Positions 1 through 64,000 of a stretch of DNA of 64,000 nt are shown here, in pieces. The first letter of the stretch is position 1. Each line of letters begins with the position of its first letter. The notes beneath the pieces are model-generated. The model saw only the letters and a list, made by a program, of their open reading frames with translations, did not search any database and was not told the DNA's origin. The stretch spans positions 1 through 64,000 of the forward strand of contig NZ_BBXE01000033.1 in NCBI RefSeq assembly GCF_001570565.1. The letters are read 5' to 3'. Both the position numbers and the translations under genes were made by a program. This DNA comes from Herbidospora yilanensis. GTDB lineage: Bacteria > Actinomycetota > Actinomycetes > Streptosporangiales > Streptosporangiaceae.

Positions 1-286
1 GCCGCAGGCCGCGCCCGAGCCGGTCGCCGAGGAACCCGCGAAGGCCGAGGAGCCGCCGACCCCGGCGGTCATGCCGAAGTAGGTCAAGCCGCGGCCCGCG
101 CCGCCGCAGGCGAAGCCGCCCGCGCAGCGGCCGGCGCCGAAGGAGGAGAAGCCGGCCGAGCCGGTGCCCGCGGGCGCCGCGCCCGCCCCGGCGCCCAAGC
201 CGGCCCCGCGCCGCAAGTCGCGGGCCCGCCGTGCCTCGGTGCCGTCGTGGGACGAGATCATGTTCGGCGCGCCCAAGCAGGACTAA
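1..286 (+). pseudogene. sepH: C-terminal part of septation protein SepH, interrupted by an in-frame stop
   Basis: Only the 3' end is in the window. The frame ending at the TAA at 284-286 is rich in Pro, Ala, Lys and Glu and finishes with SVPSWDEIMFGAPKQD. A tail of this kind is the conserved C-terminus I recognise from actinobacterial SepH, an FtsZ-binding cell division protein with a disordered Pro/Ala/Lys linker. Codons on both sides of 80-82 have the same composition, but 80-82 is TAG where CAG (Gln) would fit. As read, the protein ends about 67 residues early and loses the conserved tail. This could be a real nonsense mutation or a base error. The stop overlaps the stop of the convergent PH-domain gene. 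Identity rests on the tail motif only. Confidence 0.6.
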
Positions 287-1743
287 CGCTTCAGGAAGGG
301 CGCCATCCAGTCGGGGGTGACCTCGGCGGCGAACGCGGCCGCCTGGGTCTCTCCGGCGTCGATCGCCTTGTAGCCGCCGCTGCCCGCGCCGACCCCGGCG
401 ATCACCGTCACCAGCCCGGCGCGGCGCTGGAACCACGTCTGCTCGATGGTCCAGCCGACGACCGCCCGGCGTTCGACGACCGCCTGGGCCCGGCGCAGCG
501 ACCCCGAGCGGACCGACAACCGGGTGCCGTCGTAGGTGTGGCCCAGTGACCGGTAACGGTCGAGGCCGAGGGCGATTCCGGCCACGGCCAGGACCGTGGC
601 GGCGACTCCGATGAGGGCGTAGCCCAGGGCGTACATGACCAGGGCCAGGGCCACCCACGGCGCGATCGCCCGGAACAGGCGGCGGCGGCGTGCGGCGGGC
701 GGGTGGGGGCGCAGCGCCTCGCTGAACGGGCCGACGGCCTCGGCGGCGATGTCGCCGACGGCGGCGCGGGGGGCCACGGGGAGGAGCTGGCCGCGGGTCT
801 GGGAGTCGCCGAGGCCGGTCACCACGGCCCACAGGCGGGCCACCCGGGCGCGGCGCTCCAGCGGGCTTTCGGCGATCTCGTAGCCTCGGATGCGGCGGCG
901 TTCGAGGGAGACCACGCGCCGGTTGATCAGGCCGCGCTCGGCCACGAGGTGGTCGCCCCGGCCGAACAGCACGAAGTTCCAGTTGAAGAAGGCGTACATG
1001 GCCGCGCCCAGGAACGGCATCAGCACGACCAGCACGACCGCGGCGCCGATGAGGAGCAGCGGGTGGCCCCAGAGCCACTCGCCGACGGCCACCGCGTCGT
1101 CTTCGTCGAGGCCGAGCTCGCCGCCCCACTGGAAGGCCAGGCCGACCGCGCCGGCGACCAGCGCGAACGGGGTGAACAGGTAGGCGCCGGACAGCGGGCC
1201 GTAGCGCAGCCAGGCGCGCGGGACCTTCAGGAACACGTGGTCGTGCGGCGCGGCGGGCCGCGCCTGCCGCTCGGGGGCGATCACGGCGTGGTGGCGGGAC
1301 AGCAGCACGGCGCGCAGCCGTTCGGCCTCCTCGACGGTGATGCCGTCGAGCTCGCCTTCCTGCTTGTCGCCTCCGGCGCCGGTGTCGAGCTTGAGCACGG
1401 CCAGCCCGAGCAGCCGGTGGAGGAACGGCGTGGTGACGTCGACGCCGCGGATGCGCTCCAGCGGGATGACGCGGGTGGAACGGCCGATGAAGGCGCGGGA
1501 CAGTTCGAGGCGGCCGGCGGTGATGGTGTAGGAGAAGGTGGCCCAGCGCACGACGGCGTACAGGACCGAACCGGCCACGCCGAGCGCGGCCCAGATGAAC
1601 GAGCGCGGCGAGAACCCTCCGGCCACCAGCACCCCGGCGAGCGGCACGAGCAGCGACGGCAGCACCCTGATCGGGTCGATGAGCAGCAGGCGGGGACTGA
1701 GCCGGGCGGCCTCGGGCACCGGCTCCTGGAACGGGATGCTCAC
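283..1743 (-). CDS. PH domain-containing membrane protein (YdbT-like, multiple bPH2 repeats)
   Basis: A 486-residue protein. Three bacterial PH (DUF304-type) units alternate with paired hydrophobic segments. The first unit is near residues 70-150 (YTITAGRLELSRAF, then IPLERIRGVDV), the second near 250-330 (NFVLFGRGDHLVAERGLI), the third near 400-480 (YDGTRLSVRSGSLRRAQAVV). The GTG start at 1741-1743 overlaps the TGA of the upstream PH gene (GTGA), so the pair is translationally coupled. Related YdbS/YdbT pairs occur widely in Gram-positives; their precise role is not settled, and envelope or bacteriocin tolerance has been suggested. It converges on sepH with a 3-bp overlap. Confidence 0.8.
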   Translation of the reverse strand: MSIPFQEPVPEAARLSPRLLLIDPIRVLPSLLVPLAGVLVAGGFSPRSFIWAALGVAGSVLYAVVRWATFSYTITAGRLELSRAFIGRSTRVIPLERIRGVDVTTPFLHRLLGLAVLKLDTGAGGDKQEGELDGITVEEAERLRAVLLSRHHAVIAPERQARPAAPHDHVFLKVPRAWLRYGPLSGAYLFTPFALVAGAVGLAFQWGGELGLDEDDAVAVGEWLWGHPLLLIGAAVVLVVLMPFLGAAMYAFFNWNFVLFGRGDHLVAERGLINRRVVSLERRRIRGYEIAESPLERRARVARLWAVVTGLGDSQTRGQLLPVAPRAAVGDIAAEAVGPFSEALRPHPPAARRRRLFRAIAPWVALALVMYALGYALIGVAATVLAVAGIALGLDRYRSLGHTYDGTRLSVRSGSLRRAQAVVERRAVVGWTIEQTWFQRRAGLVTVIAGVGAGSGGYKAIDAGETQAAAFAAEVTPDWMAPFLKR

Positions 1744-2249
1744 GTCGCGTCGTCCCGGAGTTCCTGGGCCCGGCGCGACAGCTCCTCGGCCAGCCGCGCG
1801 GCCACCTCGTAGTCGAGGCCCTTGATCGTGGACGACCCCGCGTAGGAGGCGGTGCGGATCTCGACCGTCGCCAGCCCGAAGAAGCGCTCCAGCCAGCCCT
1901 GCGCCTTGTCGACGGTCTGGATGCGGGACACCGGCACGAACACCCACTTGCGCGACAACCAGCCCGAGCGGGCGTAGACGACGTCGGCGGCCAGTTCCCA
2001 CCGGTGCACGGCGAACCGGACGACCGGCTCGGCGAGCACGAAGGGCACGAGCACGAGGCCGATGGCGAGCGCGGCCACCCAGGTGCGGTCGAGCAGCCAC
2101 TGGGGCAGGAACTCCCACCCCGTCATCCACATCGACAGCAGCACCAGCCCGACCACCAGCAGCACCGTCACGATGACGGCCTCCGCGAACCAGAGCGATC
2201 TGGCCCTCGGCGAGACCTGGTTGGCGGGGTCACGCAGCGCGTCACGCAT
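1740..2249 (-). CDS. PH domain-containing membrane protein (YdbS-like, single bPH2 unit)
   Basis: A 169-residue protein with two transmembrane segments (about 20-42 and 58-80). They are followed by one bPH2 unit containing VHRWELAADVVYARSGWLSRK and VPVSRIQTVDKAQGWLERFFG, the typical pattern for the YdbS family. It is first in a two-gene operon with the larger PH protein and overlaps it by 4 bp. The start is ATG (MRDALRDP). No function beyond membrane association can be read from the sequence. Confidence 0.82.
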   Translation of the reverse strand: MRDALRDPANQVSPRARSLWFAEAVIVTVLLVVGLVLLSMWMTGWEFLPQWLLDRTWVAALAIGLVLVPFVLAEPVVRFAVHRWELAADVVYARSGWLSRKWVFVPVSRIQTVDKAQGWLERFFGLATVEIRTASYAGSSTIKGLDYEVAARLAEELSRRAQELRDDAT

Positions 2250-2487
2250 CTGGCATCACGATCCCACCCTAAATCGTCGGGATGTGCCCTTGGTCACCCC
2301 CCAACCCGCGCTTGAAGATTTCTACCGGCGAGTACCACTTCCCCACCTGAATCATAGGAATCCCAGGTCACACCGGTTCGGCCGGGGTGGACCAATGAAC
2401 GAACCCGGCGATTGCGGAGGTTCTTCTCTCTGTGGATCATCGCGATCGGGTCGGCGCACCTGCGGGATCCGCGTAGCATCATCGGGC

Positions 2488-3045
2488 ATGGGGTCGCTGA
2501 CGAAGTCCGTTCGCACGCGCCGAGCCGCTCTCATTCCGGCGGCCGTCGCGGCGCTGGCGGCATCGGCTTCGGGCTGCGGGATCGTGGGCGGAGGTTCGCC
2601 CGCCGACCTCGACGTGATCAGTGTGTCGAGCCCGCAGTTCCGTGACGGCGACCCGTTGCCGTCGGGCTACTCGTGCAATGGAGACCTGGGCAATCCGCCC
2701 CTCCGCTGGTCGGGTACGTCGGGCGCCAAGTCGGTGGCCCTCGTGGTCGACGACAACGCCGCGGGAGACAAGGCGATGGTGCACTGGGTGGTCTTCAACA
2801 TCGACCCCAACACCACCGAACTCGCGGAGAACGGCACCCCCCGGGGTGCACGGCAGGGGCAGACGACTAGTGGAAAAGTCGGATATGTGCCCCCCTGCCA
2901 GCCCGATGGCAGCTACCGTTTCACCGTCTACGCCCTCAACGAAGAACTGGACCTCCCGCAGGGTGCCCCCCTCTCGGAGAGTCTGGCCACCATCGCGTCA
3001 CACACGATCGCCCGAGGTCGCCTCACTGCGGCTGACATCGAGTGA
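2488..3045 (+). CDS. YbhB/YbcL (PEBP)-family lipoprotein
   Basis: A 185-residue protein starting at ATG 2488. The N-terminus has Arg residues, a hydrophobic stretch and a lipobox ending ASGC, so it is predicted to be exported and lipid-anchored. The rest is a phosphatidylethanolamine-binding-like fold: DGDPLPSGYSCNGDLGNPPLRWSG, then VVDDNAAGDKAMVHWVVFNI carrying the D-x-D...H-W ligand-pocket motif, and a C-terminal YRFTVYALN. Bacterial PEBP proteins are small-ligand binders of mostly unknown role. It is a single gene with 238 bp of non-coding DNA upstream, in which I see no strong motif. Confidence 0.85.
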   Translation: MGSLTKSVRTRRAALIPAAVAALAASASGCGIVGGGSPADLDVISVSSPQFRDGDPLPSGYSCNGDLGNPPLRWSGTSGAKSVALVVDDNAAGDKAMVHWVVFNIDPNTTELAENGTPRGARQGQTTSGKVGYVPPCQPDGSYRFTVYALNEELDLPQGAPLSESLATIASHTIARGRLTAADIE

Positions 3046-3230
3046 CATGCTGGTGACCGCACGTAGTAGTGGTGGACCAATCTTCGCCTAGGGTGTGACA
3101 ACGGTCATTGTGGTCGAGCAGAATCGGATCCTGAATTGCTGAGCGCAGGTGATCACAGGGGGCAGGTCGCGTCGATGGCCGCGCGATCTCACCGGCGCCG
3201 CTGGAAGGCCATGGCCTTGAGGGTGGTGCT

Positions 3231-4730
3231 ATGACCGCGGTCATTTTGGGCCTTGTCGCCGTTGTGCTGTTGGTGCTGATCGTCGTGGCACTCGGCATGC
3301 GGTCGATGAACCGGAGAGAGAGCGCGCTCTCCTCCGAGCGCATCAAGGCGATGGCCGAGGGCGCCGCGAAGAAGAAGGGCAGCCGGCCCGCTGAGGAGAC
3401 CTTTTTCGAGAGCTTCCCCGAGGGCTTCGACGCCTTCGAGGAGCCGAAGAAGGCGCCGCCGAAACCGGCCGCCAAGGCCCCCGGCGCGCCGCCCCGTCCC
3501 GGCAGCCGCCAGGGCGCCAAGCAGCAGCCCGCCGGTGCTCCCCGAGGCAAACGCGGGGTCGACGAGTGGGGCGCCGACGACGACTACGACGACGACTACT
3601 GGTCACGGGTCCGCGCCGACGACGGGGCGTTCGGCGGCACCATCAAGCAGCGCATGGCCACCCCCCGCCCGGTGGAGCCCGAGCCCGCCGCGGCCGGCCC
3701 CGCCCCCATGGCGTCGGTGACCCCCATCAGCGCCGTCGACCCCAACGCCGCGACCGTCCAGGGTGTCCTCCCTCAGCGCCCGGCCGCCGTCCAGCCGCCC
3801 GTCCAGCCCGTTCCCACGCCGGGCGTCGTGACCCCGATCGCCGCCGCGCTCACTCCCGGGGTGGTCACCCCGATCGCCGGTCTCAGCACCGGCCCGCTGA
3901 ACACCGGAACCCCGTCCAACGGGTTCCTGTCCCCCGACACCGGCATGGTCGACGGGCTGCGCGCCACCCCCTCCTCGCAGCTCGCCGAGCAGAAGACCGT
4001 CACCTTCTCCGCGCCCACCCCCGACCTGAGCAGCCCCGCGACCGGCCCCTTCACCCCGCCCGGGGTCTCCACCGACCCGTTCTCGTCGGGTCCCTCGACC
4101 GGCATGTTCGAACGGCCGGGCTCCTACGACCAGCCCCCGACCGGACCGTTCCCCAGCCGGCCCGGCTACGACACCGGCTACACCAGCGGCAACTTCCCCA
4201 CGCCGGCCGCGCCGCAGCCTGAACCGATCCCGCCGGCCTACCCCGAGCCCACCGGCTGGCCGGCCCCGCCCGCGGGCGGCACCTACCAGCCGCCGGCCAC
4301 CGCCCCCTCGTCGTGGGGCAGCACCAGCGGCGACGTGTTCGACGACCCCGAGCCGCCCCGTCCGGGCAGCGGGTCGACCTGGTCGACCGGCGAGGCGGCG
4401 GGCTACCAGATGCCCGCACCGGCGCCGTCCTACAACGACTTCTCGACCGGCGCCTACCAGACCGGCAACCTGCCGACCCCGGCGCCCGGCTCCTACGAGG
4501 TCAGCGCCGGCTGGGCGACGATCGACGACTCCGACTCGGTGGCCGGCTCCTACGGCTACGACCAGCAGGCCTACCCCGGGGCCGCGCCGCCCGCCCCGCC
4601 GCAGAACAACGGCGGGAGCTGGCCCTCCTACGACGAGCTCTACGGCGAGCAGACCACCCGCAGCGGCGGCGCACGCCGGGGCACTCACCGGGGCACCCCC
4701 GAGACCGACCAACCCGACTATTACCGCTGA
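3231..4730 (+). CDS. Single-span membrane protein with a long proline-rich disordered tail
   Basis: A 499-residue protein of unknown function. Residues 1-25 form one transmembrane anchor followed by a basic stretch (RSMNRRES). An acidic DEWGADDDYDDDYW patch lies near residues 110-125. The rest is low-complexity Pro/Gly/Ser/Thr/Tyr sequence. TPGVVTPIA occurs twice in tandem near 195-215, and TGPFxxP/TGxxP-like units recur between about 220 and 470. Topology suggests an inner-membrane protein with a large disordered domain. It lies 51 bp upstream of the transporter-carbonic anhydrase gene and may share its transcript. No enzyme motif is visible. Confidence 0.7.
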   Translation: MTAVILGLVAVVLLVLIVVALGMRSMNRRESALSSERIKAMAEGAAKKKGSRPAEETFFESFPEGFDAFEEPKKAPPKPAAKAPGAPPRPGSRQGAKQQPAGAPRGKRGVDEWGADDDYDDDYWSRVRADDGAFGGTIKQRMATPRPVEPEPAAAGPAPMASVTPISAVDPNAATVQGVLPQRPAAVQPPVQPVPTPGVVTPIAAALTPGVVTPIAGLSTGPLNTGTPSNGFLSPDTGMVDGLRATPSSQLAEQKTVTFSAPTPDLSSPATGPFTPPGVSTDPFSSGPSTGMFERPGSYDQPPTGPFPSRPGYDTGYTSGNFPTPAAPQPEPIPPAYPEPTGWPAPPAGGTYQPPATAPSSWGSTSGDVFDDPEPPRPGSGSTWSTGEAAGYQMPAPAPSYNDFSTGAYQTGNLPTPAPGSYEVSAGWATIDDSDSVAGSYGYDQQAYPGAAPPAPPQNNGGSWPSYDELYGEQTTRSGGARRGTHRGTPETDQPDYYR

Positions 4731-4759
4731 TTTCCCCGGTCTGAGTAGGACCCTCGGCT

Positions 4760-4776
4760 GACCTTGGCATAAGGTC
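4760..4776. promoter_or_regulatory. Inverted repeat GACCTT-N5-AAGGTC upstream of the SulP-carbonic anhydrase gene
   Basis: GACCTT and AAGGTC are perfect 6-bp inverted arms with a 5-bp spacer, ending 5 bp before the ATG at 4782. The site could be an operator or a small RNA hairpin covering the ribosome binding site. No regulator is identified. Confidence 0.3.
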
Positions 4777-4781
4777 GCCGC

Positions 4782-6959
4782 ATGACCGGGGGTAACAGTT
4801 CGACCACGCAGCGTGTCGTTTCGGTGCTGCGGCATGACGTTCCGGCCTCACTCGTGGTGTTCCTGGTGGCGGTTCCGCTGTCACTGGGCATCGCGGTGGC
4901 GTCCGGGGCGCCGATCGCGGCCGGGCTGGTCGCGGCGATCGTCGGTGGAATCGTGGCGGGCGCGCTGGGCGGGTCCGTCGTCCAGGTGAGCGGTCCGGCG
5001 GCCGGGTTGTCGCTGGTGGTGGCCGATCTCGTCCAGGTGTACGGCTGGCGGGCGACCTGCGCCATCACCCTCGCGGCGGGGCTGCTGCAGATCGTGCTCG
5101 GCGCGTTCCGGGTGGCCAGGGCCGCCCTGGGGGTCTCCCCCGCCGTCATCCACGGCATGCTGGCCGGGGTCGGCGTCGTCATCGCGCTCTCGCAGCTCCA
5201 CATCGTGCTGGGCGGCAGCCCGCAGCGGTCGGCGCTCGACAACCTGCTGGAGGTCCCGGCCCAGGTGGCCACCCTCCACGGCGACGCGGTGATGATCGGG
5301 CTGCTGACGATCGGCGTGCTGCTGGTCTGGGACCGCATCCCCAAGGTGCGGCTGGTGCCCGCCCCGCTGGCGGCGCTCACCATCGCGACGGTGACGGCGG
5401 CGCTGGCGGGCTGGAGATTCACCGAGGTCGACCTGGCCAACGGGCTGAGCCGGCTCGCCGGGCCGATCCTGCCCGCGGGCGACTGGCACGCCGTCGCCGC
5501 CTCGATCCTGCTGGTGGCCGTGCTCGCCGGGGTCGAGTCGCTGCTGACGTGCGTGGCCGCCGACCGCATGCACGACGGGCCGCGCGCCGACCTCGACCGG
5601 GAGTTGTGCGCGCAGGGCGTCGCCAACGTGGTGTCGGGCGGCCTCGGCGGCCTGCCGGTGTCGGGCGTGGTGGTCCGGACGACCACCAACGTCCGGGCGG
5701 GCGCGCGGTCGCGCTGGTCGACGGTGCTCCACGGCGTGTGGGTGCTGATCGCCACGATCGCGTTCGCCTCGGCCCTCGGGCTCATCCCGATGGAGGCGCT
5801 GGCCGCGCTGCTGCTGTTCATCGGCGTGAAGATGGTCAACCTGGGCACCGCGCGCGGGCTGCGCGGCCACGGCGAGATGCCGATCTACTTCCTGACCATG
5901 GGCGCGGTCGTGCTGGTCGGGCTGGCCGAGGGCATCGTCATCGGGCTCGGCCTGGCCGCGCTGCTGGCGCTGCGGCGGCTGACCTGGGTGTCGGTCGAGG
6001 TGAACCCGTCGGGCGGGCGCTGGCGGGTGGTGGTGACCGGGTCGCTGATCTTCATCGGGGTGCCCCGGCTGACCGACTCGCTGCGCACGATCCCCCGCGG
6101 CGCCGACGTCGACATGCTGCTCAACGTCGACTTCATGGACAACGCGGCGTTCGAGGCGCTGCACAACTGGCGGCTGGAGCACGAACGGGGCGGCGGCACC
6201 GTCGACATCGACGAGCTCCACGACGACTGGTACACCGCCGCCGCCAGCGGGACGCGGGTGTTCCCGGCCAAGACGCCGCCCAAGCTCGACTGGTCGTGGT
6301 TGCCGTGGGCCTACCGGCGGCCCCCGGCGGCCGAGCCCGGCGACCTGCTGGAGGGCACCCGCGAATACCAGCGCCGGACCGCGCCGCTGATCCGGCCGCT
6401 GCTGACCCGCATGGCGCGCACGCAGTCGCCGTCCCATCTGTTCATCACCTGCGCCGACTCCCGGGTGATGCCCTCGGTGATCACCGCGAGCGGGCCGGGC
6501 GACCTGTTCATGGTCCGCAACGTCGGCAACCTGGTGCCGCGGTTCGAGTCGGTGCCGGCCGACGACTCGGTGGCGGCGGCGATCGAATACGCCGTCGGCG
6601 TCCTCGGCGTCAGCACGATCACGGTGTGCGGCCACTCGGGGTGCGGCGCGATGGTGGCGCTGCTCGGCGACGCGCCCACGGGCCTGACGGCGGTCGGCAA
6701 CTGGCTGCGCCACGGGCACCACTCGGTCGAGCGGTTCGAGAACACCCCCCACGGGCCCGAGGAGGCGCCGCTCGACCACCTGTGCCGGGTCAACGTGATC
6801 CAGCAGCTCGAGAACCTGCGCAGCCATCCGATGGTGGAGCGGCTGGAACGTTCCGGGAAGCTGAAGTTGTCGGGGCTCTACTTCGACATCGCGACCGCCC
6901 GGGTGCACCTGCTCGACGAGGAGGGGTTCACGCCCGTACCGGAGCTTCACCGACGGTGA
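4782..6959 (+). CDS. SulP-family anion transporter fused to a beta-carbonic anhydrase
   Basis: A 725-residue fusion. Residues about 1-400 are a SulP transporter with 10-14 hydrophobic segments (opening VPASLVVFLVAVPLSLGIAV). Residues about 410-480 resemble a shortened STAS-like linker. Residues about 520-725 are a beta-carbonic anhydrase with zinc ligands in CADSR and HSGCG, plus the FMVRNVGNLVP stretch. SulP transporters of this type move bicarbonate or sulfate; a fused carbonic anhydrase favours bicarbonate, with CO2/HCO3- interconversion at the transport site. Such fusions are known from actinobacteria and proteobacteria. All expected catalytic residues are present. Confidence 0.9.
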   Translation: MTGGNSSTTQRVVSVLRHDVPASLVVFLVAVPLSLGIAVASGAPIAAGLVAAIVGGIVAGALGGSVVQVSGPAAGLSLVVADLVQVYGWRATCAITLAAGLLQIVLGAFRVARAALGVSPAVIHGMLAGVGVVIALSQLHIVLGGSPQRSALDNLLEVPAQVATLHGDAVMIGLLTIGVLLVWDRIPKVRLVPAPLAALTIATVTAALAGWRFTEVDLANGLSRLAGPILPAGDWHAVAASILLVAVLAGVESLLTCVAADRMHDGPRADLDRELCAQGVANVVSGGLGGLPVSGVVVRTTTNVRAGARSRWSTVLHGVWVLIATIAFASALGLIPMEALAALLLFIGVKMVNLGTARGLRGHGEMPIYFLTMGAVVLVGLAEGIVIGLGLAALLALRRLTWVSVEVNPSGGRWRVVVTGSLIFIGVPRLTDSLRTIPRGADVDMLLNVDFMDNAAFEALHNWRLEHERGGGTVDIDELHDDWYTAAASGTRVFPAKTPPKLDWSWLPWAYRRPPAAEPGDLLEGTREYQRRTAPLIRPLLTRMARTQSPSHLFITCADSRVMPSVITASGPGDLFMVRNVGNLVPRFESVPADDSVAAAIEYAVGVLGVSTITVCGHSGCGAMVALLGDAPTGLTAVGNWLRHGHHSVERFENTPHGPEEAPLDHLCRVNVIQQLENLRSHPMVERLERSGKLKLSGLYFDIATARVHLLDEEGFTPVPELHRR

Positions 6960-7017
6960 AATCGGCCCGTCGTGAAACGGGGCGGACCGCCCGACATCGG
7001 GCATCCAGGATGGGGGC

Positions 7018-8019
7018 ATGAGAATTCTGGTGATCGGCGGCTCGGTGTTCCTCGGCCGGGCCGTCGTCGAGGAGGCCCTCGCGCGGGGCCACGACGTGAC
7101 GATGTTCAACCGGGGGGTGAGCCGGGCCGACCGGCCCGACGTCGAGTCGGTGCACGGCGACCGGGAGAACCACGACCACCTGGTGCGCCTGGTCGACGGC
7201 CGGGAGTGGGACGCCGTCGTCGACGTGTGCGGCTACACCCCGGCGAAGGTGCTCGACGGGGTGCGCGTGCTGAACGGGCACGCCTCCCACTACACGTTCA
7301 TCTCCAGCATCAGCGCCTACAAGGGTTTTCCGGGCGAGATCGGCGTCAACGAGGAGTCGGAGCAGTTCCCCGGCGACCCCGAGGCGACCGAGGGCGACTA
7401 CGGCCCGCTCAAGTCGGGGTGTGAGCTGGCCGTCAGCGAGAACTTCGAGGGCGGCACGCTCATCGTCCAGCCGGGCCTGATCCTCGGCCCCCACGAGAAC
7501 GTCGGCCGGCTGCCCTGGTGGCTGACCCGGATCGAGCGCGGCGGCCGGGTGGTCGCGCCCGGGAACCCCGACCGCGAGATGCAGCTCATCGACGCCCGCG
7601 ACATCGCCGCGTTCACGATCGCGCAGGTCGAGAAGGGCACCACGGGCAAGTTCCTGACCGGCGGAGTCCCGGCCAACACCACCTACGGCCAGTGGCTGCG
7701 CGACTGCGTCGAGGTGACCGGGTCGGACGCCGAGCTGGTCTGGGTCGACGACGCGGTGCTGCACGAGCACGGGGCGCAGATGTGGACGGAGTTCCCGTTG
7801 TGGGCCGACGACAGCATGCCGGGGGTGTGGCTGACCGACTCCTCGAAGGCCCGTGCGGCGGGGCTCACGTGCCGGCCGGTCAGCGAGACGGTGCGCGACA
7901 CGTGGGAGTGGCTGCGGCACGTGCCGGTCGGGGAGCGGGTGTTCGGGGCGCGGTTCGCCCACGGGATCGATCCGGACAAGGAGGCCGCGATCCTGGCCGA
8001 CTGGGACAACCGGAGCTGA
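7018..8019 (+). CDS. NAD-dependent epimerase/dehydratase (extended SDR)
   Basis: A 333-residue protein. The N-terminal Rossmann motif is ILVIGGSVFLGR, a GGSxFxG variant of GxxGxxG seen in a branch of actinobacterial SDR proteins. Further conserved blocks are DVCGYTP, YTFISSISAY (serine cluster) and YGPLKSGCE, where the usual YxxxK is YGPLK. The substrate is unknown; nucleotide sugars or small redox metabolites are possible. It follows the transporter gene by 58 bp but has its own start region. Confidence 0.8.
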   Translation: MRILVIGGSVFLGRAVVEEALARGHDVTMFNRGVSRADRPDVESVHGDRENHDHLVRLVDGREWDAVVDVCGYTPAKVLDGVRVLNGHASHYTFISSISAYKGFPGEIGVNEESEQFPGDPEATEGDYGPLKSGCELAVSENFEGGTLIVQPGLILGPHENVGRLPWWLTRIERGGRVVAPGNPDREMQLIDARDIAAFTIAQVEKGTTGKFLTGGVPANTTYGQWLRDCVEVTGSDAELVWVDDAVLHEHGAQMWTEFPLWADDSMPGVWLTDSSKARAAGLTCRPVSETVRDTWEWLRHVPVGERVFGARFAHGIDPDKEAAILADWDNRS

Positions 8020-8121
8020 CGACTTTCCCGGCATCCCCACCGAGAGCGGAACGCTGCCCCTAGGATTCACGAGCCGCGTTCAGACGGCTACGCCACGTGA
8101 TGACTCGGGAGAAGCGTTTCC

Positions 8122-9870
8122 ATGGCAAGGTCCATCAAGGGGAACTCCGCCCTTGCCCGGCCCTACCGCGACCTCGTGTGGCTCGCCTATCTGACGTTGC
8201 CGCCCGACAGCGGCGAGCGGCGGGTGCTGCTCGCCCACCGCCTCGCCGCGCGGGCGCTGCTGCGGCGTCCCGGCGACCCGCAGCAGGCCCGCCTCGACGT
8301 GCTGAAACGGGTGCTGAAGCGGCGCCCCTATCCGCTGATCGGGTTCGGGCGCCGTCTTGAGGTGGTGCCCGCGGTCGTCCGCAGCGACGAGCGCGCCTTC
8401 ACCGCCGCGCTGGAGGAGCTTCCGCCGGCCGCCCGCGCCGGCTACGCGCTCACCCGCATCGAGGGCCTCGACGCGGGCGAGGCCCGCCGCCTGCTGGGCG
8501 CGGCCGGGGTGGCCGAGCCGACGATCGCGCTGGCGCTGATAGACGCGCTCGACGACGAACACGGCCGCCTGGAGGACCACCGCCCGGCCGCCGACCCGAC
8601 GCTGGCCCGCATCTACGGCCGGGGCCCGTCCAAGGTCCTGATCGCGCTGGCCGCCGCCGCGGGGCTGCTCGCCGTCTCGGGCGTGCCCCACCTGCTGGGC
8701 CTGCACGACGTGCGCGCCGCCACCGCCGCCCCCGCGTTACCCGAGGTCGGCCGGGTCTCCCCCGGCACGTGGCGGACCACCACCACCCTCGACCTGCACA
8801 CCTGGGAGCCCCGGGGCGACCTGACCGGCGACGACGGGCTGGTCGCCCGCGCGGTCCGGGCCTGGCAGGGCGAGGTGACCCCGCAGCCGGTGTCGGGCGC
8901 GCTGCCCAGCCCGCCGGTCGCGCCCCAGCTCCTCTACGCGGGCCGTCTCGACGGCACCACGGTCGTGCTGCTCCGCGACTCCGGCCGGGTGGCCCGCTAC
9001 GCCGAGACCGGGCGGTCGCGGTCGCTGGAGGTGTTCCCCGAGCCTCGGCTGAAGGCCGACGGGTCGACCCCGCTGAAGTTGTCGGGGGGCCGTTACCTGG
9101 TGCCGCCGTGGGTGACCGAGGTGTCGGCGGCCAACCTGAGCCGGCTGGGCGCGAAGTGGCGTCCGGTCGCCCTGGCCGGTGGGGTGACCGGTCCGGTGCC
9201 GCAGGTCACGGCCGGTCCGTGCTGGCGCGGCCCGGTGTTGCGGCTGCGCGCGCCGGGGGTGGCCCACGGGATGGCCTACACGATGCTCGACCTGGGGCGG
9301 CTGGCGCTGGCGAACGTGACCCACCAGGCGCCGCCGCCCGCCGAGATCGACCGGACGGGGCCGGCGGAGATCGACGTGTCGCCGGGCGGGTTCAGCGCGT
9401 GGGCGCACCTGTCGTGCGCGCTGCCGTTCCCGCCGGTCGAGGCCGAGGCGGCGACGGCCTGGGAGTTCTGGTCGGGCGAGCTGCCGGAGTCGGCACGGGC
9501 GCGGTGGATGTGCGCCCGGTTCTCCAACACCGATGGGACGAGTTCGGTCAGGGCGGTGCTCGCCGTCGCCACCCCCGGCCGGACGGTGACGATCCCGACC
9601 GGCTCCCTCGCGGGCACGTGGGACTGCAGCCGCCTGAAGCGCCACGTGGTGGCGGCGACGTGGTGGCAGGCGCCGTCGGGCCAGTGGTACTACCTGGTCG
9701 CGGGCAGCCGCGACGTCGCCCGCATCACGGTGACCGGCCCGACGGTCAAGGACGTCCTGGCCGGGCGCGGCCTGATCGCCACCCCGGGGCCGAACGGCGG
9801 CGCGCAGCCGGCCGGGGAGGTCACGGTGACGGCGGGCACGACGACCGTGCTGCGCGAGAGCGCCCCCTGA
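8122..9870 (+). CDS. Membrane protein with sigma-region-4-like N-terminal domain and extracytoplasmic C-terminal domain
   Basis: A 582-residue protein. Residues about 1-165 are Arg-rich and contain LEELPPAARAGYALTRIEGL followed by DAGEARRLLGAAGV. This has the layout of sigma region 4 in ECF factors (x-LPx-xR-x-Ax-L), but there is no clear region 2. One transmembrane segment lies at about 180-200, followed by a ~370-residue extracytoplasmic domain with paired Cys residues (GPCWRG, LSCALPF, RWMCARF, TWDCSR) that may form disulfides. The domain resembles uncharacterised actinobacterial proteins rather than a named family. It may be a membrane-tethered relic or sensor of an ECF-type system. Function unknown. 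Confidence 0.6.
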   Translation: MARSIKGNSALARPYRDLVWLAYLTLPPDSGERRVLLAHRLAARALLRRPGDPQQARLDVLKRVLKRRPYPLIGFGRRLEVVPAVVRSDERAFTAALEELPPAARAGYALTRIEGLDAGEARRLLGAAGVAEPTIALALIDALDDEHGRLEDHRPAADPTLARIYGRGPSKVLIALAAAAGLLAVSGVPHLLGLHDVRAATAAPALPEVGRVSPGTWRTTTTLDLHTWEPRGDLTGDDGLVARAVRAWQGEVTPQPVSGALPSPPVAPQLLYAGRLDGTTVVLLRDSGRVARYAETGRSRSLEVFPEPRLKADGSTPLKLSGGRYLVPPWVTEVSAANLSRLGAKWRPVALAGGVTGPVPQVTAGPCWRGPVLRLRAPGVAHGMAYTMLDLGRLALANVTHQAPPPAEIDRTGPAEIDVSPGGFSAWAHLSCALPFPPVEAEAATAWEFWSGELPESARARWMCARFSNTDGTSSVRAVLAVATPGRTVTIPTGSLAGTWDCSRLKRHVVAATWWQAPSGQWYYLVAGSRDVARITVTGPTVKDVLAGRGLIATPGPNGGAQPAGEVTVTAGTTTVLRESAP

Positions 9871-9883
9871 CTATCGTGATCCC

Positions 9884-10159
9884 GTGGACGAATGCGGGTG
9901 CGGGCACGACCGGTACCGGGCGCCGCGCGACAAGGCCGAGGGCCTGGTGCTGGCCCGGCACCTGCTGGTCATCGCACCCCTGCTCGACCTGGTCGAACGC
10001 GACGACTCGCGGTGGCTCGGCATCCTCCGCTGCACGTCGTGTGGTCGTTTCTGGGCCGAAGACAGCATGACGTCGGGCCACGCCGACCTGTTCTTCGTCT
10101 ACCCGGTCGACACGGCCGACCCGCACGCCTGGCTGGCCCAGGCGCGGCCGGTGCTCTAG
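9884..10159 (+). CDS. Small Cys-rich protein of unknown function
   Basis: A 91-residue protein with a GTG start at 9884. Possible metal ligands are CGCGH near the N-terminus and CTSC (CxxC) near residue 50, which could form a small zinc ribbon. It contains RDKAEGLVLARHLLVIAPLL and ends in WLAQARPVL. It starts 13 bp after the sigma-like membrane protein, so the two are probably co-transcribed. No function is inferred. Confidence 0.55.
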   Translation: MDECGCGHDRYRAPRDKAEGLVLARHLLVIAPLLDLVERDDSRWLGILRCTSCGRFWAEDSMTSGHADLFFVYPVDTADPHAWLAQARPVL

Positions 10160-10168
10160 GCCGGAGCT

Positions 10169-10543
10169 CTAGGCGATCCAGGGCGGGGTGCCGTGCACGG
10201 TCCCGTCGGGCAGGATCGCCTTGGCGTCCCCGGCGGCCGTCACGACGGCGGTGAAGCCCTCGGCCGCGGCGGTGACCCGGCGCGCGGTGTGCGGCGGCAT
10301 GATCACGGTGTCGCCCCCGGCGACCTCCACGGTCTCGCCGCCCAGTTCGACGGTCGCGCCGCCGGTGACGAACGCCCAGATCTGCTCGCGGTCGAAGTCG
10401 TGCGCCGGCCCGGCCACACCGGGTTCGGCGTCGACCCGCCAGACGGACTGGCCGGACCCGCCCTGGCCGGGCGAGGCGAAGGTGGTCATGACCCCGGCCG
10501 GAGTCTCGGAGCGGCGGGCCGCCGCGGCGCGGATGACGGTCAT
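10169..10543 (-). CDS. Cupin-domain protein
   Basis: A 124-residue single-domain cupin. The pattern HDFDREQIWAFVTGGATVELGG followed by GGDTVIMPPHTARRV is a small cupin barrel; the first motif keeps H and E, the second keeps the PxxxxH-like turn. Metal binding looks incomplete, so it may be a binding protein rather than an enzyme. It is divergent from a MarR regulator 57 bp away with an inverted repeat in between, which suggests it is that regulator's target. Confidence 0.78.
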   Translation of the reverse strand: MTVIRAAAARRSETPAGVMTTFASPGQGGSGQSVWRVDAEPGVAGPAHDFDREQIWAFVTGGATVELGGETVEVAGGDTVIMPPHTARRVTAAAEGFTAVVTAAGDAKAILPDGTVHGTPPWIA

Positions 10544-10560
10544 CTCGATCCCCTAAGGTA

Positions 10561-10575
10561 GACAATGTCGTTGTC
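10561..10575. promoter_or_regulatory. Probable MarR operator GACAA-N5-TTGTC
   Basis: A perfect 5-bp inverted repeat lies between the divergent cupin and marR-type genes. A further TTGTC half-site follows at 10592-10596 with a GTCAATC between them. Position between divergent promoters and symmetry fit a MarR-family dimer site controlling both genes. Confidence 0.5.
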
Positions 10576-10600
10576 CATATAGTCAATCAGGTTGTCTTTT

Positions 10601-11056
10601 ATGTCAAACGGGTTCGAGCTGCCGCTGCGGCTGCTGATGGCGTTCCGCGTGCTCATCGACGCCCTCCACGAGGAACTCGCCGAACGCGGCCACCCCGACA
10701 TGCGGCCCATGCACGGGTTCGTGCTGCAGGCCGTCGCCCGGGGGGCCGACTCGGCCGCGTCGCTGGGCCGCACGCTGGGCGTCTCGAAACAGGCGGCCGG
10801 GAAGACCGTCGAGACCCTCGAAGGGCTCGGCTACGTCACCCGGGTCCCCGACCCCGCCGACTCCCGCCGCAAGACGGTCGTGCTGACCGATCACGGGGCC
10901 GACGCCCTGCGGCGGTCGGCCGAGGTGTTCGACGAGCTGCGGGCGCGGTGGGCCGCCGAACTCGGGGCCGGGCGGCTCGACGACCTGGAGGACGCGCTGC
11001 GGCGGATGACGCCGGGCGAGCTGTTCCGGCTCGACGTGCCGGGGTGGTTCGGTTAG
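10601..11056 (+). CDS. MarR-family transcriptional regulator
   Basis: A 151-residue protein. The winged helix is visible: SLGRTLGVSKQAAGKTVETLEGLGYVTR (recognition helix), then DPADSRRKTVVLTDHG (wing with the D-x-R motif typical of MarR). I chose ATG 10601 over the TTG three codons upstream because MSNGFELPLRLL begins the dimerisation helix. It is divergent from the cupin gene and overlaps the convergent oxidoreductase gene by 4 bp. The ligand is unknown. Confidence 0.85.
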   Translation: MSNGFELPLRLLMAFRVLIDALHEELAERGHPDMRPMHGFVLQAVARGADSAASLGRTLGVSKQAAGKTVETLEGLGYVTRVPDPADSRRKTVVLTDHGADALRRSAEVFDELRARWAAELGAGRLDDLEDALRRMTPGELFRLDVPGWFG

Positions 11057-12027
11057 CTCCCCCAGCCCGGGACGGTTCTCTCCAGGATCACCACGGGCAG
11101 GTCGCGCGGCGATCGGGCCTCGTAGGTGGCGTACAGGGGGAAGACCTCGGTCATCGTCGGCCAGAGCCGCCGTTTCTCCTCCGGCGTCGCGGTGCGGGCG
11201 CGGGCGGTGAAGACCTCCGGGCCGACCTGGACCGTCACGTGGGGGTCGGCGGTCAGGTTGAGATACCAGGCCGGGTGGGACGGGGAGCCCGCGTTCGAGG
11301 CGACCAGCAGGTGGCGGGGTCCGTCGGCGCCGTAGAAGAGGGCGGTGCGGCGGGGGCGGCCCGACCTGCGGCCGGTCGTGGTGAGCAGCAGGGCCGGTCT
11401 GCCCTGGTAGGTGTGACCCTTGGTGCCGCCCGACTCGACGTAGTCCGACACGTGGCTAGCGACCCAGCCCGTGGGGCTGGGGTCGATGTCGGCGCGCGGC
11501 TTGATGGGGGCGTACCGGCGGAAACCACCGCTCGTCATCCCGGGGAAGTCGTAGACGCGTCGCCACGCGGGGCTGCGCAGGGTGAGCGCCTCCTCGTGGG
11601 CCTCCGCGCCGGTCCAGCCGGCCAGGTTGAGCATGCGGGTGCCGTCGAGGCTGGTGTGGAAGCGGCCCGAGATGCCGCCGGGGTGGGGCTCCTCACCGGC
11701 CATGGCGTCGAAGACGGTGTCGATCCAGCGGCGCAGCCGGTCGGGGTCGGGGCCGTCGAACTCCGCCTCGACCGCGACCACGCAGCCGGGCTCGCGTCCG
11801 TCGGCCCCGTGCCGGTAGAGGTGGTAGGCGGTGGGCTCGGCTCCGGTGAGGTCCTTCAGGAAGGCGGCGCCGTCCGCGGTCCATCGGCTGTACGTCAGGA
11901 CGGTGGCCGCGTCCAGGCTCTCGTACACCTCGAAGGAGACGAGCCCCTCCGGCCACGGCGCGGGAGACCACCCGTCGGCGGCGTTCGACTCGGTGGTGAA
12001 GAACAGGTCAGGCAACGGGAACTCCAT
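11053..12027 (-). CDS. Fusion of an ABM-like domain with an F420-dependent (DUF385/Ddn-type) oxidoreductase
   Basis: A 324-residue protein. Residues 1-165 look like two alpha/beta ferredoxin-like halves of the antibiotic-biosynthesis-monooxygenase type (FEVYESLDAATVLTYSRWT; AVEAEFDGPDPDRLRRWIDTVFDAM). Residues about 190-324 are a deazaflavin-dependent nitroreductase-type domain: GRPALLLTTTGRRSGRPRRTALFYG, then HPAWYLNLTADPHVTVQVG. Proteins of the second family use F420H2 to reduce quinones or nitro compounds. The start overlaps the 3' end of the FMN reductase gene by 20 bp, so the two form one unit, probably under the adjacent SoxR. The domain combination is unusual. Confidence 0.8.
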   Translation of the reverse strand: MEFPLPDLFFTTESNAADGWSPAPWPEGLVSFEVYESLDAATVLTYSRWTADGAAFLKDLTGAEPTAYHLYRHGADGREPGCVVAVEAEFDGPDPDRLRRWIDTVFDAMAGEEPHPGGISGRFHTSLDGTRMLNLAGWTGAEAHEEALTLRSPAWRRVYDFPGMTSGGFRRYAPIKPRADIDPSPTGWVASHVSDYVESGGTKGHTYQGRPALLLTTTGRRSGRPRRTALFYGADGPRHLLVASNAGSPSHPAWYLNLTADPHVTVQVGPEVFTARARTATPEEKRRLWPTMTEVFPLYATYEARSPRDLPVVILERTVPGWGS

Positions 12028-12532
12028 AGGGGTGGGCCCGGCGGGCCGACGCGAGCGCGCGCCCCCACCAGGTGAGCTGGTCGAGCAGCCGGTCGGCGGC
12101 GGCCCCGCACGGACCGGGATCGAGCGGACGGCCGTCGTCGCCGAACTGGCCCGGCGCCCAGACGAAGGAGACCGTCTCCCGGACCGTCACCGCGTGCAAC
12201 TCGGCGAAGACCTGCCGCAGGTGCTCGACCGCCCGCAGGCCGCCCGAGATGCCGCCGTAGGAGACGAACCCCACCGGTTTGGCCTGCCACGGCGTGACGT
12301 GCCGGTCGATGGCCGTCTTCAGCGGGCCCGGGAAGCTGTGGTTGTACTCGGGCGTGACCACGACGAACATGTCCGCCGCCTGCAACGCCTCACTCCCGGG
12401 CTCCCCGTCGACCAGGTCGACGACCTCCACGGTCAGGCCGGCCCGCTGCCGGGCGTGGCCGGTGAACCACTCGGCCACGACGGGCCCGAACCGGCCCTGG
12501 CGGGTACTGCCGACGATCACGACGAGCTTCAT
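12008..12532 (-). CDS. NADPH-dependent FMN reductase-family protein
   Basis: A 174-residue flavodoxin-like reductase starting at ATG 12532 (MKLVVIVGSTRQGRFG, the phosphate-binding loop of the family). VVTPEYNHSFPGPLKTAIDR is the conserved flavin-contacting motif, followed by GFVSYGGISGG. It transfers electrons from NADPH to FMN or quinones. The promoter region shared with soxR contains a SoxR-type box, so induction by redox-cycling compounds is likely. FMN reductase genes are among the SoxR targets described in streptomycetes. Confidence 0.9.
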   Translation of the reverse strand: MKLVVIVGSTRQGRFGPVVAEWFTGHARQRAGLTVEVVDLVDGEPGSEALQAADMFVVVTPEYNHSFPGPLKTAIDRHVTPWQAKPVGFVSYGGISGGLRAVEHLRQVFAELHAVTVRETVSFVWAPGQFGDDGRPLDPGPCGAAADRLLDQLTWWGRALASARRAHPYGVPVA

Positions 12533-12546
12533 GGCTCCACCCTGGA

Positions 12547-12566
12547 ACCTCAACCGGGCTTGAGGT
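12547..12566. promoter_or_regulatory. SoxR box between the FMN reductase gene and soxR
   Basis: ACCTCAA-N6-TTGAGGT is a perfect 7-bp inverted repeat. CCTCAA/TTGAGG arms are the core of known SoxR operators. It lies 14 bp before the reductase start and 18 bp before the SoxR ATG, as expected for an operator inside overlapping divergent promoters. Confidence 0.8.
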
Positions 12567-12584
12567 CAAGCTAGGGTGCCGGAC

Positions 12585-12968
12585 ATGACCCCGGAGATCA
12601 CGATCGGCGAGCTGGCCGGCCGCAGCGGCGTGCCGCACTCCGCGCTGCGCTTCTACGAGAGCCAGGGCCTCATCCACAGCCGCCGGACCACCGGCAACCA
12701 GCGCCGCTACGTCCGCGCCACCCTGCGGCGGGTGGCGTTCATCCGCGCCGCCCACCACCTCGGCATCCCGCTCGCCCGGATCGGCGAAGTGCTGGCCCTG
12801 CTGCCGTCCGACGGGGCGCCCACCCGGGAGTTCTGGGAACGCGCCTCGCAATGCTGGAGCGCCGACATCGAGTCGCGCATCGACCGGCTGGAACGTATGC
12901 GCGACCGGTTCACCCGATGCGCGGGCTGCGGATGCCTGTCGTTCGACGGATGCGCGTTGCTGGGCTGA
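12585..12968 (+). CDS. soxR: Redox-sensitive transcriptional activator SoxR
   Basis: A 127-residue MerR-family protein. The HTH is TIGELAGRSGVPHSALRFYESQGLI with RRTTGNQRRY following. The C-terminus has CAGCGCLSFDGC, matching the CxxCxCx5C cluster that binds the SoxR [2Fe-2S] centre. ATG 12585 is preferred over a GTG three codons upstream. Divergent from the FMN reductase and ABM-F420 oxidoreductase genes, its probable targets. Oxidation by redox-cycling metabolites should activate transcription from the box at 12547-12566. Confidence 0.93.
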   Translation: MTPEITIGELAGRSGVPHSALRFYESQGLIHSRRTTGNQRRYVRATLRRVAFIRAAHHLGIPLARIGEVLALLPSDGAPTREFWERASQCWSADIESRIDRLERMRDRFTRCAGCGCLSFDGCALLG

Positions 12969-13004
12969 GATTCTGTCGGTGGCGGCTGGCAGCATGGGCG
13001 GGTT

Positions 13005-14075
13005 ATGGCTGAACCACTGAAAGACCAGATCAACGCCGCCTCGGTGACCCTGCTCGCCGACGGCCTCGCCGCCTGCTCTCCCGCCTTCCCCCGCGACCGC
13101 TTCGTCGCCTCGGCCCTGCCGGGGCTCGACGGCCTCGAACTCAAGAATCGGGTGCGCTTCGTCGCCGCCGCCCTCGCCCAGGCGATGCCGGCCGACTTCC
13201 CCGAGGCCGCCGCGCTGCTGCGCGCGGCCACCACCCGGGTCCGGCTCGACATGTGGAGCGGCTGGCCCGCGACCGAATGGGTCGCGCTCGCCGGGCTCGA
13301 CCACCTGGGCGAGGCGATGACGACGCTGGGCGTGCTGACCCCGTTCGCGACCGGCGAGTTCGCCGTACGCCCCTTCCTGGCCCGCCACCGGGCCGAGGCC
13401 CTCGCGGTGCTGCGCTCCTGGGCCGACGCCGACGACGAGCATCTGCGGCGGCTGGCGTCCGAGGGGTCCCGCCCCCGCCTGCCGTGGGGGTCGCGGGTGC
13501 CGTGGCTCAACGGCGGCCCGACCGTGCCGATCCTCGACGCGCTGCGCGACGACCCCAGCGAATACGTGCGCCGGTCGGTCGCCAACCACGTCAACGACCT
13601 GACCAAAGACCATCCCGACCTGGCGCTCGACCTGCTCGAACGCTGGCGGTCCGAACCGGGCGAACACACCCGGGCCGTGCTGCGCCACGCGCTGCGCGGG
13701 TTGCTGCGCGCCGGTCACCCCCGGGCGCTGACCCTGGTGGGGGCCACCCCGGGTGGCGGGTCCGTCGACGACCTGGCCGCCGAGTCGGCGACCGTCGAGA
13801 TCGGCGGGCACCTGCGGTTCACGGTCACCGTCCGGGCCGACGCCCCCGGCCCGCTCGTGTTGCGTTACGCCGTCACCCGCGAGCGCTCGCGGCGCGTCTT
13901 CCACCTGGGCGAACGGGTCGCGACGGCCGCCGGGCAGACGTTCACGCTGGTCAAGGCCCATTCGTTCCGCCCGGTCACCACCCGCAGCGAACCCGCGGGA
14001 GACCGCCGGCTGGAGATCATGGTGAACGGGGAGATCCGGGCGGGGCTGCCGTTCACGCTGATCGGTCAGCCGTAG
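13005..14075 (+). CDS. DNA alkylation repair protein, AlkC-like HEAT-repeat family
   Basis: A 356-residue protein made mostly of helical HEAT-like repeats. LRRLASEGSRPRLPWG followed by VPWLNGGPTVPILDALRDD, and VRRSVANHVNDLTKDHPDLALDLLERW, match the AlkC/AlkD-like glycosylase superfamily. AlkC-type enzymes remove 3-methyladenine from alkylated DNA. The last ~90 residues (GHLRFTVTVRADAPGPLVLRY) look like an added Ig-like beta domain found in some AlkC branches. It is a single gene, converging with the lipoprotein gene by 10 bp. Confidence 0.82.
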   Translation: MAEPLKDQINAASVTLLADGLAACSPAFPRDRFVASALPGLDGLELKNRVRFVAAALAQAMPADFPEAAALLRAATTRVRLDMWSGWPATEWVALAGLDHLGEAMTTLGVLTPFATGEFAVRPFLARHRAEALAVLRSWADADDEHLRRLASEGSRPRLPWGSRVPWLNGGPTVPILDALRDDPSEYVRRSVANHVNDLTKDHPDLALDLLERWRSEPGEHTRAVLRHALRGLLRAGHPRALTLVGATPGGGSVDDLAAESATVEIGGHLRFTVTVRADAPGPLVLRYAVTRERSRRVFHLGERVATAAGQTFTLVKAHSFRPVTTRSEPAGDRRLEIMVNGEIRAGLPFTLIGQP

Positions 14076-14857
14076 TCACCCGGGACGACGCGGCCCGCGA
14101 AGTCGACCACGACCCGGTTGCCCAGCGGTTCCCTCAGGGTGAGGGTCGCCTTCCGCAACGGCACCGACACCCGCTGGTCGCAGTCGCCCATGTCGGTGCT
14201 CGACACCTTGAGGCCGATCGAGACGAACGAGGGATACTCCACGACCGTCGGGGTGATCCAGGGCGCCGCCGTGCCCGGACAGGGCAGGCCCCAGCTGACG
14301 GTGAAGGTCGCCGACAACGTCCGGCCGTGCACCACCAGGTCACCGACCAGGGCTGAGGGGACCATCGACCCCAGCCGCCAGAAGTGGCCGGCCGTGAGGG
14401 CCGGCCATCGCATCGTGCCGCCCTCGGCCAGCCGGAACTCCCAGGCCGGCAACTCGACCGGCCCCCGATCGGTGCGGAACGGGGAGACCGTGAGCTCCGT
14501 GCCCGTGACCCGGGCCTCGGGCAGGGCCGCGTGCGCGGTCTGGGAACGGATGGCCGCCAGGGCGTCCCGGGCGCTGGTGAGGGTGACGTACCGGGACAGG
14601 CCCTGAACGGTGAGCTGCCTCGACGGCGGCGCGGCCGCCGACAACACGGCCGGGGCGGGCGCCCGCCCCCTGGCCGCCTCGTCGGTGAGCGGAAGCGGAT
14701 CGAGGACGATCAGCGGCCGGTCGAGCGCCGAGTCGACCGGGAAGTCGCGCCACAGGTCGGCAACCTTCGGGCCGGGGGCCTTCGGCGGGGCGTTGGGGTC
14801 GGGGGTGCAGGCGGCGACGGCGAGGACGACGGCGAGCAGCACCAGGAACCTGCGCAT
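14066..14857 (-). CDS. Lipoprotein of unknown function
   Basis: A 263-residue protein starting at ATG 14857 (MRRFLVLLAVVLAVAAC), with the lipobox AVAAC at residue 17. The mature part begins with a Pro-rich linker. It then forms what looks like a beta-rich domain with VELPAWEFRLAEGGTMRW and a C-terminal Cys pair (GLPCPG, MGDCDQR) that may be bridged. I do not recognise the family. It is expected on the outer face of the membrane. Confidence 0.7.
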   Translation of the reverse strand: MRRFLVLLAVVLAVAACTPDPNAPPKAPGPKVADLWRDFPVDSALDRPLIVLDPLPLTDEAARGRAPAPAVLSAAAPPSRQLTVQGLSRYVTLTSARDALAAIRSQTAHAALPEARVTGTELTVSPFRTDRGPVELPAWEFRLAEGGTMRWPALTAGHFWRLGSMVPSALVGDLVVHGRTLSATFTVSWGLPCPGTAAPWITPTVVEYPSFVSIGLKVSSTDMGDCDQRVSVPLRKATLTLREPLGNRVVVDFAGRVVPGDYG

Positions 14858-15062
14858 GACGCCTCCCGTTTCGGGATCCCAACCGGAGAGACGGATTCGG
14901 GGGACGTGAGGTTCGGGTCGCATGATGATCTGGAATCACCATAAGGTCCGGCGGACCGTTCCAGAACCCGTGTCTCACGGAGATGTCCGGATGGCCCGAA
15001 GACGTCCCGGGCCGTTACGTGATCAAGGCTTCGCAGTCCTTCAGAACCGTCACTGGCTTCGC

Positions 15063-15692
15063 TCACAGGTTGTCGCGTGCGTACCCGGCGGCCTCCGTCC
15101 GGTTCCGGACGCCGATCTTGGCGAAGGCGTTGTTGATGTGCGTCTTGACGGTCGTCTCCGCGATGAAGAGGGCCGCGCCGATCTCCGTGTTGCTGAGCCC
15201 CCGCGCCACCAGCCGCAGCACTTCGGCCTCCCGTGCGGTCAGCCCGTCAGGGAGGGTCGCCGGTGGCGGCGGCGCGGCACGGGTCAGCGCCTCGACCAGC
15301 CGCCGCGACACCGCGGCCGTGAACGTCGACTGCCCCGCGGCGGCCGAACGCAGCGCCGCGGCGATCTCGGCCCGCCCGGCGTCCTTGGTGAGATAGCCGC
15401 GCGCCCCGGCCAGCAGCGCGGAGTCGACGGACCGGTCGTCGTCGTAGGTGGTCAGCACGACGACCGCCGTCTCCGGATACCGCCGGGAGATCCGCCGGGT
15501 GGCCTCGACGCCGTCCATGACGGGCATGCGCAAGTCCATCAGCACGACGTCGGGACGCGTTTGCGCCACCAGGCGCAGGGCCTCCTCCCCGTTCCCGGCG
15601 TCGCCCACGACCTCGATCTCGCCGACCAGCCCGAGCAGCGCCACCAGGCCCTCACGCATGACCTGCTGGTCGTCGACCACCACGACCCTCAC
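15063..15692 (-). CDS. NarL/LuxR-family response regulator
   Basis: A 209-residue protein. The receiver domain begins [15 protein letters not shown] (acid pocket) with the phospho-acceptor in [13 protein letters not shown] and the Lys in YLTKDAG. The C-terminal LuxR-type HTH is [22 protein letters not shown]...[21 protein letters not shown]. The GTG start at 15692 overlaps the stop of the kinase gene (GTGA), so the two are translationally coupled. Targets are not apparent. Confidence 0.93.
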
Positions 15693-16789
15693 TCGGGCAC
15701 CTCCGCCCGGACCGTCCACTCGCCGCCGGAGGGGCCGGCGGTCAGCGTCCCACCCGCCAGGGCCAGCCGCTCCCCCATGCCCCGCAGCCCGTGCCCGGTC
15801 GTCCGGGGCAGGTCGGCGCACGGGTTGCGCACCACCAGCCGGACCACGTCCTCGCCGTACCCGAGCTCGACCGTCACCGGCGCGTTCGCGGCGTGCTTGG
15901 CCGCGTTGGTGAGCGCCTCGCGCGCGGTGCGCAGCAGGCAGACCTCCGCCGCCGGGGTGATCGGCCGCCGGACGCCGGTGGTCCGCAACTCGGCGGCGAC
16001 GTCGTGATCGTGGCGATGCTCGGCGACGAGCAGGCTCAGCGCGTCGGGCAGCGGAGGCACGTCCTCCCGCAGCGCCGCCACCGCCGACCTCGCCTCCAGC
16101 AAGCCCTCCCTGGCCAGTGCCCTCGACCGCCGGATGCGCGCCGCCGCCCCGTCGACGTCGCCCTTCTCGCTGAGCAGCGCCTCGGCGACCTCCAGCTGCA
16201 CCCCGAGCGCCCCGAGGGAGTGCGCCAGGACGTCGTGGAGCTCCCGGGCGATCCGGGCGCGCTCGGCCAGGGCCGTCGCCCTGATCCGGTCGTGCTGGGC
16301 CCGGCGGTAGTGGCGGCGGTGCAGGGCGAACAGCACCGTGCACGTCATGACGGCGCCGCTGACGACGATCGCCGACCGTGGTTGCGTCCACCACACCATG
16401 CTCGCGGCCATGAGCCCCAGATCGGCCGCCGTGACCGCGACGATCGCCGCCGTCGACGGCGTGAGGTGCGCCGCGAACAGCAGCAACGTGGCGAACAGGA
16501 AGACCGTCGGCGCCGCCTCCGCCGACCCCGACACCGCCGCGGCGGCCCCCGAAGCGGCCGCGAGCAGGGTCGCGGCCGTGCGGGGGCGGCGCGCGTCGAG
16601 GAGGACGAAGGCCAGCCAGCAGGCCATCGACAGGCCGAGCGCGGACCAGACGAGCGCGGGGGCGCGGTCGGGCGAGGCGGTCGCGAGGGACCAGGCCAGG
16701 ACGAGCGTCATCAGCAGCCTGACCAGGCGGCCCGTCTCCGGGTCGTCGGCCGCCAGCAGGCGCATGACCCGTGCGCGCACCTCGCTCAT
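15689..16789 (-). CDS. Sensor histidine kinase (HisKA_3, DesK/NarX-like)
   Basis: A 366-residue protein. Five or six transmembrane helices fill residues about 20-160, with no large periplasmic sensor domain. The dimerisation box is RIARELHDVLAHSLGALGVQLE with the phospho-His in ELHD. The ATPase domain has REALTNAAKHA (N box) and GHGLRGMGERL (G box). It phosphorylates the response regulator encoded downstream. The stimulus is probably sensed in or at the membrane, perhaps with the small membrane protein encoded 4 bp upstream. Confidence 0.92.
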   Translation of the reverse strand: MSEVRARVMRLLAADDPETGRLVRLLMTLVLAWSLATASPDRAPALVWSALGLSMACWLAFVLLDARRPRTAATLLAAASGAAAAVSGSAEAAPTVFLFATLLLFAAHLTPSTAAIVAVTAADLGLMAASMVWWTQPRSAIVVSGAVMTCTVLFALHRRHYRRAQHDRIRATALAERARIARELHDVLAHSLGALGVQLEVAEALLSEKGDVDGAAARIRRSRALAREGLLEARSAVAALREDVPPLPDALSLLVAEHRHDHDVAAELRTTGVRRPITPAAEVCLLRTAREALTNAAKHAANAPVTVELGYGEDVVRLVVRNPCADLPRTTGHGLRGMGERLALAGGTLTAGPSGGEWTVRAEVPE

Positions 16790-16793
16790 CGGC

Positions 16794-16976
16794 TCAGCGC
16801 GCGTCCCTCAGGGTCAGCATCATGTCCACCAAGATAAGGCGGAAGGCGACGAAGCCGACCACCACCAGGATGGCCACGACGACGATCGCGAGCAGGAGCT
16901 TGCCGTTCATCTTTCCCCCGTTGGCGTCCAGAAGGCGGTGCAGCAGGTCGAGCCACATGCCTGAGCGTTTTGTCAT
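16794..16976 (-). CDS. Small single-span membrane protein at the head of the two-component operon
   Basis: A 60-residue protein with one strong transmembrane helix (GKLLLAIVVVAILVVVGFVA) and short flanks (MTKRSGMWLDLLHRLLDANG before, DMMLTLRDAR after). It ends 4 bp before the kinase start, so it belongs to the same transcript. Its size and location suggest an accessory or stimulus protein for the kinase; this is inference only. An internal ATG (MNGKLL) is an alternative start. Confidence 0.55.
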   Translation of the reverse strand: MTKRSGMWLDLLHRLLDANGGKMNGKLLLAIVVVAILVVVGFVAFRLILVDMMLTLRDAR

Positions 16977-17081
16977 GTGGTGGACGGTAGGGAGGGGGCG
17001 GGGTGGAGTCGGCCCTGCTTTGGGTGGAGAGGGGGGTGGAAGTCTGGACGGCCGGCTGTTCGCCGTCGGTACAGTGCGTCG

Positions 17082-17412
17082 ATGGCCATACCTCGCAAAG
17101 GCTCCCGGCTCATCACCGTGAACGGCACGGTCTATCGCCGGCGAGTTCGGCACAGGCCGACTCATCTGGAGTCCGCTGTCCTTCTCGGTGGAACACGGGA
17201 TGCGTCCCGGAAGTGTGCTCCTGGTCAGTCTGCCCTGGGCACGGCCGGACAACTGGGTCGGCGCGAGAGCTGTGACGGTGCGGCCGGGACTGGTGGCATC
17301 GGTCATCCGGCGGGCACTCGACGAGGGATGGACGCCGGACGCCGCCGGCTCGACCGTCTCCCTCGCCATTACCGAGAACGAACCGGCTGAGTACGCCGCC
17401 CCGTTCCGGTAG
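17082..17412 (+). pseudogene. Frameshifted small conserved actinobacterial protein
   Basis: The start at ATG 17082 reads MAIPRKGSRLITVNGTVYRRRVRHRPTH, a typical beginning of a short actinobacterial family I recognise (PRKGSR...YRWRVR...PT). The family's expected continuation, WSPLSFSVEHGMRPGSVLLVSLPWARPDNW and on to WTPDAAG, is present but in another frame, ending at TAG 17410-17412. The shift falls around 17150-17172. It is therefore a pseudogene or carries a sequencing indel. Function of the family is unknown. It sits at the distal edge of the rnpB-linked island. Confidence 0.6.
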
Positions 17413-17587
17413 AGCCTGGCCGGGAAGGACGCGACGTCCGTCACCGATCGTTTGGAACGCGAGTGAGGACCACGACGAACCGTTCTTAAGCGGCTACCCG
17501 ATGGTCTTCCTTCAGGAAGGCTGAGCTGCGCAGAGCGACGTCGTCGAGCCGCCAGGCGGCGAACCGCTGGCTGAAAAGCCAGCTCAG

Positions 17588-17752
17588 AGGCTTAAGGTGG
17601 ACGAGTCGGCCTCTAGGCCGGGTGCCGCTTCCGCGTGAGCGTTGCCTGCACGAAGATGCTTGGAACCGCGTGCCACCTGCGAGAATGTTGCCGCTCGTTC
17701 TCGTCGCTTGCCAGCAGTTCTCAACGCCATGTGCCCTGAAAACGCCCGACGG
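17588..17752. repeat. Diverged copy of the rnpB 3' end (distal att remnant) plus related flank
   Basis: 17597-17626 matches the last 30 bases of rnpB (19951-19980) at 26 of 30 positions. The following ~125 bases align without gaps to the flank of the second copy (19191-19321), with shared blocks such as CCTGCAC, TGCCGCT, CAGCAGTT and TGTGCCCTG. The first half of 17413-17587, before this repeat, contains nothing I can identify. This looks like an old attachment site with the terminal segment of an integrated element. Confidence 0.7.
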
Positions 17753-17806
17753 CAAATCGCCGGCCAGGGCACGCGCACGGGCTGCCACCTGACTAAAGCC
17801 AAAGGG

Positions 17807-18499
17807 TCAGGATTCCTCAACGAGTTCCGCTGCGGCCTTCGGATCCATGATGTTAGACCAGACCTGTTCGGCGGGCAGCAGATCGCGTTCAGGAAGTGCG
17901 TACTCGGGAAACCACGCGTCCGCCTCACAGCCGGGAACCCGGCTAAGAATCATCGCGGTCAGGTTGGCCGGAGCTGAGCCGGTGATGCGAATAGCCGCGT
18001 AAGTCTCATTTCCGTCGTCAGCGCGGATCAGAATGCCGAGGCGGAAGCCGGGGAAGTCGGCAGCGTGTTCGTGTCCGTCGCGCAGGGAACCGCGTGCGAG
18101 ATCGCGAATCGTGGAGTTGAGGCGCTGGGCGAATCTGGTGGCCGCTTCGAGCTGGTAGCGGTCGTAGTCGGCGTCAGTGGGCAGGAGATGCCTGCTGTAG
18201 GTGCTGGTGGTCAGGGCTTGGTCGTGCTTCGCGTTGTGGCGGGCACGGGCCGCATTTCCGCCGGCTTCCAGAGCCGCGTAGAAGTCATCGCCGGAGCCGT
18301 CTTCGCGGGTGCCTGCGGCTACCAACCACGCAGAAACTTCGGCGTCGGGATCGTCGATCCATACGGCGCCGCGCCAGCGCTGCACTTTCACCTTGAACAG
18401 CACCACATCGTCGATGGCGCGGATGCGCTCGTGCGCGGTACCGGGATCGGCGAACTGCTCGGAAGCCTTGTCGAGCAGGGGGTGGGTGATCGCGTCCAA
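17807..18499 (-). CDS. Unknown protein paired with a ribbon-helix-helix protein
   Basis: At least 230 residues. A TTG start at 18499 is possible, but the frame is open and protein-like upstream (TLRALRDDLKLSLPSAQIP) to 18586. There the natural start, an ATG overlapping the TGA of the upstream RHH gene (ATGA at 18582-18585), is in another frame. This suggests a one-base indel in the first codons. The protein has no recognised motif; it is mixed alpha/beta with WRGAVWIDDPDAEVSAWLVA and FRLGILIRADDGNETYAAIRI. Gene order (RHH first, larger protein second, coupled) resembles toxin-antitoxin operons. It lies inside the rnpB-linked island. Confidence 0.5.
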   Translation of the reverse strand: MDAITHPLLDKASEQFADPGTAHERIRAIDDVVLFKVKVQRWRGAVWIDDPDAEVSAWLVAAGTREDGSGDDFYAALEAGGNAARARHNAKHDQALTTSTYSRHLLPTDADYDRYQLEAATRFAQRLNSTIRDLARGSLRDGHEHAADFPGFRLGILIRADDGNETYAAIRITGSAPANLTAMILSRVPGCEADAWFPEYALPERDLLPAEQVWSNIMDPKAAAELVEES

Positions 18500-18581
18500 G
18501 GGGATCTGCGCCGAGGGCAGGGACAGCTTCAGATCGTCGCGGAGGGCGCGCAGCGTGGGACGGACGCGATGCGTGGCGATG

Positions 18582-18866
18582 TCATTCCTCCCAGTCGCCA
18601 GTGCCGCCGAGTTCGGTGACGCGTTCGGGCGACAGACCGCTTAGCAGGGACACGCTGGAAGACAGGGAGCCGTCCAGAACCTTCATCGACTCGATCATCC
18701 CGCGTCGGACCTGTTCCCGCTGCTGGTCCAGGTAGACACGTACTGCGGTGGCGACCAGGTCTTTCTTGGTCACTCCGAGGAAGTGGGCTCCTTGCGAGAT
18801 CAGCTCATCGGTTGCCGGGTCGACCTTCAGCGGCGCTTGCCTCTTGGCCGGGCGTGGCATCGTCAT
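18582..18866 (-). CDS. Ribbon-helix-helix (antitoxin-like) DNA-binding protein
   Basis: A 94-residue protein starting at ATG 18866, chosen because AGGAGG lies 6 bases upstream. Residues about 10-50 (APLKVDPATDELISQGAHFL then GVTKKDLVATAVRVYLDQQ) have the short beta strand plus two helices of the RHH fold. The C-terminal half is helical and acidic at the end (ELGGTGDWEE), as in antitoxins that wrap a partner. Its stop overlaps an ATG (ATGA) leading into the unknown gene downstream. It is probably autoregulatory. Confidence 0.65.
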   Translation of the reverse strand: MTMPRPAKRQAPLKVDPATDELISQGAHFLGVTKKDLVATAVRVYLDQQREQVRRGMIESMKVLDGSLSSSVSLLSGLSPERVTELGGTGDWEE

Positions 18867-18887
18867 GGACACCCTCCTGAGCTCCTA

Positions 18888-18899
18888 GTACCCATGTAC
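18888..18899. promoter_or_regulatory. GTAC-N4-GTAC inverted repeat upstream of the RHH gene
   Basis: Two palindromic GTAC units, 8 bp from start to start, lie 21 bp upstream of the RHH start codon, in a locally AT-richer stretch. RHH proteins usually bind short repeated palindromes in their own promoter, so this is a candidate autoregulatory site. Between here and 19155 I see no gene. Confidence 0.3.
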
Positions 18900-19155
18900 C
18901 TCAAGGATACAACACGAAGGGTCACTTTGAGAGGGGAAACCGTGTTCGCCGCCTACCTCGAACGCCCTCACGGCTGTTGGATCTTCCTGGGAGCGCATAT
19001 CCGTGCAGCTCGTAAATGCCGAAGGCGGAGAAGCCAATAAACACCGTTCCTCGGAGAGGAAGACTGGGCACGGCACCCATCGAAATCATGATCAGTTTCG
19101 CTCGCGAACCCCTGACGGAACCGGCGATCTTGTAAATGATCTCGCGCCTGATCGA

Positions 19156-19321
19156 AGGCTTAGGGGCGGACGAGTCGGCCTATAGGCCGGGTTCTAATTC
19201 CGCAGGATCGTGACCTGCACCGGAACCAGAGAGATGGCTTCTGAGCTGCAAAAACGCTGCCGCTGGTTGTCATCGCTTTGCAGCAGTTTCCGCGCTCGTG
19301 TGCCCTGGATGTGCCCGAAGG
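19156..19321. repeat. Second copy of the rnpB 3' end (att remnant) plus related flank
   Basis: 19166-19195 is identical over 30 bases to the rnpB 3' end at 19951-19980. The following ~125 bases are related without gaps to those after the third copy (17622-17752). Each copy with its flank sits at the rnpB-distal end of a small segment: 17.6-19.2 kb and 19.2-19.95 kb. This is the pattern left by two related elements that integrated one after the other into the 3' end of rnpB in the same orientation. Confidence 0.8.
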
Positions 19322-19417
19322 ATCCGAGATACTGACCGGGTGCGGAAAGCAAGGCCTACGAACCGTCACCGCTCGCTGAGGTTCGCTCGCGTTTTCCGGC
19401 GGCTGTCGCTCAGTTCA

Positions 19418-19672
19418 TCACTCAGGAGGCGACCAGTCCTTAGGTATCGGCTCCTTGAGGCGGCCAGTCAGGTGTGCCCAGTCGAGAACATCTGACAGCC
19501 ACCACCAGTCCCGACCAGAGATCTTCCCTGCGGGAGTGGGGAACTTCGGCACGTTCACCCACTCTTTTGCCGAGCGCCGACGCCAGGCGATGACTGTGTT
19601 CTCAGACACGCCGAGATGTGCAGCGACAGCGTCGATACCTACGGGGACCCATGGTGACCTAGGGCGTTCCAT
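19418..19672 (-). CDS. Excisionase/AlpA-like helix-turn-helix protein
   Basis: An 84-residue protein starting at ATG 19672 (MERPRSPWVPVGIDAVAAHL). The HTH is GIDAVAAHLGVSENTVIAWRRR, followed by a wing-like FPTPAGKISGRDWWWLSDVLDWA. This is the MerR-like layout of AlpA proteins and phage-type excisionases. It lies between rnpB and the second rnpB 3'-end copy, where a directionality factor of an integrative element would be expected. No integrase is left in the window. An upstream ATG (MRMYQTY) would add 10 residues. Confidence 0.65.
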   Translation of the reverse strand: MERPRSPWVPVGIDAVAAHLGVSENTVIAWRRRSAKEWVNVPKFPTPAGKISGRDWWWLSDVLDWAHLTGRLKEPIPKDWSPPE

Positions 19673-19694
19673 GCCCCGAGTGTACGTTTGATAC

Positions 19695-19719
19695 ATGCGC
19701 ATTTCTACCCAATGCGCAT
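19695..19719. promoter_or_regulatory. Paired ATGCGCAT palindromes upstream of the excisionase-like gene
   Basis: The 8-bp palindrome ATGCGCAT occurs at 19695-19702 and 19712-19719, 17 bp apart, 23 bp upstream of the start codon in an AT-richer stretch. It is a plausible operator for a small dimeric regulator, perhaps the HTH protein itself. Confidence 0.4.
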
Positions 19720-19886
19720 AGCTAAGCAATGCAGGTGGAACAGTATCCCAAGCAACCAGATTTGAAGAGTGCGGACCCACAACCCCGCGATCTTCTGCTG
19801 CGCAGGTCAGAGATTGCTCAGGTGGTTCCGCGAGTCACCGTGAAGGCCTCCGCCGGAGTCCTTGATCACTGACGTTGTGCCCGATT

Positions 19887-19925
19887 TGTGCCCTCCCGGC
19901 TGCTGGATCATGCCGGGAGGGCACA
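19887..19925 (-). terminator. Rho-independent-type terminator of rnpB
   Basis: A perfect 14-bp stem (19887-19900 with 19912-19925, TGTGCCCTCCCGGC and complement) has an 11-base loop. It begins 25 bases beyond the 3' end of rnpB in the direction of transcription. There is no T tract, which is common for high-GC actinomycetes. The stem also separates rnpB from the island genes. Confidence 0.7.
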
Positions 19926-19949
19926 CCCATGCAGGTCAGAGGGTTACAA

Positions 19950-20349
19950 GGCGGACGAGTCGGCCTATAGGCCGGGTTCTGTGGTCATCGCTGACCGACG
20001 GCCATCCATCTAGGGCCACGATTGCTCGTGGTCTCAAGCGGTCTACCCGCGCACCATCGGACGGGCAGTCCTCAAGCGGCGCGCGCGGGGACCCGAGGGT
20101 CCCCTTCTTGACCTTGCTCCGGGTGGGGTTTACCGAGCCGCCCCCGTCACCGGAGGCGCTGGTGGTCTCTTACACCACCGTTTCACCCTTACCTCCCCCA
20201 TGCGGGAAAGGCGGTCTGTTCTCTGTGGCACTGTCCCGCGGGTCACCCCGGGTCGGCGTTACCGACCACCCTGCCCTGTGGAGCCCGGACCTTCCTCGGC
20301 GAAACCCGGTAAAGGGTCCCGACGCGGCCGTCCGGCCGGCTCGTCCGCC
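19950..20349 (-). ncRNA. rnpB: RNase P RNA (bacterial type A)
   Basis: About 400 bases. The 5' strand of helix P1 (GGCGGACGAG at 20349-20340) pairs with the 3' terminus (CTCGTCCGCC at 19959-19950). Conserved signatures on the minus strand are GAGGAAGGTCCGGGCTCC and CCACAGAGAACAGACCGCC near the 5' half, and AGAACCCGGCCTATAGGCCG near the 3' end. This RNA is the catalytic subunit that matures tRNA 5' ends. Its 3' end is the repeat unit copied at 19166 and 17597. The ends are set from the P1 pairing and may be off by a few bases. Confidence 0.93.
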
Positions 20350-20358
20350 GTACGTCCA

Positions 20359-20364
20359 ACCCTA
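20359..20364 (-). promoter_or_regulatory. Candidate -10 box of rnpB
   Basis: TAGGGT on the minus strand lies about 9 bases before the predicted 5' end of rnpB, matching an actinobacterial -10 element. I see no convincing -35 hexamer at the usual distance. Confidence 0.4.
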
Positions 20365-20385
20365 TCGGCTCTCCAAGCCCCGCAT

Positions 20386-20464
20386 GTGGCCCCCTCCAAG
20401 TGGCCCATCAGCCCGCAGGGCGGCGAACTCGGCAAACGAGTAGTGGCCCCCCGCCAAGTGGCCC
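20386..20464. repeat. Imperfect direct repeat GTGGCCCC...CCAAGTGGCCC upstream of rnpB
   Basis: GTGGCCCCCTCCAAGTGGCC at 20386 and a close match (GTGGCCCCCCGCCAAGTGGC) at 20443 are 57 bp apart in the non-coding stretch between rnpB and the GNAT gene. They lie where upstream rnpB regulatory sequence would be. Role unknown. Confidence 0.45.
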
Positions 20465-20557
20465 GATTCTCAAGCGCACCCCAACCCCGTGGCAAGCGGC
20501 AACCCGTCAAATGTCACAGAACGTGGTCGCACGGAAATCCACAGGGGGTAGTCGACG

Positions 20558-21169
20558 ATGAACGCCACGAACCGGCCGCCGAGGGGCCCGCGGCCGATCC
20601 GGGCCGGTCAGCAGGGTCAGCACCGGCTGCGGGTCGACGGGGTCGACCTGGTCACGCGGCCCATGACGCCGGACGACGCACAGGGTGTGCGGGAGATGCA
20701 CGAAAGGTGCTCCCCCGAGTCTCTGCGGCTGCGTTATTTCGGGCCGGCGCCGCGGTTGAGCGACGCGGTCATGCGGCTGTTCACCGATCCGGAGCGTGGT
20801 GTCACGCTGGTCACGCACGTCGCGGGGGAGCCGGGAAAGGTCGTCGCGATGACGAACCTGATGGATCTCGCACCCGGGGAGGCCGAGGTGGCGCTGCTCG
20901 TCGAGGACCGCTGGCAGGGGCGGGGGCTCGGGCGGGTGCTGCTGTGGCATGCGCTCGCTCTCGCGCCGTCCCGGCGGGTGCGGGTGGTCACCGCCAGTGT
21001 GTACGCCACCAACACGCGCATGCTCTCGCTTCTTGACGGCGCGGGGGCCGAGAAGCCGTCGATGACCGGGATGGTCCTCGACGTCCGGCTCCCGCTCGCC
21101 GGTCAGCGGGGGAACGTCAGGTGGGCGGTGTCGTTGAACACCCGCAGGACCGACGGGCCGTCGCTGTAG
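20558..21169 (+). CDS. GNAT-family N-acetyltransferase
   Basis: A 203-residue protein. The acetyl-CoA loop is DRWQGRGLGRVLL (Q/RxxGxG/A), preceded by the strand EAEVALLVE. The N-terminus MTPDDAQGVREMHERCSPESLRLRYFG is a pattern often seen in actinobacterial GNATs related to protein acetyltransferases (Pat/AcuA-like). Substrate not identifiable. The 3' end overlaps the convergent RNase H/phosphatase gene by 67 bp, so the last ~20 residues may be a non-conserved extension. Confidence 0.8.
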   Translation: MNATNRPPRGPRPIRAGQQGQHRLRVDGVDLVTRPMTPDDAQGVREMHERCSPESLRLRYFGPAPRLSDAVMRLFTDPERGVTLVTHVAGEPGKVVAMTNLMDLAPGEAEVALLVEDRWQGRGLGRVLLWHALALAPSRRVRVVTASVYATNTRMLSLLDGAGAEKPSMTGMVLDVRLPLAGQRGNVRWAVSLNTRRTDGPSL

Positions 21170-22386
21170 TAGTCGATCGCCGACAGGCAGGCCAGGTCGA
21201 GGTGCATGTGGTAGAGCGCTTCGGGGGGCGCGTTGAGGGCGTAGCGGACCAGGAGCTTGATCGGGGTCACGTGGGAGACGACCAGCACGGTCTCCCCCGG
21301 GTGGCCGGCCAGGATGCGTTCCCGCGCCCGTCGCACCCGGTGGCCGGCCGACTGGAAGCTCTCCCCGCCCGGCGGGGCCACCGCCGGGTCGGCCAGCCAG
21401 GCGTTCATCTCGTGGGGCCAGCGGTCTCTGATCTCGGCGAAGGTGCGGCCCTCCCACGCGCCGAAGTCGATCTCGCGGAGGTCGTCGTCGACGTGGACGG
21501 GCAGGCCGGTCGCCTCGGCCACGGCCTCGGCCGTCTGCCGGGCGCGGGCCAGGGGGGAGCTCACGATGGCGTCGAGCTTGGCCCCGGCCAGCCGGGCCGC
21601 CGCCTTCTCGGCCTGCGCCTCGCCCAGCTCGGTGAGGGCCGGGTCGCCCAGGCCGGAGAAGCGCTTCTCCACCGACAGCGGGGTCTGGCCGTGGCGCAGC
21701 AGGACCAGTGTGGTGGCCACCCGGGTCGCGCCGGTCCAGAGGTTTCCGGTCTTGGCCGGCGAAACGGTCTCCGTCCGGGTGCTCGTCGAGACGGAACCGG
21801 TTCGCGACTCGAAGAGGGAGGCGTCTAGAAGATCCGTCTCAGCAGGCGTGCCAGCAGCCTTCTCAGCAGGCCCCGGCGGCCCGTCCGCAGCCGGACCCTC
21901 GTCTTCCCGCGCCGGATGCGTATCCGCGTCGAAGATCCGCGTCGTCGTATGCGTACTCGTACTCGTCCATTTTTCGCCACGTGCCGCCGCATCCATCGCT
22001 TCGTTGGCCAGGGCGTCGGCGTGGGTGTTGCGCTCGCGGGGGATCCACGTCCACGTCACGCGGAAGCGGCGCGCCAGGGCGGCCGCCTCGGTGGCCAGGG
22101 GCCGGAGGCCCTCGTTCTTGATCTTCCAGCGGCCGGCCATCTGCTCGATGACCAGCTTCGAGTCCATGCGGACCTCGACGGGGACGCCGTCGAGGCCCAG
22201 CCCGGAAAGGGCCGTCAGGCCGGCGATCAGGCCCCGGTATTCGGCCACGTTGTTGGTCGTCACGCCGATCGACTCGGCCGCCTCGGCGATGACCGTGCCG
22301 TCGGGGGCGTAGACGACGGCACCGTAGCCGGCCGGGCCCGGGTTGCCCCGGGAGCCGCCGTCGGCCTCGATGGAGTAGGTCGTCAC
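21103..22386 (-). CDS. Bifunctional RNase HI / histidine (acid) phosphatase
   Basis: A 427-residue protein. Residues 1-140 are RNase HI-like: EADGGSRGNPGPAG with the first catalytic Asp, then AEYRGLIAGL and MDSKLVIEQMAGRWK, and a later ERNTHADALAN. Residues about 230-427 are a histidine phosphatase: LVLLRHGQTPLSVEKRFSG with the catalytic RHG, and FGAWEGRTFAEI. It degrades RNA in RNA-DNA hybrids; the phosphatase half in related proteins acts like CobC. The ~80-residue Thr/Ser/Pro-rich linker between the domains is longer than usual. Normally follows the zinc-ribbon and Nif3 genes in actinobacteria, but here an IS separates them. GTG start. Confidence 0.92.
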   Translation of the reverse strand: MTTYSIEADGGSRGNPGPAGYGAVVYAPDGTVIAEAAESIGVTTNNVAEYRGLIAGLTALSGLGLDGVPVEVRMDSKLVIEQMAGRWKIKNEGLRPLATEAAALARRFRVTWTWIPRERNTHADALANEAMDAAARGEKWTSTSTHTTTRIFDADTHPAREDEGPAADGPPGPAEKAAGTPAETDLLDASLFESRTGSVSTSTRTETVSPAKTGNLWTGATRVATTLVLLRHGQTPLSVEKRFSGLGDPALTELGEAQAEKAAARLAGAKLDAIVSSPLARARQTAEAVAEATGLPVHVDDDLREIDFGAWEGRTFAEIRDRWPHEMNAWLADPAVAPPGGESFQSAGHRVRRARERILAGHPGETVLVVSHVTPIKLLVRYALNAPPEALYHMHLDLACLSAIDYYSDGPSVLRVFNDTAHLTFPR

Positions 22387-22496
22387 CTTGCACCTACAGC
22401 GTCGATGCCCCGTCCTTCAGAGCGGCCAGGACACATGGAACGGCGAAACATTTCGTTTTCCCGATTCGGCCGTTGCTTATCGATAGGATCAGCCGC

Positions 22497-23690
22497 ATGT
22501 CCCGCTATCGTCTTTCGCCGACACCTGTCCAGGAGGCGGCGTTGGCGGAGCATTGCGGGCACGCGCGCTTCGTGTGGAATCTCGCCGTTGAGCAGCATTC
22601 GTATTGGAAGCCAGGACGAAAAAGCGCGCCGGGATTCGCCGAACAATGCCGTCAACTGACCGAAGCCCGCTTGGAATTCGAATGGTTGCGAAACGGCTCC
22701 ATCATCGTCCAGCAACAGGCGCTCAAGGACTTCGCACAAGCGATGGCGAACTTCTTTGGCACGACCCACCGCAAGCCGACCTGGCGTAAACGCGGCCGGG
22801 GTGACGGGTTCCGCATTGTGGCCGTCAAGCCGGGTGATGTGCGCCGCCTGTCCCGCCACGTGGGCGAGGTCAGGGTGCCCAAGGTCGGCTGGGTGCGGTT
22901 CCGCTGGTCCCGCGCCGTCTCCGGCGACGTGAAGTCCTACCGGATCACGCGGGATGCGGCCGGGCGCTGGCATGTGGCGTTTGCGGCCGTCCCCGAGTCG
23001 ATCCCCGCTCCAGGTACGGGCGAGGTCGTCGGCGTCGATCGTGGTGTGACCGTCAGTGCCGCGCTGTCCACCGGCGGCGTGGAGACCGTCCCTGGCCTGC
23101 GCGAGGGCGAGAAGGACCGTCTGCTGCGCCTGCTGCGTAAGCTGGCCCGCGCCCAGCGGGGGTCGAACCGGCGCGGCCGGGTCAAGGCCGCCGTCGCCCG
23201 CCTGAAGGCGCGCGAGAGCGACCGGCGCAAGGACTGGGTGGAGAAGACCAGTACCCGCCTGGCCCGCGCCTTCGACGTGATCGGCGTCGAAGACCTGAAG
23301 ATCCTCGACATGGCCAGGTCCGCGAGAGGCACACTGGAGATGCCCGGCACGAATGTCCGTCAGAAAGCCGGACTCAATCGGGGCGTTCTCGCCGCCGGCT
23401 GGGGCCGGCTTGTCACCCGCCTGGAGCAGAAAGCGCCCGGCCGGGTGGTGAAAGTGAGCCCGCGTTTCACGTCGCAGATCTGTAATGCGTGCGGAAATCG
23501 CGCGCCGGAAAACCGTGAGAGCCAAGCGGTGTTCCGGTGTCGCGCCTGCGGGCATCAGGCCAACGCCGACGTAAACGCGGCCAGGAACATTCGCGATATC
23601 GCCGCAGGGCGTGCGGTGAACGCGCGGGGAGGCGACCCGGTTGCGGGGCCTGTGAACCGTGAACCTCAACTTGTCCTCCTTTCCGGCTGA
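22497..23690 (+). CDS. tnpB: TnpB, RNA-guided nuclease of an IS200/IS605-type element
   Basis: A 397-residue protein from ATG 22497 (MSRYRLSPTPVQEAALAEHC); a TTG eight codons upstream is also in frame. The RuvC residues appear intact: Asp in GVDRGV, Glu in GVEDLKI, and Asp in ANADVNAARN. Between the last two is a zinc finger, CNACG and CRACG. TnpB proteins use an RNA made from the element's 3' end to cut DNA at the empty site and so keep the element in place. All motifs are present, so this copy could be active. Mobility would require a TnpA in trans. Confidence 0.93.
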   Translation: MSRYRLSPTPVQEAALAEHCGHARFVWNLAVEQHSYWKPGRKSAPGFAEQCRQLTEARLEFEWLRNGSIIVQQQALKDFAQAMANFFGTTHRKPTWRKRGRGDGFRIVAVKPGDVRRLSRHVGEVRVPKVGWVRFRWSRAVSGDVKSYRITRDAAGRWHVAFAAVPESIPAPGTGEVVGVDRGVTVSAALSTGGVETVPGLREGEKDRLLRLLRKLARAQRGSNRRGRVKAAVARLKARESDRRKDWVEKTSTRLARAFDVIGVEDLKILDMARSARGTLEMPGTNVRQKAGLNRGVLAAGWGRLVTRLEQKAPGRVVKVSPRFTSQICNACGNRAPENRESQAVFRCRACGHQANADVNAARNIRDIAAGRAVNARGGDPVAGPVNREPQLVLLSG

Positions 23691-23733
23691 GATGAGTTGC
23701 AATCCCCCGTTCTGCGGCGGGGGCGGACGTCAA
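23600..23733 (+). ncRNA. Putative omega RNA (reRNA) scaffold at the TnpB right end
   Basis: In TnpB elements the guide RNA overlaps the 3' end of tnpB and runs through the right-end hairpin; the guide is the first ~16-20 flanking bases. Here the scaffold would run from roughly 23600 to 23733 and the guide would be 23734-23753, inside the 3' end of the zinc-ribbon gene. The 5' boundary is a guess. Confidence 0.45.
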
Positions 23734-24470
23734 AGGCCCGACTCGTTGGTGCGGACCAGGATCCGGCGGCACTCCTCACACCGCACGACCTCGTCGGGCT
23801 TGGCGGCCCGGATGGCGTTCAGGTCGGCGATCGACAACGTGGTGCGGCAACCGAGGCAGCGGCCGCCGTGGAGGAGGGCGGCGCCCACGCCGCTGGACTC
23901 GCGCAGCTTCTCGTAGAGGGCCAGCAGGTCGGCGGGGATCTCCCCGGCGATCGTCTTGCGGCGGGCGGTGACCTCGGAGCCGTCCTTGTCGATCTCGGCG
24001 AAGGCGGTGTCGCGGCGGCTCTCGGCGCCGACGAGGTCGGCGGTGATGGTCTCGCGTTCGGCGCGCAGGGCGTCGACGCGGGCGTCGGCCGTCTCGCGGC
24101 GTTCCATGATCTCCAGCACGACCTCTTCGAGGTCGCCCTGGCGGCGGTGCAGCGAGGCGATCTCGGACTGGAGGCCGGCCAGGTCGCGGGGGGAGGAGAC
24201 GGCGCCGGAGTCGAGGCGCTTCTGGTCGCGCTCGGCCCGCTGGCGGACGGCGTCGACGTCGGACTCGGCCTTCGACTGCTCGCGGCCCAGGTCGGCGGCC
24301 TCGGTCTCGGCGGCGATCATCTGGGTGGCGATCTGGGCCAGGCGTTTGCTCAGGTCGTCGATGCCGGCCAGTTCGGGGAGGGTGCGGCGGCGGTGGCGGA
24401 GCCGGTCGAGGGCTGCATCTTGCTCAGCCAGGTCGAGGAGTCGCTTCTGTGCGTCCGGTGCGGCTTTCAT
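23730..24470 (-). CDS. C4-type zinc-ribbon coiled-coil protein (DUF164/CT398 family)
   Basis: A 246-residue protein. A long coiled coil (residues about 5-180, rich in E/R/A/L heptads) is followed by a C-terminal zinc ribbon, CLGCR and CEECRR (two CxxC knuckles near residues 205 and 233). Family members are thought to bind nucleic acid. It lies 2 bp downstream of the Nif3 gene and is co-transcribed with it. The stop codon comes from the terminal TCAA of the neighbouring TnpB element, so the last residue or two may differ from the ancestral protein. Confidence 0.88.
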   Translation of the reverse strand: MKAAPDAQKRLLDLAEQDAALDRLRHRRRTLPELAGIDDLSKRLAQIATQMIAAETEAADLGREQSKAESDVDAVRQRAERDQKRLDSGAVSSPRDLAGLQSEIASLHRRQGDLEEVVLEIMERRETADARVDALRAERETITADLVGAESRRDTAFAEIDKDGSEVTARRKTIAGEIPADLLALYEKLRESSGVGAALLHGGRCLGCRTTLSIADLNAIRAAKPDEVVRCEECRRILVRTNESGL

Positions 24471-24472
24471 CC

Positions 24473-25303
24473 CTATCCTCGCTGTGCTGTTGTGGTCCAG
24501 GCGTCGGTGACCCTCTCGGAGACGCGCGCCTCCACATTATGGCCGGTCGCCGCGAGGGCCGTGGTCAGCCGTTCGGCGGCGTCGGTGAGCCAGGGCCACT
24601 CGGTGGCCCAGTGGGCGGCGTCGATCAGGGCGGGGCCGGCTTCCTCGGCGTACTCGCTGGCCGGATGGTGGCGCAGGTCGGCGGTGAGGAACACGTCGAC
24701 GGCGGCCCGCCTGGCCGCTCCGAGCAGGGAGTCTCCGGCGCCGCCGGAGACGGCGACGGTCTTCACCAGGCGGTCGGGGTCGCCGGAGACGCGCAGGCCC
24801 CCGGACGTCCGGGGCAGGCCGTGGGCGGCCAGCGCCGCGAACTTGGCCAGCGTCATCGACACCGGCAGCTCGCCCACCCGGCCGAGGCCCAGCCGGGGGC
24901 GGTCGGGCAGCGGGGCGAGCGGGCGCAGCGACCCGCTCAGGCCGACCGCGCGGGCCAGCGCGTCGGAGACGCCGGGGTCGGCGACGTCGGCGTTGGTGTG
25001 GGCGGTGTAGAGGCCGACGCCCGCCCTGATCAGGCGGTGGACGATGCGGCCCTTGGCGGTGGTGGCGGCGACCGAGGTGACGCCCCTGAGGTAGAGCGGA
25101 TGGTGGGTGACGATCAGGTCGGCGCCCCAGTCGAGGGCCTCGTCGGCGACGGCGGTCACCGGGTCGACGGCGAACAGCACCTTCCGCACCGGCTGGGCGG
25201 GGTCGCCGCAGACGAGGCCGACGGCGTCCCACGATTCCGCGGTGGCGGGGTCGTAGGCCGACTCCAGCGTGCGAATGACCGTTTGCAGGGTGGTCTCAGT
25301 CAC
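24473..25303 (-). CDS. Nif3-like dinuclear metal centre protein
   Basis: A 276-residue protein. The metal-binding HH motif is in VTHHPLYLRG, with WDAVGLVCGDP upstream and LYTAHTNAD and DVFLTADLRHHPASEYAE later, all standard for the NIF3/YbgI fold. Family members form hexameric toroids with two metals; the substrate is uncertain, and GTP cyclohydrolase I-like activity has been annotated without firm support. It is first of the Nif3, zinc-ribbon, RNase H/phosphatase set, now split by the TnpB element. Confidence 0.9.
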   Translation of the reverse strand: MTETTLQTVIRTLESAYDPATAESWDAVGLVCGDPAQPVRKVLFAVDPVTAVADEALDWGADLIVTHHPLYLRGVTSVAATTAKGRIVHRLIRAGVGLYTAHTNADVADPGVSDALARAVGLSGSLRPLAPLPDRPRLGLGRVGELPVSMTLAKFAALAAHGLPRTSGGLRVSGDPDRLVKTVAVSGGAGDSLLGAARRAAVDVFLTADLRHHPASEYAEEAGPALIDAAHWATEWPWLTDAAERLTTALAATGHNVEARVSERVTDAWTTTAQRG

Positions 25304-25340
25304 CCTGGGAGGTTACCGGCCGCCGGGTTAGCGTGGTTTC

Positions 25341-26762
25341 ATGCGCGTCGCCATCGTGGGAGCCGGGTTCGGCGGTCTGTGCATGGCCGTGAGACTGGCT
25401 CGAAAGGGCATTCCCCACGTCGTCTTCGAGAAGGGCGACGGGGTCGGCGGCACGTGGCGCGACAACACCTATCCCGGGGCGGGCTGCGACATCCCCTCCC
25501 ACCTGTACTCCTACTCGTTCGACCCCTACTGCGACTGGTCGCGGCGCTACCCGGGGCAGCCGGAGATCCTCGCCTACCTGGAGATGATCGCGGCCAGGTA
25601 CGGCGTGCGGCCGAGGTTCCGCACCGAGGTGACCGAGCTCGCCCACGACGGCGCCGGCTGGCTCGTCGTCACGCCCGGTTCGGCCGAGCGGTTCGACGTG
25701 GTGGTCACGGCCGTCGGGCAGCTCAACCGGCCGCGGGTGCCGGTCATCCCGGGCGCCGGGACCTTCGCGGGCGACGCCTTCCATTCGGCCCGCTGGGCGG
25801 GCCGCGACCTGGCGGGGAGGCGGGTCGCCGTCATCGGCACCGGGTCCTCGGCCGCGCAGCTCATCCCGCCGGTCGCCGCGACCGCCGAGCATCTGGACGT
25901 CTACCAGCGCACCCCCAACTGGGTGCTGCCGAAGGCCGACGCCGAGTTCGCGCCGCTGACCAGGGCGGTGTTCCGATGGGTGCCGGGGGCCCATCGGGCG
26001 TACCGGCGATGGTTCTTCGACTACGTCGAGAAGACGGTCTGGCCGGCCCTGGTCGGCGGGTGGAGCACCGACCTGATCAGGAGGACCGCGCTCGCCCACC
26101 TGCGCCGTCAGGTCCCCGACCCCGAACTACGCCGCAGGCTGACCCCCGCCTATCCGCCCGGCTGCAGACGGGTGGTCTTCGACAGCCACTTCTATCCCGC
26201 GCTGACCAGGCCGAACGTCGACCTGGTCACCGAGCCGATCGTCCGGATCGTCCCCGAAGGGGTGGAGACGCCCTCCGGGCTCAGAAGAGCCGACACGATC
26301 GTGTACGCCACCGGCTTCCGCTCCACCGAGTTCCTCCTGCCGATGGCCGTCACCAACGCCGACGGCCGCGACCTGCACGACCAGTGGAAGGACGGCGCCG
26401 AGGCCTACCTGGGCATGGCCGCCCCGGGCTTCCCCAACCTGTTCTTCCTGTACGGCCCCAACACCAACCTCGGCCACAACTCCATCGTCTACATGCTGGA
26501 GGCCCAGGTCGGGTACGTGCTGGGCTGCCTCGACCTGATCGCCCGGAGAGGCCGGATGGAGGTCACGGAGGAGGCGCTGGCGGCGTACACGACCGCTCTG
26601 AACAGGGCTCTGGCGGCCACGGTCTGGAACGGCGACTGCCGGAGCTGGTACAAGACCCCCGGCGGGAGGATCACCACCAACTGGCCGAGGACCGCCCGCG
26701 AATACCGGAGGATCACCCGGCGTCCCAGGCCAGGGGCATACAAGTTCGGGGCGGGGCGGTAA
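25341..26762 (+). CDS. Flavin-dependent monooxygenase (Baeyer-Villiger type)
   Basis: A 473-residue protein. FAD-binding GAGFGG (residues 7-12) is followed by GVGGTWRDNTYPGAGCD, typical of class B monooxygenases. AFHSARW near residue 151 is in the place of the FxGxxxHxxxW fingerprint but is shortened. The NADPH-binding GTGSSAAQ is near residue 170 and YATGF near 325. Such enzymes oxidise ketones to esters or act on N/S atoms. Gene order links it, by close spacing (36 bp), to two peptidase genes and a GNAT remnant. Substrate unknown. Confidence 0.87.
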   Translation: MRVAIVGAGFGGLCMAVRLARKGIPHVVFEKGDGVGGTWRDNTYPGAGCDIPSHLYSYSFDPYCDWSRRYPGQPEILAYLEMIAARYGVRPRFRTEVTELAHDGAGWLVVTPGSAERFDVVVTAVGQLNRPRVPVIPGAGTFAGDAFHSARWAGRDLAGRRVAVIGTGSSAAQLIPPVAATAEHLDVYQRTPNWVLPKADAEFAPLTRAVFRWVPGAHRAYRRWFFDYVEKTVWPALVGGWSTDLIRRTALAHLRRQVPDPELRRRLTPAYPPGCRRVVFDSHFYPALTRPNVDLVTEPIVRIVPEGVETPSGLRRADTIVYATGFRSTEFLLPMAVTNADGRDLHDQWKDGAEAYLGMAAPGFPNLFFLYGPNTNLGHNSIVYMLEAQVGYVLGCLDLIARRGRMEVTEEALAAYTTALNRALAATVWNGDCRSWYKTPGGRITTNWPRTAREYRRITRRPRPGAYKFGAGR

Positions 26763-26798
26763 CGTCCGGTAGACGCCCTCCCCGGAAGGAGCCCCGCC

Positions 26799-27821
26799 AT
26801 GCTGCACTTCGACGCGGTGGTGGCCGACACCCACAACGACCTCCTGATGGCGGTGGCCGCCCGCCCGCCGAAACACTGGGCCCGCTACTTCCGTGACACC
26901 TGGCTCCCCCAGCTCACCGAGGGCGGGGTGGACCTCCAGGTGCTGCCGGTGTTCATCGACGACTGGTACCGCCCCGAGGGCGCGCTGCGGCAGACCCTGC
27001 GCATGATCGAGGCCGCCCACGTGATCGCCGCCGAGGTCGACGAGGTGCGGCTCTGCCTCGACGGCGGCGACGTCTCCGCCGCCCTGGCCGACGGGAGGAT
27101 CGCGCTGGTCCTGGCCATGGAGAGCATGCCCGGCCTCGACTCCAGCGTCGAGCTCATCCCGACCCTCCACCGGCTCGGCGTGCGGGTGGCGTCGATCGCC
27201 CACTGGGGGCGGACCCCCCTGGCCGACGGCAGCGGCGAGGACGCCACCGGCTCCCGGCTGACCGCGGCGGGGGTCGAGGCCCTGGCGGCGATGGAGGACC
27301 TGGGTATCGTCTTCGACGTCTCCCACCTGGGCGCCTCCGGCGTGGCCCACGTGCTGGAACTGGCCCGGCGGCCGGTGATGGCGACCCACTCCTCGGCGCG
27401 GGCCCTGCTCGACCACCACCGGAACCTGACCGACGACCAGCTCCGCGGCGTCGCCGCCACGGGCGGCGTGATCTGCGTGAACTTCCTGCCGGCCTTCCTC
27501 ACCGAGCACCCCCGCAAGGTCACGGTCGACGACCTGGTCGACCACATCGCCCACATCGCCTCGGTGGCCGGCATCGAGCACGTGGGCCTCGGCCCCGACT
27601 TCATCCGCGAGGTCCTCCACGACGTCACCCCGCCCTGCTGCGAGGCCACCCCGTCGGGCCTCGACGTCGAGGCGGTGATCCCCGGCCTCGACGGCCCGCG
27701 CGGCCTGCCGCTGGTGACCGAGGCGCTGGAGAAGCACGGCTTCTCCCCCGAGGAGATCCGGCTGATCCTGGGTGAGAACGTGCTGCGCCTGTTCCGCGCC
27801 GAACTGGGGGTCCGCCGGTGA
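26799..27821 (+). CDS. Membrane dipeptidase (peptidase M19 family)
   Basis: A 340-residue protein. The metal ligands are seen as DTHND (residues 10-14), AMESMPG (Glu) and ATHSSAR plus HVGLGPDF. M19 enzymes hydrolyse dipeptides, including those with a D- or dehydro-residue, and some lactam compounds. There is no signal peptide, so it probably acts in the cytoplasm. It overlaps the M20 peptidase gene by 4 bp (GTGA), forming a coupled pair. Confidence 0.9.
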   Translation: MLHFDAVVADTHNDLLMAVAARPPKHWARYFRDTWLPQLTEGGVDLQVLPVFIDDWYRPEGALRQTLRMIEAAHVIAAEVDEVRLCLDGGDVSAALADGRIALVLAMESMPGLDSSVELIPTLHRLGVRVASIAHWGRTPLADGSGEDATGSRLTAAGVEALAAMEDLGIVFDVSHLGASGVAHVLELARRPVMATHSSARALLDHHRNLTDDQLRGVAATGGVICVNFLPAFLTEHPRKVTVDDLVDHIAHIASVAGIEHVGLGPDFIREVLHDVTPPCCEATPSGLDVEAVIPGLDGPRGLPLVTEALEKHGFSPEEIRLILGENVLRLFRAELGVRR

Positions 27822-28921
27822 ACCTCGGCGAGATGGTCGGCGACCTGGAGGAACTGGTCGGCTGCGAGTCGTTCTCCGCCGACCACGCGGCGGTGGCCAA
27901 GAGCGCCGAGGTGGTCGCCGAGGTCGGGGCCCGGCGGCTGGGCGCCGCGCCCGACCGGGTGACGATCCGGGGGGTGTCGCACCTGCGGTGGACCTTCGGG
28001 CCGCCGCGTGTGCTGCTGCTCGGCCACCACGACACGGTCTGGCCGATCGGCACCCTGCGCGACATGCCGTGGAGCTGCCGCGACGGCGTCGCCCGCGGCC
28101 CCGGCGTCTTCGACATGAAGGCCGGCCTGGTGCAGCTCTTCCACGCCCTGTCCGGCCTGCCCTCCCTCGACGGGGTGTCGGTGCTGGTCGTCGGCGACGA
28201 GGAGCTCGGCTCCCCCACCTCCCGACCACTGATCGAGCAGTCGGCCCGGGGCCTGTCGGCCGCGTTCGTCCTGGAGGCCAGCGCCGACGGCGGGGCGTTG
28301 AAACTGGCGCGGAAGGGCATCTCCCGGTACGAACTCCTGGTGCACGGCCGGGCCGCCCACGCCGGCCTCGAACCGGAGAAGGGCGCCAACGCCGGCATCG
28401 AGCTCGCGCACCAGATCATCGCCATCACGCGGATCGCCGGAACCGTGGCGTCGTCGTCCCGGCCGGGCGCCCTGTCGGTGACCCCGACGCTGATGTCGGC
28501 CGGCACGTCCACGAACACGATCCCCGCCCTCGGGCGGGTGGCGATCGACGTGCGGGTGCCCGACGTGGCCTCCCAGCAGCGGGTCGACGAGCTGATGCGG
28601 GCCCTCACGCCCGTCGTCGACGGAACCCGGCTCGAACTGCTCGGCGGCCCGAACCGCCCGCCCTTCGACGGGGCCTCCTCCGCCGCCCTGTTCGAGCGGG
28701 CCGTGGCGATCGCCGCCTCGCTCGGCATGCCCCCGCTGACCGGGGTGTCGGTCGGCGGCGCCTCCGACGGCAACTTCACCGCCGGGGTCGGCACCCCCAC
28801 CCTCGACGGGCTCGGCGCCCTCGGCGGCGGGGCCCACGCGCCCGAGGAGCACGTCCTGGTGGAGCACATGCCCGTCAGGGCCCGGCTGCTGACGGAACTG
28901 GTGCGGTCGGTGCTGGCGTGA
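27818..28921 (+). CDS. M20-family metallopeptidase (carboxypeptidase-like)
   Basis: A 367-residue protein. Zinc-binding motifs: GHHDTVWP (His, Asp), FDMKAGLVQ (bridging Asp), GDEELGS (catalytic Glu pair) and a C-terminal GGAHAPEEH. The dimerisation-domain signature is VHGRAAHAGLEPEKGANA. This pattern is that of the glutamate carboxypeptidase (CPG2)-like branch. It would release C-terminal amino acids or hydrolyse N-acylated ones. It couples to M19 upstream and to the GNAT remnant downstream (GTGA overlap at 28918). Confidence 0.92.
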   Translation: MNLGEMVGDLEELVGCESFSADHAAVAKSAEVVAEVGARRLGAAPDRVTIRGVSHLRWTFGPPRVLLLGHHDTVWPIGTLRDMPWSCRDGVARGPGVFDMKAGLVQLFHALSGLPSLDGVSVLVVGDEELGSPTSRPLIEQSARGLSAAFVLEASADGGALKLARKGISRYELLVHGRAAHAGLEPEKGANAGIELAHQIIAITRIAGTVASSSRPGALSVTPTLMSAGTSTNTIPALGRVAIDVRVPDVASQQRVDELMRALTPVVDGTRLELLGGPNRPPFDGASSAALFERAVAIAASLGMPPLTGVSVGGASDGNFTAGVGTPTLDGLGALGGGAHAPEEHVLVEHMPVRARLLTELVRSVLA

Positions 28922-29370
28922 TCGTGCGGGAACTGACCACCCTGGCCGAGTTCGAGGCCCTCTACGGGGTGTTCGACACCATCTGGCGGCCCCAGCCGTC
29001 GAACCCTCCGGTGACCGTGGAGCTGATGCGGGCCTTCTCCCACGCGGGCAACTACGTGGCGGGCGCGTTCGTCGACGGGCGGCTGACCGGAGGGTCGGTG
29101 GGCTTCTGCTCCCCGCCCGGCGAGGCGACGCTCCACTCCCACGTGACCGGGGCGGTCTCACCCGGGGCCGGGCTGGCGCTCAAGCGGCACCAGCGATCGT
29201 GGGCGCTGGCCCGCGGGATCTCGACGATCACGTGGACGTTCGACCCCCTCGTCCGGCGGAACGCCTACTTCAACCTGGTGAAGCTCGGGGCGCGGCCGGA
29301 GCGGTACTACGAGAACTTCTACGGCGCGATGGCCGACGAGGTGAACGCCGGCGACGATGTTCCGCGACGG
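28918..29370 (+). pseudogene. GNAT-like protein with an abnormal 3' end
   Basis: Starting at GTG 28918, about 145 residues match a GNAT-like family I recognise (FEALYGVFDTIWRPQPSNPP, ITWTFDPLVRRNAYFNLVKLGA, RYYENFYGAMADEVNAGDD). After that the frame has no stop until 30288 and runs antisense through the acyl-CoA synthetase gene, giving Arg/Pro-rich sequence with no family character. The normal end, a few residues past NAGD, appears to have been lost through a small deletion or frameshift between about 29355 and 29374. The end given here is approximate. Confidence 0.5.
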
Positions 29371-29373
29371 CGG

Positions 29374-30822
29374 CTACGTGTTGCGCTCGCCCTCGGACAG
29401 GTAGCGTTCCCGGACCTTCGTCCGCGACAACTTCCCCGTCGGCGTGCGGGGCAGTCGCTCCCGGAACTCGATCACCCGGGGATGCTTGAACCTCGCCAGC
29501 CGAGGCCCCAGGTGCTCCCTGAGCTCCTCCTCCGGCACCTTCTCCGCCGTCTGGACCAGCGCCACCACCGACTGTCCCCACTCCTCGTCGGGCACCCCGA
29601 TCACCGCGGCCTCGACCACGCCCGGGTGGCTCAGCAGGGCGGCCTCGATCTCGGCCGGGTAGATGTTCACCCCGCCGCTGACGATCAGGTCGGTGCGCCG
29701 GTCGAGCAGGTAGAGGTATCCGTCGGGGTCGAGGTAGCCGATGTCGCCGGGGGCGTACCAGTCGCCGCGTTTCGAGGCGGCCGTCTTCTCCGGGTCCTTG
29801 CGGTATTCGAAGGTGCCCAGCGACGACTTCACGTAGATCATTCCGGGCACGCCGGGCGGGACGTCCGCGCCGTTCTCGTCGAGGACGCGGGCCTCCATGC
29901 CGGGGACGGGGCGGCCGACCGTGCCGGGGCGGGCGAGCCACTCGCCGGGTTTGACGGCGAAGGCGATGGTCGACTCGGTCGAGCCGTAGTACTCGTAGAG
30001 GACCGGGCCGAACCAGTCCATCATCGCCCGCTTCACCGGTACGGGGCAGGCGGCGGCCGTGTGGGTGACCTGGCGCAGCGAGGAGACGTCGAAGCGTTCC
30101 CTGGTCTCGGCGGGCAGGCGGAGCATGCGGTGGAACATGGTCGGCACCATCATCGTGTCGGTCACGCGGTGGCGTTCGATCAGTTCCAGCACCGACTCCG
30201 GGTCGAACCTCGGGGTGATGACGACCGTGTGGCCGAGGTGGAGGGCGAACTGGGCGTGGGCGCAGGGGGCCGAGTGGTACATCGGTGAGGTCACCAGGTG
30301 CACGCCGTCGCCCGGGCGCAGGTCGAGCACCTCCTCGATGAACCACAGGTAGAGCGGCAGGACCTCTTCCGGGGTCTTGGACGTCCGGGGGCGCTGGACG
30401 CCCTTCGGGAACCCCGTGGTGCCGCTCGTGTACCACATGACCTGGCCGTACGTGCGGTCGGGCGGGTCGGTGACCGGGTTGCCCAGGGCCAGGGCGGCGA
30501 CGTCCTCCGGGGTCCGGACGACCAGTCTCGCGTCGCTGTCGGTGACGATGTAGCCGATCTCGGCCTCGGTGAGGTGCCAGTTGACCGGCACGTAGTAGAG
30601 GCCGGTCTGGCCGGTGGCCAGGAGCATGACCAGGGCGTCCAGGCCGTTGCGCAGCGTGCCGGCGACGACGTCGCCGGCGGACAGGCCCTGGTCGCGCAGG
30701 CCGTGGGAGACCTGGTTGGCGAGGGCGAGCAGTTCCCCGGCGCGGACCTCCGTGCCGTCGACGTCGATCACCGCGAGGCGGCCGGGGTCGGTCCGGGCGA
30801 TCAGGTAGAAGCTCGGGTCCAT
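29374..30822 (-). CDS. AMP-forming acyl-CoA synthetase (ANL superfamily)
   Basis: A 482-residue protein starting at ATG 30822 (MDPSFYLIARTDPGRLAVID). ATP-binding P loop is WYTSGTTGFPKG (residue ~130); YEYYGSTE and GDWYAPGDIGYLDPDG follow, and the catalytic Lys is in RTPTGKLSRTK near the C-terminus. It activates a carboxylic acid to its CoA thioester via the adenylate; the acid cannot be named, though FadD-like use of medium-chain or aromatic acids is usual. Divergent from a sensor kinase gene. The frame stays open far upstream, but that is antisense to other genes. Confidence 0.9.
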   Translation of the reverse strand: MDPSFYLIARTDPGRLAVIDVDGTEVRAGELLALANQVSHGLRDQGLSAGDVVAGTLRNGLDALVMLLATGQTGLYYVPVNWHLTEAEIGYIVTDSDARLVVRTPEDVAALALGNPVTDPPDRTYGQVMWYTSGTTGFPKGVQRPRTSKTPEEVLPLYLWFIEEVLDLRPGDGVHLVTSPMYHSAPCAHAQFALHLGHTVVITPRFDPESVLELIERHRVTDTMMVPTMFHRMLRLPAETRERFDVSSLRQVTHTAAACPVPVKRAMMDWFGPVLYEYYGSTESTIAFAVKPGEWLARPGTVGRPVPGMEARVLDENGADVPPGVPGMIYVKSSLGTFEYRKDPEKTAASKRGDWYAPGDIGYLDPDGYLYLLDRRTDLIVSGGVNIYPAEIEAALLSHPGVVEAAVIGVPDEEWGQSVVALVQTAEKVPEEELREHLGPRLARFKHPRVIEFRERLPRTPTGKLSRTKVRERYLSEGERNT

Positions 30823-30894
30823 ACGTCGAGCATCGCGCCAGACGACCTGTTTGCCCAGCCTTGACCACGTTGAGTAGCCGCTATTTGACGTTAT

Positions 30895-32268
30895 GTGATC
30901 ATCTGGGACATCAGGGGGAAGAGGTTGTTCGGATGGCACCGATGGTCGATGCGGGGCCGGTTGACGTTGGTCGCCGGTCTGGTCATGACGCTCCTGTGCC
31001 TGTCCGTGCTCGCGACCGCCCTCATCGGCCTGCGCGGGCTGGCGAGCCAGTACAACGTCGACCGGGTCGTGCGGGTCACCCTCAAGACCATCCACCTGCT
31101 GAAGAAGGACCAGATCCCGGACGTGCTGCCGAGCCAGGGCATCGCCGGGCTCCAGGTGATCCGGCCCGACGGGTCGGTCGAGTCGTCCAGCGTGCTGCTG
31201 CAGGGCAAGCCGCGGATGGCGTACTTCCAGCCGCCGAACACGACCGTGCGGCAGGACATGGTCCACTGCGACTCCAAGTTGTGGCCCGGCCAGTGCATGG
31301 TGATCGTCGCCATCCGCGTCTACAACCCCGACGGCGACTACCTGATCTACGCCGCCGACCCGGTGGTGCCCTGGTACGTCGACCCGCGCGCCGACCTGCT
31401 GCTGTTCCTCGGGGCGGGGCTCATCGTCGTGGTGACGACCTTCGGCACGTACTGGCTGATGGGCAAGGCGCTTCGGCCGGTCGACGCGATCAGCGAGGAG
31501 CTCGCCACGATCACCGGCAGCGATCTCGACCACCGGGTGCCGGTGCCGAAGCACCACGACGAGATCCGCCGCCTGGCCGAGACCGCCAACGCCACCCTCG
31601 ACCGCCTGGAGGAGGCCGTCGAGCAGCAGCGGCGGTTCGCCTCCGACGCCTCCCACGACCTGCGCAGCCCCCTCACCGCCATGCGCGCCGAGATCGAGGG
31701 CGCCCTGCTCGACGTCGAGACGACCGACTGGCGCGAGACCGGCGGGGCCATCCTGACCAGCGTCGACCGCCTGCAGGCCCTGGTGGACGACCTCCTCCAG
31801 ATCGCCCGCCTCGACTCCGGCGCCCCGGGGCGGATGGACCCCGTCGACCTCGGCCAGCTCGCCGCGGCCGAACTCGACCGCCGCCGACGCCGGGTGCGGA
31901 TCATCCGGGAGCTGGAGCCCGGCGTGGTCATCACGGGCGACCGCCTGCGCCTGGCCCGCGTGCTGACCAACCTGCTCGACAACGCCGAACGCCACGTCAA
32001 CTCGGTCGTCGTCGTCAAGGTCTACGAGGAGGACGGCTCCGGCGTCCTGGAGGTCGTGGACGACGGCGCCGGCGTCCCGCACGACAAGTGGGAGCACGTC
32101 TTCCAGCGGTTCACCCGCCTCGACGCCGCCCGCTCCCGCGACGCCGGAGGGACCGGCCTCGGGCTCGCCATCGCCCGCCAGATCTGCGAGAGCCACGGCG
32201 GCAGCCTCGGCATCGAGGACAGCGTGAAGGGCGCCCGGTTCGTGATGCGAATCCCCGTGTCGCGCTAG
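30895..32268 (+). CDS. HAMP-containing sensor histidine kinase without an adjacent response regulator
   Basis: A 457-residue protein with a GTG start; a downstream ATG at 30949 is an alternative. It has TM1 (about 22-46), an extracytoplasmic sensor of ~130 residues containing two Cys (VHCDSKLWPGQCMV), TM2 (about 178-200) and a HAMP region. The H box is RRFASDASHDLRSPLTAMRAE, the N box LTNLLDNAERH, and the ATP lid VDDGAGVPHDKW...GGTGLGLAIAR. A disulfide in the sensor is likely. The next gene encodes a TetR regulator rather than a response regulator, so its partner is elsewhere. Confidence 0.88.
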   Translation: MIIWDIRGKRLFGWHRWSMRGRLTLVAGLVMTLLCLSVLATALIGLRGLASQYNVDRVVRVTLKTIHLLKKDQIPDVLPSQGIAGLQVIRPDGSVESSSVLLQGKPRMAYFQPPNTTVRQDMVHCDSKLWPGQCMVIVAIRVYNPDGDYLIYAADPVVPWYVDPRADLLLFLGAGLIVVVTTFGTYWLMGKALRPVDAISEELATITGSDLDHRVPVPKHHDEIRRLAETANATLDRLEEAVEQQRRFASDASHDLRSPLTAMRAEIEGALLDVETTDWRETGGAILTSVDRLQALVDDLLQIARLDSGAPGRMDPVDLGQLAAAELDRRRRRVRIIRELEPGVVITGDRLRLARVLTNLLDNAERHVNSVVVVKVYEEDGSGVLEVVDDGAGVPHDKWEHVFQRFTRLDAARSRDAGGTGLGLAIARQICESHGGSLGIEDSVKGARFVMRIPVSR

Positions 32269-32277
32269 GGTTCCGAT

Positions 32278-32880
32278 GTGGCACGGGGAATCAGCCGAAT
32301 GCGCCGGGAGGATCTGCTCAAGGTCGCCTGCGACGTCATCGCGGCCCAGGGATTCGGGCACACCCGCACCGTCGACATCGCCCAGGCGGCGGGCGTGAGC
32401 CAGGCGCTGCTCTTCTACCATTTCGAGACGAAGGAGAAACTGTTCGCCGCGGCGTTCGGATACGCCGCCGAACGCGACCTCGACAATCTTGAGGCGCTTC
32501 TCGAATCGGCCGGGGGGCCGATCGACAAACTGCGGGCGATGCTCAAGTTGTATTCGCCGAGTGGTAAATCGAAATCGTGGGCGTTGTGGATCGACGCCTG
32601 GTCGGAATCGATGCGAAACCCGTCGCTCGAAGACGTCTCCCGGGCGCTTGACCTGCGGTGGAAGGACGCCCTGCGGGGAATCCTGGCGGCCGGGGCCGAA
32701 GACGGGGTCTTCGAGTGCCCCGACCCCGAAGGGGCGGCGTGGCGGTTGATGTCGCTGATCGACGGGCTGACGGTTCAGGTGACCGTGCACAAGAGGATGT
32801 TGACCCGGGCGCGGTTGTTCGAATTGGTGCGCACCGCGGCCGCCGTCGAACTCGGGCTGGAGCCCGATCAGCTCGCGTAG
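32278..32880 (+). CDS. TetR-family transcriptional regulator
   Basis: A 200-residue protein. The HTH is TVDIAQAAGVSQALLFYHFETKEKLFAAAF (residues ~38-67). The C-terminal helical domain has WALWIDAWSESMRNPSLEDV, which resembles TetR proteins of the BetI/AcrR C-terminal type. GTG start 9 bp after the kinase stop, so the two may be co-transcribed. It overlaps the 3' end of the convergent catabolic operon by 13 bp. A TetR-type inverted repeat at 40925-40938 in front of that operon makes the operon its likely target; this is inference. Confidence 0.87.
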   Translation: MARGISRMRREDLLKVACDVIAAQGFGHTRTVDIAQAAGVSQALLFYHFETKEKLFAAAFGYAAERDLDNLEALLESAGGPIDKLRAMLKLYSPSGKSKSWALWIDAWSESMRNPSLEDVSRALDLRWKDALRGILAAGAEDGVFECPDPEGAAWRLMSLIDGLTVQVTVHKRMLTRARLFELVRTAAAVELGLEPDQLA

Positions 32881-34811
32881 GCGTCGAGGGCGAATCCGTC
32901 TTTCAGCGGGTTGATTTCGATTTCGGTGAGCTCGGGACGCGCTTCGAGAATGTCCCCCAATACGACCATCACCTGCGCGACGGCGTCGAGGTCGGCGGGC
33001 GGGGCGCCGCGCCAGCCGTCCAGCAGACGCGAAACCCGGGTCGCCGCGATCAGTTCCCTCGCCTGCCGATGGGTGAGCGGGGCGAGGGCCGTCGCGGTGT
33101 CGGCGATGAGCTCGGCGAGCACTCCCCCGGCCCCGAAGGTGACGACCGCCCCGGCGTGGGGGTCGCGGTGCGCGCCGACGATCAGCTCCACGCCCGGCGT
33201 CGTCAGCTGCTCCTCGACCCAGAGCGGGAGCCCCGGCAGTCTCTCCCGCATCCGCGCCGCCGCCCGGTGGAGCTCCTCCGGGGAGGCGATGCCGAGGACG
33301 ACGCCGCCCACCTCGGTCTTGTGGGCCGGTCCCAGGGCCTTGAGGACCAGCGGGTAGGCCAGGCCCGGGTCGCCGCCGTCGTAGAGCAGCCCGGCGGGGA
33401 AGGCGACTCCGCAGGCCATGAGGGTGCGGCGGAGGGCGATGTATCCCGAGATCTCGCCGGACGGCCGCGAGGCCGGCGTCGCACCCCCGGCGGCGGGCCG
33501 GGAGGTCAGTGCGCTCAGGCCGGTCATGACGGCGTCGATCGTGCCGTGGACGGGGATGCCGGCCGCCCGCAGGAAGTCCACCGTCGGGCCCTCGGGGCGC
33601 ATCGTGTGGATGAGGCAGGGCCTCGTGGTGAGCGTCCGGGCCAGACGGGCGGCGGCGGCGCGCTCCGCCTCCTCCAGCGCCGGGCTGTCGGCGGCGTAGC
33701 TGGCGAAGTAGCCGGTCAGGACGACCGCGTCGACCTCGGGCGCGACGATCTCCGTGATCTTCGGGTACGTCGCCAGGTCGGACTCCCCCGCGCCCGCCAT
33801 GTCGACCGGGTTCGACAGGCCCGCGTCCGGCGGCAGGAGGGCGCGCAGCGCCTCGACCGTGGCCGGGGCGAACGCGGGCACCTCCAGGCCCAGGCGCTCG
33901 GCCAGTTCGGCGGCGATGGCCCCCTGGCCCCCGCTGTCGGCCACGACCGCGACCCGGCGCACGGGGGACGGGACGGCCAGGCACGCCTGGGCGATGTGGA
34001 TCGCCTCCTGCGGGGTGCGGGCGCGCATCACCCCCGCCGCCCGGCACAGCGCGTCGACGATCGCGTCGGGGGTGGCGAGCGCGCCGGTGTGGGAGGTGAC
34101 CGCGCGGCGGCCCGCCGCCGAGCCGCCGACGGTCAGCAGGACGACGGGCTTGCCGCCCGCCAGGGCGATCAGGTCGCGGCCGATCGACAGGTCTTCGAGG
34201 TAGAGCACGACGACGCGGGTGTGCGGGGCGGCGACGACCGCTTCGGCCAGTTCCCGGACCCCCAGGTCGGCGGCGTCCCCGACGGACACGAACCGCGACA
34301 GGCCCAGGCCCTCCTTCGCGGCCAGGTAGCCGAGTTCCAGGCCGACCGAGCCGCTCTGGGAGACGACGCCGATCGGGCCGGGGGTCAGCGTGCCCCAGGT
34401 GAGGGAGAGGCCGGCGGCGGAGTCGTACACCCCCATGCTGGTCGGGCCCACGAGACGGGCGCCCGCCGAGCGCACCCGGGCGGCCAGCGCGGGCAGGCCG
34501 CCCGGGTAGACGACCCCGGCGGTGATCGCGACGAGATGGCGGGCCCCGGCGTCGAGGGCGTCGCCGACGACCTGCTCGTAGGTGTGCGGCGGGGTCGCCA
34601 TCGCGACCAGGTCGGGGGCCTCGGGGAGGTCGCGCAGCGAGCGGTGGGTGCGGTGGCCGAGGACGTCGGCGCCCCGGGCGTTCACCAGGTGGACCGGCCG
34701 CCGCGACGCGCCGCTCAGGGCGCCCCTGGCCAGCCAGTAGCCCCATTTGGCGGGGTCGCCGGAGGCGCCGACCACGGCGACCGTGCGGGGGTCGAACAGC
34801 GCCTCGGTCAT
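32868..34811 (-). CDS. ADP-forming acyl-CoA synthetase (ACD family, fused alpha and beta parts)
   Basis: A 647-residue protein starting at ATG 34811. It has an N-terminal CoA-binding domain (RTVAVVGASGDPAKWGYW), a flavodoxin-like ligase domain (GVVSQSGSVGLE), the phospho-His region TSHTGALATP, and a C-terminal ATP-grasp domain (YPLVLKALGPAHKTEVGGVV, TEIEINPL). It converts an acyl-CoA plus ADP and phosphate to acid, CoA and ATP, or the reverse. It is last in a six-gene operon and overlaps the dehydrogenase gene by 4 bp. It could conserve energy from acyl-CoA made by that pathway. Confidence 0.9.
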   Translation of the reverse strand: MTEALFDPRTVAVVGASGDPAKWGYWLARGALSGASRRPVHLVNARGADVLGHRTHRSLRDLPEAPDLVAMATPPHTYEQVVGDALDAGARHLVAITAGVVYPGGLPALAARVRSAGARLVGPTSMGVYDSAAGLSLTWGTLTPGPIGVVSQSGSVGLELGYLAAKEGLGLSRFVSVGDAADLGVRELAEAVVAAPHTRVVVLYLEDLSIGRDLIALAGGKPVVLLTVGGSAAGRRAVTSHTGALATPDAIVDALCRAAGVMRARTPQEAIHIAQACLAVPSPVRRVAVVADSGGQGAIAAELAERLGLEVPAFAPATVEALRALLPPDAGLSNPVDMAGAGESDLATYPKITEIVAPEVDAVVLTGYFASYAADSPALEEAERAAAARLARTLTTRPCLIHTMRPEGPTVDFLRAAGIPVHGTIDAVMTGLSALTSRPAAGGATPASRPSGEISGYIALRRTLMACGVAFPAGLLYDGGDPGLAYPLVLKALGPAHKTEVGGVVLGIASPEELHRAAARMRERLPGLPLWVEEQLTTPGVELIVGAHRDPHAGAVVTFGAGGVLAELIADTATALAPLTHRQARELIAATRVSRLLDGWRGAPPADLDAVAQVMVVLGDILEARPELTEIEINPLKDGFALDAYAS

Positions 34812-35938
34812 CGCCGGGCCGCCAGGTTGGCCGCCAGGTTGCGGGCGCTCAGGTCGTGGGCGACCTCTCTCGGGGTCCGGGCCGGGTCGGACATGATCTC
34901 GGTCGTCATCCGGCGCATCCAGGAGCGGATCTTCGCGAAGGCGGCGTCGGCGTCGGCCGGGATGTCGCCGAACAGCGTCCACCACCACCAGGAGTTGGTG
35001 GCCGAGTTGGCCACCACGTCCGGGACGACCACCACCCCCCTGTCCGCGAGCAGGCGTTCGGCCTCCGGGGTGACCGGGACGTTGGCCGCCTCCACCACCA
35101 GCCGGGCCCGCACCCGAGGGGCCTCCTCCGCGCCGACGCAGTAGGAGACGGCGGCCGGGACCAGCAGGTCGCAGTCGACGTCGAGCCACTCGTCGCGGGG
35201 CCGTTTGCCGCCCGGGATCCGGCCGAAGGGGTCGCGGGCGCGGAGCAGCGCCTCCACGTCCAGGCCGCCGGGGTCGGTGACGAGGCCGTCGGCGTCGGCG
35301 ACGCCGACGATCCGCACCCCCGCCCGCGCCAGGAACCGCGCGGTCGCGCCGCCCATGGACCCGAAGCCCTGGACGACCGCCGTCGGCTCCTCGATGCCCA
35401 GGCGGTCGAGCGCGGTCAGGGCCGACTCGGCCACGCCGCAGCCGCCGGCCAGGTCGCCCAGGCCGATGCCGTCGACCGTGACGGCGAAGGCGGCGTCCAG
35501 GCGCTTGAGTGCCGTGTCTGGGTCGTCGAGGAGCGGCAGGACGGCGTCGATCGAGGTGCGCAGGCCGGCCGCGTGACAGGCCTCCTCGATCGACTCCTGG
35601 CGCAGCCCCAGGTCCTCGCCGGTCGCCCAGTAGGTGGCCAGCAGGGGCTTCATCGCGGCGATGTAGCGGTGCAGCATGCCGGTGGCCTCGGGGTCGAGCG
35701 GGTCGCAGTCGATGCCGCCCTTCGCGCCGCCGAGCGGCTGGTAGGCCAGGCCCGGCTCGTAGGCGATCGCCTCCTTGCGGGACATGCCCCGGGCCAGGTC
35801 GGCGACCTCCTCCAGGGTGACGCCGGCGCGCATCCGCAGGCCGCCGCTGCTGACGCCCCGGCCCAGCCGGTCGATGACCAGGTAGCCGGGGCGGCCGGTG
35901 ACGTCGTCGGTCCAGACGACCTGGAGGAACGGGGTCAT
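34808..35938 (-). CDS. Glu/Leu/Phe/Val dehydrogenase family protein
   Basis: A 376-residue protein. QPLGGAKGGIDCDP holds the catalytic Lys and glycine-rich substrate motif. The NAD(P)-binding part is VVQGFGSMGGATARFL, then VVVPDVVANSATNSWWWW in place of the usual PD(I/F)(L/V)xNAGGV. It should deaminate an L-amino acid to the 2-oxo acid. The altered C-terminal motif and the WWWW run suggest an unusual substrate. 4-bp overlaps on both sides (34808-34811 and 35935-35938) place it between the ThDP enzyme and ACD genes. Confidence 0.87.
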   Translation of the reverse strand: MTPFLQVVWTDDVTGRPGYLVIDRLGRGVSSGGLRMRAGVTLEEVADLARGMSRKEAIAYEPGLAYQPLGGAKGGIDCDPLDPEATGMLHRYIAAMKPLLATYWATGEDLGLRQESIEEACHAAGLRTSIDAVLPLLDDPDTALKRLDAAFAVTVDGIGLGDLAGGCGVAESALTALDRLGIEEPTAVVQGFGSMGGATARFLARAGVRIVGVADADGLVTDPGGLDVEALLRARDPFGRIPGGKRPRDEWLDVDCDLLVPAAVSYCVGAEEAPRVRARLVVEAANVPVTPEAERLLADRGVVVVPDVVANSATNSWWWWTLFGDIPADADAAFAKIRSWMRRMTTEIMSDPARTPREVAHDLSARNLAANLAARR

Positions 35939-37602
35939 GAGTGCTCCTGGATGACGATCACCGTGGGACGGTCGGCGGCGAACGCCGCGCCGATCTCGCC
36001 CCGCAGGTCCGCCGGGTGTGCGACGCCGCGGGCGCCGAAGGCGCGGGCGAGCTGGACGAAGTCGGGGGCGTGCAGGTCGACCGCCACCGGGGTCATCGGG
36101 CGGGCCGTCATCTCGGCCCGGATCTCGCCGTAGCCGCCGTTGACGGCGACGACGATCGGCAGGTTGAGGCCGAGTTCGACCGCGGTGGCCAGCTCCTGGA
36201 CGGTGAACTGGAGCGCGCCGTCACCGGCCAGGACCACGACGGGCAGGTCCGGGTCGGCGACCTTGGCGCCGATCGCGGCGGGGAGGGCGTAGCCGAGGGT
36301 GCCGAAGCCGGCGGGGAACAGGAAACGGCGCCGGAGGGTGGCCAGGGCGCCGTAGTAACAGAACATCGAGTTGTCGGCGGCGACCACGGCGTGGGCGGGG
36401 AGGGCCTGGGCGATGGCGTCGAGCTCGGCCCGCCAGGGGGCGGCCAGGGCGGCGCGTTCCTGAGCGATCCGACGGGTGACCTCCGCGAGAGCCGCACGCC
36501 CCGGCATCTCACCGCGGTCGTCTGTGATCACGGGCCAGACGGCCACGCCCCTCCCGTCACCGGCGTCCCCAATGATCGCGGGCACGTCAGGGCCGGTGCG
36601 AAGCGGGTGCCCGCCGTTGATCGCGGGCGAGTCGGGGCCGGTGCGGGGCAGGTGATCCGCTTCCACGGCTTTTGCCACCAGGGTGGCCAGGGCCGGGAGG
36701 GCGGTCTCCGCGTGGGCGGTGATCGGGATCGTCGCGGTCGTCGTCTGGGCCGGGTCGACGTCGATGCGGATGAGGGTGCCCTCGTAGGTGAAGTCGGTCC
36801 ACAGGTCCGAGGGGGCCAGTTCCGTGCCCACGGCCACGACCGCGTCGCAGGACTTCAGCCACGCCTGGGCCGACGCCAGGAAGAGGGCGGGGCCGAGGTT
36901 GCGACGATGAGCGGGAGGGAGGATGCCCGTCCCGTTGATGGTGGTGACGACCAGGGCGTCCACGAGGTCGGCGAGCCGGAGGGCCGCCGCGCCCGCCTCG
37001 CGGGCGCCGCCGCCCAGGACGATGCCCACCCGTCCGGCTCCGGCCAGGGCCTGAGCGGCTTCGGGAAGGCCGCCACGTGCGGGGAGCGGGTAGTCGCCCT
37101 CGGCGTCGAGGAGGTCGGCCGGGATCTCGATGTGCACGGGTCGCGGCCGGCCCGCCGCGAAGAACACGAACGCCGCCGCGAGCGCCGAGGGGATCTCGGC
37201 CACGGTCGTCACGCGGTGGCTCCACGCGCAGACCGCGTCCATCGCCGCCGACTGGTTCTTCGTCTCGTGCAGGTAGCCGGTGCTCCGGCGCGGATGCGTG
37301 GTCGGCACGCCGGGCGAGATCAGCACCATCGGGATCGAGTCGGAGTAGGCCTGCCCGGCCGCCGCCGCGGCGTTCAGGACACCGGGGCCGGTCGTGGTCA
37401 GCACGACGCCGGGACGCCCGGAGATCCGGGCGTAGCCGTCGGCGGCGTACCCGGCCCCCTGCTCGTGCCGGGGGGTGACCAGCCGGGCGCCCTGGCGGGC
37501 GAGGGCGTCGTACAGGGCGAGGTTGTGGGTTCCGGGGATGCCGAAAACCGTGTCGACCCCGTGGGCGGCCAGGGTGGCCGCGACCGCCGTCGCGCCGGTC
37601 AT
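35935..37602 (-). CDS. Thiamine-diphosphate-dependent 2-oxo acid enzyme (acetolactate synthase-like)
   Basis: A 555-residue protein starting at ATG 37602. The catalytic Glu is in RHEQGAGYAADGYAR; the ThDP/Mg motif is GDGALQFTVQELATAVELGL and on to NGGYGE. The overall fold is that of acetolactate synthase, benzoylformate decarboxylase and related enzymes. Residues about 325-375, between the middle and C-terminal domains, contain an extra Pro/Gly-rich segment with two similar units (RTGPDSPAINGG and RTGPDVPAIIGD). In this operon it would act on the 2-oxo acid made by the dehydrogenase. It overlaps both neighbours by 4 bp. Confidence 0.88.
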   Translation of the reverse strand: MTGATAVAATLAAHGVDTVFGIPGTHNLALYDALARQGARLVTPRHEQGAGYAADGYARISGRPGVVLTTTGPGVLNAAAAAGQAYSDSIPMVLISPGVPTTHPRRSTGYLHETKNQSAAMDAVCAWSHRVTTVAEIPSALAAAFVFFAAGRPRPVHIEIPADLLDAEGDYPLPARGGLPEAAQALAGAGRVGIVLGGGAREAGAAALRLADLVDALVVTTINGTGILPPAHRRNLGPALFLASAQAWLKSCDAVVAVGTELAPSDLWTDFTYEGTLIRIDVDPAQTTTATIPITAHAETALPALATLVAKAVEADHLPRTGPDSPAINGGHPLRTGPDVPAIIGDAGDGRGVAVWPVITDDRGEMPGRAALAEVTRRIAQERAALAAPWRAELDAIAQALPAHAVVAADNSMFCYYGALATLRRRFLFPAGFGTLGYALPAAIGAKVADPDLPVVVLAGDGALQFTVQELATAVELGLNLPIVVAVNGGYGEIRAEMTARPMTPVAVDLHAPDFVQLARAFGARGVAHPADLRGEIGAAFAADRPTVIVIQEHS

Positions 37603-38765
37603 GAGCGGGCCAGCGACCGGGAGATGATCAGCCGCTGGATGTCGGAGGTGCCCTCTTCGAGCTCCTCCAGCTTGGCGTCGCGCAGCCACCTCTCCACGGG
37701 GAACTCCCGCGAGTAGCCCCACCCGCCGAACGTCTGCATCGCCGCCCACGCGCACCACACCGCGTTCTCCGACGCCGTCAGCTTGGCGATCGCGGCCTCC
37801 TCGGTGACGGTCTCGCCGAGGTCGTGGAGGTCGGCGGCCCGCCGGGTCAGCAGCGCCGACACGTCGATCCTGGCCGCCATGTCGGCGAGCCGGAACGCCA
37901 CCGCCTGGTGGCCGATGACGGGCGTGCCGAACTGCTCCCTCTCCTTCGCGTACGCCAGCGCCACGTCCAGGGCGGCGCGCGACAGGCCCGTGCAGGCGGC
38001 GGCGATGAGCACCCGGGAGGCGTCGAAGGTCCGCATGAGCCCCCGGAACCCCTGGCCCTCCTCGCCGAGGCGGTCGGCCGCCGACACGCGGACCCCGTCG
38101 AGGAAGAGCTCCGCGCAGGCGATGCCGCGCTGGCCCATCTTCGGCATCGGCGGCCCGACCGTGAAGCCGGGCGCGTCCCGGTGCACGACGAAGGCGGTCA
38201 CCCCCTTGGCGCGGGTGCCGGGCGCGACCGTCGCGAAGACGACGAACCACTCGGCGAAGGGCGCGTTGGAGATCCACGTCTTCTGCCCGGTCAGCACGTA
38301 GTGGTCGCCGTCGCGTTCGGCCCGGGTGGTGATCGCGGCCGCGTCGGAGCCGACGCCGGGCTCGGTCGTGGCCAGCGCGGTCAGGGGCGGATCGTCACCG
38401 GTCAGCGGCGCGAGCAGCCGCTCTTTCTGGGACGGGGTGCCGAGTTCCAGCACGGGTGAGGCGAAGAACCCCCCGGAGGTGATCAGGTTGCCGATGGAGA
38501 TGTCGCCGTGGCACAACTCCTCCTGCACCAGGCACTGGGTGACCAGGTCGACGACCCCGCCCCCGCCGAACTCCTCGGGGATCATGAACGAGGTCAGCCC
38601 GGCCTTCGCCGCCTTCGCCCAGATCTCGCGGGGGAAGACGTGGTCGCCCTCGTCGACCTCCCGCGCCCGGGGCCGGATCTCCTCGGCGGCGAACCGCCGC
38701 GCCAGCGCGACGACGTCGGCCTGCTCCGGGCTCAGCTCACGGCCGAGACGGGGGATTCTGGGCAT
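37599..38765 (-). CDS. Acyl-CoA dehydrogenase
   Basis: A 388-residue protein with typical family length. FAD contacts are ALATTEPGVGSDAAAI and TGQKTWISNA; the C-terminal domain has AMQTFGGWGYSREFPVERWLRDAK and the catalytic Glu region ELEEGTSDIQRLIISRSLA. It introduces an alpha,beta double bond into an acyl-CoA, passing electrons to ETF. Overlaps the ThDP gene by 4 bp and the EamA gene by 34 bp. It is the oxidation step of the operon. Confidence 0.93.
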   Translation of the reverse strand: MPRIPRLGRELSPEQADVVALARRFAAEEIRPRAREVDEGDHVFPREIWAKAAKAGLTSFMIPEEFGGGGVVDLVTQCLVQEELCHGDISIGNLITSGGFFASPVLELGTPSQKERLLAPLTGDDPPLTALATTEPGVGSDAAAITTRAERDGDHYVLTGQKTWISNAPFAEWFVVFATVAPGTRAKGVTAFVVHRDAPGFTVGPPMPKMGQRGIACAELFLDGVRVSAADRLGEEGQGFRGLMRTFDASRVLIAAACTGLSRAALDVALAYAKEREQFGTPVIGHQAVAFRLADMAARIDVSALLTRRAADLHDLGETVTEEAAIAKLTASENAVWCAWAAMQTFGGWGYSREFPVERWLRDAKLEELEEGTSDIQRLIISRSLARS

Positions 38766-39682
38766 GGTCTCTCCTCGGGTACGGGCCGGGCCACGATCCC
38801 CATGGCGGCCAGCATGCAACCGCCCCCGACGAGGACCGTCCAGGTGAGCGGCTCGCCGTACAGGACGGCGGCGAAGGCGGTCGCCCACACGGGCTCGACC
38901 GCGATGACGACGGCGGCGGTGGTCGGCGGCACGTGCGCCTGCGCCCACGTCTGGGCGAGGAACGTCCCGGCCCCGGCCACGGTGGCGAGGTAGAGCACGC
39001 CGGTCCAGTCGGCGGCGCCGTGCGGCAGCGTGATCCCGCCGGGCGCGGCGGCGACGGTCATGACCACGGCCAGCGTGAGGATCTGCACGACCGACAACGC
39101 GTACGCGTCCTCGGGCCGCGACCACTTGCCGAGCGCGACCAGGTGCACGGCGTAGAGCGCCGCCGACACGGCGGTCAGCGCGACCGCGCCCGCCGGTGCG
39201 CCGACCGGCCCGCTGAGCAGGCTGAACGAGGCGGTGCCGACGGTGGCCAGCCCGACGGCCGCCCACGTCGGCCGGCTGACCCGCGTCTTCAGCCAGACCA
39301 GGGCGATCAGCGGCGTCAGCACGAGGTAGGAGCCGGTGACGAAACCGGAGACCGACGACGGCAGCTCGGCCAGGCCGATGGTCTGGAGGGTCAGCGCGAC
39401 GCCGTAGACGCCGCCCAGCAGCGCGCCCGTCCCCCACAGGCGCGGGGTGAGGTTGCGGAGCGCGCGCGGCCGGACGGCGATCAGGACCACCACGGCGATG
39501 CCGAACCGGGCGGCGTAGAGGTCGGCGATGGGCAACCGCGCGACCAGGTCCTTGGTGAGCGGGAACGTGGATCCCCAGACGGCGGTGACGGAGACCAGGG
39601 CGAGCACGCCCAGGTGGTAGTGGCGCCTGGGGGGCGAGGCGGGTGCCGTCTCAGCCCCGTTCGCAAGGTCGCCGGTGGTCAT
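38732..39682 (-). CDS. EamA (DMT-superfamily) transporter
   Basis: A 316-residue protein with ten hydrophobic segments arranged as two EamA repeats (VLALVSVTAVWGSTFPLTKDL in the first; AVVIAVEPVWATAFAAVLYGE in the second). Such proteins export or import amino acids and small metabolites. The ATG at 39682 overlaps the amidohydrolase stop (ATGA). In this operon it may carry the substrate or a by-product. Confidence 0.9.
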   Translation of the reverse strand: MTTGDLANGAETAPASPPRRHYHLGVLALVSVTAVWGSTFPLTKDLVARLPIADLYAARFGIAVVVLIAVRPRALRNLTPRLWGTGALLGGVYGVALTLQTIGLAELPSSVSGFVTGSYLVLTPLIALVWLKTRVSRPTWAAVGLATVGTASFSLLSGPVGAPAGAVALTAVSAALYAVHLVALGKWSRPEDAYALSVVQILTLAVVMTVAAAPGGITLPHGAADWTGVLYLATVAGAGTFLAQTWAQAHVPPTTAAVVIAVEPVWATAFAAVLYGEPLTWTVLVGGGCMLAAMGIVARPVPEERPCPESPVSAVS

Positions 39683-40902
39683 GAGACGCCCCGCAGAGTG
39701 TTCTTGACGACCTCCCCGCCCTTCATCACGAACGCCACGTCGGCGAACTTCGTGATGTCCAGGGTTCCCGGCACCGCGATCAGGTCGGCGTACCGGCCCG
39801 GCGAGAGGGAGCCGACCCGGTCGTCCCACCCCATGCACTCGGCGCTCGTCAGCGTCGCCGCCTTCAGCGCCTGGATCGGCGTGAGCCCGTGCTCGACCAT
39901 GGTGGCGAGCTGCCGGCCCTGGAGCCCGTGGGGGAAGCCGCCGGCGTCCGTGCCGAACCCGATCTTCACCCCGGCCCGCACCGCCCTGCGGAAGCCCTCG
40001 CGCTGCGCCTCGGCGGTCTCGTCGTTCTTGCGGAGCTGCTCGGCGTCGTAGCCCCGCGACGGGCCGGTCTCGCGGATCCAGTCGGCCCACCAGATGTCGG
40101 CCGACAGGTAGGTCCCGTGGGCGGCCATCAGTTCGGCGCCCTCGTCGTCGAGGAAGCAGGCGTGCTCGATCGACCGCACCCCGGCGCACACCGCCCGCTT
40201 GACGCCCTCGGCGCCGTGGGCGTGGGCGGCGACGTACCGGCCGTACCAGGAGGCCTCCTCGACGGCGGCGCGCATCTGCGCCTCGGTCAGCTCGGGCGCT
40301 CCGGGGACGGTGCCGTTGGCCAGCACCGCGCCGGTGGCGATCAGTTTGATCAGGTCGGCGCCGTGGAAGACGATCTCCCGGACCCGCTCCCGGATGTCGT
40401 CGACCGAACGTGTCTCGCCGAACCGGAACTCCTTCGGCACCTCGACGTCGTGGGCGAACCCGGTCAGCATGCCGCCGCCGCCGCGAACGGTCACGTAGGC
40501 CCCGGCGACGGCCATGCGCGGCCCGAGCACGTGCCCGGCGTCGACGGCGTCGCGCAGCGCGACGTCGACGAAGGCCCGGAAGGTGCCGACGTCGCGGACG
40601 GTGGTGAACCCGGCCAGCAGCGTGTCGCGGGCGTTGGGGATGGAGGCGAAGGCCTGCCGGGCCGCGCTGTGCTTGAGCTCCTGGGCGTAGTCGCCGCACG
40701 CCGCCACCCCGACGAGATGGGTGTGCAGGTCGATCAGCCCGGGGGCCACGGTGACGTCGCCGAGGTCGCGCAGCTCCCCGTCGAACCCGGTGTAGGGACC
40801 CGTCGAGACGATCCGGTCACCCTCGATGACGACGAGCTGATCGGTCAGCACCCGCTCGCCGACGACGTCGACGAGCCGCGCGCACCGCACCGCTCTGGCC
40901 AC
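39679..40902 (-). CDS. Amidohydrolase-superfamily metal-dependent hydrolase (prolidase-like)
   Basis: A 407-residue protein with a GTG start. The metal motifs are LIDLHTHLVG (HxH), the Lys in ADLIKLIATG, AAHAHG, SIEHACF and IGFGTDAGG. This matches the Xaa-Pro/Xaa-Arg dipeptidase and imidazolonepropionase-like branch. It probably hydrolyses a dipeptide or N-acyl amino acid to start the pathway. First gene of the six-gene operon; divergent from an S9 peptidase 75 bp away, with an inverted repeat between. Confidence 0.88.
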   Translation of the reverse strand: MARAVRCARLVDVVGERVLTDQLVVIEGDRIVSTGPYTGFDGELRDLGDVTVAPGLIDLHTHLVGVAACGDYAQELKHSAARQAFASIPNARDTLLAGFTTVRDVGTFRAFVDVALRDAVDAGHVLGPRMAVAGAYVTVRGGGGMLTGFAHDVEVPKEFRFGETRSVDDIRERVREIVFHGADLIKLIATGAVLANGTVPGAPELTEAQMRAAVEEASWYGRYVAAHAHGAEGVKRAVCAGVRSIEHACFLDDEGAELMAAHGTYLSADIWWADWIRETGPSRGYDAEQLRKNDETAEAQREGFRRAVRAGVKIGFGTDAGGFPHGLQGRQLATMVEHGLTPIQALKAATLTSAECMGWDDRVGSLSPGRYADLIAVPGTLDITKFADVAFVMKGGEVVKNTLRGVS

Positions 40903-40924
40903 CGGTCCTCCCCTCCTGTTTTAC

Positions 40925-40938
40925 TGAGTCGCTACTCA
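40925..40938. promoter_or_regulatory. Inverted repeat TGAGT-N4-ACTCA between the catabolic operon and the S9 peptidase
   Basis: A perfect 5-bp inverted repeat in the 75-bp divergent promoter region. Its size and symmetry fit a TetR-family operator that could control both the amidohydrolase operon and the peptidase. The TetR regulator at 32278-32880 is the nearest candidate. Confidence 0.45.
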
Positions 40939-40977
40939 AACACAGCGGGGTTTACCTTGGCAATAACGGGAGCGCCG

Positions 40978-42762
40978 ATGCAACCGAAGGACCTGGCGAC
41001 CGACCGTCTGCTCACCGAACTGACCGTCTCCCCCGACGGCTCCCACGTCGCCGTCGTCGAACGCCGCGTCGTCGCGGGCCGCGAACGCCACCGTCTCCTG
41101 CTCGTCCCGACGGCCGGCGGCCCGCCCAGGGTGCTCACCGCCGAGGCCTCCGCACCGGCGTTCTCTCCTTCCGGTACGTCCATCGCCTACCTGCACAGGA
41201 ACCAGGTGTGTGTACGCCCCCTCGACGGCGGCCCCGCCCGCACGGTGACGTCGTTCAAACGGGGCGTCACCGAGTTCGCCTGGCTCGGCGAGAACCGCTT
41301 CGCCGTGCTGGCCCCCGACGAGCAGTCGCCCGTGATGCGCGGCGACGTCGCCCGGGTGATCCGCCGCCTCGACTGGCGCGAGGAGGGCCACGGGCTGCGG
41401 CTGTACCCGACCCACGTCCACGTGGTGGGCGACACGGTGGCACGCCTGACGAGTGGCGGCTGGTGGGCGTCGTGCCTGCGCGTCCACGGGGAGAAGATCG
41501 GCTTCATCGCCGACCGGGGCGACGACCGCGACCCCAACCCGCAGGTCCACGAGGTCACCCTGACCGGCGAGCTCACCCGGCGCACCGGCCTGACCGGCCC
41601 GGTGCTCCGCTTCACCTACACCGAGGACGGCGACGTCGTCGCGGTCGCGCCCCCGGCCCGCCGCCCCACCGACTGGGACCCGGAGACGGTCTGGCACGAG
41701 TCCGAGCCCCTCACCGCCCACCTGGACAGGTTCGCCGGCCAGGCCCCCACCACCGACGAACGCCTGACGGTCGTCTGCGACGACGGCCGAGAATACGCCC
41801 ACGACCTGAGGACCGGCCGCGACCTGACGCCACGCGAACGGGACCCGGTCGTGCACGCCCTCGCCGAAGGCGGCGGCGTCGTCTGCGCCATCGTGTCGTT
41901 CGGCGGCGCGGCCCGCCCCGACCTCTACCGCCTCGACCCGCTGACGCGGCTGATGCCCTCGGGCTCGGTCTGGCTCTCCCGCCACCCGGCCCCCGTCCGG
42001 CGGGAGCTCGACGTCGACGGGATTCAGGTCTTCCTGACGGCCCCGCCCGGCACCGACCTCGACACCGCCCGGGGCCTCCCGACGGTCCTGGCGCTGCACG
42101 GCGGCCCGGCCTGGGCCTGGCCCGTGGCCCCCGACTCCGACGCGCTGCTGCTGGCGTCGGCGGGCTACCTGGTCGTCCGCCCCAACATCCGGGGCTCGTT
42201 CCACCGGGGCCGCGCGTGGGGCGACGCGCTCGGCGCGAACTGGGGCGGCCCGGACGCCGACGACTGCCACACCGTCCTCGACCGCCTGACGGAGTCGGGC
42301 CTGGCCGGAAAGCTGGCCTGCTACGGCAACTCCTACGGCGGCTTCCTGGTCAACTGGCTCATCGGCACGAGCGACCGCTTCGCGGCGGCCATCAGCCAGA
42401 ACGGGGTGACGAACCAGGTGTCGGGCTTCGCCGCCTGCGACCTCGGAGCCGTCTACGACGTGGACTCGGGCCTGGGCGACACCTGGACGGAAGAGGGGGT
42501 GGACCACCTCTGGAAGATCAGCCCGCTGCGCAACGTGGCGAGCATCAGAACGCCGCTGCTGCTGTTGCAGGGGGAACAGGACTACCGCTGCCCGCCGTCG
42601 GACGCGGAACAGATGTTCGTCGCACTGCGACGGCTGAGGAGGGAGGTGGAATACATCCTCTATCCGGACTCGGGCCACTCGATGACCCACGACGCCCGCC
42701 TGGATCGACGCATCGACCGCTCAGAGAGAATGCTCCACTGGCTCAACCGCCACCTGCGTTAG
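40978..42762 (+). CDS. S9-family (prolyl oligopeptidase-type) serine peptidase
   Basis: A 594-residue protein. An N-terminal beta-propeller (VSPDGSHVAVVERR, SPSGTSIAYLHRN) is followed by the alpha/beta-hydrolase domain with LALHGGPAWAW, the nucleophile in CYGNSYGGFLVNW, Asp in LLLQGEQDYRCP and His in YPDSGHSMTHD. It cleaves oligopeptides, often after Pro or Ala. There is no signal peptide, so it is cytoplasmic. Divergent from the amidohydrolase operon and likely co-regulated, supplying it with peptides. ATG 40978. Confidence 0.92.
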   Translation: MQPKDLATDRLLTELTVSPDGSHVAVVERRVVAGRERHRLLLVPTAGGPPRVLTAEASAPAFSPSGTSIAYLHRNQVCVRPLDGGPARTVTSFKRGVTEFAWLGENRFAVLAPDEQSPVMRGDVARVIRRLDWREEGHGLRLYPTHVHVVGDTVARLTSGGWWASCLRVHGEKIGFIADRGDDRDPNPQVHEVTLTGELTRRTGLTGPVLRFTYTEDGDVVAVAPPARRPTDWDPETVWHESEPLTAHLDRFAGQAPTTDERLTVVCDDGREYAHDLRTGRDLTPRERDPVVHALAEGGGVVCAIVSFGGAARPDLYRLDPLTRLMPSGSVWLSRHPAPVRRELDVDGIQVFLTAPPGTDLDTARGLPTVLALHGGPAWAWPVAPDSDALLLASAGYLVVRPNIRGSFHRGRAWGDALGANWGGPDADDCHTVLDRLTESGLAGKLACYGNSYGGFLVNWLIGTSDRFAAAISQNGVTNQVSGFAACDLGAVYDVDSGLGDTWTEEGVDHLWKISPLRNVASIRTPLLLLQGEQDYRCPPSDAEQMFVALRRLRREVEYILYPDSGHSMTHDARLDRRIDRSERMLHWLNRHLR

Positions 42763-43610
42763 GCGAACAGCTCAGCGGCCTCGTCGACCACCGCGGCGCG
42801 CCTGACCCATGCGAGGATCTGCGCCGAGTCGGTGCACGCGGTCACCATGTCGCGCTGGCCCTCGTCGAGGGTCAGGCCGCGGGCGTCGATGATGGCGAGG
42901 AGCGACTTGATCTCACCCTGGGTCTCGCCGACTGCGACGCCTTCGCCGAAGTGTTCCCTGGCGAACGGGCTGAACACGGGCTTGGTCTTCACGACCTGCT
43001 CCAATCTGTGTTTGGCCGACTCGGCGGCGAAGTGGAACGCGTATTGATAGTAATACGCAGCGTGTTCGACGGGCAGGGCGTCGAACCCGTCGAGGATGTC
43101 CTCGGCCACCCCCGCGTCGGCGCCGTGGGCCATCAGTGAGAGCGTGGCGAGTTCGGGATTGTCGGCGACCTGCGCCCTGGTCACCAGGGGGATGTCGTCG
43201 GGCCCGATGGCCAGTGGCTCCACATAGAGGGTCTCGAGCCGGGTGGGCATGCGGGTGGCGGCCCATCGGGCGGTGCGCCGGTCAGGGCAGACGACCACCA
43301 CGTGGACGGGACAGTCGAGATGCAGCCACACCGCGGCCGCGTAGCGCGGCAGCTGGCGGGCCTTCGCCTCCGAAGGCTGGAGCTGCATCTCGACGATCAG
43401 CGCGGCGCAGGGCTCACGCTCGGGACCGAGCGTGAGCAGCAGGTCGGGACGGAGCTCCTTGGAGACGCGGTCGCTCAGTTCGAGCTGGTGTGCCCGGACG
43501 GGGAGACCGTCGGGCACCTCCAGCAGTTTGGCCCGCCTGACCAGGTCGAGGGCGAGCTGCGGCCGTTCTCGGAAGAGCTGGTTGAGTGAATCGTGTTGTG
43601 TTGTCGGCAC
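42759..43610 (-). CDS. Rpn/PD-(D/E)XK nuclease-like protein
   Basis: A 283-residue protein. Residues about 40-110 have the order of a PD-(D/E)XK nuclease: ELRPDLLLTL (Asp), then AALIVEMQLQ (E-x-Q), as in Rpn (YhgA-like) recombination-promoting nucleases and the related DUF4351-type group common in actinomycetes. The helical C-terminal half ends ILAWVRRAAVVDEAAELFA. Often present in many paralogous copies per genome. It overlaps the peptidase gene by 4 bp at the 3' end. Role not known. Confidence 0.65.
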   Translation of the reverse strand: MPTTQHDSLNQLFRERPQLALDLVRRAKLLEVPDGLPVRAHQLELSDRVSKELRPDLLLTLGPEREPCAALIVEMQLQPSEAKARQLPRYAAAVWLHLDCPVHVVVVCPDRRTARWAATRMPTRLETLYVEPLAIGPDDIPLVTRAQVADNPELATLSLMAHGADAGVAEDILDGFDALPVEHAAYYYQYAFHFAAESAKHRLEQVVKTKPVFSPFAREHFGEGVAVGETQGEIKSLLAIIDARGLTLDEGQRDMVTACTDSAQILAWVRRAAVVDEAAELFA

Positions 43611-43675
43611 ACGTCAGGACGTTACCGGCCGATTACCGTCCGCACACCCGTTTCAATAGAACAGCCGATCGAATC

Positions 43676-45208
43676 TCAGAGTGCCTGATAGTCAAACCAG
43701 GAAAAACGCGCCGAATTCGAGCTCTCCCGCCCCTCCGACGTCGCGTACAGGGCGATCATCGTGCCGATGAAGCCCCCCGCCACCGTCGAGCTCAGGATCC
43801 GGCCGTCGAGCGGCGGGCCCAGGGGGCGCCACTCGCCGGGTGAGAGGGCGTAGCGGGCCTGGTAGTCCTGGCCGTGGGCCTCGAAGCTCAGCCACACGCG
43901 GCCCCCGGTGGCGTCGGCCCACCCGGCGAGGGTGTCGACGCCTTCGGCGCGGTGGACGAGTTCGAGGCCGTCGGGGCGCAGGGACAGCCGGATGTGGAAG
44001 TCGTCGTTCTGGATCAGGGCCAGGCCGGCGTGCTCCCCCGCCCCGGGGGTGAAGGTGAGCTCGGTGTGGACGGCGAAGTCGATGTGGGCCTGCGGGCGGG
44101 CCACCAGGCTGGGGTTGCCGTGTTCGGTCAGGCCGGGCGGGCGCACCTTCAGGGTCAGGCCGTCGCCGACCGTCCAGAACGTCTCGCGTGGGGTGCGGAG
44201 GAACTGCCAGGCCGGGGCGAGCGAGTCGAAGTGGTCGCACGACGGGAGGGCCGGCCAGCGGTGCACCGGCAGCGCGGGGCCGGCGAAGTCGAGGGTGACC
44301 TGGTCGAAGACCGGCCATTCGTCTTCCCACGTCACGCGGGTGAGGAAGGTCTCCCGGCCCAGGTTGTACCCGTGTTCCCGCCGGAAGGCCGACATCTCCA
44401 GCGGGGTGGCGCCGGTGCCGCCGTAGGGGCGGGTGGCCAGCAGGACCGACCACCACTCGCCGTCGGGGGTCTCGACCAGGTCGGGGTGGCCCGTCGAGGT
44501 GATGGGGTGGCGCAGGCCCAGGTGGCGGTGGGTCAGCACGGGGTTGCGCGGGTTGCCGGCGTAGGGGCCGGTGACGGCGCGGGAGCGGGCCACCATGACC
44601 GCGTGGTCCTCGGCGGTGCCGCCCTCGGAGGTCAGCAGGTAGTACCAGCCGCCGGTCTTGTAGATGTGGGGGCCCTCGGCCCAGATGCCGCCGCGCAGGT
44701 GGGGCGTCCAGATGACGTGCTCGTCGCCGACGAGCTTCAGCGACGTCAGGTCGAGTTCGCGGAGCCAGATCTCGGTGTCGCCGTCGTAGTCCTTGTTCTC
44801 GCGCTCGCGGGTGCCGTGCATCCAGCAGTGGCCGTCGTCGTCGAAGAACAGGGAGGGGTCGAAGCCGCGTGTCTCGGGGAACCAGACCGGGTCGGTCCAC
44901 GGCCCCTCGGGGGAGGTGGCGGTGACCAGGAAGTTGCCGGCCGTCTCCATCAACGTCGTGATCATGTAGAAGACGCCGTCGTGGTGGCGGATGGTCGGGG
45001 CGAAGATGCCCGCCGACGGCTTGAGGCCGTCGAGGTCCAGGTCGTGGCACACGTGGCCGAGTTGCCGCCAGTGCGTCAGATCCCTGCTGTGGAAGATCGG
45101 GACGCCGGGGAACCACTCGAACGACGAGGTCACCAGGTAGTAGTCGTCGCCGACGCGGCAGATCGAGGGGTCGGGGTGGAAGCCGGACAGAACGGGATTG
45201 GTGGACAC
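43676..45208 (-). CDS. GH43 beta-xylosidase / arabinofuranosidase
   Basis: A 510-residue protein with a GTG start (MSTNPVLSGFHPDPSICRVG). The five-bladed propeller has the catalytic base Asp in GFHPDPSICR, the pKa-modulating Asp in FDPSLFFDDDG and the acid Glu in IWAEGPHIYK. Residues about 320-510 form the beta-xylosidase C-terminal concanavalin-like domain. No signal peptide, so it acts on imported xylo-oligosaccharides. It lies after the xylanase gene but is separated by a strong stem-loop. Confidence 0.93.
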   Translation of the reverse strand: MSTNPVLSGFHPDPSICRVGDDYYLVTSSFEWFPGVPIFHSRDLTHWRQLGHVCHDLDLDGLKPSAGIFAPTIRHHDGVFYMITTLMETAGNFLVTATSPEGPWTDPVWFPETRGFDPSLFFDDDGHCWMHGTRERENKDYDGDTEIWLRELDLTSLKLVGDEHVIWTPHLRGGIWAEGPHIYKTGGWYYLLTSEGGTAEDHAVMVARSRAVTGPYAGNPRNPVLTHRHLGLRHPITSTGHPDLVETPDGEWWSVLLATRPYGGTGATPLEMSAFRREHGYNLGRETFLTRVTWEDEWPVFDQVTLDFAGPALPVHRWPALPSCDHFDSLAPAWQFLRTPRETFWTVGDGLTLKVRPPGLTEHGNPSLVARPQAHIDFAVHTELTFTPGAGEHAGLALIQNDDFHIRLSLRPDGLELVHRAEGVDTLAGWADATGGRVWLSFEAHGQDYQARYALSPGEWRPLGPPLDGRILSSTVAGGFIGTMIALYATSEGRESSNSARFSWFDYQAL

Positions 45209-45231
45209 CGGCGGGAGCCTCCGGGCTGAGT

Positions 45232-45273
45232 GGCGCCGGGCCCCGCACGCTGCGGAAGGCGGGGCCCGGCGCC
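45232..45273 (-). terminator. 15-bp perfect stem-loop between the xylanase and GH43 genes
   Basis: GGCGCCGGGCCCCGC at 45232-45246 pairs perfectly with 45259-45273; the loop is 12 bases. It starts 21 bases after the GH10 stop and ends 24 bases before the GH43 start. It is probably a terminator or mRNA-stabilising hairpin that lowers GH43 expression relative to GH5-GH10. Confidence 0.75.
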
Positions 45274-45293
45274 AGAACCTATTGGACCATGCA

Positions 45294-48176
45294 CTACTTA
45301 CCGAGCCGTAGCACTCCCCATCGCGCCGTGGACAGATAGCTCTGTCCGGTCGGGTCGTGCCAGGTGACCGCCGCGGTACGAGCCGCGCCGGTGGCGTCGT
45401 TGATCTGCACGTCGAAGCCGAGGACCCGGTCGCGGGACAGGGTCACCGTGGGCAGCTTGATCGCCGCCTCGACGATGTAACCGGTGGAGGTGCGCGAGAC
45501 GGCGCTGGTCAGGTTGCCGCGGATCGCGAAGGCGTCGAAGGTGCCGCCGATCGACTCGGCGCCGGTGAAGGAGATCCGGTACTGGCCGTCGTCGTCGTCG
45601 TAACCCTTGGTCTTGTTGTTCCCGGGGTCGACGAAGATCTCGACGCTGTCCTCCTCCCACGGGTTCGGCGACTCCTCGCTGAGGACGGGGTCGGTGACCT
45701 TCGCCAGGACGTACAGGACACCCGAAGGCGACCACAACGCCCGGATCTTGGCCGTCGCGCCCGACGTGCCCTCGATCCAGGTGCCGGTGCCGACCGGGGT
45801 GGCCTTGTTCCAGACCGCCTCGGCGACGCCGTCGACCACCGGGGTCTCCTTCGGCGCGGTGAACTCCTTCACCTCGGGGACGAACGTCAGGGTCCCGCTG
45901 TAGACCGCGTCGGGGCCGGTGCTGACGTCGTCGGCCACCAGGTCCAGGGACGTGGCGCTCCCTGAGGGCAGCAGGGCCTCCGCCTGCCAGCCTCTGTCGG
46001 TCTTCCTGGTGTGCGCCTTGAAGCCCTGGGCGTGGGTGCCGCCGCGCTGGATCCGGTACGTCGCCGGCCCGACCTTGAGCGACAGCGAGTCGGTGCCGTC
46101 GTCGGTCGCGTCGGTGACGTCGGCGAAGACGTACACGCCCGAAGGGGCCTTTCGCAGTTGGAAGGAGGCCGACACGGACCCGACCCGGGCCACGGGCTGG
46201 TCCGGCTGCCGGTCCCACTGCTCGTCGCGCCTGCCGTCGACGGTCACCGTGCCGGCGGGCACGGTCAGGGAGAGCCGGGCGGCGGGCAGCCGCGACGGGT
46301 CGGCGACGCCCCAGAACGCGGGCTTGGCCTGGAGTTCGTCGTCGAAGGGCAGCGGCGCGTTGACGCGGTTGATCGGGAAGGTCGACAACCAGGTCTCGTC
46401 GTCGGCCACGCCCCAGATGGTCACCGACGACAATTTGGCGGCCTGACGGCGGAAGACGTCGAAGATCTCCTTGTAGCGGTGACCCTGCCGGGCGAGGACC
46501 TCGGCGGGCACGGTCGGGTAGGTCGACACGAAGTCGGTGTAGACCGACACGTCGAGCTCGGTGACCTGCTGCTCCACGCCCAGCGTCGCGAAGCGTTCGA
46601 TCGAGTCCTCGATCTGGTAGGCGGGCGGCTGCTCGATGTTGACGTGGAGCTGGTGGCCGACGGCGTCGATCGGCACGCCCTCGTCGCGGAGCCGCTTGAC
46701 GACCTTGTACATCGCCTCCCGCTTGCGCGGGAACTCGGTGTTGTAGTCGTTGAACACCAGCGTCGCGGCGGGGTCGACCTCCCGGGCGACCCGGAACGCG
46801 GTCCGGATGTAGTCGAGGCCGGTGATCTCGAACCACGGCGAGCGGCGCAGGCCGTCGGGCTGGTTCTCGTCGATGACCTCATTGACGACGTCCCACGTGC
46901 CGATGCGGCCCTTGTAGCGGCCCATCACGGCGCGGATGTGGTTCTCGATGCGCTGGAGCAGGACCTCCTTGGTCGCGCCCTCGAAGACCCACGCGGGGGT
47001 CTGGCTGTGCCAGACGAGGGTGTGGCCGCGGAACTCCAGCCCGTTGCCGGTGGCGAAGTCGACCAGGGCGTCGCCCTCGTCGAAGGTGAACCGGCCCTCC
47101 TCGGGTTCGGTCGCGTCCCACTTCAGCGCGTTGCCGGGGGTGACGCTCCCGTAGTGCTTGCCGATGAGCCCGGCGTGCTCCCCGAGGGTGGCGCCCCGGT
47201 AGAAGGCCGCGCCGAGCGTGAAGGGCACGGTGTCCTTGAGCGAGGGGATGTCGGTCTGGATGGGCTTCGGCTCGACGTACTCCAGCGTGAAGTCGTCGAT
47301 CTCGAACGGCAGGGCGCCCTCCCCGGACTCGACGTAGACGCTCAGGAAGTCGACGTCGTGGGCGAGGGTGTAGGTGCCGCTCAGCCGGGTCCAGCCGGTG
47401 ACGGACGCGGGGGCCGCGACGCGCTCGTAGGAGGGCGTGCCGTTCTGCCGCCGCTCGACCGACAGGCCGAGCGACTGCGCCTCGGCGCTGCGGACCCAGA
47501 CCGAGAGGGTGTACTTCGACCCCTTGGCCATCTTGCCCAGCACGTTCAGCGAAGGCCCGTCCCAGGAGGCCTGCCGGTCGGTGACGGCGAGTCCGAAGTT
47601 CCCGGCGCGGGCGGCCGGACCCGACGCGGTGAGCGTCGCCCCGCCGCGCGGGTTCCAGCCCTGCGCGGTCCCCGTCTCGAAGTCGGTGGACAGGCCCGAC
47701 CGCGTGGGGTCGCCGTCCGACGTGATGACGATGTCGTCGACCGTGAACTCGGCCGTCGCGTCGGAGCTCTCGAAGTAGAGGTTCAGGGCGGAGTCGGCGG
47801 CGTAGCCGTACGACCCGGACAACTCGGTGAACTCCCCGGGGGCGGACGTCGCCGCGCCGACCCGCTCCCAGGTCGTCGAGCCGCCCGCCGGGGTGCGCTC
47901 GACGGTAAGCGCGACCGCCCCCGAGACGCGGGCGGTCACGTTGTAGGTGACCCCCTTCTCGAAGGGCGGGGTGATCTGGGCGCCCATCCAGTTCTGGGTC
48001 CGCCCGGTGACGCGCAACGCGCCGGCGGAGGTGTCCAGGACGACCCCGTCGCCCCGGGGGCCCCAGCCCTGGGCCCCGGAGGAGAAGTCGTAGGCGGCGA
48101 TGGTGGTGACATCCGCCCTGGCCGGGACGGCCAGGCATAACAGGACGAGCAGTACGGCCGTCGCGGCTCGGAACAT
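45294..48176 (-). CDS. Secreted GH10 endo-1,4-beta-xylanase with CBM4/9/22- and CBM9-type modules
   Basis: A 960-residue protein. Signal peptide at residues 1-22 (FRAATAVLLVLLCLAVPARA). Two N-terminal carbohydrate-binding modules (about 25-155 and 160-305) resemble CBM4/9/22. The GH10 barrel spans about 310-640, with acid/base Glu in TWDVVNEV and nucleophile Glu in VTELDVSVY. Two CBM9-like modules follow (about 655-770 and 780-958). It cuts the xylan backbone outside the cell. The gene starts 15 bp after the GH5 gene, sharing its operator-bearing promoter. Confidence 0.95.
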   Translation of the reverse strand: MFRAATAVLLVLLCLAVPARADVTTIAAYDFSSGAQGWGPRGDGVVLDTSAGALRVTGRTQNWMGAQITPPFEKGVTYNVTARVSGAVALTVERTPAGGSTTWERVGAATSAPGEFTELSGSYGYAADSALNLYFESSDATAEFTVDDIVITSDGDPTRSGLSTDFETGTAQGWNPRGGATLTASGPAARAGNFGLAVTDRQASWDGPSLNVLGKMAKGSKYTLSVWVRSAEAQSLGLSVERRQNGTPSYERVAAPASVTGWTRLSGTYTLAHDVDFLSVYVESGEGALPFEIDDFTLEYVEPKPIQTDIPSLKDTVPFTLGAAFYRGATLGEHAGLIGKHYGSVTPGNALKWDATEPEEGRFTFDEGDALVDFATGNGLEFRGHTLVWHSQTPAWVFEGATKEVLLQRIENHIRAVMGRYKGRIGTWDVVNEVIDENQPDGLRRSPWFEITGLDYIRTAFRVAREVDPAATLVFNDYNTEFPRKREAMYKVVKRLRDEGVPIDAVGHQLHVNIEQPPAYQIEDSIERFATLGVEQQVTELDVSVYTDFVSTYPTVPAEVLARQGHRYKEIFDVFRRQAAKLSSVTIWGVADDETWLSTFPINRVNAPLPFDDELQAKPAFWGVADPSRLPAARLSLTVPAGTVTVDGRRDEQWDRQPDQPVARVGSVSASFQLRKAPSGVYVFADVTDATDDGTDSLSLKVGPATYRIQRGGTHAQGFKAHTRKTDRGWQAEALLPSGSATSLDLVADDVSTGPDAVYSGTLTFVPEVKEFTAPKETPVVDGVAEAVWNKATPVGTGTWIEGTSGATAKIRALWSPSGVLYVLAKVTDPVLSEESPNPWEEDSVEIFVDPGNNKTKGYDDDDGQYRISFTGAESIGGTFDAFAIRGNLTSAVSRTSTGYIVEAAIKLPTVTLSRDRVLGFDVQINDATGAARTAAVTWHDPTGQSYLSTARWGVLRLGK

Positions 48177-48191
48177 GGGGGGTGTCTTCTC

Positions 48192-49562
48192 CTAGTGCAG
48201 GTTCTCGTGGAGCAGGTCGAGCAGCGGCTGACGCCGGGCGCACGACGCGAGGGCGAAGGAGTCGGCCAGGGCCAGCAGTTCCTCGTCGGAACGGCCGCGG
48301 AACACCTCGGCGTACTCGGGGACGAGGGCCTGGGCGATCATGATGTGCCGGATGAGGTCGTCGATCTGGTAGCGCGCGCCCCAGGGGTAGGGGTCCCAGG
48401 AGGGGAACTCCGCCTCCATGAACCGGTGCAGCGGGGCGAGCTCGCCGGCCATCTCCTCCATCGTCGAACCCCACCGGTCGGCCCCGAGACGGCCCTTCTT
48501 GGCGATGAAGTCGCCGAAGACTCCGATGTAAGGTTCACCGGCCGTGACGAGTCCCTGGAGACCGACGTCCTTGTACGTCCACAACGACCACCCCGCCGAA
48601 TGCGCGTCGAAGATCTCAAGCTGGTCGCGGAGGATCTGGTAGCGCTGCGCGTCGACCCCGGCGTCGCCGGTGTAGACGGGGCCGAACTCGCCCACCCAGA
48701 TGGGCGTGCCGGTCTCCCGCTGGAACACCGTGCGCTTCTCGAAGGTGGCCTCCAGGGTCGAGCGGTCGACCCATTCGCCGCGGGTCTCGCCGGGGTAGGG
48801 GCCGCCGTGCGCGAACCCGGCCAGGGCGTAGTCGTGGCAGACGAAGACCGTGTTCTCGTACACCTCCCGGAAGATCGAGAAGTCGGTCGAGTAGGTGTTG
48901 CCGTCGAGGAACAGCACGTGGCCGGGGTCGACCGCGCGGATCGCCTTGACCAGGCGGTCGTAGAAGGGGCCGACGACGCGGCCGTGCACGTCGCCGGGCT
49001 CGTTGATGGGGTTGTAGCCCGCCACCCACGGGTTGTCCTTGTAGCGGTCGGCCATGACCTCCCACAGGTGCACCGCGCGGTCCTGGAACTGGCGGTAGCG
49101 CCAGAAGGAGGCGATGTGGGTGGGGTTGTCGGAGTGCCAGTGCTGGTTCTGCGCGCCGGGCAGGGCGTGCAGGTCGATGACGCTGTAGATGCCGCGTTCG
49201 CCGAGCAGGCCGATGACGCGGTCGAGGTGGCGGAAGCCGTGTTCGATGATCTCGAACGGGCGGTCGTCCGACTCGAAGTGGTGGTAGTTGACCGGGATCC
49301 GGACGCAGTTCATGCCCAGGTCCCGTAAGAGGTCGGCGTCCTCAGGGCCGAAGAACGAGGTCAGCAGGCGGTCGAAGAACAGCTCCGAGCGCTCCTCACC
49401 GAGCACCTCCCGGACGGCCGACCGCATGGTCGACTCGTTGGCGGAGTAGCCGGTGATGAAGTTCTCCATGTTGAGCCAGCCGCCGAGCCCGACGCCACGA
49501 AGGCGCACCGGACGCCCGGACGGGTCGACGAGGTGAGATCCGGACACGCGCAGGTCGGGCAT
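48192..49562 (-). CDS. GH5-family glycoside hydrolase
   Basis: A 456-residue protein starting at ATG 49562 (MPDLRVSGSHLVD) with GGGGAA just upstream. GH5 features are RLRGVGLGGWLNMENF, acid/base Glu in YNPINEPGD and nucleophile Glu in IWVGEFGPVY. It lacks a signal peptide and is therefore cytoplasmic. The specificity within GH5 (beta-glucosidase, mannosidase or exo-glucanase) is not clear. First in the unit with the xylanase, downstream of two CGAAA/TTTCG-type elements. A 5' extension to 49616 is open but lacks signs of coding. Confidence 0.9.
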   Translation of the reverse strand: MPDLRVSGSHLVDPSGRPVRLRGVGLGGWLNMENFITGYSANESTMRSAVREVLGEERSELFFDRLLTSFFGPEDADLLRDLGMNCVRIPVNYHHFESDDRPFEIIEHGFRHLDRVIGLLGERGIYSVIDLHALPGAQNQHWHSDNPTHIASFWRYRQFQDRAVHLWEVMADRYKDNPWVAGYNPINEPGDVHGRVVGPFYDRLVKAIRAVDPGHVLFLDGNTYSTDFSIFREVYENTVFVCHDYALAGFAHGGPYPGETRGEWVDRSTLEATFEKRTVFQRETGTPIWVGEFGPVYTGDAGVDAQRYQILRDQLEIFDAHSAGWSLWTYKDVGLQGLVTAGEPYIGVFGDFIAKKGRLGADRWGSTMEEMAGELAPLHRFMEAEFPSWDPYPWGARYQIDDLIRHIMIAQALVPEYAEVFRGRSDEELLALADSFALASCARRQPLLDLLHENLH

Positions 49563-49572
49563 CGCTTCCCCT

Positions 49573-49602
49573 TGAAAGTTTCGGAGTGTTACCGAATATT
49601 TC
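49573..49602. promoter_or_regulatory. Two LacI-type operator-like elements upstream of the GH5-GH10 unit
   Basis: Within 40 bases upstream of the GH5 start lie TTGAAAGTTTCGG (minus strand CCGAAACTTTCAA) and CCGAATATTTCG (CGAA-N3-TTCG). Both are close to the perfect palindrome in front of the lacI gene. CGAA/TTCG inverted repeats are known at xylanase and xylosidase promoters of streptomycetes. Confidence 0.6.
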
Positions 49603-49649
49603 GCAAGCCGCAGCATAGATATCCAGCTCGCGGACCGTCAACAAAGAGC

Positions 49650-49663
49650 TGGGAGCGCTACCA
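49650..49663. promoter_or_regulatory. CebR-like box TGGGAGCGCTACCA
   Basis: This differs from the known cello-oligosaccharide regulator site TGGGAGCGCTCCCA by one base. It sits between the GH5 gene and lacI. A second sugar regulator, such as a CebR homologue elsewhere, may act on this divergent promoter region. Confidence 0.55.
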
Positions 49664-49687
49664 CCGGGAATGACACCCCAGGTACGC

Positions 49688-49709
49688 GTATCCGAAACCT
49701 TTCGGATAC
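49688..49709. promoter_or_regulatory. Perfect 22-bp LacI-type operator in front of lacI
   Basis: GTATCCGAAA-CC-TTTCGGATAC has 10-bp perfect arms with a 2-bp spacer, ending 10 bp before the lacI ATG. It is the strongest palindrome in the region and probably the autoregulatory site of the regulator. Confidence 0.8.
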
Positions 49710-49719
49710 ACTTCCGGCC

Positions 49720-50748
49720 ATGCCAGCGAAAAGGCGGGTGACGATCGCCGTAATCGCCCAAGAGGCGGGTGTGTCGGTCCCCACGGTGTCCAAGGTCATC
49801 AACGGTCGCCCGGAAGTCGCGCCGGAGACCCGGCAGCGGGTGGAACGACTGCTGCACAAACACGGCTACCAGCGCCGCGTCAGCCCCGGCGACGGCCCCG
49901 TCGGGCTGATCGACCTCGTGTTCGCCGAGATCGAGAGCCCCTGGGCGATGGAGATCGTGCGGGGCGCCGAGACGGCCGCCCGCGAGGCCGAGGCCAGCGT
50001 GGTCATCTCGGTCCTGCACACCCACGCGGGCCCCGGCCGCGACTGGCTGGAGCGCATCGCCGCCCGCCGCACCGACGGCGTCGTCGTCGTCGCCTCGCGC
50101 CTGTCGGCCGGTCTGCAGAACCAGCTCGCGGCCCGGTCGATGCCGTTCGTCGTGGTCGACCCCGAAGGGGAGCCGGCCGGTGGCGTCGCCTCCGTCGGCG
50201 CCACCAACTGGCACGGCGGCCTGGCCGCCACCCGGCACCTGCTGGAGCTCGGCCACCGCCGGATCGGGATGATCGGCGGCCCGGCCGACATGTTGTGCAG
50301 CCGGGCCCGCATAGACGGCTACCGCGCCGCCCTGGAGACCGCCGGGGTGCCCGTCGAGCCGGGCCTGATCCGCTACGGCAGTTTCCTCGCCGACGCCGGC
50401 CACGACCACGGTCATGCCCTGCTGTCGCTGCCCGACCGTCCGACGGCCATCTTCGCCGGCAGCGACATGCAGGCCTTCGGGGTGTTCGAGGCGGCCCGGC
50501 AGCGCGGGCTGCGCGTGCCCGAGGACCTCAGCGTGGTCGGCTTCGACGACCTGCCGCTGGCCCAGTCGGCGTGGCCGCCGCTCACCACGGTCCGCCAGCC
50601 GCTCCAGGACATGGCCGCGCTGGCCACCCGGATGGTGCTGGCGATGGGCCGCGGGGAACACCCCGAGGCCCGCCGGGTCGAGCTGGCCACCGATCTGGTG
50701 GTCCGCGAGAGCACGACGCCGATCACCCTTTCGTCGCCCCCGCAGTGA
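49720..50748 (+). CDS. LacI-family transcriptional regulator of the xylan-use cluster
   Basis: A 342-residue protein. The HTH is VTIAVIAQEAGVSVPTVSKVINGR with the hinge helix after ETRQRVERLLHKHGYQ. The sugar-binding core has GLIDLVFAEIESPWAMEIVRG, VVVDPEG and FAGSDMQAFGVFEAARQ. It is placed between the hydrolase genes and the ABC importer genes, which both run the other way. It likely represses these and the Gfo/Idh cassette through the CGAAA/TTTCG elements and responds to xylo-oligosaccharides. It overlaps the convergent permease gene by 26 bp. Confidence 0.92.
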   Translation: MPAKRRVTIAVIAQEAGVSVPTVSKVINGRPEVAPETRQRVERLLHKHGYQRRVSPGDGPVGLIDLVFAEIESPWAMEIVRGAETAAREAEASVVISVLHTHAGPGRDWLERIAARRTDGVVVVASRLSAGLQNQLAARSMPFVVVDPEGEPAGGVASVGATNWHGGLAATRHLLELGHRRIGMIGGPADMLCSRARIDGYRAALETAGVPVEPGLIRYGSFLADAGHDHGHALLSLPDRPTAIFAGSDMQAFGVFEAARQRGLRVPEDLSVVGFDDLPLAQSAWPPLTTVRQPLQDMAALATRMVLAMGRGEHPEARRVELATDLVVRESTTPITLSSPPQ

Positions 50749-51580
50749 GGCCGCCGATGAGCTGCCGCTCGGCGACCGCGTAGAAGGCCAGCGCCGGGAT
50801 CATCGCCAAGACCACGTACGCGAGGATCTTGGCGGTGTCGGCCGAATACTGCCCGCTGAACTGCTGCACGCCCACGGGGAGCGTCCACCACACCTTGTCG
50901 TTGAAGACCACCAGCGGCAGGAAGAAGTTGTTCCAGCTGTTGACGACGGCCAGCACCGACACCGTGGCCAGCGCGGGACGGGCCATCGGCAGCAGGATCC
51001 GCCAGAAGAACCCGAACGGCGAGCAGCCGTCGAGGATGGCGGCCTCCTCCACCTCGTGCGGGATCGACCGGAAGAACGACCGCAGGATGATGATCGTCAG
51101 CGCCAGGCCGAAGGCGGCCTGGGGCAGGATCACCCCGAGCGGGTTGTTCAGCAGGCCGAAGAACCGCAGGATGATGAACAGCGGCAGGATCGCCACCGCG
51201 AACGGGAACATCAGCCCGGCCGCGAAGATGGTGAACAGGAACTCCCGGCCCCGGAAGGCGAACCGGGCGAACACGAACGCCGCCAGCGCCGAGACGGCCA
51301 CCGTGACCAGCGCCGTGCTGAGCGCGATCAGGGAACTGTTGAAGACCTGCCGCCAGAAGTCCGACGACGCCAGCACGTTCGTATAGTTCTCAGGTACCCA
51401 CGGTGCCGGCAGGCCGATCGGGTTGTTGGCGAGCTGCGGGTTGTCCTTGAAGCCGCCCAGGATGCCGTACACGATCGGCACCATGATGAACACGCCGATG
51501 ACGATGACGATCGTGTGCAGCGCGATCGGCCGGGCGATCCTGGCCGGCGTGCTCCGGCGTTCCCGCGCGTGGACGCTCAT
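50723..51580 (-). CDS. Sugar ABC transporter permease (MalG-like)
   Basis: A 285-residue protein with six transmembrane helices. The cytoplasmic EAA loop that binds the ATPase is EEAAILDGCSPFGFFWRILLP. The start at ATG 51580 overlaps the upstream permease stop by 4 bp. With the MalF-like permease and binding protein it forms an oligosaccharide importer; no ATPase gene is nearby, as is usual for actinomycetes that use a shared MsiK. Confidence 0.92.
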   Translation of the reverse strand: MSVHARERRSTPARIARPIALHTIVIVIGVFIMVPIVYGILGGFKDNPQLANNPIGLPAPWVPENYTNVLASSDFWRQVFNSSLIALSTALVTVAVSALAAFVFARFAFRGREFLFTIFAAGLMFPFAVAILPLFIILRFFGLLNNPLGVILPQAAFGLALTIIILRSFFRSIPHEVEEAAILDGCSPFGFFWRILLPMARPALATVSVLAVVNSWNNFFLPLVVFNDKVWWTLPVGVQQFSGQYSADTAKILAYVVLAMIPALAFYAVAERQLIGGLTAGATKG

Positions 51581-52578
51581 CTGCGGCCACCTCCCATGGT
51601 CGTGGTGGCCCCGTCGAGGTCGCGCTTGAGCACGAACCGCTGGTAGCCGATGGCGAAGACCAGGCTGAGCAGGAACATCACCACGCTGATCGCGCTGGCG
51701 TAACCGACCTGGAAGCGGTTGAAGCCGATGTCGTACATCGTCACGCCGAGCGTCTCCGACGCGTGCACGGGGCCGCCCCCTGTCAGCACGTACACCAGGT
51801 CGAAGAGCTGGATGGTACCGATCACCGACAGGAAGATCGTGATCCGGATCGTCGGGCCGAGCAGCGGCAGCGTCACGTAGCGGAACACGTGCCAGGGGCC
51901 GCAGCCGTCGATCTGGGCCGCCTCGGTGAGCTCCTTGGGGATGCTCTGCCGGCCGGCCAGGTAGAGGATCACGTAGAACCCGAAGTACTTCCACGTGATG
52001 ACGATGAACAACGAGAACATGACCGTATCGGGCTCGGACAGGAAGCTCGACGTCCCGAGTCCGAGGAAGCCGAGGACCTCGTTGGCCAGCCCGCGCTCCG
52101 GCGACAGCAGCATGCTGAACAGCACGGCCGCGATGACCTCGCTGAGCACGTACGGCGCGAAGAACAGCAGCCGGTAGAGGGCCCGCAGGCGCATCTTCTG
52201 GTTCAGCAGCAGCGCGATGGCCAGGGCCAGCGGTAGCTGCACCACCAGCGACAACACGATCAGGAGCGCGCCGCGCCGCAGGTCGCCGAGGAAGATCTCG
52301 TTGTCCAGCAGCCGGGTGAAGTTGTCCAGCCCGACGAAGTTCGTCGGCAGCAGGCCGAAGCCGTTCCACTTGAAGACGCTGGAGTACATCGCCAGCAGGA
52401 TCGGCGCCAGCACCAGCAGCGAGAACAGGATGACGCCGGGGAGAAGGAACAGGATGATGGTGATCCGCTTCCGCGCCTTGCCCCGGTTCTTGCTCGCCCG
52501 GGGCTGCGGCGGGGGGACCAATCGTCGCGGGACCGGAGAGGCCGCGAAGGCGCTCTCCGGTCCTTTTGTCGTCTTCAC
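51577..52578 (-). CDS. Sugar ABC transporter permease (MalF-like)
   Basis: A 333-residue protein. After a basic N-terminal extension (RASKNRGKARKRITI) there are six transmembrane helices; the EAA loop is ELTEAAQIDGCGPWHVFRYVTLP. Starts 7 bp after the binding-protein gene and overlaps the second permease by 4 bp. Partner of the MalG-like permease. Confidence 0.92.
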   Translation of the reverse strand: MKTTKGPESAFAASPVPRRLVPPPQPRASKNRGKARKRITIILFLLPGVILFSLLVLAPILLAMYSSVFKWNGFGLLPTNFVGLDNFTRLLDNEIFLGDLRRGALLIVLSLVVQLPLALAIALLLNQKMRLRALYRLLFFAPYVLSEVIAAVLFSMLLSPERGLANEVLGFLGLGTSSFLSEPDTVMFSLFIVITWKYFGFYVILYLAGRQSIPKELTEAAQIDGCGPWHVFRYVTLPLLGPTIRITIFLSVIGTIQLFDLVYVLTGGGPVHASETLGVTMYDIGFNRFQVGYASAISVVMFLLSLVFAIGYQRFVLKRDLDGATTTMGGGRR

Positions 52579-52585
52579 GCCGCGA

Positions 52586-53875
52586 CTACTCCGCCTGCGC
52601 GGTCTCGGTGATGGCCTTGACCACTTCTTCCGGCGACTTGGTCCCGGCGATCAGCTCGGCCACGCTGTCGTTGACCTGCGCGCCGACGGCCGGCGGGTAG
52701 GCCTGGTCGAGGTAGAGCTGGAAGCCGGTCGCCTTGGCCAGCACGTCGACGACCATCTTGCCGCGGGGGTCGGTGACGGCGTCCTCGGTGCCCTTGACGA
52801 CGGGCAGGAGGGCGCCGGTGGCGATCTCCTTGCGGGCGTTGTCGGCCGACAGGATGAACTTCAGGAAGTCGGTGGCCTCCTTCGGCGCGTCCACGCCGAC
52901 GGCGAAGCCGCCGCCGCCGCCGAGCGCCTCGGTCGCCGCGCCCTTGCCGCCCTCGACGGCGGGGAAGGGGAAGAAGCCGAGCGCCTCGCCGAGGTCACCG
53001 GCCGTGTCCTTCTGGACGGTCGGCGCCCACTGGCCCATGAGCTCCATGGCCGCCTTGCCGCCGCCCATCGCCGCGGCCTGGCCGTCGGGGGTGTCGTAGG
53101 GGGCGCCGAGGAAGCCGTTCTGGAACGGCTTGAGGTCGGCCAGCTCCTTGAGCTTCTGGCCGGCGGCGATGAAGTCGGGGTTCTCGAACGACTTGGCGGT
53201 CGCCGCCTCCTGGAGCGCGGGCAGACCGGCGATCCGCATCGCGAGGTAGGTCCAGTAGTAGTGGCCCGGCCACTTGGCCTTGCCGGCCAGGGCGATCGGG
53301 GTGATGCCGGCGTCCTTCAGCTTCTTGACCGCGTCGAGGAACTCGGTCCAGGTCGCGGGCGGCTGCTCGATGCCGGCCTTCTTGAAGAGGTCCTTGTTGT
53401 ACCAGAAGCCGACCATGCCGATGTCGTACGGGACACCGTAGGTCTTGCCGCCTAACTGGTAGGCCGCCAGGGCGGCCGGGTTGAACGTGCCCGACCAGTC
53501 GGCGATGTCGGCGGTGATGTCCTTGGCGATGCCGCCGTCGGCCTGCTGCTGGAGCACGCCGCCGCCCCACGTCTGGTAGATGTCGGGGCCTTCGCCCGAC
53601 TGGGCCACCGTGGTCATCTTGGCCTTGAAGGCCTCGTTCTCCAGCGGGTTGATGTTGATCGTCACGTTGGGGTGGGCGGCCATGTACTCCTTGGCCATCG
53701 CGTCCCACACCGGCAACATGGGCTCGATGTTCTGGATGTGCCACCAGTCGATGACGACCTTCTCCTGCGCCGCCTGGCCCCCGGCGGCGGGCGCTTCCTC
53801 GCTTCCGCTTCCGCAGCCCGCCAGCAGCAGTGCGGCGGCAGCCGCCGTCACCACTGCGCGTCGTGTCAGCGACAT
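52586..53875 (-). CDS. Extracellular sugar-binding lipoprotein of the ABC importer
   Basis: A 429-residue protein starting at ATG 53875 (MSLTRRAVVTAAAAALLLAGC). The Arg-rich N-terminus and lipobox LLAGC mark an exported lipoprotein. The family 1 solute-binding fold shows VVIDWWHIQNIEPMLPVWDAMAKEY, DIYQTWGGGVLQQ and WTEFLDAVKKLKDAGITPIAL. It presents oligosaccharides, probably xylo- or mixed-linked, to the two permeases. Its promoter holds two operator-like elements. Confidence 0.93.
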   Translation of the reverse strand: MSLTRRAVVTAAAAALLLAGCGSGSEEAPAAGGQAAQEKVVIDWWHIQNIEPMLPVWDAMAKEYMAAHPNVTININPLENEAFKAKMTTVAQSGEGPDIYQTWGGGVLQQQADGGIAKDITADIADWSGTFNPAALAAYQLGGKTYGVPYDIGMVGFWYNKDLFKKAGIEQPPATWTEFLDAVKKLKDAGITPIALAGKAKWPGHYYWTYLAMRIAGLPALQEAATAKSFENPDFIAAGQKLKELADLKPFQNGFLGAPYDTPDGQAAAMGGGKAAMELMGQWAPTVQKDTAGDLGEALGFFPFPAVEGGKGAATEALGGGGGFAVGVDAPKEATDFLKFILSADNARKEIATGALLPVVKGTEDAVTDPRGKMVVDVLAKATGFQLYLDQAYPPAVGAQVNDSVAELIAGTKSPEEVVKAITETAQAE

Positions 53876-53910
53876 ATCGGTGGTTCCTTCCGTCCCGGGA
53901 ATGGACTCCA

Positions 53911-53943
53911 AGAAACTTTCGATGAAATTCCGATAGTTTCCCT
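53911..53943. promoter_or_regulatory. Two LacI-type operator-like elements upstream of the binding-protein gene
   Basis: AGAAACTTTCGA and CCGATAGTTTCCC lie 36-68 bp upstream of the binding-protein start. Both are partial matches to the CCGAAA-N2-TTTCGG palindrome in front of lacI, and they lie in a distinctly AT-richer stretch. Confidence 0.5.
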
Positions 53944-54047
53944 TGATGGCAGGGAGGTTACATCGCGTTTTCCATGGGATCAACGGCCGTTGTGGAGCTG
54001 TTACTCGGCCCTTGCCGCTAGGGTTCTGCCGTGGTCCGGGCGGAGAT

Positions 54048-54063
54048 CACGTGAAATCACGTG
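54048..54063. promoter_or_regulatory. Two CACGTG palindromes one helical turn apart
   Basis: CACGTG at 54048-54053 and 54058-54063, exactly 10 bp apart, the first within TCACGTGA. They lie 41 bp upstream of the secreted hydrolase start. Helical phasing on one face of the DNA suggests a pair of protein-binding sites. Confidence 0.4.
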
Positions 54064-54104
54064 CGATCCCCCATCAAGTGCGGATTTGGCAGTGAGGTTG
54101 ACGG

Positions 54105-55901
54105 GTGCCCGGATGGAAGACGGCGGTGAGCCTGATCGCGGCTTCCGTCACGCTCATGGGACTTTCAGCTCCCGCGTCCGCACGGGCGCGCGCGGACATG
54201 GAGGAGCGGCCCTGCCCGGTCGCCGTGCCCGAGGGCACCACGTGCGGCTACCTGCTGGTGCCCGAGCGGCGCGACGCCTACCAGAGCGACACGATCAAGG
54301 TGGGCTACGCGATCCGCAAGGTGGCCAGCCCGGCCGGTGAGCCGGTCGTCTTCATGAGCGGCGGCCCCGGCTCCGCGTCGATCCCGCTGACCGAGATGAT
54401 CACCTCGATCGCCCCCGACCGCGACGTCGTGGTCATCGAGCAGCGCGGCGGGCGATGGTCGGAACCGCGCCTGGAATGCCCCGAGATCGTGGACGGCGTC
54501 CTGAAGGACCTCGCGCCGCCCACCGCCGTGACGGCCAGCCCCAGTCCCAGCCCCATGCCGATCACGGCCACGCCCGCGCCCGCCCCCAACGGGGCCATCG
54601 GCCTGGCGGCCCGCACGTGCAAGGCGCGGCTGACGGTCGACCTGCGCGGCTACCGCACCCAGGAGATCGCCGCCGACGTGGTCGAGCTGCGCCGCTCGCT
54701 CGGGTACGACAAGTGGACCCTGTTCGGCGTCAGCTACTCCACCCGCGTGATGCTGCTGGCCGCCGCGATGGACCCCGACGGCGCCAAGTCGCTCGTGCTC
54801 GACTCCTACCTGCCCGAGCGCAGCCAGTGGTACGACGAGGCGATGGCCGCCCTGCGCGCCACCCTCGACCGCCTCGGCGTGACCGCCCGGTTCGACCTCG
54901 CGGTGAAGAACATCAACGCCGCCCCGGTCACCCTCGCCACCCGCGACCCGCTCACCCGCCGGCGCGTCATGGTCCGGCTGACCGGCGACGACGTCGCCAC
55001 CCTGCTGGCCGAGTCGTTCGCCGACCCCGAGGCGCTGCCGATCCTGCCGGCCCTGGTCGACGGCCTGGCCGGCGGCCACACCGACCTGCTGCAGCCGCTG
55101 GTCGACGGCGCGGGCGGCGCGCTGACCAGCCACGAGTGGGGCCTCTACTACGCCGTGCAGTGCCAGGACGAGGCGCCCGCCAACACCTTCGCCGACCGCC
55201 GCCTGTTCACCGCCGACAACGACGCGACCGTGTGCGCGGAGTGGCGGCTGCCCGCCTCCGGCGAGGAGGGCGCGATCACCCAGGCCCCCGTCCTGATCCT
55301 GGCCGGCCAGTACGACCCCACCACCCCGTCGGCGGCGGCGAGCCGGGCCACCGAGAACCTGCCGGGCGCGCGGTTCCAGGAGTTCGCCGGCGTCGGCCAC
55401 GGGGTGTTCCTGGGCAGCGAGTGCGGCCGCCGGACGATCACCGCGTTCCTGGCCGACCCGGCCGCCCCGGCGCCCTGCGATGCCGCCGCGGCTCCCCGGG
55501 CGCTGATCGACCCGGCCTCGGTGCACTTCACCGGGGCCGCCTACACGGCCGCCGGAGCGCCGTGGGTGCTGGCGCCGCTCGGCGCGTTCGCGCTGCTGTC
55601 GCTCCTCCAGCTCGCCGGGGGCGCGCTCACGGTGCGCCGCGACGGGCTGCTGACCCTGCTGGCCGGCATCACCGGCGTGGTCTTCTGCGCCATCGCGGCC
55701 TGGAGCGTGTTGTCGGTGGACGACGAGGTGGCCTTCGCCGTCGGGATCCCGCCGCTCATCTTCTGGACGAGCGCGCTGGCGGTCGTGTCGACGGGCCTGT
55801 CGGTCGTGGCGGCGTTCCGCGAACGGGCGCCCGGCGTGCTCATCCTTCCCGCGGCGACCGGGCTCGTCTTCACGGCCTGGCTCGTCGGATGGGTTCTCTG
55901 A
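54105..55901 (+). CDS. Exported alpha/beta hydrolase with C-terminal membrane domain
   Basis: A 598-residue protein with a GTG start. Signal sequence at residues 1-27 (WKTAVSLIAASVTLMGLSAPASA). The hydrolase core resembles TAP/tripeptidyl-aminopeptidase-like exported enzymes: FMSGGPGSASIP (oxyanion region), nucleophile Ser in FGVSYSTR (~205), Asp in GQYDPTTP and His in GVGHGVF. A Pro/Ser linker (SPSPSPMPITATPAPAP) interrupts the cap region. The last ~110 residues contain three or four transmembrane helices, so the enzyme is probably anchored facing outward. Substrate unknown. Confidence 0.82.
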   Translation: MPGWKTAVSLIAASVTLMGLSAPASARARADMEERPCPVAVPEGTTCGYLLVPERRDAYQSDTIKVGYAIRKVASPAGEPVVFMSGGPGSASIPLTEMITSIAPDRDVVVIEQRGGRWSEPRLECPEIVDGVLKDLAPPTAVTASPSPSPMPITATPAPAPNGAIGLAARTCKARLTVDLRGYRTQEIAADVVELRRSLGYDKWTLFGVSYSTRVMLLAAAMDPDGAKSLVLDSYLPERSQWYDEAMAALRATLDRLGVTARFDLAVKNINAAPVTLATRDPLTRRRVMVRLTGDDVATLLAESFADPEALPILPALVDGLAGGHTDLLQPLVDGAGGALTSHEWGLYYAVQCQDEAPANTFADRRLFTADNDATVCAEWRLPASGEEGAITQAPVLILAGQYDPTTPSAAASRATENLPGARFQEFAGVGHGVFLGSECGRRTITAFLADPAAPAPCDAAAAPRALIDPASVHFTGAAYTAAGAPWVLAPLGAFALLSLLQLAGGALTVRRDGLLTLLAGITGVVFCAIAAWSVLSVDDEVAFAVGIPPLIFWTSALAVVSTGLSVVAAFRERAPGVLILPAATGLVFTAWLVGWVL

Positions 55902-55994
55902 CTCTTCTCCGCCACCCGTTTCCACCGCAGGGCGTTGACGCGCGCCGTATGCAGCCTTTACGTTACCCGCAACGAAAAGTCTCGGCAATCTTAT

Positions 55995-56018
55995 GAAACT
56001 TTCGGGAAACGGGTTTCC
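55995..56018. promoter_or_regulatory. LacI-type operator-like elements upstream of the Gfo/Idh cassette
   Basis: GAAACTTTCGG at 55995-56005 is followed at once by the perfect palindrome GGAAAC-GG-GTTTCC (56005-56018). The first element matches those in front of the GH5 and binding-protein genes. They lie about 140 bp upstream of the first cassette gene; nothing else is seen between 55902 and 56152. Confidence 0.6.
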
Positions 56019-56152
56019 GCATGTTTCGTCGTCAACCGAACGGAACCCCGGCCTCTGATCGCTCACGACGCTCGTCGTGAGGTGAGACGCCCGTGCGGGC
56101 GCCCCTGGGAGCGTGGGCGCCCGCGCGGGTCACAACCTGAAGGGATGGCCGG

Positions 56153-57187
56153 ATGATCCGGGTCGCCGTCGTCGGGACCGGCGGGATCGCCGGCCTCTGC
56201 CACCTGCCGGCACTGCGGGCGGAGGCCCATCGGGCCGAGGTGGTCGCGGTCGCCGACGTCGACCTGGGCCGCGCCTGGCGGTTCGCCCGCGAGCACGGCG
56301 TCCCCAGCGCCTATTCGTCGCTGGCGGAGCTGCTCCAGCGCGAGCGGCCGGACCTGGTGCACCTGTGCACGCCGCCGGGGATGCACGCCGTCCAGGCGAT
56401 CGAATGTCTCAAATCGGGCGCTTGGGTGTGGATCGAGAAGCCCGCGTGTCGTTCACTTGCCGAGTGGGACGCCATCACCGCCGCCGAAGGACCCGGCTAC
56501 GCCTCCGTGGTCTCGCAGCACCGCTTCGGCTCCGGCGCCGTCCACCTGAAGGAGATCGCGCCCCTGCTGGGCCGCCCGCTGGTCGCCCAGTGCGTGACGA
56601 CCTGGTTCCGCGACCACGACTACTTCACGGTCCCGTGGCGGGGCCGGTTCCGGACCGAGGGCGGCGGCCCGACGGTCGGCCACGCGATCCATCAGATCGA
56701 CGTCATGCTCTCGATCCTGGGCGACTGGGCCGAGGTGAGCGCGACGACCGCGACCCTCGACCGCGACGTCGAGTACGAGGACGTCGCCATGGCCACGGTC
56801 CGTTTCACCACCGGCGCGCTGGCCTCCGTCGTGACGAGCCTGCTGTCCCGCCGCGAGGAGAGCTACCTGCGCTTCGACTTCACCGACGCGACCGTGGAAC
56901 TCCGCCATCTGTACGGCTACCGCAACGAGAACTGGACCGCCACGACCGACCTGTGGCAGCCCCCCGACGACCGCCCCAGTTCCCACGAGGCCCAGCTCGC
57001 GGCACTGCTGGACGCCTACGAGAAGGACGAGCGCCCGCCCATGAGCGCCCGCCAGGGCCGCCAGGCCCTGGAACTGGCCACCGGCATCTACGCCTCGGCC
57101 CACCGCAGACGCCCCGTGACCCGCGCCGAGCTGACCCCCGACGACCCCTTCTACCACCGGCTGGACGGCGGCGCATGGACGAGCTGA
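56153..57187 (+). CDS. Gfo/Idh/MocA-family oxidoreductase
   Basis: A 344-residue protein. NAD(P)-binding is VAVVGTGGIAGLCHLPAL; the family EKP motif is in WIEKPACRSLAEW, and GPTVGHAIHQIDVMLSILG is the active-site H-x-x-D region. Such enzymes oxidise or reduce sugar hydroxyls, including C3 of glycosides. First of a three-gene unit with PmoA-like and cupin proteins, overlapping the next gene by 13 bp. The upstream operator-like elements suggest control by the LacI regulator. Confidence 0.9.
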   Translation: MIRVAVVGTGGIAGLCHLPALRAEAHRAEVVAVADVDLGRAWRFAREHGVPSAYSSLAELLQRERPDLVHLCTPPGMHAVQAIECLKSGAWVWIEKPACRSLAEWDAITAAEGPGYASVVSQHRFGSGAVHLKEIAPLLGRPLVAQCVTTWFRDHDYFTVPWRGRFRTEGGGPTVGHAIHQIDVMLSILGDWAEVSATTATLDRDVEYEDVAMATVRFTTGALASVVTSLLSRREESYLRFDFTDATVELRHLYGYRNENWTATTDLWQPPDDRPSSHEAQLAALLDAYEKDERPPMSARQGRQALELATGIYASAHRRRPVTRAELTPDDPFYHRLDGGAWTS

Positions 57188-58014
57188 TCTACGACGAGCG
57201 CGGTGTGGAGATCCTGCGCTACGTCTACGACGACCGCGACACCGACGTCTTCGAGTCGCCCAAGCCCTACTTCCACCCGATCAGGACGCTCGACGGCGAT
57301 CTGGTAAGCGCCTTCCGGCCGCACGACCACCGCTGGCACAAGGGCCTGGCGATGACGGTCTCCGACCTGTCGGGCCAGAACTTCTGGGGCGGCGGCACCT
57401 ACGTCCGCGAGAGGGCGGGCTACGTCGACCTGCCCAACACCGGCACGATCCGGCACGACGGCTTCGACCGTCCGGGCGTCCAGCGGCTGAGCTGGCACAC
57501 CCGCGACGGCGAGCACTGGATCGACGAGCTGCGCGAGTTCCGGGTGACCGACGTCGAGGACGACTCGTGGGCGCTGGAGTTCGCCACGACGCTCCGCAAC
57601 GTCCGGGGGGCCGGCCTGGTGTTCGGCAGCCCGACGACCAACGGCCGCCCGATGGCGGGCTACTGCGGCCTCTTCTGGCGCGGCCCGCGCTCCTTCGAGC
57701 ACGGCGAGGTGATCGCCGAGGCGGGAGAGGGGCCTGACATGATGGGCCGCACCTCCCGGTGGCTGGCCTACGTCGGCCGCCACGACGGCGTCGACCGATC
57801 GTCGACGCTGCTCTTCCAGGCCCCGGTCCCGGTGACGTGGTTCGTGCGGACGACGCCGTTCGCGGCGGTCAACCCCTCGATCGCGTTCGACGAGATTGTT
57901 AACCTGCCGCCTGGAGAGAGCATGCGGCTTGGCTACCGCGTCGTCGTCTGCTCGGGGGCCTGGGACCGGCCCCGGCTGGTCGCGTACGTGAAGGAGCACG
58001 CATGTTCGGCATAG
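57175..58014 (+). CDS. PmoA-like (DUF6807) protein
   Basis: A 279-residue protein. PYFHPIRTLDGDLVSAFRPHDHRWHKGLAM and NFWGGGTYV, followed by MAGYCGLFWRGPRSF, are signatures of the PmoA/DUF6807 family found next to sugar oxidoreductases in bacteria. The conserved His cluster (HDHRWHKG) could bind a metal or act in catalysis, but the reaction is not established. It overlaps both neighbours by 13 bp. Confidence 0.85.
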   Translation: MDELIYDERGVEILRYVYDDRDTDVFESPKPYFHPIRTLDGDLVSAFRPHDHRWHKGLAMTVSDLSGQNFWGGGTYVRERAGYVDLPNTGTIRHDGFDRPGVQRLSWHTRDGEHWIDELREFRVTDVEDDSWALEFATTLRNVRGAGLVFGSPTTNGRPMAGYCGLFWRGPRSFEHGEVIAEAGEGPDMMGRTSRWLAYVGRHDGVDRSSTLLFQAPVPVTWFVRTTPFAAVNPSIAFDEIVNLPPGESMRLGYRVVVCSGAWDRPRLVAYVKEHACSA

Positions 58015-58640
58015 GCGTCACCGCCCTGAGTGTCTACGACTGGCCCGGCGCCGACGGCCGCTGCGGGGGATCCCCGCATCTGCACACGTTGTGCGCGGAG
58101 GCCTACGTCGTGGTGGCGGGCAGCGGGTCGGTACAGACCCTGACCTGGGAGGGCTATCAGGAGACCCCCCTCGCGCCGGGGGCGGTGGTGTGGTTCACGC
58201 CGGGCACCGTCCACCGGTTAGTGAACGACGGCGGGCTGAAGATCGTGGTGGTGATGCAGAACAGCGGCCTGCCCGAGGCGGGCGACGCGGTGTTCACCTT
58301 CCCCAACGCGGTGCTGAGCGGCGACTACAACCGGGCCGCCGGCATGGCCCCCCGGTGGCGGCGCGACCTGGCCCTGGAAGGGTTCCGCCAGCTCAAGGAG
58401 GCGGGCCGGCCGGGCTTCGAGAAGTTCCTGGAGCACGCCGTGCGGATCGTCGGCGACCGGCTCGACGACTTCGAGGACCTGTGGCGCGAGGGCCCGCTGA
58501 AGGCCGTCGAGGACACCGAGAAGCAGCTCGCGTCACTGCGGCGGGGCGACTACGACTACCTGCGCGAGGCCCGCATCCAGGAGGCGTCCGGCGAGCCGCG
58601 CGACGGCATGTGCGGGCATCTGTTCACCTATCCCGGATAA
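58002..58640 (+). CDS. Cupin-domain protein, third gene of the Gfo/Idh cassette
   Basis: A 212-residue protein. The N-terminal cupin barrel has PHLHTLCAEAYVVVAGSG and PGAVVWFTPGTVHRLVNDGG, with His and Glu ligands as in metal-binding cupins. The C-terminal ~100 residues form helices with GFEKFLEHAVRIVGDRLDDFEDLW. It might be an isomerase or binding protein for the oxidised sugar. It overlaps the PmoA-like gene by 13 bp. Function unproven. Confidence 0.82.
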   Translation: MFGIGVTALSVYDWPGADGRCGGSPHLHTLCAEAYVVVAGSGSVQTLTWEGYQETPLAPGAVVWFTPGTVHRLVNDGGLKIVVVMQNSGLPEAGDAVFTFPNAVLSGDYNRAAGMAPRWRRDLALEGFRQLKEAGRPGFEKFLEHAVRIVGDRLDDFEDLWREGPLKAVEDTEKQLASLRRGDYDYLREARIQEASGEPRDGMCGHLFTYPG

Positions 58641-58642
58641 GC

Positions 58643-58723
58643 GCGGCTTAAGAGCGGCTTAAAGCAGTACTATCAGTAAACTTTCTTAAAAGAAGACATT
58701 GACTCACCTGATCACGCGGCTTA
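58643..58723. repeat. Three GCGGCTTA direct repeats with an AT-rich inverted element
   Basis: GCGGCTTA occurs at 58643, 58654 and 58716 in the 181-bp gap before the copC-like gene. Between them is AAACTTTCTTAAAAGAAG, a locally AT-rich partial inverted repeat (CTTTCTT/AAGAAG) that faintly recalls the operator-like elements upstream of the cassette. It may be a regulatory region. Confidence 0.35.
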
Positions 58724-58821
58724 GGTTCACGGTCATCGGGGCGGAACGACTCTGCCCGCCGAGGCGTCCGGGCCGCGTGAGAAAGGTGACGCTCACGCGG
58801 CCCGGGCTTACCCTGCCAATC

Positions 58822-59391
58822 GTGCGATTTCTCACCGTCCCGCTGGTCCTCCTGGCGGTCCTGCTGCTGCCGTTCCCGGCGTCGGCCCACAACGTGTTGA
58901 AGAGCAGCGACCCGGCCGACGGCGCGACCGTCTCCCGGCTCGACCGGGTGACGCTGACCTTCGACCAGCCGGTCCGCCCCGACTTCGCCAAACTGGCGCT
59001 GACGGGCCCCGACGGGGCGCGCTACGAGGCCGGCCTGACGGTCCGCGACGAGGTCGTGACCGCGACGGTGAAACCCCTTCCCTCCGGGGGCGTGTACGTC
59101 ATCGGCTGGCAGATCGTCTCCAACGACGGCCACCCGGTGACCGGGACGATCCGGTTCACCTACACCCCCTCGGCCGCGGGCACCCCGACGGGGGCCGCCG
59201 CGACGCTGGCGCCCGCGCCCGGCGCGGTGTCGGCCCCGATCCCGGCCGCCTCGGGCGGAAGCTGGGTCTGGGGCCTGCTGGTCTTCGCCCTGCTGATGCT
59301 GGCCCTGTCGACCTGGGTCCTGCACCGCCACGAGTCGCGCCCCCGCCGCGCCGGCTCGACGCGCCCGGCCCACGACCGGACCCTCGCATGA
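58822..59391 (+). CDS. CopC-domain copper-binding protein
   Basis: A 189-residue protein starting at GTG 58822 (VRFLTVPLVLLAVLLLPFPASAHNV). The signal peptide is cut before AHNVLKSSDPADG, placing the copper-binding His near the mature N-terminus as in CopC/YcnJ. The Ig-like domain has LTFDQPVRPDF and GWQIVSNDGHPVTGTIRFTY with the second His. One C-terminal transmembrane helix (about 155-175). It is exported and delivers copper to the CopD-like protein, whose gene it overlaps by 4 bp. Confidence 0.9.
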   Translation: MRFLTVPLVLLAVLLLPFPASAHNVLKSSDPADGATVSRLDRVTLTFDQPVRPDFAKLALTGPDGARYEAGLTVRDEVVTATVKPLPSGGVYVIGWQIVSNDGHPVTGTIRFTYTPSAAGTPTGAAATLAPAPGAVSAPIPAASGGSWVWGLLVFALLMLALSTWVLHRHESRPRRAGSTRPAHDRTLA

Positions 59392-60410
59392 CCCTTCTCG
59401 ACTCCCGCCCCGCCGCCGTCGACCGGCGGCTGCGGGCCCTGCCCCTGGCCGGGTTGGCCGGCGCGGGGCTGACCGCCGTCGTGGTGGCCACGTGGGCCAC
59501 ACTCCCGGAACCGCCCTTCGGGCTGCCCACAGCGGGCCCCTGGGTCGAGTTCGGGCTTCCGGTGACCCGGTTCATCCTGGACGTCGCCGCGCTCGTCACC
59601 GTGGGTCTCAGCCTCTTGCCGAAGCTGCTGGGGTTCGACCATCCGGAGGCGACCGAACCGGCCGCGTCCCGGGCGCGGCGCTGGGCGGTCTACTCGGCGA
59701 TCGTGTGGGCGTTCGCGGCGCTGGTCTCCACGCTGCTGAGCGCCGCCGAGGTGATGCCCGACCGGTTCCCCGACGTCCCGCTGTTCGTCGACGCGATCGG
59801 CTCGGGGCAGGGGCTCGTGGTGAGCGCGGCGGCGGCCACGCTGAGCGCGGCCATCGGGATGTTCGCCGTCAGGTTCGGCGAGAAGGTGCCCGCCGAACTG
59901 CGGGTCGGCGCGGCCGTGTTCGGGCTGCTGCCGCTGCCGGTGACCGGGCACGCCACGAACTGGTACTGGCACGACCTGAGCATGGTCGCGATGGAGCTGC
60001 ACGTCATCGGCGCGGCCCTGTGGACGGGCGGGCTGCTCGCGGTGGCGCTGCTGCTGGCGTCCGACCGCGAACTGCTGGGCCGCACCCTGCCGAGGTTCTC
60101 GAAGCTGGCCACCACGGCGCTGCTCGTGGTCGCCGCGTCGGGCCTGTTCAGCGGGATCGTGGAGCTGCTGCTCTCCCCCGCCGAGGCGTTTCCCGCCTCG
60201 CTGGTGACGACCCAATACGGCGTCCTGGTGCTCGTCAAGACGGCGCTGGCCGGGCTGATCGCCCTGCTGGGCGCCAACATCCGGTTCCGGCTGCTGCCGG
60301 GGGTGGTCGACCGCCGCCCGACCGCTTTCGCGGCCTGGGCGGCGGTCGAGCTGACCGTGCTCGGCCTCGCCTACGGCGTGGCCGTCGTCATCACGCGGAC
60401 GGGCGGCTGA
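59388..60410 (+). CDS. CopD-family copper resistance membrane protein
   Basis: A 340-residue protein with about nine transmembrane helices. The CopD domain is visible in DLSMVAMELHVIGAALWTGGLLAVALLLA and FSKLATTALLVVAASGLFSGIVELL. Together with CopC it imports copper across the membrane. The gene is translationally coupled to copC (ATGA) and its 3' end overlaps the convergent membrane protein gene by 20 bp. Confidence 0.9.
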   Translation: MTLLDSRPAAVDRRLRALPLAGLAGAGLTAVVVATWATLPEPPFGLPTAGPWVEFGLPVTRFILDVAALVTVGLSLLPKLLGFDHPEATEPAASRARRWAVYSAIVWAFAALVSTLLSAAEVMPDRFPDVPLFVDAIGSGQGLVVSAAAATLSAAIGMFAVRFGEKVPAELRVGAAVFGLLPLPVTGHATNWYWHDLSMVAMELHVIGAALWTGGLLAVALLLASDRELLGRTLPRFSKLATTALLVVAASGLFSGIVELLLSPAEAFPASLVTTQYGVLVLVKTALAGLIALLGANIRFRLLPGVVDRRPTAFAAWAAVELTVLGLAYGVAVVITRTGG

Positions 60411-61494
60411 GCCGTCTGCCGACGAGTTCCACGACGAGCCACGCCACCGCGAGCCCGCCGATCGCGTAGGGCCACGCCCACGGGGCGTAGGGCGGCGCGA
60501 TCAGGTAGGCGTCCTGCAGCCAGAGCCCGCCGAACACGCCGCCCGTGACGAGCAGCGCGCCGACGACCACCCGCACGTACAGCACGGGCACCAGGAACGC
60601 CAGGTCGACGCAGAGCGCCGCCACCAGCAGGAAGAACGGGATCGCCGAGGTCGGGAAGCCGACCCCGGCGAGCAGCGGCCAGATCACCATCCGGTAGGCC
60701 ACGTAGCCCGCCGCGACCAGCGTCGCGGTGAACCGGTAGCCGGTCGCCGCCCGCGCCGCGACCAGGATCGCCATGCCGACGATCCCGGCCCAGAGCGAGT
60801 AGACCTGGTCGGGCACGGGCAGCGCGAAGTTCTGCACCGCGATCAGGTCGACCGGCCGCCCGAGGTCCTCGGCCGCGAAGGCCAGCAGCGACGGCTCGGC
60901 CTCCGGTTCGCCGCGCACCCAGGCGGCCAGCCCGATCACGCCGTACTCCTGGTGCTCGCTCGGGAAGATCGCGTTCTCCAGGAAGAAGCCGAAGAGCGCC
61001 GCCAGCACGACGGTCCGCCGCCGGCCCGGGGGCGCGCCGACGTACCAGCCCCGGATCACTCCCGCGATCATGAACGCGGTGCCGATGAACAACAGCGCGT
61101 GCGACGGGCTCCACGCGGTGATGTCGAGGCCGTTGATCCGGTGGTTGATCAGGTCGAGCGGGATGGCGACCAGGAAGGTCCCGGTCCCCCACAGGATCAG
61201 CCGCTGGGCCGCCCTGTCGACGCCGTAGCCGGTGTACCAGTGCACGATCGTCAGCCCGACCACGATCATCGTGCCGACCGTGTTGATCAGATGGGGTGGC
61301 GCGAGGTCGTCGCGCAACCAGCGGAAGTGCCACGACACGTCCCAGGACGCGCCGAGCACCTTGAGGCAGAACGCCACGATCCAGGCCGTGTAGAGCACCC
61401 GGAAGAGGTCGGGCGGGGTCGGGCGGCCGGGCAGGCCACGCGACCAGAGGGGCAGGCCCCAGGCCACGACCTGACGGGGCACCCGCGTGAGCAT
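60391..61494 (-). CDS. Large polytopic membrane protein of unknown function
   Basis: A 367-residue protein with about ten transmembrane helices. Starts at ATG 61494 or at a GTG 12-15 bases upstream. Conserved-looking polar motifs inside the membrane region are SWDVSWHFRWLRDD, NTVGTMIVVGLTIVHW, SPSHALLF and FPSEHQEYG; His and Asp residues in or next to helices suggest metal or ion binding. I do not recognise a family name. Convergent with the copD-like gene, so it may share a role in metal handling; this is inference only. Confidence 0.7.
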   Translation of the reverse strand: MLTRVPRQVVAWGLPLWSRGLPGRPTPPDLFRVLYTAWIVAFCLKVLGASWDVSWHFRWLRDDLAPPHLINTVGTMIVVGLTIVHWYTGYGVDRAAQRLILWGTGTFLVAIPLDLINHRINGLDITAWSPSHALLFIGTAFMIAGVIRGWYVGAPPGRRRTVVLAALFGFFLENAIFPSEHQEYGVIGLAAWVRGEPEAEPSLLAFAAEDLGRPVDLIAVQNFALPVPDQVYSLWAGIVGMAILVAARAATGYRFTATLVAAGYVAYRMVIWPLLAGVGFPTSAIPFFLLVAALCVDLAFLVPVLYVRVVVGALLVTGGVFGGLWLQDAYLIAPPYAPWAWPYAIGGLAVAWLVVELVGRRLSRPSA

Positions 61495-61566
61495 CGTTCC
61501 AGTCACCACGCGCGAAATGATGCCGTTCCCTTTACTCGCGGCGCAATCAAGAGATGAGGTTACGGA

Positions 61567-63858
61567 ATGGACCTCGATCGCAAAGCCGCCCTTCTCGGCG
61601 GGCAGGACATGTGGACGCTCCCCGCCGCGCCCGAGATCGGCCTGCCGTCGCTGGTGACCTCCGACGGCCCGATCGGGGTGCGCGGCCCCCGGTGGATCGC
61701 CGGCGACCCGGCCGTCGCGCTGCCCTCCCCGACCGCCCTGGCCGCCACGTGGGACGTCGGCCTCGCCCGCCGCGTGGGCGAACTGCTGGCCGCCGAGTGC
61801 CGCCGCAAGGGCGTGCACGTGCTGCTCGCGCCGACGGTCAACCTGCACCGCACCCCCTTGGGCGGACGCCACTTCGAGTGCTTCTCGGAGGACCCGCTGC
61901 TGACAGGGGAGATCGGGGCGGCGTACGTGACCGGGGTGCAGTCGGGCGGGGTCGGCGTGACGCTGAAGCACTTCGTGGCCAACGACTCCGAGACCGACCG
62001 GATGACCGTGGACGTCCGGGTGGACGAGCGCACCCTCCGGGAGCTCTACCTGGCCCCCTTCGAGCTGGTGGTGCGCAGGGCGGCGCCGTGGGGGGTGATG
62101 GCGGCCTACAACGGCGTCAACGGGCTGCCGATGTGCGAGCACGCCGGGCTGATCGAGGGCGTGCTGCGCGGCGAGTGGGGGTTCGACGGGGTCGTGATGT
62201 CCGACTGGACGGCCGCCCGCGACGCCGTCGGCTGCGCGCTGGGCGGGCTCGACCTGGCCATGCCGGGGCCGGGGAGCGTCTACGGCGAGCCGCTGGCCAG
62301 GGCGGTGCGCGACGGGCTCGTACCGGAGGAGCTCCTCGACCGGAAGGTGGCCAGGCTCCGGACGCTCCTCGACCGGGCCGACCTGTCCGGGCGGGAGTCG
62401 CCCGACGGGGTCGCGCTCGCGCGGGAGGTCGCGGCGCGGTCGGCCACCCTGCTCGCCAACGACGGCGTGCTGCCGCTCGCGCCGTCCGCGAAGGTCGCGC
62501 TGATCGGCGGCCTGGCCGCCGACGCCCGGATCCTCGGCGGCGGCAGCGCCCTGGTCTTCCCCGAGCACGCCGTCTCACCGCTCGAAGGCCTCACCGCCGC
62601 CGGGGTCGAGGTGACCTACAGCCGGGGCGCGGACGCGAGCGACCGGATCGGCTCCGCCGTGATGGCCGCCACCGCGACCGCGCGCGACGCCGCCGGGCGG
62701 ATCCTGGGCGAGTTCCCGCTCCACGACGGCACGCTCGTCTGGCTCGGCGACGTCCCCGTCCCCTACGAGGACCTGCACAGCGTCGAGATCAGCGGCGTCC
62801 TCGACGCGGCCCCCGGCTGGAACACCCTGGCCGTCGAGGGCGTCGGCCGGTTCACCCTGGAGGCCGACGGCCGGACGCTGTTCGACGGCGTGGTCCACCC
62901 GACCGGCGACGACCCCATGGCCGCGTTCTTCCTCCCCCCGCAGCACGAAGTGCTCGCCGACCTGCCCGGCCCGGTCGTCGTCAGCCTGGTCCACACCGTC
63001 ACGCACGCGCCCACCTACCAGCCCTTCGTCGGCTTCTCCCTCTGCCACCGCCCCCCGAGGCCCACCACGGGCCGGATGATCTCCGAGGCCGTCGCGGCGG
63101 CCGCGGCGGCCGACGTGGCCGTCGTCGTGGTCGGCACCTCGAAGGAGGTGGAGAGCGAGGGCTTCGACCGCACGTCGCTGCGGCTCCCCGGCCGCCAGGA
63201 CGAACTCGTCGCGAAGGTCGCCGCGGCCAACCCGCGCACGGTCGTCGTGGTCAACGCCGGGTCACCGGTCGAGATGCCGTGGCGCGACGAGGTCGCCGCG
63301 ATCCTCCTGACCTGGTTCCCCGGCCAGGAGGGCGGCCACGCCCTGGCCGACGTCCTCACCGGCGCCGCCGAACCCGGCGGCCGCCTCCCCACCACCTGGC
63401 CCGCCGCCCTCGGCGACTGCCCCGTGACCAACGTCACACCCACCGGCGGAGTCCTCGCCTACGACGAGGGCCGCTTCATCGGCTACCGCGCCTGGGACCG
63501 CCACGACACGGCCCCGGCCTTCCCGTTCGGCCACGGCCTCGGCTACACGACGTGGTCGTACGACGAGATCGCCGTCGACGGCATGACGGTGACCGTCACC
63601 CTGACCAACACCGGCGACCGGCCCGGACGCGAGGTCGTGCAGGTCTACCTGGCCCCCGAGGACCCGGGCGACCGCCCGGCCCGCTGGCTGGCGGCCTTCA
63701 CGACGTGCGAGGCGGAGCCGGGCGAGACCGTCTCGGTCGGCGTGGAGATCCCCCGGCGGGCGGTGGAGGTCTGGACCGAGAACGGCTGGCAGGCCGTCCC
63801 CGGGCGCTATCGCGTCCTCAGCGGACTCTCAGTCGGCGCCGATAGCATCGCGATATGA
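61567..63858 (+). CDS. GH3 beta-glucosidase/beta-xylosidase
   Basis: A 763-residue protein. The N-terminal barrel ends with the nucleophile Asp in GVVMSDWTA; LKHFVANDSETDR holds the conserved KH substrate motif. The alpha/beta sandwich has SATLLANDGVLPL. An inserted PA14-like domain spans about residues 370-490. LLTWFPGQEGGHALADVLTG and PFGHGLGYT lead into a C-terminal fibronectin III-like domain. No signal peptide. It removes terminal beta-linked sugars from imported oligosaccharides. RBS GAGG upstream of ATG 61567. Confidence 0.94.
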   Translation: MDLDRKAALLGGQDMWTLPAAPEIGLPSLVTSDGPIGVRGPRWIAGDPAVALPSPTALAATWDVGLARRVGELLAAECRRKGVHVLLAPTVNLHRTPLGGRHFECFSEDPLLTGEIGAAYVTGVQSGGVGVTLKHFVANDSETDRMTVDVRVDERTLRELYLAPFELVVRRAAPWGVMAAYNGVNGLPMCEHAGLIEGVLRGEWGFDGVVMSDWTAARDAVGCALGGLDLAMPGPGSVYGEPLARAVRDGLVPEELLDRKVARLRTLLDRADLSGRESPDGVALAREVAARSATLLANDGVLPLAPSAKVALIGGLAADARILGGGSALVFPEHAVSPLEGLTAAGVEVTYSRGADASDRIGSAVMAATATARDAAGRILGEFPLHDGTLVWLGDVPVPYEDLHSVEISGVLDAAPGWNTLAVEGVGRFTLEADGRTLFDGVVHPTGDDPMAAFFLPPQHEVLADLPGPVVVSLVHTVTHAPTYQPFVGFSLCHRPPRPTTGRMISEAVAAAAAADVAVVVVGTSKEVESEGFDRTSLRLPGRQDELVAKVAAANPRTVVVVNAGSPVEMPWRDEVAAILLTWFPGQEGGHALADVLTGAAEPGGRLPTTWPAALGDCPVTNVTPTGGVLAYDEGRFIGYRAWDRHDTAPAFPFGHGLGYTTWSYDEIAVDGMTVTVTLTNTGDRPGREVVQVYLAPEDPGDRPARWLAAFTTCEAEPGETVSVGVEIPRRAVEVWTENGWQAVPGRYRVLSGLSVGADSIAI

Positions 63859-64000
63859 CGTTTCGCGGGGGCCGGCGCGGCCTCGCCGTGCTCGCCGCCG
63901 TGCTCGTGGCCGTCGCCGGGATCATCTGGATCGCCTGGCCCTCCGACGGGCTCCCCCAGGGGCAGGACGTGGTCATCCCCGTCGTCGACGGCCCGGCCGA
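63855..64000 (+). CDS. N-terminal part of a membrane-anchored or exported protein (cut by the window end)
   Basis: ATG 63855 overlaps the stop of the GH3 gene (ATGA), so it is co-translated with it. The first 48 residues give a basic start (TFRGGRRG), one hydrophobic helix (LAVLAAVLVAVAGIIWIAW) and then an apparently extracytoplasmic segment. The rest lies outside the window; function cannot be assigned. Confidence 0.7.
   Translation, partial: MTFRGGRRGLAVLAAVLVAVAGIIWIAWPSDGLPQGQDVVIPVVDGPA

Follow-up and report, generated by a model that had tools for sequence, protein, structure and literature searches.

Integrase-less segments stacked at the 3' end of rnpB in Herbidospora yilanensis as probable remnants of AICEs

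Introduction

The RNase P RNA gene, rnpB, is essential and is present as a single copy in most bacteria. In this study a stretch of 64,000 nucleotides (contig NZ_BBXE01000033.1, hereafter the window) from Herbidospora yilanensis, a soil actinobacterium, was investigated, in which the 3' end of this gene occurs three times. The question raised by this locus is how the two additional copies arose and what the two segments bounded by them are. An earlier note, made from the sequence of the window, had read them as the outcome of serial site-specific integration into rnpB. The genomes compared include that of the window itself (G000) and other members of Herbidospora (among them G001, G003 and G006).

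Results

Core copies and arms at rnpB

The features recognized at the locus are collected in Table 1. As the earlier note had stated, rnpB was kept intact, being a full-length class A RNA, and in a single-sequence fold its 5' and 3' ends form the pair of helix P1. The identical 30-base copy reported at 19166 was confirmed and extends to an identical 31-mer, and the copy reported at 17597 is likewise present, though its count of 26/30 has to be corrected to 27/30. All three copies share one orientation, as claimed. When the core pattern was searched with three positions left open and at most two mismatches allowed, these three sites were the only ones in the whole 7.85-Mb genome, and the reversed pattern used as a control gave no match in any genome scanned (the Herbidospora set and 297 family genomes). 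The two segments have GC contents of 0.60 and 0.63 against 0.72-0.74 in the larger flanks, in agreement with the lower GC noted earlier, and the adjoining 590 bp one of 0.67.

Table 1. Features at the rnpB locus of the window (offsets of TGTGCC are counted from the core)
Feature	Position	Strand	Basis or remark
Intact host target gene rnpB (RNase P RNA of class A)	19952..20343	-	Rfam RF00010, 296.8 bits, model 1-367
Proximal core, rnpB 3' end (P1 3' strand and neighbours)	19950..19980	-	31-mer also at 19165-19195; P1 pairing
Middle core	19165..19195	-	31/31 identity with rnpB end
Distal core	17596..17626	-	27/31 matches; borders chromosomal flank that is continuous (unbroken) in G006
Element 1, integrase-less, both arms present, 785 bp core to core	19165..19949	.	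Core repeats, arms
Element 1 left arm, TGTGCC at +104 and +115	19196..19321	.
Element 1 right arm (P'-like), TGTGCC at -74 and -63	19858..19949	.	Likeness to integrase-bearing elements
120-aa small helix-turn-helix protein, weakly excisionase-like	19421..19780	-	PHROG 597 'DNA binding protein', E=6e-6
Element 2, integrase-less, 1569 bp core to core	17596..19164	.	Recurs at rnpB of G001
Element 2 left arm, TGTGCC at +104	17627..17752	.
96-aa RHH-type protein	18585..18872	-	1 amino-acid change, G000 vs G001
Partner protein open frame (family of unknown function)	17810..18619	-	230 aa if TTG start
Second right-arm-like stretch within element 2, possible micro-remnant	18964..19011	.	Local alignment score 46

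The rnpB-ward flanks of both core copies, which had been described as related, gap-free stretches of about 125 bases at the same end of each segment, indeed align without gaps at 71-72% identity over about 155 columns. The hexamer TGTGCC, which was chosen by eye before counting, was detected in 11 of 13 left arms and 19 of 20 right arms, all picked from the fetched loci and some of them near-identical, as against 4.2% of background 160-mers; in most arms its offsets from the core are nearly constant, and in 10 of the 20 right arms examined it stands exactly at -74/-63. The right arm of element 1 resembles, by eye, the stretch from the integrase stop to the core in integrase-bearing elements. 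The right end of element 2 is irregular; the second right-arm-like stretch inside this element stops about 150 bp short of the middle core. The alignment score of this stretch was reached by none of 1000 shuffles and by two of 438 background segments, which overlap each other and both show the distal core.

A stretch of 90 bp beside rnpB is common to the window, G003, G004 and G006 and is found beyond the distal core in G001, with the versions of G004 and G001 having, by eye, the look of decayed arms. This distribution first suggested native flank downstream of rnpB, a reading that was rejected because most integrase-bearing elements of other genera harbor an identical pair of TGTGCC repeats in the stretch from the integrase to the core.

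These arms also bear on another explanation, in which the copies are partial rnpB duplications produced by an error of replication or recombination with no mobile element involved. A genome that could suit it is G130, where a similar unit of 1.6 kb, with a similar gene pair and without arms, is placed between rnpB and a partial copy of rnpB. However, the window repeats only the 31-bp end and no further part of rnpB, and its arms are common to integrase-bearing elements, so that we consider this origin extremely improbable.

Genes of the two segments

The 120-aa protein of element 1 had been called excisionase-like, for which the matches are weak, with E values of 0.0017-0.018 against excisionase PHROGs and helix-turn-helix Pfam matches below the cut-off. 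It has matches at E<=0.001 in 18 others of the 297 family genomes, several of them weak; among 12 of their loci examined, integrase-like sequence adjoins one, and a core or arm adjoins none. The identity of an excisionase was not adopted. No match to Int (one query), RepSA or Tra was found in either segment, and the interior of element 1 as a unit was absent from the 296 other family genomes, the best partial match covering 285/539 bp.

For the 96-aa protein of element 2, the RHH assignment of the earlier note is weakly supported by Pfam (E=0.0018, under the cut-off), yet of 29 loci that encode relatives of the partner protein, 24 have this gene in front of the partner gene. A role of the pair as a toxin-antitoxin system would be conjecture and is not put forward. 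An alignment of 12 members of the partner family returned no PDB match and nothing better than E=0.03 in Pfam/NCBIfam. Compared with its relatives, the partner gene has lost the usual start codon in the window as well as in G001, which has a frame disruption in addition. The codon differences counted for this gene (11 synonymous, 19 non-synonymous) take in an out-of-frame stretch of G001 and were set aside.

The statement that the segments lack an integrase was borne out, with no match in either of them to the one integrase family used as the query, and no recombinase domain was detected by Pfam in the segment frames submitted. At E<=1e-20 the cognate integrase had no match in the G000 or G001 genome, a threshold at which weaker tyrosine recombinases may still be present elsewhere.

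Integrase-bearing elements at rnpB in relatives

The full-length elements for which the earlier note had proposed a search do exist at this core. Between the same repeats, Herbidospora solisilvae (G006) harbors an element of 12 kb and H. galbida (G003) one of 20 kb. The 12-kb element encodes a tyrosine integrase, a RepSA protein (PF20199, E=1e-154), a transfer protein of the FtsK/SpoIIIE type and a Septu-like PtuA/PtuB pair; judged by this gene content, with integrase, RepSA-type initiator and FtsK-type gene between direct repeats, it is an AICE.

One contig scan with the G006 integrase disclosed 35 loci, including 23 from Streptosporangiaceae (37-100% identity, some partial). The core was present at all 23 of these and rnpB in 22, the exception belonging to an array in which rnpB lies one element further on, and the matched Int ended within 130 bp of the core in 18 of the 23. 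The other 12 loci, which are weak matches and often on short contigs, had neither core nor rnpB. The rnpB integrase group spans eight named genera in one scan. In a tree of 16 integrases, from which partial sequences were left out and in which some rows extend to an upstream in-frame start, eight rnpB integrases formed one clade (support 100/99). Five distant integrases (31-38%) of same-genus genomes were found on contigs other than that of rnpB. Integrases of only 30-37% identity were observed at rnpB as well, and therefore site and clade are not related one to one.

Stacking was observed repeatedly. In G021 an AICE of 18.5 kb and an element of 17 kb with another integrase lie in tandem, and arrays at rnpB were also found in G100 and G186. 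Among 26 core-to-core segments chosen from the fetched loci, 11 had no match to the one Int query used. Three small elements, in G108, G146 and G199, correspond to a left part of the G064 AICE and to its integrase end and lack what lies between. The arms of the window elements match AICE ends, and their interiors had no DNA-level match to any AICE interior compared.

Distribution of the core across genomes

By per-genome counts, at least two cores were found in 41 of 297 family genomes, several of which have the copies on different contigs; in 24 genomes, including G000, G003 and G266, the extra core lies near rnpB on the same contig and strand. In G082, two cores are 1.2 kb apart, with no rnpB in the stretch examined. 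The earlier note had named occurrence at many unrelated loci as evidence against its reading, and this was partly observed: in the genome of the window the core is confined to rnpB, whereas in other genera cores were also noticed away from it (G146, G108, G128, G100, G064, G140). Twelve such cores were read with about 0.6-3 kb per side (larger flanks for four of them); six have the known left arm, one has neither this arm nor the flank of the remaining five, and those five have in common a second sort of flank, which also accompanies one core in the rnpB array of G128. About 19 kb from the off-rnpB core of G146 lies a weak Int-like stretch (41%, 81 residues).

At the class level, a related pattern with at most one mismatch was detected in 80 of 296 genomes; as this pattern is narrow, the use of rnpB elsewhere is understated. 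Outside the family, only G308 has two close copies on one contig and strand; in the other two-copy genomes the copies are split between contigs or lie on opposite strands at a large distance. A query of core plus arm (window 19160-19330) gave no match among phages, and among plasmids a single record matched, in the core only.

Empty and occupied rnpB ends, whose comparison had also been proposed, were searched for in the genus: occupied ends were found, and there was no clean empty site among seven Herbidospora genomes. In each of the single-core genomes G002, G004 and G005, rnpB is adjoined by a decayed arm or by other DNA. The flank that the window has in common with G001 and G004 breaks off near 14,920-14,970, not at the core.

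Element 2 in two species

Between G000 and G001, element 2 is 95.4% identical over 1611 columns, above all 119 backbone windows (82.4-93.3%), which overlap and from which matches below 800 bp and unaligned stretches were left out. The high identity stops at the cores, and the order of the element relative to rnpB differs between the two genomes. The left arm of the G001 copy is without TGTGCC.

Such a unit might be a true satellite, a non-autonomous element that a resident or incoming rnpB AICE actively mobilises in trans through its integrase and perhaps its transfer genes, in the manner of an integrative-element MITE. The recurrence of one discrete unit of 1.57 kb in both species, stacked in a different order, its greater likeness than that of the compared backbone, an RHH gene with 1 non-synonymous and 5 synonymous codon differences, the four arm repeats and perfect cores retained by element 1, and the share of chosen core-to-core segments without a match to the single Int query all speak for it. 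We nevertheless regard it as quite doubtful, for the pattern is also explained if an accreted AICE mobilises a CIME in cis, element 2 has a decayed partner gene, the helper integrase is unmatched in both genomes at the threshold given above, and some of the other small elements resemble simple deletions of an AICE.

At the opposite end, the segments could be dead relics that lost the integrase and are immobile, with element 2 reaching G001 by shared ancestry or ordinary homologous recombination. The four changes in the distal core, the lost start codon of the partner gene and the irregular right end of element 2 point in this direction, and the best backbone windows, at 93.3%, are little under element 2. 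But the stop of high identity at the cores, the different order at rnpB, and the perfect cores and conserved arm repeats of element 1 argue against complete immobility, which leaves this reading tenable though somewhat unlikely.

Discussion

With reference to these observations, the two segments are very probably integrase-less, CIME-like remnants of AICEs that use the rnpB 3' end, serially accreted and mobile only with a helper. The serial site-specific integration claimed by the earlier note is supported by the larger elements, by the core at all 23 Streptosporangiaceae integrase loci of the one scan, by the stacked arrays and by the conserved arms. Its alternative of relics or satellites mobilised in trans should be refined, as the architecture fits CIMEs, for which the described mode is cis; action in trans is possible too. 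Less in favor of the main reading are the lack of a clean empty site in the seven Herbidospora genomes, the shared flank that breaks off away from the core in G001 and G004, the cognate integrase unmatched in G000 and G001, the distant integrases at rnpB, the irregular right end of element 2, the armless unit of G130, the cores away from rnpB in other genera and the absence of element 1 as a unit from the other family genomes.

Under this interpretation, the tyrosine integrase of an intact AICE would recombine the core of about 31 bp carried by the element with its 31-bp counterpart at the rnpB 3' end, the arm repeats probably serving as integrase sites and the junctions being made by this recombination. 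The incoming element would bring a replacement for the P1 3' strand and leave a core copy at its far end, and the ribozyme would stay whole because this replacement is supplied. Element 2, which borders the chromosomal flank, would be the earlier arrival, and element 1 would have entered later, between element 2 and rnpB. Both would now move only if a related AICE provides the integrase, whether acting in trans or, once accreted, in cis.

The rnpB 3' end seems to be the landing site of a conjugative-element family in related genera. A more far-reaching view, in which it is a hub throughout Streptosporangiaceae with an integrase clade of its own, and in which units of 0.7-1.6 kb are live cross-species satellites that use any incoming rnpB AICE and repeatedly rewrite the P1 3' strand, appears rather unlikely to us. 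If the main interpretation is true, conjugative elements of actinomycetes would have the RNase P RNA gene as one more landing site, and the locus would offer a compact system for testing cis against trans mobilisation, with a 31-bp core, arm repeats 11 bp apart and a natural substrate of 785 bp. Since the core is the P1 3' strand, each insertion would test the harmless swap of a ribozyme part by an element.

Accretion and CIMEs are already known. As an attachment site, rnpB is unnamed in the literature searched, a weak absence given its partial coverage with most subscription papers outside, and it is likewise unnamed in passages of PMC3218068, PMC8776855, PMC2705793, PMC2824730, PMC2864759, PMC4256840, PMC9513070, PMC7563491 and PMC3541175; nothing in PMC12884075 matched.

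Among known systems, AICEs of the pSAM2 type are matched by the G006 element in its tyrosine integrase, RepSA and FtsK/SpoIIIE-type transfer protein. Passages of PMC9513070 describe AICEs with different integrases stacked at a tRNA-Arg gene of Streptomyces, which the rnpB elements with different integrases at one site resemble, and list 36 tRNA genes, 14 protein genes and one intergenic site as AICE sites of that population. Here, in contrast, the site is rnpB, and the window segments are without integrase, RepSA-type initiator and FtsK-type transfer gene.

CIMEs, according to passages of PMC7563491, are decayed elements that keep att sites and have lost recombination and transfer genes; they accrete into tandems in which decay is most advanced at the greatest distance from the target gene, are described as mobilised in cis, and measure 1.2-13 kb, with gene-less microCIMEs of 130-220 bp. 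The window elements agree in that they lie in tandem, in that their cores and arms, in the putative role of att sites, are shared with integrase-bearing rnpB elements, in that recombination and transfer genes were absent in the searches made, and in that element 2 (1.57 kb) falls within the size range of those passages. They differ in that element 1 (0.785 kb, one gene) lies between the CIME and microCIME sizes given there, and in that the streptococcal CIMEs of the same passages occupy protein and tRNA genes, whereas here the site is rnpB and the array is now without an AICE. Finally, Islander-type islands at tRNA and tmRNA genes (PMC4383910) restore the 3' end of the structured RNA gene that they split and leave a displaced fragment behind. 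The rnpB elements would do likewise, with the difference that the target here is the RNase P RNA and the core is its P1 3' strand.

Results

Core copies in the window

The 31-bp 3' end of rnpB, hereafter the core, is repeated twice downstream of the gene in one orientation, as the earlier note had claimed, and with at most two mismatches the core pattern was detected at just three sites in the whole 7.85-Mb genome, all in this array. On their rnpB-ward side the two downstream cores have related arms that align without gaps at 71-72% identity across some 155 columns. The cores delimit two segments, named elements 1 and 2 in the table below. GC content is 0.60 in one segment and 0.63 in the other, vs 0.72-0.74 in the larger flanks; the related flanks and the lower GC first noticed in the sequence were confirmed.

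Features at rnpB and at related loci in other genomes (G, genome; L, locus fetched; C, contig)
Feature	Sequence	Position	Strand	Remarks
rnpB, RNase P RNA gene	window	19952-20343	minus	Full length against the class A model of Rfam; sole such gene in the window
rnpB-end core	window	19950-19980	as rnpB	Terminal 31 bases of rnpB
Middle core	window	19165-19195	as rnpB	Exact copy
Distal core	window	17596-17626	as rnpB	27/31 matches
Element 1	window	19165-19949		785 bp
Element 2	window	17596-19164		About 1.57 kb
Stretch resembling integrase-to-core DNA	window	19858-19949		
Right-arm-like stretch	window	18964-19011		In element 2; then about 150 bp to the middle core
TnpB-like gene	window	22473-23690		About 2 kb upstream of rnpB; OrfB_IS605 and Cas12f1-like TNB domains
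tRNA call (ARAGORN)	window	29167-29258		Four-base anticodon (cgtg); possibly spurious
Septu-like PtuA/PtuB defence pair	L018 (G006:C12)	11484-13540		Near the distal end of the H. solisilvae rnpB element
Partial second rnpB	L115 (G130:C117)	4353-4524		Has its own core
Element between rnpB cores	L140 (G308:C1)	1212-15876		14.6 kb

Elements at the same site in Herbidospora

The core was present in all seven Herbidospora genomes (the window's own, G000, and G001-G006), with more than one copy in 4/7, and the copies were spaced by 12 kb in G006 (H. solisilvae NEAU-GS84), 20 kb in G003 (H. galbida NEAU-GS14) and 1.57 kb in G001. The full-length, integrase-bearing element that the earlier note proposed to look for was found as the 12-kb element of G006. 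Besides its tyrosine integrase, this element encodes a RepSA initiator, a transfer protein of the FtsK/SpoIIIE type and a PtuA/PtuB pair resembling Septu, and by this gene content it is an actinomycete integrative and conjugative element (AICE); about 7.9 kb of it was found also in G003, at 92-96% identity. In G006 the chromosomal flank past the window's distal core continues unbroken up to and through the core, while the flank is common with the window as far as about 17,340-17,380 in G003, G002 and G005 and just to about 14,920-14,970 in G001 and G004. Since the shared flank stops at differing points, the DNA from flank to rnpB is variable in all of them. A clean empty site was not found among the Herbidospora genomes.

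Element 2 is carried by G001 at 95.4% identity, the match ending at the cores; 119 overlapping 1.6-kb windows of the G000-G001 backbone gave 82.4-93.3% (median 89.3%). In G001 it touches rnpB, with an arm-like stretch past its distal core, and in the window element 1 sits between it and rnpB; to judge from these alignments, element 2 probably moved as one unit. Its RHH gene differs between the two genomes by five synonymous and one non-synonymous codon changes. The partner gene, preceded by an RHH gene in 24/29 loci examined, has intact relatives; the start codon usual in these is lost from the copies of both G000 and G001, and the G001 copy has a disrupted reading frame as well. The interior of element 1 was found as a unit in 0/296 other family genomes; partial matches, up to 285/539 bp, fall on its HTH gene, except one of 79 bp.

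Integrases and arrays across the family

The integrase scan, covering one genome per species, returned 35 loci, and 23 of these were from Streptosporangiaceae (eight named genera plus one further member); membership was confirmed by look-up for seven of the eight, and the remaining genus, Streptosporangium, also belongs to this family. The core was present at 23/23 of these loci and rnpB within 22/23, the other (L032) being the outer of two stacked elements, with a core position matching G021 and rnpB one element further on. The matched integrase part stops at most 130 bp from the core in 18/23. The remaining 12/35, weak matches in other bacteria and often on short contigs, showed neither core nor rnpB, and five more distant Herbidospora integrases sit on contigs other than that of rnpB. 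A tree of 16 rows groups the eight main rnpB integrases in one clade (support 100/99) and gives no resolved place to the second integrase type of G021, one from Streptosporangium pseudovulgare and one from G308, all at rnpB. On these sequences, the integrase group appears to belong to the rnpB site. The G308 element, from another actinobacterial family, has genes for a TrwC-type relaxase, for cation efflux and for a P-type ATPase; its integrase, 37% related, stands at the distal end, and a third, weaker core lies 1.2 kb further out; the site is therefore not confined to one family.

The core pattern occurred in 183/297 family genomes, with at least two copies in 41, and 24 of these 41 had an additional core on the contig and strand of rnpB. 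Arrays included an 18.5-kb AICE plus a 17-kb element with a different integrase, lacking any RepSA or Tra match (G021), four cores (G100), and 2.6 kb with an integrase followed by 1.05 kb without (G186); smaller single units span 0.68-4.1 kb. Among 26 chosen core-to-core segments searched with a single integrase query, 11 gave no match, and some others matched just an integrase C-terminal piece. Three of the segments, small elements of G108, G146 and G199, match a left part and the integrase end of the G064 AICE but not its middle, and thus internal deletion with retained ends is one fate of such elements.

Unusual copies were also seen. The partial rnpB of G130 comprises two blocks, 99% and 93% identical to the intact gene, with the middle missing, and an RHH gene pair like that of element 2 lies, without arms, between it and the intact gene. 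Several other genera also have cores away from rnpB; at the 12 such places read (L058-L063, L065, L066, L068, L069, L071, L075), the core is flanked by the known left arm in six, a second sort of flank in five and neither in one; the left flanks of those in G108 and G100 are 96% identical over 2 kb.

Arm repeats

The integrase-to-core stretch looks conserved among integrase-bearing elements. Within the arms the hexamer TGTGCC, chosen by eye and counted afterwards, was present in 11/13 left arms (at +104 in nine, +105 in one and +109 in one, with a second 11 bp on in three) and 19/20 right arms. Of these right arms, 14 have two copies spaced by 11 bp, in ten cases at -74/-63. Random 160-mers drawn from these loci contained the hexamer in 4.2% of cases. 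The arms without it are those of L122, L045 and element 2 as found in G001. Arm-type sites of lambda-type integrases look like direct repeats one helical turn apart, and the TGTGCC repeats resemble them as candidate sites. Four such repeats are present in element 1, whose cores are perfect. In element 2 a single repeat stands in the left arm, and the right-arm-like stretch with the following 150 bp or so is possibly a further tiny remnant.

Discussion

In the fold, the core forms the 3' strand of helix P1 and pairs with the rnpB 5' end; therefore integration would replace this strand with the element's copy, and the original would remain at the opposite end of the insertion. Distal and rnpB cores of one genome often carry identical variant bases, which would be expected from the need for pairing and from common descent alike. 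The putative serial integration at rnpB proposed in the earlier note is supported by integrase-bearing elements between the same cores and by stacked arrays.

Neither window segment has an integrase match, as first noticed, and none was obtained elsewhere in the genome at E<=1e-20. The two segments fit cis-mobilisable, decayed elements keeping their att sites (CIMEs), putatively moved by an element accreting beside them. Of the former view of relics or satellites mobilised in trans, the decayed, integrase-less part is retained and the movement is recast as accretion-driven, movement in trans being possible. In the window the most decayed core is the one farthest from rnpB, matching the order reported for streptococcal tandem elements (PMC7563491).

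In the part of the open literature searched, rnpB is nowhere named as an attachment site; AICE accretion at one site has already been described. AICEs with different integrases are reported to accrete at one Streptomyces tRNA-Arg gene (PMC9513070), and the arrays studied here are alike in bringing different integrases to one site, the target here being rnpB.
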